IMG/VR virus record: IMGVR_UViG_3300042303_000434
Coordinates: 1-28,024 of that record
Origin: a virus
Direction: 5' to 3' (one strand)
DNA length: 28,024 bases
The notes below the pieces were generated by a model. The model was not told where the DNA came from and did not search any database. It saw only the letters and a list, made by a program, of their open reading frames with translations. Of the stretch, positions 1-28,024 are shown piece after piece. The stretch's first letter is position 1. Every line of letters begins with the position of its first letter. Position numbers and translations under genes: made by a program.

Positions 1-2
1 CG

Positions 3-192
3 CAGCCAAATATTACAAGCGTTGGTACATTAACTTCTCTTGCTGTAACCGGAAATGCAACAGTCGGTAACTTGCTTGGACCACACGCAAATGGAAACTC
101 AAATGTCAACATTCCTGCTGCAAATGGCAACGTCAATATCTCAGCCGTAGGTAATGCAAATATTGTAGTAGTAACGGGAACTGGCGCAAACG
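3..192 (+). repeat. Fibre GPHANGNSNVN repeat, copy 1
   Basis: Matches 777-966 at a constant offset of 774 nt. Both encode LLGPHANGNSNVNIPAANGN followed by VNISAVGNAN. Third positions differ in several codons. Confidence 0.85.
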
Positions 193-3100
193 TTGCTGGA
201 ACATTGAATGTGACCGGCAATGCTAACGTCGGTAACTTAGGGTTAGCAACAGGTATCTTTACTACCGCAGCTAACGTACCGCTAGTGCAAAACGGCAATA
301 GTAATATCTCTATTACTGCGAACGGTAATATTACTCTTTCTGCAACAGGCACGCCCGCCGAGATTACTATCACAAGTACTGGAATCAACGTTGCTGGAAC
401 GTTAAACGCTAATGGTAATGCTAACGTAGGTAACTTAGGTACTGCTCAAGTTCTTGCAACTGCGAACGTGACTGCTCCGCAACTAATCTCAAATGTTGCT
501 GCTGGTACTGCTCCGTTTGTAGTAACATCTACCACAGTTGTTCCTAACTTGTATGTTGCTCGTGCAAACATTGCTGATTTTATCAGTGTAGCTGCTGGAA
601 CAGGAAATAACTTCCTCATATTCGCAAACGCAGCAACGGGCAACATATCAGAACTAACAAGCACCGGTCTTACTGCTAACTTATCTAATAACTCTATCAC
701 AGCAACTACATTCGTTGGTGCATTGAGTGGTGCTGCTACGAGCGCAACCACAGCTGGTACTGTAACAACTGCGGCGCAGCCAAATATCACCTCAGTTGGT
801 ACATTAACTTCTCTTGCTGTAACTGGAAATGCAACAGTCGGTAACTTGCTTGGACCACACGCAAACGGCAACTCAAACGTAAATATTCCTGCTGCAAACG
901 GCAATGTCAATATCTCAGCAGTTGGTAATGCTAATGTGCTTGTTGTTACCGGTACTGGAGCAAACATCACCGGTACTGCTAACGTATCCGGAAATCTTTC
1001 TGCTGGTAATATCATAACAGGATCAGGCACAGGTGGTAACATCTCTGGTGCTAATGTTATTACTGCTAACTTGTTCACCGGCACACTAACAACAGCAGCA
1101 CAACCAAACATTACATCAGTTGGTACACTAACATCAGCGACAGTGACAGGTAACGTTGCAGCAGGTAACTTAACTACAACTGGTATACTTAGTGTAACAG
1201 GCACAGGCGTAAGCAGCATTGCTGGTAATTTGGATATGACTAGCAATACAATTATCAATCTTGCTACTCCAACTGCATCAACCGATGCAGCAACCAAACA
1301 ATATGTAGACGATGTTGCTCAAGGTTTGAATATTCACCCTTCTTGTAACGCGGCCACAACTACTACACTTGCAACTATTTCAGGTGGTACAGTTACATAT
1401 AATAACGGTACAGCTGGTGTAGGTGCAACACTAACTACAACAGGTTCATATACAACTATTGATGGTGTCACACTATCAGACGGAATGCGTATTCTTGTTA
1501 AGAACGAAGCAACTCAAGCAAATAATGGTATCTATGTAAGAACAAGTGCAACAGTGTTGACTCGTGCTACTGATTTTGATACTGCTGTTGAAATCGCAGG
1601 TGGTGACTTCACTTTCATCACCGCCGGTACAGTATATAATTCAACTGGTTGGGTGCAAATTGACGAAGTTACTACTGTCGGCACGGATCCAATAGTTTGG
1701 GAGCAGTTCTCAGGTGCGGGAACCTATCAAGCAGGAACTGGTTTAACACTAACTGGTTCAACGTTTAGTGTAAATGCAAGTCAGACACAGGTTACCGCTG
1801 TCGGTACACTAACCGGACTAAACTCAAGCGGCACTATAACAGCCCCGGCATTCACTGCTAACTCCGGCGTATTTACAGGCAATGGTAGTGGACTAACCGC
1901 TCTTACTGGTGCTAACGTAACTGGTACAGTTGCTAACGCAACTTTTGCAACTAGTGCAGGTACAGCTGGTACAGTAACAACAGCAGCACAGCCTAATATT
2001 ACGAGTGTGGGTACATTAACATCACTAGCTGTAACAGGTAACGCAAGTGCAGGTAACCTAAATACTGCCGGAGCAGTAGTAGCAAGTACGCTGACTTCAA
2101 ATGTTGCAACTGGTACTGCTCCATTAACAGTAACAAGTACTACCCGCGTTGCTAACTTGAATGTTAATTATGCAAATGTCGCGGACTTCATTAGCGTAGC
2201 GGCTGGAACAGGTAATAACTTCCTTATCTTTGCAAATGCGGCAACAGGTAATATAACAGAACTAACAAGCACAGGCCTTACTGCTAACTTATCAAACAAT
2301 TCTATTACTGCTACAACATTCGTCGGCGCTCTATCAGGAGCTGCAACAAGTGCCACAACAGCAGGTACAGTAACAACAGCCGCTCAACCAAACATCACTA
2401 GTGTGGGTACGCTTACATCATTAGCAGTTACCGGTAATGCTAACGTTGGTAATTTAAATGCAACTACTGCGGTTGTTGCAAGTACATTAACATCAAATGT
2501 TGCAACAGGTACTGCTCCGTTGACAGTAACTTCAACAACTCGTGTAGCTAACTTGAATGTTAACTATGCAAACGTTGCTGACTTCATTAGCGTAGCTGCT
2601 GGAACAGGAAATAACTTCCTTATCTTTGCAAACGCAGCAACCGGAAACATAACAGAACTAACAAGTACTGGTCTTATTGCTAACTTATCAAACAATTCTA
2701 TTACTGCTACAACTTTTGTCGGCGCCCTATCAGGAGCAGCAACTAGCGCAACTACTGCTGGTACTGTAACAACAGCAGCACAACCAAACATCACTTCAAC
2801 TGGTACGCTAACAAGTTTAGGTGTAAGTGGTACTGTTACTGCATCAGCGTTTACTGCTAATACAGGTGTATTCACTGGTAATGGTAGTGGATTAAGTGCT
2901 ATTGCCGGTGCTAATGTCACTGGTACTGTAGCAAATGCGACATTCGCAACTTCAGCAGGTACTGCTGGTACTGTAACAACAGCAGCACAACCAAATATCA
3001 CAAGCGTTGGTACATTAACATCATTGGGTGTAAATGGAACTATTACTGGTACTAGACTAATTTCAAACATTGCTACTGGTACTGCTCCATTAACAGTAAC

Positions 3101-4046
3101 TTCAACTACGCAAGTAGCAAACTTAAACGTTGCTCAATCAGGTGTTACTGATACGATAAGTGTAGCGGCCGGTACAGGTAATAACTTTATTGTCTTTGCA
3201 AGCGCAGCAACCGGCAATGTTAATGAACTCACCAGCACAGGTCTCACTGCTAACTTATCAAACAATTCTATTACTGCTACAACGTTTGTTGGTGCATTAA
3301 GCGGCGCTGCTACTAGTGCAACCACAGCCGGTACTGTAACAACTGCTGCTCAACCAAACATTACGTCTGTCGGTACACTCACTGGTTTGACTTCAAGTGG
3401 CGCAGTAAGTATCACAAACAGCACTGCGGCGACAAGCAGAACTACTGGTGCGCTAATTGTCACAGGCGGTATTGGTGCAAACGCAAACAGCTTCTTCACA
3501 AACTTAAACATTGCAAGTAATATTGCTTACGTATCACCTAATGCTGCAAATACTATCAACAGCACAATGCTCAATGGCGGTACATTAGCTTGGTCAGGTA
3601 ACGCAGGACAGTTGTTCAGTATTACAGATAGCATGACCGGCAACATCTTTACAGTTAACGATGTTTCTGGTATCCCAATGATTAGTGTTGATGCTGGCGG
3701 CAACATTCAGTTTGCAGCATCAGGTGGCTTTGTATCATATGGTGTCACTACAGGCATTACAGCAGCAGGCTCGACACAGGGTACTGCTACTACACTAACT
3801 AGACCGATCAACGTAGTAAGTACGGTAAGTGCAAGTACTGGTGTTATTCTTCCAACTGTTCCGGCTGGCGCCAGAATCCTTGTTATGAACACAAGTGCTA
3901 CTGCATTGAATGTATATCCTCCTTCTGGTGCTGCTATCAACTCTGCTGCAACTAACGCTGCTTATGCACAACCAGCAGGCGCAAGACTAGAGTTTGTCTC
4001 AGTTTCAGCAACACAATGGTATACGCTAAACGCTACATACGGATAA
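3..4046 (+). CDS. Giant modular tail-fibre protein, 5' partial
   Basis: The frame is already open at the left edge: the first complete codons read QPNITSVGTLTSLAVTGNA, so the gene starts outside the window and the ATG at 72 is internal. The visible part is about 1347 residues, dominated by Ala, Thr, Asn, Gly, Val and Ser, with no Cys-rich or enzymatic motifs. It is a mosaic of beta-rich repeats; the phrase AAQPNITSVGTLT or a close variant recurs eight times. A non-repetitive block (about 1284-1790) begins with ATKQYVDD, a motif I know from many phage tail fibres. The C-terminal 200 residues (from about 3400) are unique and end in a compact domain with ILPTVPAGARILVMN, probably the distal tip or trimerisation part. 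This composition fits a fibrous trimeric host-recognition appendage. Its stop precedes the LamG array by five bases. The family is confident; the exact fibre identity (for example a gp37 equivalent) is not. Confidence 0.85.
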   Translation, partial: QPNITSVGTLTSLAVTGNATVGNLLGPHANGNSNVNIPAANGNVNISAVGNANIVVVTGTGANVAGTLNVTGNANVGNLGLATGIFTTAANVPLVQNGNSNISITANGNITLSATGTPAEITITSTGINVAGTLNANGNANVGNLGTAQVLATANVTAPQLISNVAAGTAPFVVTSTTVVPNLYVARANIADFISVAAGTGNNFLIFANAATGNISELTSTGLTANLSNNSITATTFVGALSGAATSATTAGTVTTAAQPNITSVGTLTSLAVTGNATVGNLLGPHANGNSNVNIPAANGNVNISAVGNANVLVVTGTGANITGTANVSGNLSAGNIITGSGTGGNISGANVITANLFTGTLTTAAQPNITSVGTLTSATVTGNVAAGNLTTTGILSVTGTGVSSIAGNLDMTSNTIINLATPTASTDAATKQYVDDVAQGLNIHPSCNAATTTTLATISGGTVTYNNGTAGVGATLTTTGSYTTIDGVTLSDGMRILVKNEATQANNGIYVRTSATVLTRATDFDTAVEIAGGDFTFITAGTVYNSTGWVQIDEVTTVGTDPIVWEQFSGAGTYQAGTGLTLTGSTFSVNASQTQVTAVGTLTGLNSSGTITAPAFTANSGVFTGNGSGLTALTGANVTGTVANATFATSAGTAGTVTTAAQPNITSVGTLTSLAVTGNASAGNLNTAGAVVASTLTSNVATGTAPLTVTSTTRVANLNVNYANVADFISVAAGTGNNFLIFANAATGNITELTSTGLTANLSNNSITATTFVGALSGAATSATTAGTVTTAAQPNITSVGTLTSLAVTGNANVGNLNATTAVVASTLTSNVATGTAPLTVTSTTRVANLNVNYANVADFISVAAGTGNNFLIFANAATGNITELTSTGLIANLSNNSITATTFVGALSGAATSATTAGTVTTAAQPNITSTGTLTSLGVSGTVTASAFTANTGVFTGNGSGLSAIAGANVTGTVANATFATSAGTAGTVTTAAQPNITSVGTLTSLGVNGTITGTRLISNIATGTAPLTVTSTTQVANLNVAQSGVTDTISVAAGTGNNFIVFASAATGNVNELTSTGLTANLSNNSITATTFVGALSGAATSATTAGTVTTAAQPNITSVGTLTGLTSSGAVSITNSTAATSRTTGALIVTGGIGANANSFFTNLNIASNIAYVSPNAANTINSTMLNGGTLAWSGNAGQLFSITDSMTGNIFTVNDVSGIPMISVDAGGNIQFAASGGFVSYGVTTGITAAGSTQGTATTLTRPINVVSTVSASTGVILPTVPAGARILVMNTSATALNVYPPSGAAINSAATNAAYAQPAGARLEFVSVSATQWYTLNATYG
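489..809 (+). repeat. Fibre 321-nt repeat, copy 1
   Basis: A 107-codon unit running from SNVAAGTAPFVVTSTT to SVGTLT. This is the most divergent N-terminal version (VVPNLYVARANIADF instead of RVANLNVNYANVADF). Confidence 0.85.
777..966 (+). repeat. Fibre GPHANGNSNVN repeat, copy 2
   Basis: Second copy of the block at 3-192, contiguous with the end of 321-nt copy 1. Confidence 0.85.
1836..2021 (+). repeat. Fibre 186-nt repeat, copy 1
   Basis: A 62-codon unit with GVFTGNGSGLTALTGANVTG and ATFATSAGTAGTVTTAAQPN. It precedes 321-nt copy 2. Confidence 0.85.
2097..2417 (+). repeat. Fibre 321-nt repeat, copy 2
   Basis: Same length and reading frame as copy 1. The protein is nearly identical to copy 3, but many third codon positions differ. 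Confidence 0.9.
2493..2813 (+). repeat. Fibre 321-nt repeat, copy 3
   Basis: Begins 396 nt after copy 2. Differs from copy 2 by rare replacements (ANLSNN preceded by LI instead of LT; ITSTGTLT instead of ITSVGTLT) and by synonymous changes. Confidence 0.9.
2835..3020 (+). repeat. Fibre 186-nt repeat, copy 2
   Basis: Same 62-codon unit as at 1836, with GVFTGNGSGLSAIAGANVTG. It precedes 321-nt copy 4, so the 186-plus-321 block has been duplicated as a composite. Confidence 0.85.
3063..3383 (+). repeat. Fibre 321-nt repeat, copy 4
   Basis: The last copy, with a variant centre (QVANLNVAQSGVTDTISV and NNFIVFASAATGNVNE). It directly precedes the unique C-terminal part of the fibre. Confidence 0.85.
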
Positions 4047-4051
4047 TAGTT

Positions 4052-4699
4052 ATGGCTATTTCGTATAATCCAGGAATAGTTACTTCTAACTTAATTGCTT
4101 GTTTTGACCCGGGTAATCTTAGAACTTATCCAGGCTCAGGAACCACTATTAGTGACGCAAGTGGCAACGGATACACCGGCACACTAGTGAACGGTCCTAC
4201 TTATAGCTCAGTTAACGGTGGAGTATTTGTTCTAGATGGGGTAAACGACTACATAGATATTCCTGGACCTAATATGGCATCAACTAATTATACTATAATT
4301 GGTGCAGCGAGATACGCAGTAGCAGGCGGAAGAACCTTTTCCGGCAGAAACAACAATTGGCTAATGGGGCAATGGGGTACTACTACTGAAAACTATTATG
4401 CTGAAGGATGGGTATCTGGAGTTGCCTCCGGGGCCAGTGATACTAATTGGAGAATCTATGCAGCAACTGGCAATATTGCATCTGATTCATATAGCATGTA
4501 TACAAATGGTGTGCTTACTGCCGGCCCAAGCACCGGAGGGAGCCAAGGCCCTAACGGTTTAGGAATCGGCTGCTATTTTCCGGGACTCAGTGAATTTTCT
4601 AATTCTCAGATAGGAATCTTGCTAATATACAACACAGTATTAACTGAGGCTCAGATTATACAAAACTTTAACGCTTACCGAGGGAGATACGGAATATGA
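4052..4699 (+). CDS. LamG-like virion surface protein 1
   Basis: A 215-residue bare LamG/concanavalin-like jelly-roll protein. The start is the ATG at 4052 (MAISYNPGIV), because all paralogues begin with M-x-(I/L/V)-x-x-x-P-x-I-V; an in-frame ATG at 4016 would overlap the fibre gene. Array-wide landmarks are D-x-x-N-x-R-x-Y near residue 20, NGPTYSS at 48-53, LDGVNDY at 61-67, and the terminal QNFNAYRGRYGI. LamG folds bind glycans or protein partners through loops; no catalytic residues are expected. It starts five bases after the fibre stop and ends in an ATGA overlap with the next gene. A role as a fibre-associated receptor binder or decorating protein is inferred from position. Confidence 0.8.
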   Translation: MAISYNPGIVTSNLIACFDPGNLRTYPGSGTTISDASGNGYTGTLVNGPTYSSVNGGVFVLDGVNDYIDIPGPNMASTNYTIIGAARYAVAGGRTFSGRNNNWLMGQWGTTTENYYAEGWVSGVASGASDTNWRIYAATGNIASDSYSMYTNGVLTAGPSTGGSQGPNGLGIGCYFPGLSEFSNSQIGILLIYNTVLTEAQIIQNFNAYRGRYGI

Positions 4700-5349
4700 G
4701 TATTTCGTATAACTCCTCAATTGTAACTAATGGTTTACTATTCTGCGTAGATGCAGCTAATCCAAGAAGTTATCCTGGTTCGGGAACTAATTGGTTTCAA
4801 TTGAGTGGCAGTAATAATACCGGTTCTATCGTAAACGGTCCCACGTACAATTCTGCTAACTTAGGGTCGCTATCTTTTGATGGTGTAGACGATTATGTAG
4901 ATTTCTCAGCTAATTTAGGAACTATGGCAACTTATACTATTATGTTTTGGGCAAAGCGAGACGCTGAAAACAGAATGCCAGTAGCAGCAAGAACCAATGC
5001 TTCATTTTATTGGTACGGTGACAATAGTTGGTTCTACACTCACGGGGGAGCAACCGGAGAATACTATTATAGCAAGCCTACAAGTATCCCACTCGGAACT
5101 TGGGGATGTTATTGCGTATCTTATAACGGTTCAAATGTATCAATATATCGGCAAGGTGTTTATCAGGGTCAGCAATCAACTACCGGAACTGCTGATTGGT
5201 CAGTTGGATTACGAGTAGGCTGGTGGCAACCCGGAGGAGCATATGCTTGGCAAGGTCTCATTTCAAACGTTATGATGTACAACACTGCACTAACTGCTGA
5301 TCAAGTAACACAGAATTTCAATGCTACTAGAGGGAGATATGGATTATGA
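4696..5349 (+). CDS. LamG-like virion surface protein 2
   Basis: A 217-residue bare LamG paralogue with CVDAANPRSYPGSG at residues 17-30, NGPTYNSANLGS, FDGVDDY at 61-67 and the terminal QNFNATRGRYGL. The ATG overlaps the previous stop (ATGA), with a GGGAG ribosome site at 4682-4686 inside the last codons of the previous gene. The middle (about residues 90-190) is rich in Trp, Tyr and Gly and differs sharply from the other paralogues. That fits a conserved scaffold with variable binding loops. Family confident, ligand unknown. Confidence 0.8.
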   Translation: MSISYNSSIVTNGLLFCVDAANPRSYPGSGTNWFQLSGSNNTGSIVNGPTYNSANLGSLSFDGVDDYVDFSANLGTMATYTIMFWAKRDAENRMPVAARTNASFYWYGDNSWFYTHGGATGEYYYSKPTSIPLGTWGCYCVSYNGSNVSIYRQGVYQGQQSTTGTADWSVGLRVGWWQPGGAYAWQGLISNVMMYNTALTADQVTQNFNATRGRYGL

Positions 5350-5615
5350 TTTTAACAGAAGAAAACGGTCTAACATATGTTACGCTTGATTTGAGCGAAG
5401 CATCATCGTTAGACTTTGAACAGATAGAACAAACATCAATTGATACGCTTCGTATCAGTGTAGATGGAACTAAAACAATTGTCAAGTGGATATCTGCCAA
5501 TGGTGTTCCTAGCTCAGTAGCAGCATTGACATCAAAAGGCCCATACATGACGCATGATGAAGCACTAGAACTAATGTCCACTGAAGCCTGGACTATTGAT
5601 ATTCCTTTGGTATAA
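5346..5615 (+). CDS. Small acidic protein of unknown function in LamG array
   Basis: An 89-residue acidic protein unlike its LamG neighbours. It begins MILTEENGLTYVTLDLSE, contains ISVDGTKTIVKWISANG, and ends TIDIPLV. The ATG overlaps the previous stop (ATGA) and has GGGAG at 5332-5336. There is no signal peptide, membrane segment or Cys. It could be a chaperone, a fibre-attachment adaptor or a small virion protein; I do not recognise the family. It ends three bases before the next LamG gene, so it is clearly part of the same translational unit. Confidence 0.7.
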   Translation: MILTEENGLTYVTLDLSEASSLDFEQIEQTSIDTLRISVDGTKTIVKWISANGVPSSVAALTSKGPYMTHDEALELMSTEAWTIDIPLV

Positions 5616-5618
5616 TAT

Positions 5619-6290
5619 ATGGCCCTAGCGCATTCCCCTTCTATAGTAACTACCGGGCTAGTATTATGTGTAGATGCGGGCAATCCTAGATCATATTCGG
5701 GGTCGGGTACACAATGGAATGATGCTACAAGTAGTGGTTTTAATTTTGCTCTAACTAATGGTCCCGTATATTCAAGTAGCAATTTGGGATCATTTACGTT
5801 TGATGGCGTAAATGACTTTGCAAGCGCAAGTGACAACACTGCACTTAACACACAAACTCCTACAGTTGAAGTATGGGTTAAGACAAACGCAACTACACAA
5901 AATGGATTCTGGTTCGAAAAAGGAACTGTAAATTCTCAATATGCATTGTTTCAAGAAGGCGGTTTGATACAATGGAGAATGAATATTGGGGGTGTCACAA
6001 ATCTTTCTACAACTACTGCATCATTTATGAATACATCTAATTGGTTTCAGGTTGTAGGGACTTATACATCTGGTAGTAGAATACTTTATATTAACGGTGT
6101 CCAAGTAAATTCAGATGCACAAACCGGAACAATATCAACTAATGCAAGTGGGATGTACATAGGGTCTTATAACTCAGGCGGATATTACTATAATGGAGCA
6201 TTATCTATTTGCAGAGTGTACAATAGAGTATTGTCAGCCGCAGAAGTGCTACAAAACTTCAACGCAGCACGAGGGAGGTACGGCATCTAA
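5619..6290 (+). CDS. LamG-like virion surface protein 3
   Basis: A 223-residue bare LamG protein. It has the array N-terminus (HSPSIVTTGLVLCVDAGNPR), FDGVNDF at 61-67, a central VEVWVKTNATTQNGFWFEKG strand typical of LamG_3-type domains, ILYINGVQVNSDAQTGTI, and the terminal QNFNAARGRYGI. This is the clearest LamG signature of the set. The start follows the small acidic gene by three bases, and the stop TAATG overlaps the next start by one base. Confidence 0.85.
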   Translation: MALAHSPSIVTTGLVLCVDAGNPRSYSGSGTQWNDATSSGFNFALTNGPVYSSSNLGSFTFDGVNDFASASDNTALNTQTPTVEVWVKTNATTQNGFWFEKGTVNSQYALFQEGGLIQWRMNIGGVTNLSTTTASFMNTSNWFQVVGTYTSGSRILYINGVQVNSDAQTGTISTNASGMYIGSYNSGGYYYNGALSICRVYNRVLSAAEVLQNFNAARGRYGI

Positions 6291-7528
6291 TGGCACTCGG
6301 TCACTCTCCTTCTGTAGTTACTAATGGGTTAGTGTATTGCGCCGACGCTGGAAATCCTCGCAGCTATAGCCCTAATACATTTCCTATTCCGCTAGATATA
6401 TTCGGTTGGAGTGGCACCTCTGCTTACGCAGCAACATTATCAAGAGACTCTACTACCTCACCTAGTCCAGCAGGTGGAATTCCCTTGAAGATGGCTATCT
6501 CTGGAGACGATCCACACATTGCCTCATATAATTCGTCACCTTATAATGTATCAACTGCTGCAAGCGGCCAAACTTGGACGGTAAGTGTGTATGTTAAAGG
6601 ATCAGTTGTTACTACCGGCGAACTATTTATTTTTGGGGCGGACTCAGGCGGCGGCGACTTTACATTTCCTGATTACGGCGCTGGCAGCATCGCTATAACT
6701 ACTGATTGGACAAGAGTAAGTTATTCGTTCACCTTCTCAAATGCAAACGTTGCTTTCATACAATTTAGATTAGACGGAACTCCTACAGGCGGCACCGGCA
6801 CAAACATTTGGTGGGACGGTATTCAAGTAGAACAAGCATCAACTCCTTCTAGTTTTAATCCTATGAAAAATACTAACCGTTCTAATTTACTTGATAGAAG
6901 CGGTAACGCCTTCAATAGCACATTAACTAACGGACCAACTTATAATACATCTAATTTAGGTAGTATCGTATTTGATGGAGTTAATGATTTTTCTACCGTT
7001 ACCCCGACACCGACAGTATTGCAAGGTAATCCTGATCTAACAGTTATGGGCTTTTACTACCGAACTGGTAGTTTCTCAAGCAAAGGTTTTTGGGGTATTG
7101 GCGGCTCAAATGCAGGTGGCACTGCACAAGGAATTTGCAATTGGAACTATAATAACACTAATGAAATCACAGTAGATAGTTGGGGTCAAAGTACTTTCAC
7201 GACCGGACAAACTTATCCACTGAATACATGGATTGGTGTGGCGTGGAGAAAGGTTGCTGGTCCAATGACAAGAGCAAATTGTACTATTTCAATTTTTAAC
7301 GGAACTATGACTAATTACACAGCAGGCGCACTAACAATCTTAAGAGCGGAAGCTGGAACTAATCTTGCTATAAATTCAATTGGTGGAATAACACTAGGTT
7401 CTATTAGTGTAGACACTGGCTACTGTTCTCCGGTTAATATATCTAATCATTATATCTACAGTAGAGTATTAACTGATACAGAAGTACTACAAAACTTTAA
7501 TGCACTCCGTGGAAGGTATGGTATATAA
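6290..7528 (+). CDS. LamG-like protein 4 with carbohydrate-binding-like insert
   Basis: A 412-residue protein. Residues 1-27 are the standard array opening (CADAGNPRSYS). A jelly-roll segment then runs from about 36 to 195 with WTVSVYVKGS, WTRVSYSFTF and IWWDGIQVEQASTPSSF, a pattern typical of carbohydrate-binding-module-like phage domains. LamG resumes with LLDRSGNAFNSTLTNGPTY, FDGVNDF at 228-234, and ends QNFNALRGRYGI. The insert therefore sits inside the first LamG strands rather than at an end. The start overlaps the previous stop (TAATG), with GGAGG at 6274-6278. A glycan-binding role is inferred. Confidence 0.8.
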   Translation: MALGHSPSVVTNGLVYCADAGNPRSYSPNTFPIPLDIFGWSGTSAYAATLSRDSTTSPSPAGGIPLKMAISGDDPHIASYNSSPYNVSTAASGQTWTVSVYVKGSVVTTGELFIFGADSGGGDFTFPDYGAGSIAITTDWTRVSYSFTFSNANVAFIQFRLDGTPTGGTGTNIWWDGIQVEQASTPSSFNPMKNTNRSNLLDRSGNAFNSTLTNGPTYNTSNLGSIVFDGVNDFSTVTPTPTVLQGNPDLTVMGFYYRTGSFSSKGFWGIGGSNAGGTAQGICNWNYNNTNEITVDSWGQSTFTTGQTYPLNTWIGVAWRKVAGPMTRANCTISIFNGTMTNYTAGALTILRAEAGTNLAINSIGGITLGSISVDTGYCSPVNISNHYIYSRVLTDTEVLQNFNALRGRYGI

Positions 7529-8730
7529 TGGCTCTCGCACATTCTCCTTCTATAGTTACTAATGGATTAGTACTTGTTTATGATATGAGCAATACGGGCC
7601 GTTCCTGGAAAGGCGCCCCCACTACAAACCTAGTACCAAACCCGTACGCTAATTGGAACGGATCTAGTTTTGTATTCGGTGGTTATAATTATGATGCTAC
7701 CGGTACACAAACCTATACTTACGTCACAAATGTTTCAAATCCAATCGGTTCTCCCGCAGTAATGCAATATACTACCGGCACAACTGGCTATAAATATTGG
7801 GCAGTTCAAGGTACTGTAGCGACAACAGGCACTCATACCTTTTCGTATTATGCTAGAATCATCAGCGGCCCGACAGCTACCTCTAATCTTAGTAATAGTC
7901 AATTGTGGAGATCAAATGGAGTTGACCAAGCAGTTACTGGCGATTGGAATCCAACATATACTACTGAGTGGGTAAGATATTCAACTACTGGGCCGTGTAC
8001 TGCGGGCACAGTGCTAGATTATTTCCCGATACATTCCGGCGGACTAACGGGTGGATATACAATTCAGTATTGTGGATTTCAACTTGAGCTTGGCACGTAT
8101 GCAACACCGTTTGTCCCAGGTACAAGATCAAACACACAAGCATTATTAGACCCTACTGGTCAGGACATTATTACTGCGACAAGTTTGACATATCCATCAG
8201 ATGGGTCGTTTAGCTTCAATGGATCAAATAATTACCTAACAGTGTCTACTTTTGCAACCAAACCAACAACTGCGATAACCTGCGAGTCTTGGATTAGACC
8301 TACTAAACCGACGGTAACAGGAACTATTAGAGGAGGATCAATTTCTTCAACTAACAGTATGTATTTGGGCATTATTGACTCGACTGACGGAGGAGTAACT
8401 TTTTCACTGCACTGGGCAAATCAAACATCCGTGAGTAGAGTAGCATCGTATAACGGCAGTGTTCCTAATAATGCATGGTCTCACATTGTGGGAACGTATG
8501 ACGGGTCTATCATGAGGGCCTATTTAAACGGGGTGCAAATATATTCTGAAGCACAAACCGGAACAATACCCGATGCAACATATGTGTTAGGAACTTACGG
8601 CTTAGGCCTCACTGACGGCGTGCATAACTTTAATGGTTTATTACCTTTAAGCAGGATCTATAACAGAGCCCTAACAGCAACAGAAGTAATGCAGAACTTT
8701 AACGCATTACGCGGAAGGTATGGGGTATGA
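7528..8730 (+). CDS. LamG-like protein 5 with carbohydrate-binding-like insert
   Basis: A 400-residue protein with the same nested plan as its left neighbour. The opening HSPSIVTNGLVLVYDM is followed by an insert at about 33-203 that closes with GFQLELGTYATPFVPGTR, a phrase common in phage carbohydrate-binding-like domains. LamG resumes at ALLDPTGQ, with FNGSNNY at 230-236, AYLNGVQIYSEAQTGTI and the terminal QNFNALRGRYGV. The insert differs from that of the previous gene but is laid out like that of the paralogue at 12909. The start overlaps the previous stop by one base, with GGAAGG at 7511-7516. Confidence 0.8.
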   Translation: MALAHSPSIVTNGLVLVYDMSNTGRSWKGAPTTNLVPNPYANWNGSSFVFGGYNYDATGTQTYTYVTNVSNPIGSPAVMQYTTGTTGYKYWAVQGTVATTGTHTFSYYARIISGPTATSNLSNSQLWRSNGVDQAVTGDWNPTYTTEWVRYSTTGPCTAGTVLDYFPIHSGGLTGGYTIQYCGFQLELGTYATPFVPGTRSNTQALLDPTGQDIITATSLTYPSDGSFSFNGSNNYLTVSTFATKPTTAITCESWIRPTKPTVTGTIRGGSISSTNSMYLGIIDSTDGGVTFSLHWANQTSVSRVASYNGSVPNNAWSHIVGTYDGSIMRAYLNGVQIYSEAQTGTIPDATYVLGTYGLGLTDGVHNFNGLLPLSRIYNRALTATEVMQNFNALRGRYGV

Positions 8731-10319
8731 GTGTAGCATCTGGTCCAAATATTGTTGTTCCTATTGATACTGTCAGAGTCTTTGCAACCTCTGGAACCTT
8801 TACACCTGCGTTTACGGGAACAGTTGAAGTGTTAGTAGTCGCTGGCGGCGGAGCCGGCGGTGGCGGCATCGGAGGCGGCGGCGGTGGCGGCGGCGTAGTG
8901 TATATGCCTGCCGTGTCAGTTACTTCAGGAACTCCATATACTATTACTGTGGGTGCTGGCGGCACCGCAATAGTATATTCCAGTATCAGCGGCAGCGGAG
9001 GAGACTCTACTGCATTTGGAGCAACTGCTAAGGGAGGCGGAGGTTCCGGAGTACACGATTCAGGTGCCGGCGTAACTGGTGGTTCTGGCGGAGGCGCAGC
9101 ATCAAATAACAGCGTATTAAATCAAGGCGGCACTAGCAGTGGAAATTCATTAGGTTCAAATACCGGAATAATTTACGGCAATCGTGGCGGAAATATGACA
9201 GCCGCCAGAACTAGCGGACCCACAGCAGCAGCAGGCGGCGGCGGCGCTGGTGCAGCAGCAGCAGACACTAATAGTAACACTGTTCAAAGTAGTCCCGGTA
9301 ATGCAAACGGTCGCGGTGGAGCCGGCGTTGTTAATAGTATATTAGGTACAGTATATTACTGGGCTGGCGGTGGCGGAGGCGGCGGCTATTATAATGGCTA
9401 TGCCGGTGACGGCGGCATCGGCGGCGGAGGTGGCGGAAGTTGTTCAGGAGGCATTGGTCCAACTAATGGTGGTGGTAACGGGCTGAATTCGGGCATCGGA
9501 GCAGCAATTGACACCAATGGCGCAGCAGGCGCTATGAACACCGGCGGCGGAGGCGGCGGAGGCGCTTGGCAAGTTACCTCCGGCGGTGCTGGCGGCTCAG
9601 GAATCGTAATCATAAGATACAATTCTTCACTGGGATCAAGTACCGGAGGCGCAGTTGCTTCAGTAGGAGATATGGTAGTGTGCGTAGATGCTGGAAATCC
9701 GCTATCATATCCTGGATCAGGTACATTTTGGAGAGACGTTAGTGGTAGCGGCAATAACGGGACGCTTGTTAATGGCGTTGGATATAACTCAGCTAATTTA
9801 GGATCTCTAGTTTTAGATGGAGTAAATGATTATGTTAGTTTGGGATCGTTTTTCACTTATCAAAACTTTACTATAAGTGTGTGGGTAAACCCAGGTACTA
9901 CGCAAGTTCAATATGCAGACATTTTTGATAACTCGCACACCGGAACACGAAGCTTTGTGCTACAACAAGACAGCACGAATACAAATGTTTATGGATTCGG
10001 CACACATGACGCTACCGGCGGTATAAGTGCTGTTGGAGGAATTTCTCTGACAGCCAACATTTGGACTAATATAACAATGACGTTTACTCCTTCTGACAGA
10101 GCAATTGTGTATGTTAATGGTGTATTTTTAAATCAAGGCGATCTTGCAAACAATAGAAACATTTTATATGATGGTCAATCATTAGATATTGGCAGATGGA
10201 ATTTAGGCGATAGAAACTGGAATGGAAAAATAGCAAGCTTTGTAGCTTACAGCAGAGTGCTTACCGCAGTAGAAATACTACAAAATTTCAATGCACTAAG
10301 AGGGAGATTTAATTTATGA
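8727..10319 (+). CDS. Polyglycine-LamG fusion protein 6
   Basis: A 530-residue protein. Residues 15-300 form a glycine-rich domain that opens with VEVLVVAGGGAGGGG and closes with SGGAGGSGIVIIRYN, the usual boundaries of the phage and bacterial glycine-rich domain family. Runs of Gly suggest polyglycine-II packing, as known in T4-like adhesin gp38 of phage S16 (fold analogy only). LamG follows from about 315 (CVDAGNPLSYPGSG, LDGVNDY at 363-369, terminal QNFNALRGRFNL). The ATGA start overlaps the previous gene, with GGAAGG at 8713-8718. The GGC/GGA/GGT runs raise local GC, but the frame stays open. Likely a distal receptor binder. Confidence 0.8.
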   Translation: MSVASGPNIVVPIDTVRVFATSGTFTPAFTGTVEVLVVAGGGAGGGGIGGGGGGGGVVYMPAVSVTSGTPYTITVGAGGTAIVYSSISGSGGDSTAFGATAKGGGGSGVHDSGAGVTGGSGGGAASNNSVLNQGGTSSGNSLGSNTGIIYGNRGGNMTAARTSGPTAAAGGGGAGAAAADTNSNTVQSSPGNANGRGGAGVVNSILGTVYYWAGGGGGGGYYNGYAGDGGIGGGGGGSCSGGIGPTNGGGNGLNSGIGAAIDTNGAAGAMNTGGGGGGGAWQVTSGGAGGSGIVIIRYNSSLGSSTGGAVASVGDMVVCVDAGNPLSYPGSGTFWRDVSGSGNNGTLVNGVGYNSANLGSLVLDGVNDYVSLGSFFTYQNFTISVWVNPGTTQVQYADIFDNSHTGTRSFVLQQDSTNTNVYGFGTHDATGGISAVGGISLTANIWTNITMTFTPSDRAIVYVNGVFLNQGDLANNRNILYDGQSLDIGRWNLGDRNWNGKIASFVAYSRVLTAVEILQNFNALRGRFNL

Positions 10320-10684
10320 CACATTTTGCTAGAGTACAAGATGGAACTGTAACGGAGGTTATAGTCATCGAACAAGATATGATTGATACTGGTTTGTGGG
10401 GCCCTCCCCAAGAATGGATTCAAACTAGTTACAATACCCACGCCGGTGTTCATACGCAAGGTGGCACACCATTAAGAAAGAATTATGCTGGTGTTGGTTA
10501 TTCATATGATGAAGCTTTGGATGCATTTATCCCTCCGAAGCCATTTGATAGCTGGGTACTTGATGAAACTATTGGTCAATGGAAAGCCCCTATAGACTAC
10601 CCCGATGATGGTAATGCATATGTTTGGAATGAAGCAGTTCAACAATGGGAACTGTCTACCATTGAACCATTAATGGGAGAATAA
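10316..10684 (+). CDS. Conserved small phage virion-type protein
   Basis: A 122-residue protein in a pattern I recognise from many marine T4-like phages. It has MTHFARVQDGTVTEVIV at the start, WIQTSYNTHAGVH, LRKNYAGVGYSYDEALDAF, IPPKPFDSWVLDE, and a Trp-rich tail with YPDDGNAYVWNEAVQQWEL. Relatives usually sit beside tail-fibre or structural genes and are annotated as structural or hypothetical. It separates the two polyglycine-LamG genes. The start overlaps the previous stop (ATGA), with GGGAG at 10302-10306. The gene ends two bases before the next ATG. The biochemical role is unknown. Confidence 0.75.
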   Translation: MTHFARVQDGTVTEVIVIEQDMIDTGLWGPPQEWIQTSYNTHAGVHTQGGTPLRKNYAGVGYSYDEALDAFIPPKPFDSWVLDETIGQWKAPIDYPDDGNAYVWNEAVQQWELSTIEPLMGE

Positions 10685-10686
10685 TA

Positions 10687-12912
10687 ATGGCAATCGCTTC
10701 CGGTCCAAATATCGCTGCTCCTACTGATACTGTCAGAGTTTTTGCAACTTCTGGAGTCTTTACCCCGTCCTTTACAGGTACAATTGAAGTTCTTGTAGTT
10801 GCCGGCGGTGGTGGGGCCGGATCAGATATGGGAGGCGGCGGCGGCGGCGGAGGCGTCATTAGCAATACGAGTGTATCAGTAACCTCAGGTACACCAGTAA
10901 CTGTTACAGTTGGTGCTGGAGGTGCAGGAGCCCCTGCAGGTACTGGTGGACACGCAACTACTAAGGGAACAAATGGCGGAAATAGTATATTTGGTAGCAA
11001 TACTGCTGTTGGTGGTGGAGCAGGCGGAACATCATACTATACGTTTGGTAACAGTTTTGGTAATAGTGGTGGCTCTGGCGGCGGCGGGTCTGGTTATAAC
11101 AACGGTGTAACCCCTGCATTGTCTACTGGAACAGGCTACGGTGCGTCTGGTACCGGTACTGCCGGACAAGGAAATCGCGGGGGCTGGGGTAACAGTTCTT
11201 ACTATAGTGGTGGTGGTGGTGGCGCTGGTGGCGCCGGCACTGATGCGAATAACACACCCAATGGTGGCCCAGGCATAGCGAATGGCATACTCAATCGTAA
11301 TCTTTTTTGGGGCGGTGGTGGAGGTGGCGCAGCATATAGTTTAAGTGCAGGAGGTAACGGCGGCGTTGGTGGAGGTGGTGGCGGCGCAGTCGGAGTGACT
11401 ACTGGGGGAACTGGGTATAATAATGGTTCTCCTGGAGGTGGCGGTTCTCCTAACTCACAAACAAACACTCCGGGCGGCGATGGTGGCCTCAACACGGGCG
11501 GCGGCGGAGGAGGCGGCTCCCACTATAACTTCACGAATAAAGGCGGTGACGGTGGATCTGGAATTGTAATTGTCAGATACAATTCTTCTTTGGGAGAGAG
11601 TACTGGAGGAGCACCTATCTCAGTAGGAAATATGGCTCTATGCTTAGATGCTGCTAATCCTAATTCAAACGTAGGCAATCGCTCTGTCATCAACTGGAAC
11701 AACTGGGTCACTGGTTCAGGCAGTATTACTGGTTATAGTCAAAACGGGGCAACGGCTGAAAACGAAAGAGTAGTTGCAAGTAATCCATGGGGTAATAATG
11801 CAGTTGTTTGGGAAGCAAGACCACTAGCAGAAACTAATGATGACGGTGGCTGGAACACAGCAGATTTTGCTATAGACAATACTCAACTATATCGTTTCTC
11901 AGTATGGGTTCGTAGAACATCAAGTACCGGTGGCGGCACATTTTATTTAGGTACTGGAAGTAACGGCGGCCTGCGCAAAATGAGTGATGATACAGCAGCA
12001 GACAATCCGTATTGGGAGTGCAGCGGTACTAGTGGGTTAGCACAGAATACTTGGTACTTGTTTGTAGGTCATATATATCCAGCCAACACTACATTCACTG
12101 GTAGAAATCCTACTACTGGATATTATACTATTAACGGTAGAGCCGGTGATATAAACGGGTGCAACATTGGCACCGGTGATTTAAAGTGGAATTCCAATTC
12201 AACTACAAGTCTACATAGAACGTATTTGTATTATTGTGCAGATAACACTACAAGATTACAATTCTATCAACCAAGAGTAGATTTGTGTGATGGCACAGAA
12301 CCTAATATCCAAGAACTACTGCAAAACGCAGGCAATACGTGGTATGATATAAGCGGCAGTAACAACAACTGTACATTTCTAGATTTGCCTTCTACTAACA
12401 ATGGGTTTTATACTTTTAACGGTACTAGTAATTACGGTACAATTATCAATAACGCTACTTTGAATTTTGCTTCTGCTCAATCGTTACAGATAGTAATGAG
12501 ACACACATATACCTCAGGTAGAAGAAATCCATGGGACCAAGCGTATGGCGGGTATGGTACTTGGACACACGAACAAGGCGAAAACATCAGCGGCTTCTAC
12601 GGAAATGCAGGATCAAACGCTGAACCATATGTGGGGGTAGGAAGCCCGACAACCCCTAGAAGTGTTTGGAATGTAATATCTACTGTTAGAAGCACTAGTC
12701 AATATAAATGGTATCTAAATGGAGCGTTGAGTGTAACCACAGCTAATCCATATGGGGTTTTAGCTAACACACCAGCCAACATCACCATAGGTAATGGCTA
12801 TGCAGGATTTTGGCAAGGTGATATGGCTATGGTTACTGCTTACACTAGGGCACTATCTGATGCTGAAGTAGCACAAAACTTTAATGCTATACGCGGGAGA
12901 TTCAACTTATGA
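10687..12912 (+). CDS. Polyglycine-LamG fusion protein 7 with nested insert
   Basis: At 741 residues this is the largest array member, with three parts. Residues 15-300 are glycine-rich, closely parallel to the gene at 8727 (VEVLVVAGGGGAGSD to SGIVIVRYNSSLGESTGG). LamG opens at about 312 (MALCLDAANPNSN). A large insert at about 330-548 has YRFSVWVRRTSSTGGGTFYL, NTWYLFVGHIYP and LQFYQPRVDLCDG, resembling a carbohydrate-binding or jelly-roll domain. LamG then resumes with TWYDISGSNN, FNGTSNY at 577-583 and the terminal QNFNAIRGRFNL. It combines the two elaborations found separately elsewhere in the array. It ends ATGA with the next gene. Confidence 0.8.
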   Translation: MAIASGPNIAAPTDTVRVFATSGVFTPSFTGTIEVLVVAGGGGAGSDMGGGGGGGGVISNTSVSVTSGTPVTVTVGAGGAGAPAGTGGHATTKGTNGGNSIFGSNTAVGGGAGGTSYYTFGNSFGNSGGSGGGGSGYNNGVTPALSTGTGYGASGTGTAGQGNRGGWGNSSYYSGGGGGAGGAGTDANNTPNGGPGIANGILNRNLFWGGGGGGAAYSLSAGGNGGVGGGGGGAVGVTTGGTGYNNGSPGGGGSPNSQTNTPGGDGGLNTGGGGGGGSHYNFTNKGGDGGSGIVIVRYNSSLGESTGGAPISVGNMALCLDAANPNSNVGNRSVINWNNWVTGSGSITGYSQNGATAENERVVASNPWGNNAVVWEARPLAETNDDGGWNTADFAIDNTQLYRFSVWVRRTSSTGGGTFYLGTGSNGGLRKMSDDTAADNPYWECSGTSGLAQNTWYLFVGHIYPANTTFTGRNPTTGYYTINGRAGDINGCNIGTGDLKWNSNSTTSLHRTYLYYCADNTTRLQFYQPRVDLCDGTEPNIQELLQNAGNTWYDISGSNNNCTFLDLPSTNNGFYTFNGTSNYGTIINNATLNFASAQSLQIVMRHTYTSGRRNPWDQAYGGYGTWTHEQGENISGFYGNAGSNAEPYVGVGSPTTPRSVWNVISTVRSTSQYKWYLNGALSVTTANPYGVLANTPANITIGNGYAGFWQGDMAMVTAYTRALSDAEVAQNFNAIRGRFNL

Positions 12913-14111
12913 GTGTAGCATCCGGTCCTAAAATAGTTACTGATGGATTACTGTTTGGTTATGATATGTATGATCCGCAGTCGTATAGAGGAGCAGCCGT
13001 ATCAAACCAATTTGCGGTCCCTACTCCCGATGGTAGCAATAATGTTGCCTTTCAAGTTCAAGGCACCGGAACGTTTCAGCGAACATATTCAGGAACATTT
13101 GATAACTACTCTATTACGAATAATGATGTAGTATACCGATATGATTTAGTTGCAGCAGGCGGATGCTATTACCATGGCAACGATGTTAGTATTACTGCTG
13201 GTCAGTGGGCAACGTTTACATTTGATTATTATATTTCCCCGGGTGCTGGCGGATATCCTGTTACCAACTATCTCGCTAATTTTGAATCGGCAGTAAGTAA
13301 CTCAGCAGCCGATCCTACGCCGACAGTAACCGGCGTTTGGAAAACGGCTACATTTACTGCTCAGGCCGGATCTACTGGCACATGTAGAATGTTATTATAT
13401 CCAGGTGCATGTAACGGAACTAGTTTAGCTACTAGTGGATTCATTCTTTATAGAAACCCTCAGGTATTAATTAGTTCATCTAGTAACTTTACTGCTCCGT
13501 TTGTAGGTCCGTTTGGCTCCAGAAGCTCAACTAATGCACTGCTAGATGTTACTGGAAGTAGAACAATAACTATCAATAGTTTAACCTACGCATCTAATAA
13601 TACATTTAGCTTTAACGGATCAACCGACTTCTTAACTATCCCTACAATTAGTTTAGGTAATGGAAATCTGCCATGGACTGTTAGTGCTTGGGTTAAAACT
13701 ACTACTGATGCAACCGGTCTTGGTCAAGGTTCAATACTGTCCAACTTAAGTGGCGGACCAGTATACTCAGCTTTATGTGTAAACAGCGGAAAGATTGCAT
13801 ATTGGACTTATCAAAACTCTGCATGGGCACAGAAGTTAGGCGTTGGTACAACTGTCAACGATAATAACTGGCATTTGCTAACTTGGGTAAACAATTCTAA
13901 TAGTACGATGGCTATGTATGTAGACGGGGTATTAGACAGTAATGTGGCAAACTCTACATCAGGAAATAATAACCCGGTTGATACAATAGGCAACTCTTGG
14001 AACGCAAAATTTGCAGGTAGCATACCCGCTATACAAGTGTATAATGTCGCACTGACAGCAGAACAGGTTGCATTAAACTTTGCTGCATTTAGAGGGAAAT
14101 ACGGAGTATGA
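12909..14111 (+). CDS. LamG-like protein 8 with carbohydrate-binding-like insert
   Basis: A 400-residue protein, the last array member and the same length as the one at 7528. It opens VASGPKIVTDGLLFGYDMYD, has an insert at about 33-205 ending NFTAPFVGPFGSRS, and resumes LamG at NALLDVTG with FNGSTDF at 235-241. It contains WTVSAWVKTT and AMYVDGVLD, and ends with the degenerate terminal motif LNFAAFRGKYGV. Its N-terminus matches the polyglycine genes (SVASGP), whereas its body matches the gene at 7528, so it looks like a recombinant. The start overlaps the previous stop (ATGA), with GGGAG at 12895-12899. Confidence 0.8.
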   Translation: MSVASGPKIVTDGLLFGYDMYDPQSYRGAAVSNQFAVPTPDGSNNVAFQVQGTGTFQRTYSGTFDNYSITNNDVVYRYDLVAAGGCYYHGNDVSITAGQWATFTFDYYISPGAGGYPVTNYLANFESAVSNSAADPTPTVTGVWKTATFTAQAGSTGTCRMLLYPGACNGTSLATSGFILYRNPQVLISSSSNFTAPFVGPFGSRSSTNALLDVTGSRTITINSLTYASNNTFSFNGSTDFLTIPTISLGNGNLPWTVSAWVKTTTDATGLGQGSILSNLSGGPVYSALCVNSGKIAYWTYQNSAWAQKLGVGTTVNDNNWHLLTWVNNSNSTMAMYVDGVLDSNVANSTSGNNNPVDTIGNSWNAKFAGSIPAIQVYNVALTAEQVALNFAAFRGKYGV

Positions 14112-14281
14112 CACAATTAGGAAACAACATTGACCCTGCAACTCAAGCAATAAGAATTTCATTCTGTACCACTTGTGAAGAAAACATTGAACTACCCTAT
14201 CCAAAATGTAGACTTAATGATATTCCACTTTCAGTGCAAACCTCAGAAGAACAAGAAACATGTCCGCTCAGTAAATGGTGA
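14108..14281 (+). CDS. Small Cys-rich protein, possible zinc binder
   Basis: A 57-codon frame that is easy to miss. It starts MTQLGNNIDPATQAIRISFC, has cysteines at residues 20, 23, 34 and 52 (C-x2-C, then single cysteines), contains IELPYPKCRLNDIP, and ends TCPLSKW. The Cys spacing suggests a small metal-binding fold. The ATG overlaps the stop of the last LamG gene (ATGA), with a GGGAA ribosome site at 14094-14098. This matches the coupling used throughout the array and supports it as a real gene. Function unknown. Confidence 0.65.
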   Translation: MTQLGNNIDPATQAIRISFCTTCEENIELPYPKCRLNDIPLSVQTSEEQETCPLSKW

Positions 14282-14291
14282 TAAGTATAGT

Positions 14292-14738
14292 GTGATCAAC
14301 GTATTCTTATTAGACTATTATACTCGCCTTCGGGCCTGGCATGATCTTAGAGAATCTTTAAAAAATGGTGATACACAAACCATATGTGTTGAGGTCGATA
14401 GATTTTGGCAACGAGCACCAATCAGTTCTCACTACCTGCATCCAGCAGATGTAGTAGATTGGCCCGGACCTTGGGAACTTATTAGTGATAATGATTATTG
14501 CAAGTATTCCCGAGCTTTGGGAATGGTATACACGCTAATGCTATTGGGTATCAACGACATTGACTTTGTTGACGCAATAGATTATAATAGAGAAAATGTA
14601 GTATTAGTTTTAGTTGATGACGCAAAATATGTGATGAATTACTGGCCCGAGTCGGTATTAAATACATCTCTCGCAGACTTCACAATAACAAAGCAAATCA
14701 ATATCAGTTCATTAAAAAAGAAAATAGGCAACGAATGA
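14292..14738 (+). CDS. Conserved phage protein of unknown function upstream of nrdA
   Basis: About 148 residues from a GTG start at 14292 (then INVFLLDYYTRLRAWHDLRE). The frame stays open up to an ATG at 14175, but that would overlap the Cys-rich gene by 107 bases and add an atypical basic N-terminus, so I prefer the GTG, which lies 10 bases after that gene's stop. The body has WPGPWELISDNDYCKYSRAL and a central hydrophobic GMVYTLMLLGIND. I recognise the pattern as a conserved T4-like marine phage hypothetical but know no function. It ends ATGA with nrdA, so it may be co-translated with the reductase. Confidence 0.7.
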   Translation: MINVFLLDYYTRLRAWHDLRESLKNGDTQTICVEVDRFWQRAPISSHYLHPADVVDWPGPWELISDNDYCKYSRALGMVYTLMLLGINDIDFVDAIDYNRENVVLVLVDDAKYVMNYWPESVLNTSLADFTITKQINISSLKKKIGNE

Positions 14739-17044
14739 TTAATGTAAAGAAACGATCGGGTAACACAGAGCCGCTTGCCCTGGAAAAGTGGCAACAACAG
14801 ATTACAAAGGTGTGCAATGGCACGGCTGATGTAAGTCAATCCATGATAGAAATCAAAGCACATCCACAGTTTTATGATGGCATCACTACACGAGAGATTG
14901 ATGAAATCACTCTTAGAGCTATCGTGGACTTGATTGATGTTGAAAGTAATCCTGATGTTGGACACGTTAATTATCAATACGTTGCTGGTAGACAACGACT
15001 TTCTATGCTTCGTAAAGATGTTTACGGAGACTACCAAGTACCACACTTGTATGAAATTGTTAAGACTAATGTAGCAACAGGCCTATATACTAATGAACTT
15101 TTAGAATGGTATTCCGAAGACGATTGGAATAAGATGAATGACTTCATCGAACATGAAAAGGATGAGGAGTACTCATACGCAGCAATCGAACAGATGATTG
15201 AAAAATATCTTGTTCGCAATAGAGCAACAAAAGAAATCTACGAAACTCCACAAGTTCGCTATTTGATTGCGGCTGCAACAATATTTCACCGTGAAGAAGC
15301 TAGCAAGCGCCTCAAGTTTATTAAGGAATACTACAATGCAGCGAGTGATGGTCTGTTTACCCTGGCTACTCCTGTGCTTGCTGGTCTCGGCACTCCAACT
15401 AAACAGTTTAGTTCTTGCGTCCTTATTCGCAGCGACGATGATTTGGATTCGATTTTCGCTTCCGGAGAAATGATGGCTAAGTATGCTAGCAAACGAGCTG
15501 GCATTGGATTAGAAATCGGCAGACTTCGCTCCCTCGGTTCGCCTATTCGAGGGGGCGAAATCATGCATACTGGTATGATTCCGTTTCTAAAGAAGTGGTT
15601 CGGTGACTTACGTTCTTGCTCACAGGGCGGAATTCGTAATGCATCGGCTACTGTGTTCTATCCTATCTGGCACTATCAGTTTGATGACTTGATCGTTCTC
15701 AAGAACAATCAGGGCACCGAAGAAACCCGTGTTCGTCACATGGACTATGGTGTTGTTCTTAGTGCATTCTTTTGGAAGCGGTTCAAGAACAAAGAGAATA
15801 TCACATTCTTTGATCCAAACGAAGTGCCTGATTTGTATGAAGCATTCTATCAAAATACAGCAAAGTTTGAAGAACTTTATGTGAAGTATGAAAAGCGTAA
15901 GGATTTACGTAAGAAGGTAATGAGTGCTGAGGAAGTCTTTAAGGGAGGCATTCTTAAGGAACGCACTGACACAGGTAGAATCTATCTTGTGTTCATTGAC
16001 AACGTTATGAATCAAGGTCCGTTCGACCCTGAGTATCATACAATCTATCAATCAAACCTCTGTGTCGAGATCCTTCTTCCCACAAAGTCATTCAAGCGTC
16101 TAGATGATCCTGCAGGACGAATCGCACTTTGTACCCTCGGGAGTATGAATTGGGGTGCGTTTAGAAATCCAGAAGATATGCGTAGAGCATGTCGGATTCT
16201 ATTGCGCAGTCTAAACAACATTCTTGATTATCAGGACTTCTTGTCAATTCAGTCTAAGCTGTCAAACGATGAGATTAGACCAATTGGTATTGGTGTAACT
16301 AATCTTGCATACTGGCATGCCAAACGTGGATACAAGTACGGCGAATCAGAAGCACTACAAGACGTAAAGAGTTGGGCAGAACATCAAACATATTATTTGA
16401 TGGAAGCCAATGTTGAACTTGCTAAAGAACGTGGTAAGTGCTTAGACAGTGACAAGACTCGTTATGGTAACGGAATCTTCTCTTGGGAGCTTCGCTCAAA
16501 TGGAGCTAACGAACTAGCTGACTTTACTCCTGAACTTGAATGGGAAACGCTTCGTGCGGACATGGTAGAATACGGGGTGCGTAATGCTACAGTAGGTGCA
16601 ATTGCTCCAGTAGAATCAAGTTCAGTAGTTATCAATTCTACTAACGGAATCGCAATGCCAATGAGCTTGATTAGTGTTAAGGAAAGTAAGGCTGGGTCAT
16701 TCATTCAGGTTGTCCCTGAATATCAAAAGTTGAAGAACAAGTATCAGCTTATGTGGGACCAAACAGATTGCGTAGGTTATCTCAAGACCTCTGCTGTTCT
16801 TGCTGCTTATATGGATCAGTCAATCAGTACTGACACATTCTATAACCCTGCTCACTTCCCTGATAGAAAAGTCCCAACTACTCTTATCGCAAAGAACTTG
16901 ATGCTTGCTCATAAGTGGGGAATTAAGACTCTCTATTACAGCTTGATTAACAAGAAGGGTTCTAAAGAAGAGGAAGATGAAGCACCACTAGAAGTTATTG
17001 ACTTCTTTGAAGATGATGGTGATTGCGAAAGCTGTAAATTATAA
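14735..17044 (+). CDS. nrdA: Class Ia ribonucleotide reductase, alpha (large) subunit
   Basis: A 769-residue protein, full length for class Ia NrdA. It reduces ribonucleoside diphosphates to deoxy forms with the NrdB radical. An ATP-cone (about 1-95, VKKRSGNTEPL) should give dATP/ATP activity control. Active-site residues are all present: C228 (FSSCVLI) and C466 (ALCTLGSMNW) as the redox pair, N441-x-C443-x-E445 in NLCVEILLPT with the thiyl cysteine, the radical-relay YY at 734-735 (TLYYSLI), and the C-terminal shuttle pair C764/C767 (CESCKL), which glutaredoxin or thioredoxin recharges. No intein or frameshift is visible at the usual sites. The ATGA start overlaps the upstream gene, and the stop overlaps the aldolase start by one base. 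Confidence 0.97.
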   Translation: MINVKKRSGNTEPLALEKWQQQITKVCNGTADVSQSMIEIKAHPQFYDGITTREIDEITLRAIVDLIDVESNPDVGHVNYQYVAGRQRLSMLRKDVYGDYQVPHLYEIVKTNVATGLYTNELLEWYSEDDWNKMNDFIEHEKDEEYSYAAIEQMIEKYLVRNRATKEIYETPQVRYLIAAATIFHREEASKRLKFIKEYYNAASDGLFTLATPVLAGLGTPTKQFSSCVLIRSDDDLDSIFASGEMMAKYASKRAGIGLEIGRLRSLGSPIRGGEIMHTGMIPFLKKWFGDLRSCSQGGIRNASATVFYPIWHYQFDDLIVLKNNQGTEETRVRHMDYGVVLSAFFWKRFKNKENITFFDPNEVPDLYEAFYQNTAKFEELYVKYEKRKDLRKKVMSAEEVFKGGILKERTDTGRIYLVFIDNVMNQGPFDPEYHTIYQSNLCVEILLPTKSFKRLDDPAGRIALCTLGSMNWGAFRNPEDMRRACRILLRSLNNILDYQDFLSIQSKLSNDEIRPIGIGVTNLAYWHAKRGYKYGESEALQDVKSWAEHQTYYLMEANVELAKERGKCLDSDKTRYGNGIFSWELRSNGANELADFTPELEWETLRADMVEYGVRNATVGAIAPVESSSVVINSTNGIAMPMSLISVKESKAGSFIQVVPEYQKLKNKYQLMWDQTDCVGYLKTSAVLAAYMDQSISTDTFYNPAHFPDRKVPTTLIAKNLMLAHKWGIKTLYYSLINKKGSKEEEDEAPLEVIDFFEDDGDCESCKL

Positions 17045-17664
17045 TGTTAGAAACAATTTGCGATATTTTAAAGGATGCCTATGCTCGTAACTGGATTACT
17101 AGCCGCGACGGCAACATCAGTATTCGCCATCATGACCGTGACCACTTCTATATCACACCTAGTGGTGTAAGAAAGCAGACACTACAGCCCGATCAATTCA
17201 AAAAGATTGGGTTAAATGAGAACGGCTGGCAAGTTTTACCCTACACCGCTATCTCTAGTGAGCTACAGCCAAGCGGAGAGATTCCCCTGCACTATGGCTT
17301 ACTAAAAGCTTTAGGTCAGCACAGTGATGACATTCGTGTTGTAGTCCATGTTCACCCTACATACTGTGTTGCTGCAATGCACGCCGGTATTAACTTGAAT
17401 GAGCTTGTGATACACTTCCCTGAGTTGGGCAGGTACACTAGAGTCGCTCCAAATGTAGGCGATGTTCCTCCTATCAGTGAAGAACTTGCTACACAATGTC
17501 ATACTAACTTAGGACTTGACAGTGAAGGCAATATTGCTTATGACATTGTAGGCATTAAGGGGCATGGTGTAGTTGCAATTGACACTACTCCCTGGCGAGC
17601 ATATGAACATATTGAGCGTCTAGAACATATTTGTAAAATCGTATTAGCATCGGGGAATTATTAA
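17044..17664 (+). CDS. Class II aldolase/adducin family protein
   Basis: A 206-residue protein, a single class II aldolase domain. It has GNIS at 23-26, ITPSG at 37-41, PSGEIPLH with E79 at the position of the catalytic Glu of FucA, the zinc pair H102/H104 in VVHVHPTYC, and H174 in KGHGVV. All three His ligands and the Glu are present, so it is probably active. The superfamily includes fuculose-1-phosphate aldolase, ribulose-phosphate epimerase, methylthioribulose-1-phosphate dehydratase (MtnB) and 5-deoxyribulose-1-phosphate aldolase; the sequence alone does not decide among them. It lies between nrdA and nrdB, overlapping nrdA by one base and abutting nrdB, so it is co-expressed with them. 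Acquisition from a bacterium is likely. Confidence 0.9.
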   Translation: MLETICDILKDAYARNWITSRDGNISIRHHDRDHFYITPSGVRKQTLQPDQFKKIGLNENGWQVLPYTAISSELQPSGEIPLHYGLLKALGQHSDDIRVVVHVHPTYCVAAMHAGINLNELVIHFPELGRYTRVAPNVGDVPPISEELATQCHTNLGLDSEGNIAYDIVGIKGHGVVAIDTTPWRAYEHIERLEHICKIVLASGNY

Positions 17665-18765
17665 ATGAGCAAGAGTCAATATAATCTAACTACAAAAACA
17701 GACTATCTTAACCGCAAGATGTTTCTTGACCCAGCAGGCCCTGTAACTATTCAACGATTTGAAGAAGTAAAGTATCAGAAGCTACAAAAGATTGAACAAT
17801 CAGCCCGTGGATTCTTTTGGGTTCCGGAAGAAGTTAATCTCTCTAAAGATGCTAATGATATGAAGGATGCAAGCGAAGCCGTTGCTCACATCTTTACTAG
17901 CAATGTTCTTAGACAGACTGCACTTGATAGCTTACAAGGCAGAGCACCAGCGCAAGTCTTTACTCCTGTCTGCTCTATACCTGAACTTGAAGCTATTATG
18001 AGCAACTGGAGCTTCTTTGAAACAAATATTCACTCTCGTTCATACAGCCATATCATTCGCAACATCTATAATGTTCCTAAAGAAGTGTTCAACACAATTC
18101 ATGACACTCAGGAAATCATCGATATGGCTTCTAGTGTAGGTGATTATTATGATAAGCTACATGCTCTTAATTGTAAGAAAGAACTTGGAATAGCTGTAGC
18201 CGAACAAGAACATATCAATGCAATTTGGCTAGCTCTACATGCTTCTTACGCTCTTGAAGCTTTCCGCTTTATGGTATCGTTCGCTACAAGTCTCGCAATG
18301 GTCGAAAATAAGATGTTCATGGGTAATGGCAATATCATCAGTTTGATTCTACAAGACGAACTCTTGCACAAAGAGTGGACTGCTTGGATGATTAATCAGG
18401 TTATCAAAGAAGACCCTCGTTTTGCTAAGGCAAAGATTGACTGTGAACATGAAGTTCGTAAGATTTACGAAGATGTAATTCGTGAAGAAAAAGAGTGGGC
18501 TGCATATCTCTTTAAGAAGGGTCCAGTAATCGGTCTCAACGAAAAGATTATGATGGATTTCGTTGACTACAACTCCGTAGACGCTCTTAAGCAGATTGGT
18601 ATTAAGTATTGGAATCCAGCGCCAAAGACTACTCCTATTCCTTGGTTCAACAAGCATATGGATACCAGTAAGAAGCAAACTGCACTTCAAGAATCAGAAT
18701 CAACCTCATATGTAATCGGAGTGATGAGTGATTCACTAGATTACGATGAACTACCGAATTTATAA
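17665..18765 (+). CDS. nrdB: Class Ia ribonucleotide reductase, beta (small) subunit
   Basis: A 366-residue ferritin-like diiron protein that generates the tyrosyl radical for NrdA. By alignment from memory to E. coli NrdB, the iron ligands are D88 (LDSLQGRAP), E119, H123, E198 (ALEAFRF), and E232 and H235 (QDELLH), and the radical tyrosine is Y127 (IHSRSY). The C-terminal tail, SYVIGVMSDSLDYDELPNL, matches the NrdA-binding tail. Unusually, E119 and H123 are four residues apart (ETNIH), where the E. coli protein has ExxH. The gene follows the aldolase stop directly and is followed by glutaredoxin. Confidence 0.96.
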   Translation: MSKSQYNLTTKTDYLNRKMFLDPAGPVTIQRFEEVKYQKLQKIEQSARGFFWVPEEVNLSKDANDMKDASEAVAHIFTSNVLRQTALDSLQGRAPAQVFTPVCSIPELEAIMSNWSFFETNIHSRSYSHIIRNIYNVPKEVFNTIHDTQEIIDMASSVGDYYDKLHALNCKKELGIAVAEQEHINAIWLALHASYALEAFRFMVSFATSLAMVENKMFMGNGNIISLILQDELLHKEWTAWMINQVIKEDPRFAKAKIDCEHEVRKIYEDVIREEKEWAAYLFKKGPVIGLNEKIMMDFVDYNSVDALKQIGIKYWNPAPKTTPIPWFNKHMDTSKKQTALQESESTSYVIGVMSDSLDYDELPNL

Positions 18766-18776
18766 GGAGAAAAATA

Positions 18777-19010
18777 ATGAGAGCAATTGTATGGTCAAAG
18801 GATCACTGCCCCTATTGTGTGCAGGCAAAGACACTTCTAGAACAGAAGGGTATTGAATACGAAGAAAAGAAGATTGGTGAAGGGTACACTAAGGAAGACT
18901 TGCTTGAAGCAGTTCCTAATGCACGTACCGTACCTCAGATTTTCCTCGACGGAGAACTCGTCGGTGGATTTACAGAACTTCGTGCTAAGTTTTTAGCAGA
19001 AGCAGCATAA
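18777..19010 (+). CDS. Glutaredoxin
   Basis: A 77-residue protein with a thioredoxin fold. The dithiol active site CPYC is at residues 11-14 (KDHCPYCVQA), the cis-proline is in RTVPQIF, and GGFTEL is the glutathione-binding GG motif. It would reduce the C-terminal Cys pair of the phage NrdA. A strong AAGGAG ribosome site overlaps the nrdB stop (18764-18769), eight bases before the ATG. The placement directly after nrdB completes the reductase cassette. Confidence 0.95.
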   Translation: MRAIVWSKDHCPYCVQAKTLLEQKGIEYEEKKIGEGYTKEDLLEAVPNARTVPQIFLDGELVGGFTELRAKFLAEAA

Positions 19011-19023
19011 GAAAGAAAAAAAT

Positions 19024-19323
19024 ATGACAATTAAAGTTGGAGAAACCTATACATTCAAGCTCACGAGCGGTGAAGAAGTTGTAGGAAAAGTTACTGATAT
19101 TCAAGATAATTATCTATCCTTAAAGGATCCAGTATCAGTTGCCCCCGGTCCCCAAGGATTGGGATTGATACAGAGCATGTTTACCGCAGATCCAAAGGAT
19201 CCTGCAAGACTAAATATTAATAACGTAACTATCTTTGCATTGACAGATGACAGTGTTAAGGTAAAGTATATTGAGGCTACTACTGGTTTAGTGGTCCCGG
19301 ACAAGAAGTTAATTTTAGGATGA
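19024..19323 (+). CDS. Small Sm/LSm-like phage protein
   Basis: A 99-residue protein with VGETYTFKLTSGEEVVGKV at the start, a strand-loop-strand pattern resembling Sm-like beta barrels, then SLKDPVSVAPGPQGLGLIQ and a terminal YIEATTGLVVP. I recognise it as a common small protein of marine T4-like phages, often called Sm-like; RNA binding is unproven. It lies 13 bases after glutaredoxin and three bases before the PAAR gene. It could equally be a small structural or chaperone protein. Confidence 0.7.
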   Translation: MTIKVGETYTFKLTSGEEVVGKVTDIQDNYLSLKDPVSVAPGPQGLGLIQSMFTADPKDPARLNINNVTIFALTDDSVKVKYIEATTGLVVPDKKLILG

Positions 19324-19326
19324 TAT

Positions 19327-19599
19327 ATGGGAAAACCACTAAGTAGAATAGGCGATATTAACACGGGCGGCGGAAAGATTATTAGAGGAGCAAAGACTGT
19401 CTTCGCTAACAATCGTCCGGTTGGACTGCACGTAAGTAAAATAACTCCTCACCCTGCCGGTGGTCCACATAAAGCATCGGTAACCCTTACTGGAAGCCCA
19501 ACTGTATTTGCTGAAGGTGTTCCGGTATTAAGAGTTGGGTCAAGCACCACATGCGGTCACCCGATAATACAGGGTAGCCCTACTGTATTTGTGAGTTAA
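19327..19599 (+). CDS. PAAR-motif spike-tip protein
   Basis: A 90-residue PAAR-family protein, the sharp zinc-bound cone that caps the tail spike of contractile phages (T4 gp5.4 type) and type VI secretion systems. It has the repeated TGSPTVFAEG and QGSPTVFV strands, MGKPLSRIGD at the start, and candidate zinc ligands H35, H42, H48, C76 and H78 (CGHPI). It carries no effector extension. It is one of the clearest indications of a contractile tail. It sits just before the large virion protein, with which it may assemble. Confidence 0.93.
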   Translation: MGKPLSRIGDINTGGGKIIRGAKTVFANNRPVGLHVSKITPHPAGGPHKASVTLTGSPTVFAEGVPVLRVGSSTTCGHPIIQGSPTVFVS

Positions 19600-19606
19600 A
19601 AATAAT

Positions 19607-22588
19607 ATGGCTGATACTGGAACACAAAGTCCGCTTGGAATTAACGTAGTTGGTTCTTATCTACAAAATCAGGGTTTAACAATCAATCCTATAGCAGCAT
19701 CTTATATGGGTGCTAGTAAAACAAATACCGATTACACTTTTGGCACATTAGTTAGCGGAACATGTTTAAGAATGCTCACTTGGGCAATCAATGATGCATA
19801 TCTAAGAACTCTAGTGACATCTGGTGTTTATAATAATCTTATTGCAATAGGGTCAGCATCAATTCCTGCGTTAGGTAACTCAAAACCAGCCTCATATGTT
19901 GCGATTGATCCAGCTGGTATATGGGCACGACCTGCAGATTCAGTGACCCCATCTATTTCAGAGAAGTACGGAATTCAGCAGGGTGTCTCCGGTGCATTGC
20001 CCGGACCTGCAACTTCTGGATATAGCATTACGAGTGCTACTAATCAGGGTCAGGAAGCAACCTGGTTGCCATATGATAGTTCCAACCCGAATGCAGCCGT
20101 CACTCAATGGGGATATATTAGACTACATGCATTACAAGCATGGAATGAATTCAATTGGAATGGAGGAGAAGTATCAGCAGCTAATCCGGAATATCCGGAG
20201 TTTTTGGCATCCTTTCTGTCTGCATTGTCGTTTGTAGAAAGTGTTAGCCAAACTGTTATGTCTAACCAAAATGCAAAAACGTTTTTGGACGGCACATTCA
20301 GTAACATGGACGATTTGATCAGTGCTGATGTATTTGGTGTAAATTTAGCAAATAAAGAATTTGGTCAGGATTTAGAAAATTTAGGAAAAATTCTTAACCT
20401 AAGTGATATTTCTTCTTTTGGATTACCCTCGTCTCTATTAAAAATATTAGGAGAAAACAACGCAGTAATACCAGATTTAGTATTAGCATTGTTGTCAGCA
20501 GGGTTAGAAAATACTGAATTGCAGCAACTAGTATCTGGAAAACTACAGTCCCCCACAAAAACACAAGAACGACAAATTTACAGCGCCTTCTTAATTATGG
20601 TTGGTGAAAACCTTAGCGATATAATAGCACCTCTACAATGTCAAATAGAGGGCTTAGAAAGCTTAGCAGATTTACTTGATGTAAAAAAACTATTCCCTAA
20701 CAGCTATCAATCATTAACTGTTCCTAAGTACAACGGTGAATTAGGACTCCCCACTAATAGTAAAACATATTATCCTTTGTATATCTTCGGAGGATTAAAT
20801 CCAGCATTAACTAGTCCTGATATGGATACTTATGTAGGAGCGCAGACACCTAATAATGTTCCCTCAGCAGTTTCTAGTATTCAATCAGTAGATAATACAG
20901 TAGCGTTAATCAAAGGATTTGGTTCGTATCTACGTGGCGTAATACCATTAGAACAAGCAGTTGCTGCCGGCGCGTTCTCATTTGCTATGCGCCAAATCAG
21001 AAACATTGATAGAGCAGACATTCAACAGTTCGCTAGAGCAGTCAAGTCCTTAGAAAGCACTATTGATTTTCCCCTTGTCAGTGGAACAAGTAAGCCGACT
21101 AGTCAAGAGGCAATCGACAGCTTACAACTAAAAGAAGCATTAGGTTCGGGACCATATGGCACTTATACTATGTCAGATTTCTTTGGTTCTATGTCCGGTC
21201 TTCCTTATCCATGGGAAAATCTATATAATAGAATGCTAGAGGCAGAAACTGATACATTAAAATCGATATATCGTGACCTATTTTTAGCAGTGTCATGGAA
21301 ACCGGCTACTGTTAGTGTGCAGTATACCTCTTATGTAGTTGAATCTCCTCCAACTGTATTCACTACATATTATAATGTTACAGGTGTTACGCTTACTGAT
21401 CTTGGTGGAGGATATGGTAGAGGCGGCGCAGCAGCACCTACTATTTCTATTAACGGTGGCAGTGGAGCAACTGCTACTGCTACTATAGAAACTGATGATT
21501 TTCTTGTTGGATCAAATGGCGGCGGCTTGTTTGGTAGAGTGACCTCAGTAGAGCTAACCAGCTCAGGAACTGACACGACTACTCTGCCGACCGTAACAAT
21601 AGAGGCCCCGCCTACATCAAACGGTGGCGGAACAAACACCGCAGCCGGTACAACCGGCTGGCCAAGTCCAATGAATGCAGTAGTACAGAATTATATTGAC
21701 TTAGCTAATGCAGAAATTTCATTAATTTCTCAGAATAATTTAGAAGTAACTCAGTTATTGAACACGTATTGGAATATATTAGGTGGTCAATTGGTTATTG
21801 AACAACGAGCTAGGTACACTGCATTGCCACCGGTAGCAGTACCTAAAGATTTATTTGCCTATCCATATCCATCGACTATCAATTCGTTTGTTGACTCTAT
21901 TCCTACTATCGCACAAGATACTAAACCGCATATGTCTGCACAAACACTAGAAGCAATTTGTAATTTAGACACTTTGGGCGGACAAAGCGCGGTAGTTCAA
22001 ATGAGACAAGAACGAAATCAAATTAGATTGATTTCTGCTGGAATTCCGTTAGATAATCATATTGCAGATACTATGTCTCTCATGGATGAGAAAACACTTA
22101 CTACTAATGGAACTATTCCAGCGGCTATCAATAACCCAATTACAAGTCCTATTATTGATATAGTCAAAGAGGATCCGGGAACATACGGAAATGTTCTTGT
22201 AGGTGTAACCGGCTTTACTACCGCAAGTTGGCCTACAAATAAGCTTGGCAATCGTGTTATTACTCCTAGACCCAATGGCACGTATTTCCCCTCTGACTCA
22301 ACCTTGATTGGGGAATTTTTAACCACAAGAACAACGTCACCGGGAGACATAACTCCTATTTTAAATGGAGTTTCGGTTGCGGTGGTAGGACCCACAGTCC
22401 CTTCTTCACTAAATCCAATTGTTAGACCGGACAGAATTATCATTTCTACTCCGGAGCAATTAGCTACAGATATTCCTTTTGAAGTAGATTCAGACTATAC
22501 CGGGAGTACTCTATACCCGGCAGTATATTCAGTAAACGAAGCTATTGAGCGTGTAATTGAATGTAACTGCGATTGTTGGATTAATTAA
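19607..22588 (+). CDS. Large virion (probably baseplate or tail) protein
   Basis: A 993-residue protein beginning MADTGTQSPLGINVVGSYLQ. It has a long mixed alpha/beta N-terminal half (ASIPALGNSKPASYVAIDPA, GYIRLHALQAWNEFNWNG), a helical centre (YSAFLIMVGENLSDIIAPLQ), and a Gly-rich beta insert at about 590-690 with LTDLGGGYGRGG, SINGGSGATATATIETDD and RVTSVELTSSGTDTTTLPTV, a repeat type found in phage structural proteins. It ends with an odd Cys-rich tail, VIECNCDCWIN. Similar large proteins in marine T4-like phages are listed as virion structural. Its position after PAAR suggests the tail or baseplate. The gene starts eight bases after the PAAR stop. Precise function not recognised. Confidence 0.75.
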   Translation: MADTGTQSPLGINVVGSYLQNQGLTINPIAASYMGASKTNTDYTFGTLVSGTCLRMLTWAINDAYLRTLVTSGVYNNLIAIGSASIPALGNSKPASYVAIDPAGIWARPADSVTPSISEKYGIQQGVSGALPGPATSGYSITSATNQGQEATWLPYDSSNPNAAVTQWGYIRLHALQAWNEFNWNGGEVSAANPEYPEFLASFLSALSFVESVSQTVMSNQNAKTFLDGTFSNMDDLISADVFGVNLANKEFGQDLENLGKILNLSDISSFGLPSSLLKILGENNAVIPDLVLALLSAGLENTELQQLVSGKLQSPTKTQERQIYSAFLIMVGENLSDIIAPLQCQIEGLESLADLLDVKKLFPNSYQSLTVPKYNGELGLPTNSKTYYPLYIFGGLNPALTSPDMDTYVGAQTPNNVPSAVSSIQSVDNTVALIKGFGSYLRGVIPLEQAVAAGAFSFAMRQIRNIDRADIQQFARAVKSLESTIDFPLVSGTSKPTSQEAIDSLQLKEALGSGPYGTYTMSDFFGSMSGLPYPWENLYNRMLEAETDTLKSIYRDLFLAVSWKPATVSVQYTSYVVESPPTVFTTYYNVTGVTLTDLGGGYGRGGAAAPTISINGGSGATATATIETDDFLVGSNGGGLFGRVTSVELTSSGTDTTTLPTVTIEAPPTSNGGGTNTAAGTTGWPSPMNAVVQNYIDLANAEISLISQNNLEVTQLLNTYWNILGGQLVIEQRARYTALPPVAVPKDLFAYPYPSTINSFVDSIPTIAQDTKPHMSAQTLEAICNLDTLGGQSAVVQMRQERNQIRLISAGIPLDNHIADTMSLMDEKTLTTNGTIPAAINNPITSPIIDIVKEDPGTYGNVLVGVTGFTTASWPTNKLGNRVITPRPNGTYFPSDSTLIGEFLTTRTTSPGDITPILNGVSVAVVGPTVPSSLNPIVRPDRIIISTPEQLATDIPFEVDSDYTGSTLYPAVYSVNEAIERVIECNCDCWIN

Positions 22589-22599
22589 CCCAAAACACA

Positions 22600-22628
22600 T
22601 TGCAAATCCCTGCAAAATATTCTATAAT
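22600..22628 (+). promoter_or_regulatory. Sigma70-type promoter for metK
   Basis: TTGCAA (22600-22605), a 17-nt spacer and a perfect TATAAT (22623-22628), ending 19 nt before the metK ATG. It lies in the only gap between the large virion gene and metK. It marks the switch from the virion block, where no such promoter is evident, to the promoter-rich right part. Confidence 0.8.
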
Positions 22629-22647
22629 TCTTAATAAAGGAAATAAT

Positions 22648-23745
22648 ATGTCATACCTGTTTACCAGTGAATCAGTATCCGAAGGTCACCCAGATAAAAT
22701 AGCCGACGCCATCAGTGATGGTGTATTAGATATGGTTATGAGTAATTTGGATCCAGCATTACGATGTGCGTGTGAAACGTTAGTAACAACTAATAAAGTA
22801 ATTGTTGCTGGCGAGTTTAAAGGCGAAATTGATCCGCTAGATTTAGACTACATAATTCGTAAAGTGATCAAAAATGTTGGGTACGAACAGGAAGGATTTC
22901 ATTGGCAAACCGCTGACATAATCAATTTGATGCACGGACAAAGTCCAGACATTGCATTAGGTACTGATAATTTCGGTGCAGGTGATCAAGGATTGATGTT
23001 TGGTTATGCAGTCAACGAAACAGAAAACAACATGCCAGCAGCAATCTATTATAGTCATAAGATTGTAGAGACCCTAACTCATTTGAGAAAGAATGACGGT
23101 CAAATTTGGATGGGACCTGATAGCAAGAGTCAAGTAACCGTTGAATATAATGACGATGGTACAATCAACAGAATTGATAAGATTGTTTGCTCATCACAGC
23201 ATCACCCTGACGTTGATATCAGCGAAGTTCGTAATGGTATTGAACAGATTATTCGTGCTGTTGTACCAACAGATTTGATTGACAAAGAAACTAAGTTCTT
23301 GATTAACCCTACAGGTAGGTTCGTGATCGGAGGACCAGACGGTGACACTGGACTTACTGGGCGTAAGATTATCGTTGATACATATGGCGGCGCAGCACCA
23401 CACGGCGGCGGCGCATTCAGCGGCAAGGATCCGACAAAGGTTGACCGCAGTGCTGCTTACATGGCTCGTTACATTGCTAATAATATTGTAGCAAGCGGCA
23501 AAGCAACTTGGGCACAGATTCAGCTTAGCTATGCAATCGGGGTTGAAGAACCAACTAGCTTCTACGTTGACAGTGATGGTGAAAGCAAAGACTTAGAAAA
23601 GTATATTCTAGAGAATGTAGATTTAACTCCTAAGGGTATTATTGAAAGATTTGACCTGTTTAGACCAATCTATAGTTCTACTACTAACTATGGTCACTTT
23701 GGAAAATCGTATCTCCCTTGGGAAAAAGTTGATCTTTTTAGTTGA
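22648..23745 (+). CDS. metK: S-adenosylmethionine synthetase
   Basis: A 365-residue protein from the ATG at 22648, with ribosome site AAAGGAA nine bases upstream; the in-frame ATG at 22600 lies in the promoter and is rejected. It makes SAM from methionine and ATP. Motifs: GHPDKIADAISDG with H14, D16 and K17; E43; GAGDQGLMFGYA at 110-121; K160; SSQHH at 182-186; GGPDGDTGLTGRK at 228-240; and SGKDPTKVDRSA with K260, K264 and D266. All catalytic motifs are intact and the length is slightly below the roughly 384 residues of E. coli MetK, so activity is expected. The last codons overlap the next promoter. It could supply SAM for the radical SAM enzyme downstream or for DNA methylation. Confidence 0.96.
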   Translation: MSYLFTSESVSEGHPDKIADAISDGVLDMVMSNLDPALRCACETLVTTNKVIVAGEFKGEIDPLDLDYIIRKVIKNVGYEQEGFHWQTADIINLMHGQSPDIALGTDNFGAGDQGLMFGYAVNETENNMPAAIYYSHKIVETLTHLRKNDGQIWMGPDSKSQVTVEYNDDGTINRIDKIVCSSQHHPDVDISEVRNGIEQIIRAVVPTDLIDKETKFLINPTGRFVIGGPDGDTGLTGRKIIVDTYGGAAPHGGGAFSGKDPTKVDRSAAYMARYIANNIVASGKATWAQIQLSYAIGVEEPTSFYVDSDGESKDLEKYILENVDLTPKGIIERFDLFRPIYSSTTNYGHFGKSYLPWEKVDLFS

Positions 23746-23770
23746 CATGATTATCAAAAACTGATATTAT
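23742..23770 (+). promoter_or_regulatory. Sigma70-type promoter with overlapping palindromes
   Basis: TTGACA (23742-23747), a 17-nt spacer and TATTAT (23765-23770). The -35 box overlaps the metK stop codon. Palindromes TGATTATCA (23748-23756) and CTGATATTATCAG (23761-23773) lie in the spacer and across the -10. Confidence 0.82.
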
Positions 23771-23805
23771 CAGTCATAAATAAAGAGCAACGAAAGGTTC
23801 TACTT

Positions 23806-24066
23806 ATGGCTACCCCTAAAACTGTTCTTATTGGTGATCGTGTTCGTTATGAGTCTGCTGCTGGTACTATCAGTGGTGAAGTAGTTAAGATTATGCGGGC
23901 TCCCAACGCAGCGGGCAAACTAATTGATTGGATTTACGTTGAATATCCTAACGAAAAGTCTCCTTGCAACTACTCTATTGCCCGGCTTGCTGATACTTAT
24001 CTTGAAACGATGAAGTTTGTAGTCACTTTCCGCGACTACACTCATGAAGAATCCGCTGCCGCCTAA
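23806..24066 (+). CDS. Small protein of unknown function, first of early-type cluster
   Basis: An 86-residue protein beginning MATPKTVLIGDRVRYESAAG, with a beta-barrel-like SGEVVKIMRAPN and WIYVEYPNEKSPCNYSIARL segment that loosely recalls KOW or SH3-like small barrels, and an Ala-rich end. It contains a single Cys and no membrane segment. It lies 36 bases after a consensus promoter, with GAAAGG upstream of the ATG. Such small genes behind strong promoters are typical of phage early host-takeover regions. I do not recognise the family. Confidence 0.7.
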   Translation: MATPKTVLIGDRVRYESAAGTISGEVVKIMRAPNAAGKLIDWIYVEYPNEKSPCNYSIARLADTYLETMKFVVTFRDYTHEESAAA

Positions 24067-24090
24067 TATTCATTTTTTGGAAGAAAACGG

Positions 24091-24119
24091 TTGACATTGG
24101 TTACCCATTTTGCTATAGT
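24091..24119 (+). promoter_or_regulatory. Sigma70-type promoter (leader copy A)
   Basis: TTGACA (24091-24096), a 17-nt spacer and TATAGT (24114-24119). It is followed by the duplicated leader at 24121-24153. Confidence 0.82.
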
Positions 24120-24120
24120 A

Positions 24121-24153
24121 AATTATAAGCTGAGAAAACGGAGATATCAAATG
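24121..24153 (+). repeat. Duplicated 5' leader, copy A
   Basis: AATTATAAGCTG, then GAAAACGGAGATA up to and including the ATG. Matches 25049-25081 at 30 of 33 positions and includes the ribosome site CGGAGAT. Confidence 0.85.
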
Positions 24154-24342
24154 TTTCAAGTCGGTGATATGGTTCAAGGTTATAGCTATGATGCACATGG
24201 CAACGAAGTTCTGATTGTTGGCGCCTATATGGACACTACTAATGATCCTGAGGAAATGATTCAGGACATCATCGTTCGCACTGCTGATGGTCGCACTGTT
24301 TATCTTGATGAACAAGGTGCCCGCCCCTATCGTCCTCGCTAA
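24151..24342 (+). CDS. Small protein of unknown function
   Basis: A 63-residue protein starting at the ATG at 24151 (MFQVGDMVQGYSYDAHGNEV). The reading frame continues upstream to a TTG at 24091, but that lies in the -35 box, so the ATG after CGGAGAT is preferred. It contains VGDMVQGY and DIIVRTADGRTVYL, which suggest a compact beta barrel, and ends RPYRPR. It is followed within 12 bases by the next gene, whose ribosome site overlaps its stop codon. Family not recognised. Confidence 0.7.
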   Translation: MFQVGDMVQGYSYDAHGNEVLIVGAYMDTTNDPEEMIQDIIVRTADGRTVYLDEQGARPYRPR

Positions 24343-24353
24343 GGAGATTGTCT

Positions 24354-24599
24354 ATGTGGACTCTTGCAAAAGTTCGTGATGGTTTTGCCGACCTCGGAAA
24401 TGAAAAGTTTCATACCTTTGCTATCAAGTGTGACGGTGAAGTTATCGGTCAGCTTAAGTGGACGTATCGCCCCAAAAATGCAGGCGGCTACGCATGGCAG
24501 GGTAAGATTTTCAAGAGTAAGAAGCATTTTGGTATGGATGTTTCGTTCTTTGATAAGAATAAACAGAATGTTCTCAAGTGGTTTAAGGAGTATAAGTAA
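24354..24599 (+). CDS. Small basic protein of unknown function
   Basis: An 81-residue protein from the ATG at 24354 (MWTLAKVRDGFADLGNEKFH), preceded by AAGGAG at 24341-24346 that overlaps the previous stop. It is Lys-rich and aromatic in the second half (GQLKWTYRPKN, GYAWQGKIFKSKKHFGMD, VLKWFKEYK), consistent with a nucleic-acid-binding or host-binding small phage protein. The stop TAATG overlaps the next start by one base. Family not recognised. Confidence 0.7.
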   Translation: MWTLAKVRDGFADLGNEKFHTFAIKCDGEVIGQLKWTYRPKNAGGYAWQGKIFKSKKHFGMDVSFFDKNKQNVLKWFKEYK

Positions 24600-24799
24600 T
24601 GAGTTTTTGGTTGATTGTATACCTGTTCACGCAGGAAGGCGAGTTTGTTGCTAAAGATATATATGAGTCTGCTAACAAAGAGCAGTGCGTAGAGTTTGCC
24701 GGACAAGTGGCTAAGACCATCGTCAACAGCGATTTGCAGGCGCAGTTTTATTGCACTAGCGATGAAGACTATCGCATTCAGCGTGGACTTGACCAGTGA
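24599..24799 (+). CDS. Small FWLIV-family protein, copy 1
   Basis: A 66-residue protein beginning MSFWLIVYLFTQEGEF, with cysteines at 30 and 52 and CTSDEDY near the end. It is a clear paralogue of the next gene. The hydrophobic start is too short for a classical signal peptide and reads more like a buried beta strand. It overlaps its left neighbour by one base and its right neighbour by four (GTGA). Function unknown. Confidence 0.7.
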   Translation: MSFWLIVYLFTQEGEFVAKDIYESANKEQCVEFAGQVAKTIVNSDLQAQFYCTSDEDYRIQRGLDQ

Positions 24800-25002
24800 A
24801 GTTTTGGCTCATTGTCTTCTTCCTCACTCCTGAGGGAGAGTATCTGTCTAAGCAAGAAATGCAACTTAGCAATAAGACTATGTGTGAATTGGTAGCTGAA
24901 CAATATCCCGCTCAAGTTCGTGAAGGGCCCGTAAAGACTATCTGCGTATCCGATGACCACTATACAGGTAAAAAGCAAGATAAAAACGTACCGTTTGACT
25001 GA
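24796..25002 (+). CDS. Small FWLIV-family protein, copy 2 (GTG start)
   Basis: A 68-residue protein from a GTG start overlapping the previous stop (GTGA), reading MKFWLIVFFLTPEGEYLSK. It shares with copy 1 the FWLIV opening, T-x-EGE, SNK-x-x-C at residue 30, and C-x-SD-x-x-Y (C50) near the end. Its tail is charged (KKQDKNVPFD). A tandem duplication followed by divergence is the simplest reading. Confidence 0.7.
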   Translation: MKFWLIVFFLTPEGEYLSKQEMQLSNKTMCELVAEQYPAQVREGPVKTICVSDDHYTGKKQDKNVPFD

Positions 25003-25018
25003 TTAGGTCATTTTTCGG

Positions 25019-25047
25019 TTGACTCTTACCCAAAACTAGTGTAGTGT
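25019..25047 (+). promoter_or_regulatory. Sigma70-type promoter (leader copy B)
   Basis: TTGACT (25019-25024), a 17-nt spacer and TAGTGT (25042-25047), a weaker -10 than in copy A. The context CGGTTGAC and TTACCCA is shared with the promoter at 24091. Confidence 0.7.
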
Positions 25048-25048
25048 T

Positions 25049-25081
25049 AATTATAAGCTGTGAAAACGGAGATACGAAATG
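25049..25081 (+). repeat. Duplicated 5' leader, copy B
   Basis: Second copy of the 33-nt leader at 24121, ending in the ATG of the 118-residue gene. Three mismatches. Confidence 0.85.
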
Positions 25082-25435
25082 CAAGTTAAAGTTATCTATT
25101 TTGACCCTGCAACATCTGCAATGGACACTGTTGCTCTCGTGAATGTCCCCAAGCACCAGGTGGGCTTCAAAGAAGCGGATATAGATGCATGTGAATATGC
25201 TTTTACTCGCACACAGAACATTTTTGGTTCATGGAGTATGGGACCGACTTTTGAAGACGGTGAGCATAACGAAGATTTCAGCGAAAACGTTGAAGTTATC
25301 ATGCCGCTCATGACTGTCGGTGGTCGCAAGTATGGTCATCGTAGTTCAATGATTGGTGACCTCTTTGTTATCAACGGTAACATCTATGTATGTGACACAT
25401 TTGGATTCAAACTTTATGAAAAAGAACTCGTTTAA
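25079..25435 (+). CDS. Conserved small phage protein of unknown function
   Basis: A 118-residue protein beginning MQVKVIYFDPATSAMDTVAL. A central block has CEYAFTRTQNIFGSWS, GPTFEDGEHNEDFSENVEV, GGRKYGHRSSMIGD and VINGNIYVCDTFGF. I recognise this Y-A-F-x-R-T-Q-N-I-x-G-S-W-S pattern from small proteins of other phages, but with no assigned function. It sits directly behind its own promoter and the duplicated leader. Confidence 0.75.
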   Translation: MQVKVIYFDPATSAMDTVALVNVPKHQVGFKEADIDACEYAFTRTQNIFGSWSMGPTFEDGEHNEDFSENVEVIMPLMTVGGRKYGHRSSMIGDLFVINGNIYVCDTFGFKLYEKELV

Positions 25436-25448
25436 GGATAAATGTAAA

Positions 25449-25541
25449 ATGTATTGGATTCATAAGAATTTTGGTTTCCTTCAACTCTCGTTCTATGCTG
25501 CAATCGGTGTGGGACTTTTAGTTTTAGGTTATCGTCCGTAA
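25449..25541 (+). CDS. Tiny single-pass membrane peptide
   Basis: A 30-residue frame starting MYWIHKNFGFLQLSFYAAIG and continuing through a hydrophobic stretch to VLGYRP, enough for one transmembrane helix (about residues 9-27). A ribosome site AAGGATAA overlaps the upstream stop, about nine bases before the ATG. Short membrane peptides are common in phage early regions. Without homologues it remains tentative. Confidence 0.5.
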   Translation: MYWIHKNFGFLQLSFYAAIGVGLLVLGYRP

Positions 25542-25545
25542 CAAT

Positions 25546-25590
25546 ATGATAATGAAAATCCTAAGTAATCCCGACATTAAATACACTTGA
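25546..25590 (+). CDS. Possible 14-residue leader ORF of radical SAM gene
   Basis: ATG at 25546 with an in-frame second ATG, reading MIMKILSNPDIKYT, and a stop that overlaps the next start as TGATG. It may couple translation into the radical SAM gene, or be a remnant. No good ribosome site precedes it. Confidence 0.3.
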   Translation: MIMKILSNPDIKYT

Positions 25591-27191
25591 TGAGAATCAA
25601 CGGTTTAATTTTTGGAGGGATGATAAACTCGGATGAGCCTTCTCGTCCGAGTGATATGCACGGAATTAATTTTAGTTCCGTGCGCCGCCATGCCGGTTCA
25701 CACCGAATCGCTTCATTTCTTAGACAGAACGGAATTGATGTTGAAGTTATTGACTTCGCCCCAAGTTGGACGTTTGAAGAATTCAAAGAACTTATAAAAT
25801 CACGAGTGAATGCTAACACTAAGTTTGTTGGTTTGGGTGCAATATTCAACATGAATACTGAAACCCTTTATTATTCTTTTACGTGGTTGAAGCAAACATA
25901 TCCTGATATATTGATTGTTACTGGTTCTACAGAGTTTCATAATGTACACTTGATTCCTGCTGATTACATGGTAGTGGGTTACGGTGAACTTGCTATACTT
26001 GAAATCTTAAAAGGTACTGCAAAGTATAAAGAAGAAGTAATCGATAAAGAAGGAAATAAAAGAAGAACAGTTCACGCACTTCACGACTATCCTGCTTATC
26101 CAATGCGAAATCTTTCTATCGATTATGAAAAGAGAGATTTCCTACAACCATTCGAAGCCGTAACTATGGAAACTAGCCGCGGATGCAGATTTAAGTGTTC
26201 GTTTTGCACCTATCCGATTTTAGGAGTGAAAGATGACCACACTAGATGCACCGAAGATTTCCATGATAATTTGATGAGAAACTATGATAGCTATGGGATT
26301 CACCGATATTCAATCGCAGATGAAACGTTTAACGACCACAGCGAAAAGATCATCAAGTATGCAGACGTTGTAGAGAAACTTCCTTTTAAACCAAATTTTG
26401 GTGGATATATTAGGGCAGACCTGTTGCACACAAGACCGCAAGATATAGAACATTTAGCTAGAATGCAGTTCAATGGGCAGTTTTACGGAGTAGAATCATT
26501 TCATCGTCCTAGTGCATCTGCTGCCGGTAAAGGAATGGACCCAGCAAAAATTCAACAAGCTATTCTTGACACTAAAGATTATATCATGAAACATAATGGT
26601 TATTACAGTGGCACTATTAGCCTTATTGCAGGATTGCCATACGAAACAGAAGAAACATTAAACGAAACTAAAAAGTGGTGTGATGAACATTGGAAAACAA
26701 ATCACCTAAGCTTTGCTCCGTTGTTTATCACTAGCACACATAATAATGTTAAACAAAGTACCTTATCCTCATCCTATGAAAAGCAAGGATATAGTTTAGT
26801 AGAGACAGATGAGATTATGCTAGATGAATCTCATCCTGATCTAAAGAGGATATTCCAAAGTAATAATGTTGTTCCTGAATTAAAATATTACATTAAGTCA
26901 TTTATGCGTAACTGCGCGCCTACTATGTTATTATATCATTGGAAAAGTAATACAGGCATGACCGAACGTGATGCAATTCTTTGGATTGCAAATAATGTAT
27001 GGGGCAAAGAAGACTACATGGACTTTGGCGTAGACCATTGGCGTATGGATGAATGGTATGTATACGGCAAAGATGATAAAGATATGCTAGGGTCATACAG
27101 AGATTTGGGAGGAGTCAGACCACCTCTTCAATCAAAGATAGACTTCATTGAAGATTATAAAAAGAAGAAACTTAATTATGTTTCAACGTGA
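25590..27191 (+). CDS. Radical SAM enzyme with B12-binding-like N-terminus
   Basis: A 533-residue protein from the ATG at 25590 (MRINGLIFGGMINSDEP). Residues 30-150 resemble the Rossmann-like domain of B12-binding radical SAM proteins (FLRQNGIDVEVIDFA, FVGLGAIFNMNTET, ILIVTGSTEFHN, YMVVGYGELAILEIL), but the cobalamin motif DxHxxG is not evident. The 4Fe-4S motif CxxxCxxC is at C199, C203 and C206 (SRGCRFKCSFCTYP), followed by barrel elements IHRYSIADETFND, GGYIRADLL, GQFYGVESF and GTISLIAGLPYETEETL. The C-terminal 150 residues are aromatic and charged, and may bind the substrate. Substrate unknown. It has no obvious promoter of its own and ends just before small genes. The phage MetK could supply its cosubstrate. 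Confidence 0.9.
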   Translation: MRINGLIFGGMINSDEPSRPSDMHGINFSSVRRHAGSHRIASFLRQNGIDVEVIDFAPSWTFEEFKELIKSRVNANTKFVGLGAIFNMNTETLYYSFTWLKQTYPDILIVTGSTEFHNVHLIPADYMVVGYGELAILEILKGTAKYKEEVIDKEGNKRRTVHALHDYPAYPMRNLSIDYEKRDFLQPFEAVTMETSRGCRFKCSFCTYPILGVKDDHTRCTEDFHDNLMRNYDSYGIHRYSIADETFNDHSEKIIKYADVVEKLPFKPNFGGYIRADLLHTRPQDIEHLARMQFNGQFYGVESFHRPSASAAGKGMDPAKIQQAILDTKDYIMKHNGYYSGTISLIAGLPYETEETLNETKKWCDEHWKTNHLSFAPLFITSTHNNVKQSTLSSSYEKQGYSLVETDEIMLDESHPDLKRIFQSNNVVPELKYYIKSFMRNCAPTMLLYHWKSNTGMTERDAILWIANNVWGKEDYMDFGVDHWRMDEWYVYGKDDKDMLGSYRDLGGVRPPLQSKIDFIEDYKKKKLNYVST

Positions 27192-27218
27192 TAAGTATAT
27201 AGATAGTGAGAGATACTG

Positions 27219-27371
27219 ATGGATTTGAATAATATGGGTTCCGGCAAAAAACTGATTCAACGGGTTATTGAGTCCGGTAATATAAAAAGAATGGGCTGGA
27301 CAAGGCAGCAACAGCAAGAAGCTGCCAACAAACAAAAAAATTCACAAACACCAAACACGAGAAACAAGTGA
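27219..27371 (+). CDS. Small Gln/Asn-rich basic protein
   Basis: A 50-residue frame beginning MDLNNMGSGKKLIQRVIESG, followed by a basic Gln-rich stretch with WTRQQQQEAANKQKN. It is probably helical and could bind nucleic acid or a partner. The stop overlaps the next GTG start (GTGA), which supports translation. No clear ribosome site. Family not recognised. Confidence 0.5.
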   Translation: MDLNNMGSGKKLIQRVIESGNIKRMGWTRQQQQEAANKQKNSQTPNTRNK

Positions 27372-27622
27372 GCGACGACCGCAACAAGAGGGCAAAGCGC
27401 CTTCAGCATACTGCAAACGTAATTAAAAAGCAAATGCGTATTGCTAAAGCATTTGGATTGACTCATCTGTTAAAGCAGCCGCACAGGCTTGCGAAGCATC
27501 ATGCACTAGATTGCGGCAATCCTAAATGTCAAGTGTGTCATTCAGAAAAGATTTTTAACAAGCCTACCCTACAAGAGAAACGTTTTGACCAAAGTTGCAA
27601 AACGGACAACCTAGACTCTTGA
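27368..27622 (+). CDS. Small Cys-cluster protein (CGNPxCxxC type)
   Basis: An 84-residue protein from a GTG start overlapping the previous stop. It is basic (SDDRNKRAKRLQHTANVIKK) with HHALDCGNPKCQVCHSEK, a C-x4-C-x2-C cluster that I recognise from a widespread small protein family in phages and proteobacteria with KH-x-LxCGNPxCxxC. The cluster probably binds zinc. Nothing firm is known of the role. It ends just before the next promoter. Confidence 0.75.
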   Translation: MSDDRNKRAKRLQHTANVIKKQMRIAKAFGLTHLLKQPHRLAKHHALDCGNPKCQVCHSEKIFNKPTLQEKRFDQSCKTDNLDS

Positions 27623-27647
27623 CAACCCCCTAACTATCTGCTATAAC
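27619..27647 (+). promoter_or_regulatory. Sigma70-type promoter for membrane protein and lipoprotein
   Basis: TTGACA (27619-27624), a 17-nt spacer and TATAAC (27642-27647). The -35 overlaps the stop of the upstream Cys-cluster gene. It is followed by AAGGAG and the ATG at 27681. Confidence 0.85.
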
Positions 27648-27680
27648 TTAATCTTCGTAAAACACTAAGGAGACCTAAGT

Positions 27681-27857
27681 ATGGTTAAAATTATCGTTGC
27701 CTTTATCTCACTCTTTCTCATTTTCTTTTTTGGGATTGATATTTTTCGGAAAATGACCGGAAAAGAAAAAATTAGCTTGACAAAGTGGTTAGGCTATAGT
27801 ACATTGTGTTCGTTGCTAGCGATTGTTGCTGCAACATTAATCGTTCTACTCTTTTAA
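27681..27857 (+). CDS. Small two-pass membrane protein
   Basis: A 58-residue protein with two hydrophobic segments, residues about 3-21 (VKIIVAFISLFLIFFFGIDI) and about 37-58, joined by a short basic loop FRKMTGKEKISLTKW. I have seen similar double-helix proteins in T4-like marine phages directly upstream of an SPFH-like lipoprotein. AAGGAG lies 12 bases before the ATG, behind a consensus promoter. It is followed by the lipoprotein after 14 bases, with that gene's ribosome site AAGGAAG overlapping its stop. Likely inner-membrane; function unknown. Confidence 0.75.
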   Translation: MVKIIVAFISLFLIFFFGIDIFRKMTGKEKISLTKWLGYSTLCSLLAIVAATLIVLLF

Positions 27858-27871
27858 GGAAGTAAATTAAA

Positions 27872-28024
27872 ATGAATCGTATTGCTAAGATTGCCGTTCT
27901 CGCTGGTTTGATGGCCACGACTGCTGCTTGTACTCGTATTGAAACGGGTGAAGTCGGCGTTCGTCGCGGCTTTGATAAGCAAATTCAAACTACTGAACTT
28001 CAACCTGGTTCAATCAACCAGACT
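27872..28024 (+). CDS. SPFH/band-7-like lipoprotein, 3' partial
   Basis: 51 codons are visible before the window ends. Residues 1-19 are a signal peptide (MNRIAKIAVLAGLMATTAA), followed by a lipobox Cys at 20 (TAAC, with an unusual Thr at -3). The mature start TRIETGEVGVRRGFDKQ, with LQPGSINQT, resembles the opening of prohibitin/SPFH-like lipoproteins that I know from T4-like marine phages. It is probably anchored in the host envelope. The rest lies outside the window, so domain content cannot be confirmed. Confidence 0.75.
   Translation, partial: MNRIAKIAVLAGLMATTAACTRIETGEVGVRRGFDKQIQTTELQPGSINQT

Follow-up and report, generated by a model that had tools for sequence, protein, structure and literature searches.

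The LamG array

We have analyzed a virus fragment of 28,024 bp, called here the window, that comes from a lake virus of bacteria and carries ribonucleotide reductase and metK-like genes. A megablast search against phages gave no match. Eight LamG (PF13385) paralogues are located directly after a fibre-like gene, forming one array. The fibre-like gene and the paralogues with an uninterrupted LamG domain are the following:

72-4046: fibre-like protein, long and repeat-rich, with several near-identical copies of TTAAQPNITSVGTLTSL and NGNSNVNI repeats; immediately precedes the LamG array
4052-4696, 4696-5346 and 5619-6287, + strand: three bare LamG paralogues (g4052, g4696 and g5619), taken as the reference state
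8727..10316, + strand: LamG paralogue g8727, with a glycine-rich domain that is N-terminal and not nested, followed by a bare LamG

The fibre-like protein weakly matched a tail fibre PHROG. All three bare paralogues matched PHROG 24074, and the second and third matched PF13385 as well. In g8727 the glycine-rich domain (PF21722) was detected at 21-298 and PF13385 at 364-517; a glycine-rich domain of this kind is also N-terminal in g10687. Two small genes interrupt the array (5346-5615 and 10316-10684), the second of which matches phrog_7759 (unknown function). A PAAR-motif protein (spike tip) is encoded at 19327-19599, 5 kb downstream of the array. Adjoining the structural region there are genes for an aldolase-like protein (17044-17664), an S-adenosylmethionine synthetase (22600-23745) and a radical-SAM-like protein (25587-27191), likely auxiliary metabolic genes; the metK name comes from comparison and the other two from reading the sequence.

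A domain between the first two strands of LamG

In the other four paralogues (g6290, g7528, g10687 and g12909) a domain of 172-220 residues was found between strand 1 and strand 2 of LamG. Their parts are:

6290..6370, + strand: g6290 LamG strand 1 (N-terminal LamG half), from motif and alignment
6371..6886, + strand: g6290 insert, 172 residues; GTA_spike_fiber NF048003 above cutoff, weak CBM_4_9
6887..7525, + strand: g6290 LamG body, strand 2 to C-terminus; 83% identity to the body of an insert-free relative (L016)
7528..7611, + strand: g7528 LamG strand 1; model strand 14-19, within the stretch that aligns with solved LamG domains
7612..8139, + strand: g7528 insert, 176 residues, CBM4/9-like; 95% identity to an insert of L003 whose LamG body is otherwise distant
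8140..8727, + strand: g7528 LamG body; PF13385, E 1.8e-23
10687..11586, + strand: g10687 N-terminal glycine-rich domain; PF21722, E 2.6e-11
11587..11670, + strand: g10687 LamG strand 1, after the glycine-rich domain; motif and model
11671..12330, + strand: g10687 insert, 220 residues; a sequence family apart from the other three (separate phmmer cluster); model
12331..12909, + strand: g10687 LamG body; PF13385, E 1.7e-9
12909..12989, + strand: g12909 LamG strand 1, from motif and alignment
12990..13535, + strand: g12909 insert, 182 residues; close relatives (L003_7811) in the CBM4/9-like insert cluster
13536..14108, + strand: g12909 LamG body; PF13385, E 1.7e-17

The strand-1 motif (DxxNPxSY) appears as CADAGNPRSY in g6290, VYDMSNTGRSW in g7528, CLDAANPNS in g10687 and GYDMYDPQSY in g12909, and the strand-2 motif (W/LxDxS/TG) as LLDRSG, LLDPTG, WYDISG and LLDVTG, respectively. 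Between the strand-1 D and the strand-2 W there are only ~14 residues in the bare paralogues and in the LamG part of g8727. PF13385 was above its cutoff in g7528, g12909 and g10687 (a protein of 741 residues with the insert-bearing LamG as its C-terminal part), and g6290 was recognized as LamG through a custom LamG profile only. An initial annotation had reported the two motifs split by inserts that differ among themselves, and both statements hold at these coordinates: pairwise identities among the four inserts are 25-34%, with that of g10687 in a separate family. The observation is confirmed and turned out to be broader than first stated.

We collected 330 unique full LamG domains from loci of relatives. 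A clear strand 1 (profile score of 9 or more, where shuffled sequence reached 2.9 at most) was present in 301 of them. The gap between strands 1 and 2 was bimodal in these 301, with 235 domains at 0-20 residues, three at 20-40, none at 40-140 and 62 at 140-300; the one remaining domain had a negative gap and falls outside the bins. The nested cases represent 37 loci, some of them overlapping on one contig. This spacing pattern is far above chance.

Does the LamG fold close around the insert? AlphaFold2 models were examined for g7528 (mean pLDDT 81.8) and for the C-terminal 441 residues of g10687 (82.1); the input alignments included sequences without the insert, and these may have helped to place strand 1. 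For both models, all 50 matches listed were LamG-type alignments running from strand 1 through the insert to the C-terminus. The VIA-align alignments to solved LamG domains start at model residues 1-15, in most cases at ~10-14. With 5hon_A, the isolated domain 4 of the arabinanase AbnA (206 residues), 189 residues were aligned, with Z 20.6 for g7528 and 21.6 for g10687. LamG-like domains of sialidases and binding regions of clostridial neurotoxins also scored high, a similarity of fold only. Since the alignments begin at strand 1 and end after the insert, LamG appears to close around it. The strand pairing, deduced from the first and last aligned residues and not from hydrogen bonds, agrees with the strand-1 motif common to the bare paralogues. 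The models thus support an insert nested within the LamG sandwich. It is very improbable that the N-terminal 30 residues belong to the insert domain and leave the LamG body incomplete without them: PF13385 does begin after strand 1, which places this strand outside the profile hits taken alone, but bare and nested genes share the same strand-1 motif, the models align to solved domains from about residue 10-14, and in the clearest swap described below strand 1 does not move with the insert (44% against 95% identity). Profile annotation misses strand 1, and such proteins are then described as an ordinary LamG preceded by an unknown N-terminal region; the nesting explains why.

Insert families and their exchange

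The largest group of inserts consists of CBM4/9-type jelly rolls. The GTA head-spike-fibre family NF048003 matched 24 of the 43 inserts scanned (best E 2.3e-35), and its curated cutoff of 36 bits was passed by g6290 (41.4) and by the g7528 insert alone (37.1). PF02018 (CBM_4_9) was found in 7/43 at E<=0.01, with g6290 below the cutoff at E 0.013. Besides, the insert profile matched the CBM4 of a Rhodothermus xylanase (3jxs, E 8.4e-9), the laminarinase CBM 1gui and the baseplate triplex protein gp45. The inserts had been called carbohydrate-binding-like, and these matches bear this out only at the level of fold or family, sugar binding being a predicted property. The same CBM-like family also has structural roles, in the baseplate gp45/gp46 chains of 8env and 9b45.

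Other occupants of the slot are Gly_rich_2 domains (11 cases, checked on the sequences), the family of the g10687 insert, two small groups without a Pfam name and, in L056_3722, a LamG inside LamG. Judged by these family assignments, the slot accepts several unrelated domain families. A false strand-1 call was suspected in the glycine-rich cases and dismissed, as strand 1 did not recur past the insert when the sequences were read. An ILEI-like domain, suspected in the insert of L017/L072, was dropped, since Pfam and PDB searches supported no name.

The comparison of g7528 with L003_5308 gave the clearest evidence of exchange. At the amino acid level the insert is 95% identical, the LamG body 35% and strand 1 44%. 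At the DNA level, identity goes from 62-67% in strand 1 to 84-100% from about residue 30, and is mostly 33-58% past about residue 210, so that the breaks fall at the insert borders. Similarly, g6290 and L018_177 share 84% of the insert and 31% of the LamG body (amino acids), and the g6290 body was found in insert-free relatives (L016_4956, 83%; L017_4899, 77%). Strand 1 itself is weakly correlated with both insert and body (partial r 0.18 and 0.25). Mapped on a tree built from 136 LamG bodies, the bare or nested state must change 35 times. Well-supported (starred) branches force at least 18 of these changes, in a topology that is poorly resolved (66/133 branches open) and where gain and loss are indistinguishable. 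Insert and LamG body have independent histories. That the architectures are old and stably inherited by each paralogue, their inserts differing by divergence without exchange, would suit the g10687-type and g12909-type pairs, which keep insert and body together (70-96% in both), but uniform divergence cannot produce a 95% insert with a 35% body, nor an 83% body without insert, and we give this explanation hardly any credit. The proposal that this position is a docking site for module swapping is upheld: unrelated domains share one slot, and the mosaic breakpoints are sharp and coincide with the insert borders.

The close relative L003 (707-9052) has the same array as the window (4052-14108) with extra bare paralogues, and its counterpart of g10687 is devoid of the N-terminal glycine-rich domain. 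Therefore, whole genes and N-terminal domains also turn over.

Candidate adhesins and related systems

The nested architecture is also present in isolates, namely Flavobacterium phage immuto_222 and Synechococcus phage Sf-FP1. In immuto a fibre-like gene is accompanied by one nested and two bare LamG genes, the bare ones carrying a structural-protein annotation. In Sf-FP1 the nested LamG is C-terminal, and comparable C-terminal arrangements in Syn1 and S-H9-1 have weaker strand-1 scores. The module occurs in other contexts as well: in P-SSM3, P-SSM4 and Syn19, proteins encoded next to the fibre gene contain relatives of the g6290 insert but are not LamG proteins.

The reading that we favor, with a probability of about 0.72, is that these proteins are virion adhesins in which one tolerant loop of LamG acts as a module dock. 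They would be adhesins of a large tailed phage, encoded right after the long fibre protein, and the structural annotation of the neighbors of nested genes in isolates was counted in favor of this reading. Each is built on a LamG/ConA-like sandwich, with a conserved C-terminus (QNFNAxRGRYG) that probably serves for shared packing or attachment. The loop between strands 1 and 2 accommodates whole folded domains, and selection for varied binding to host surfaces would have made it the main site of module exchange, the modules presumably facing outward and binding sugars. Exchange of inserts would then probably vary which sugars the virus grips.

Alternatively, the nested domains might be structural spacers or oligomerisation elements of a fibre or baseplate, exchanged by neutral recombination in a tolerant slot. 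Related domains do occur in the phage baseplate triplex proteins (8env, 9b45), the inserts are very diverse in sequence, and the annotation of the glycine-rich ones is not that of carbohydrate-binding families. However, the strong turnover of modules would fit a recognition element better than a packing element, the insert profile finds true CBM4 domains in a xylanase and a laminarinase as well, and 24 of the 43 inserts match the GTA head-spike-fibre family. We consider this alternative unlikely, although it deserves more weight than the two dismissed above.

The closest precedent for docked adhesins is the evolved Dit of siphophages of Gram-positive bacteria, whose galectin domain carries CBMs in its loops; for some of these proteins, binding to the host has been demonstrated (PMC7291167, PMC9437275). 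In both systems a CBM-type domain is nested in a loop of a beta-sandwich virion protein (for LamG, a putative virion role) and plain and 'evolved' versions coexist. In phage p2 the Dit has a long insertion directly after the first strand of the galectin domain. Besides, the BppA CBM resembles 1GUI (PMC7291167), the structure also matched by the insert profile here. The nested LamG resembles an evolved Dit without being one: LamG takes the place of the galectin domain as host, several unrelated module families use the slot, and the genes form multi-gene paralogue arrays in large aquatic phages. Scans of the LamG proteins against Pfam, PHROGs and NCBIfam found no Dit family. By analogy, nested LamG proteins probably work as evolved Dits do, but on a different fold, with a broader choice of modules and as members of arrays.

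The GTA/phage head spike fibre domain is similar as the family that many inserts match, but here it is nested in LamG and in a tail-fibre-type neighborhood, not in a head spike gene. For the host-recognition cluster of T4-like cyanophages and pelagimyophages, the excerpted part of PMC7029224 describes, as here, fibre genes in a hypervariable region and structural proteins that contain ConA-type domains, but that part mentions neither a nested slot nor within-gene cassette exchange. We found no description of the LamG slot in the open-access papers searched, which is not proof of absence. The usual account of change in phage adhesins is the swapping of fibre tips or tails. Here, whole domains of unrelated families are inserted into a single fold at one internal loop, and their exchange is visible in the nucleotide sequence. 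Bodies with and without insert, and one insert in different bodies, provide a natural series for testing the share of the nested module in host binding, and Flavobacterium phage immuto is a cultured system for such tests.

Many CBM-type inserts start with GAPTTN and end with TRSNTQ despite their different interiors, and immuto_222 has the same borders as RGRPTVN and TRSSTQ. Exchange might proceed by recombination at these short conserved borders. In four paralogues of L131 the 24-nt start tract is 83-100% identical, against 22-65% in the flanks, and at the DNA level the signal is clear in this one phage family only. Because border identity is high in L131 but not in L005, we keep guided recombination as a hypothesis. 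The wider proposal, that the loop is a general and actively used dock where the border tracts guide in-frame exchange of unrelated whole domains among paralogues and among phages of different bacterial phyla, seems doubtful to us.

Inserts elsewhere in the LamG body were searched by a distance measure that recovered 52/52 controls and was applicable to 115 domains; it exposed L092 and L056. A complementary split HMM scan, which found none, was discarded after recovering 0/52 planted inserts in its positive control. L092 (3378-5753) is doubly nested: strand 1 is followed by one extra domain, and a mid-body loop houses a DUF5122 beta-propeller. The slot between strands 1 and 2 is thus preferred and not unique, since the mid-body loop is occupied by this propeller in L092 and, in L056_168, probably by LamG domains. 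The latter (L056, 168-3701) is a protein of 1,178 residues with five LamG hits, two of which are apparently nested in another LamG at this second loop.
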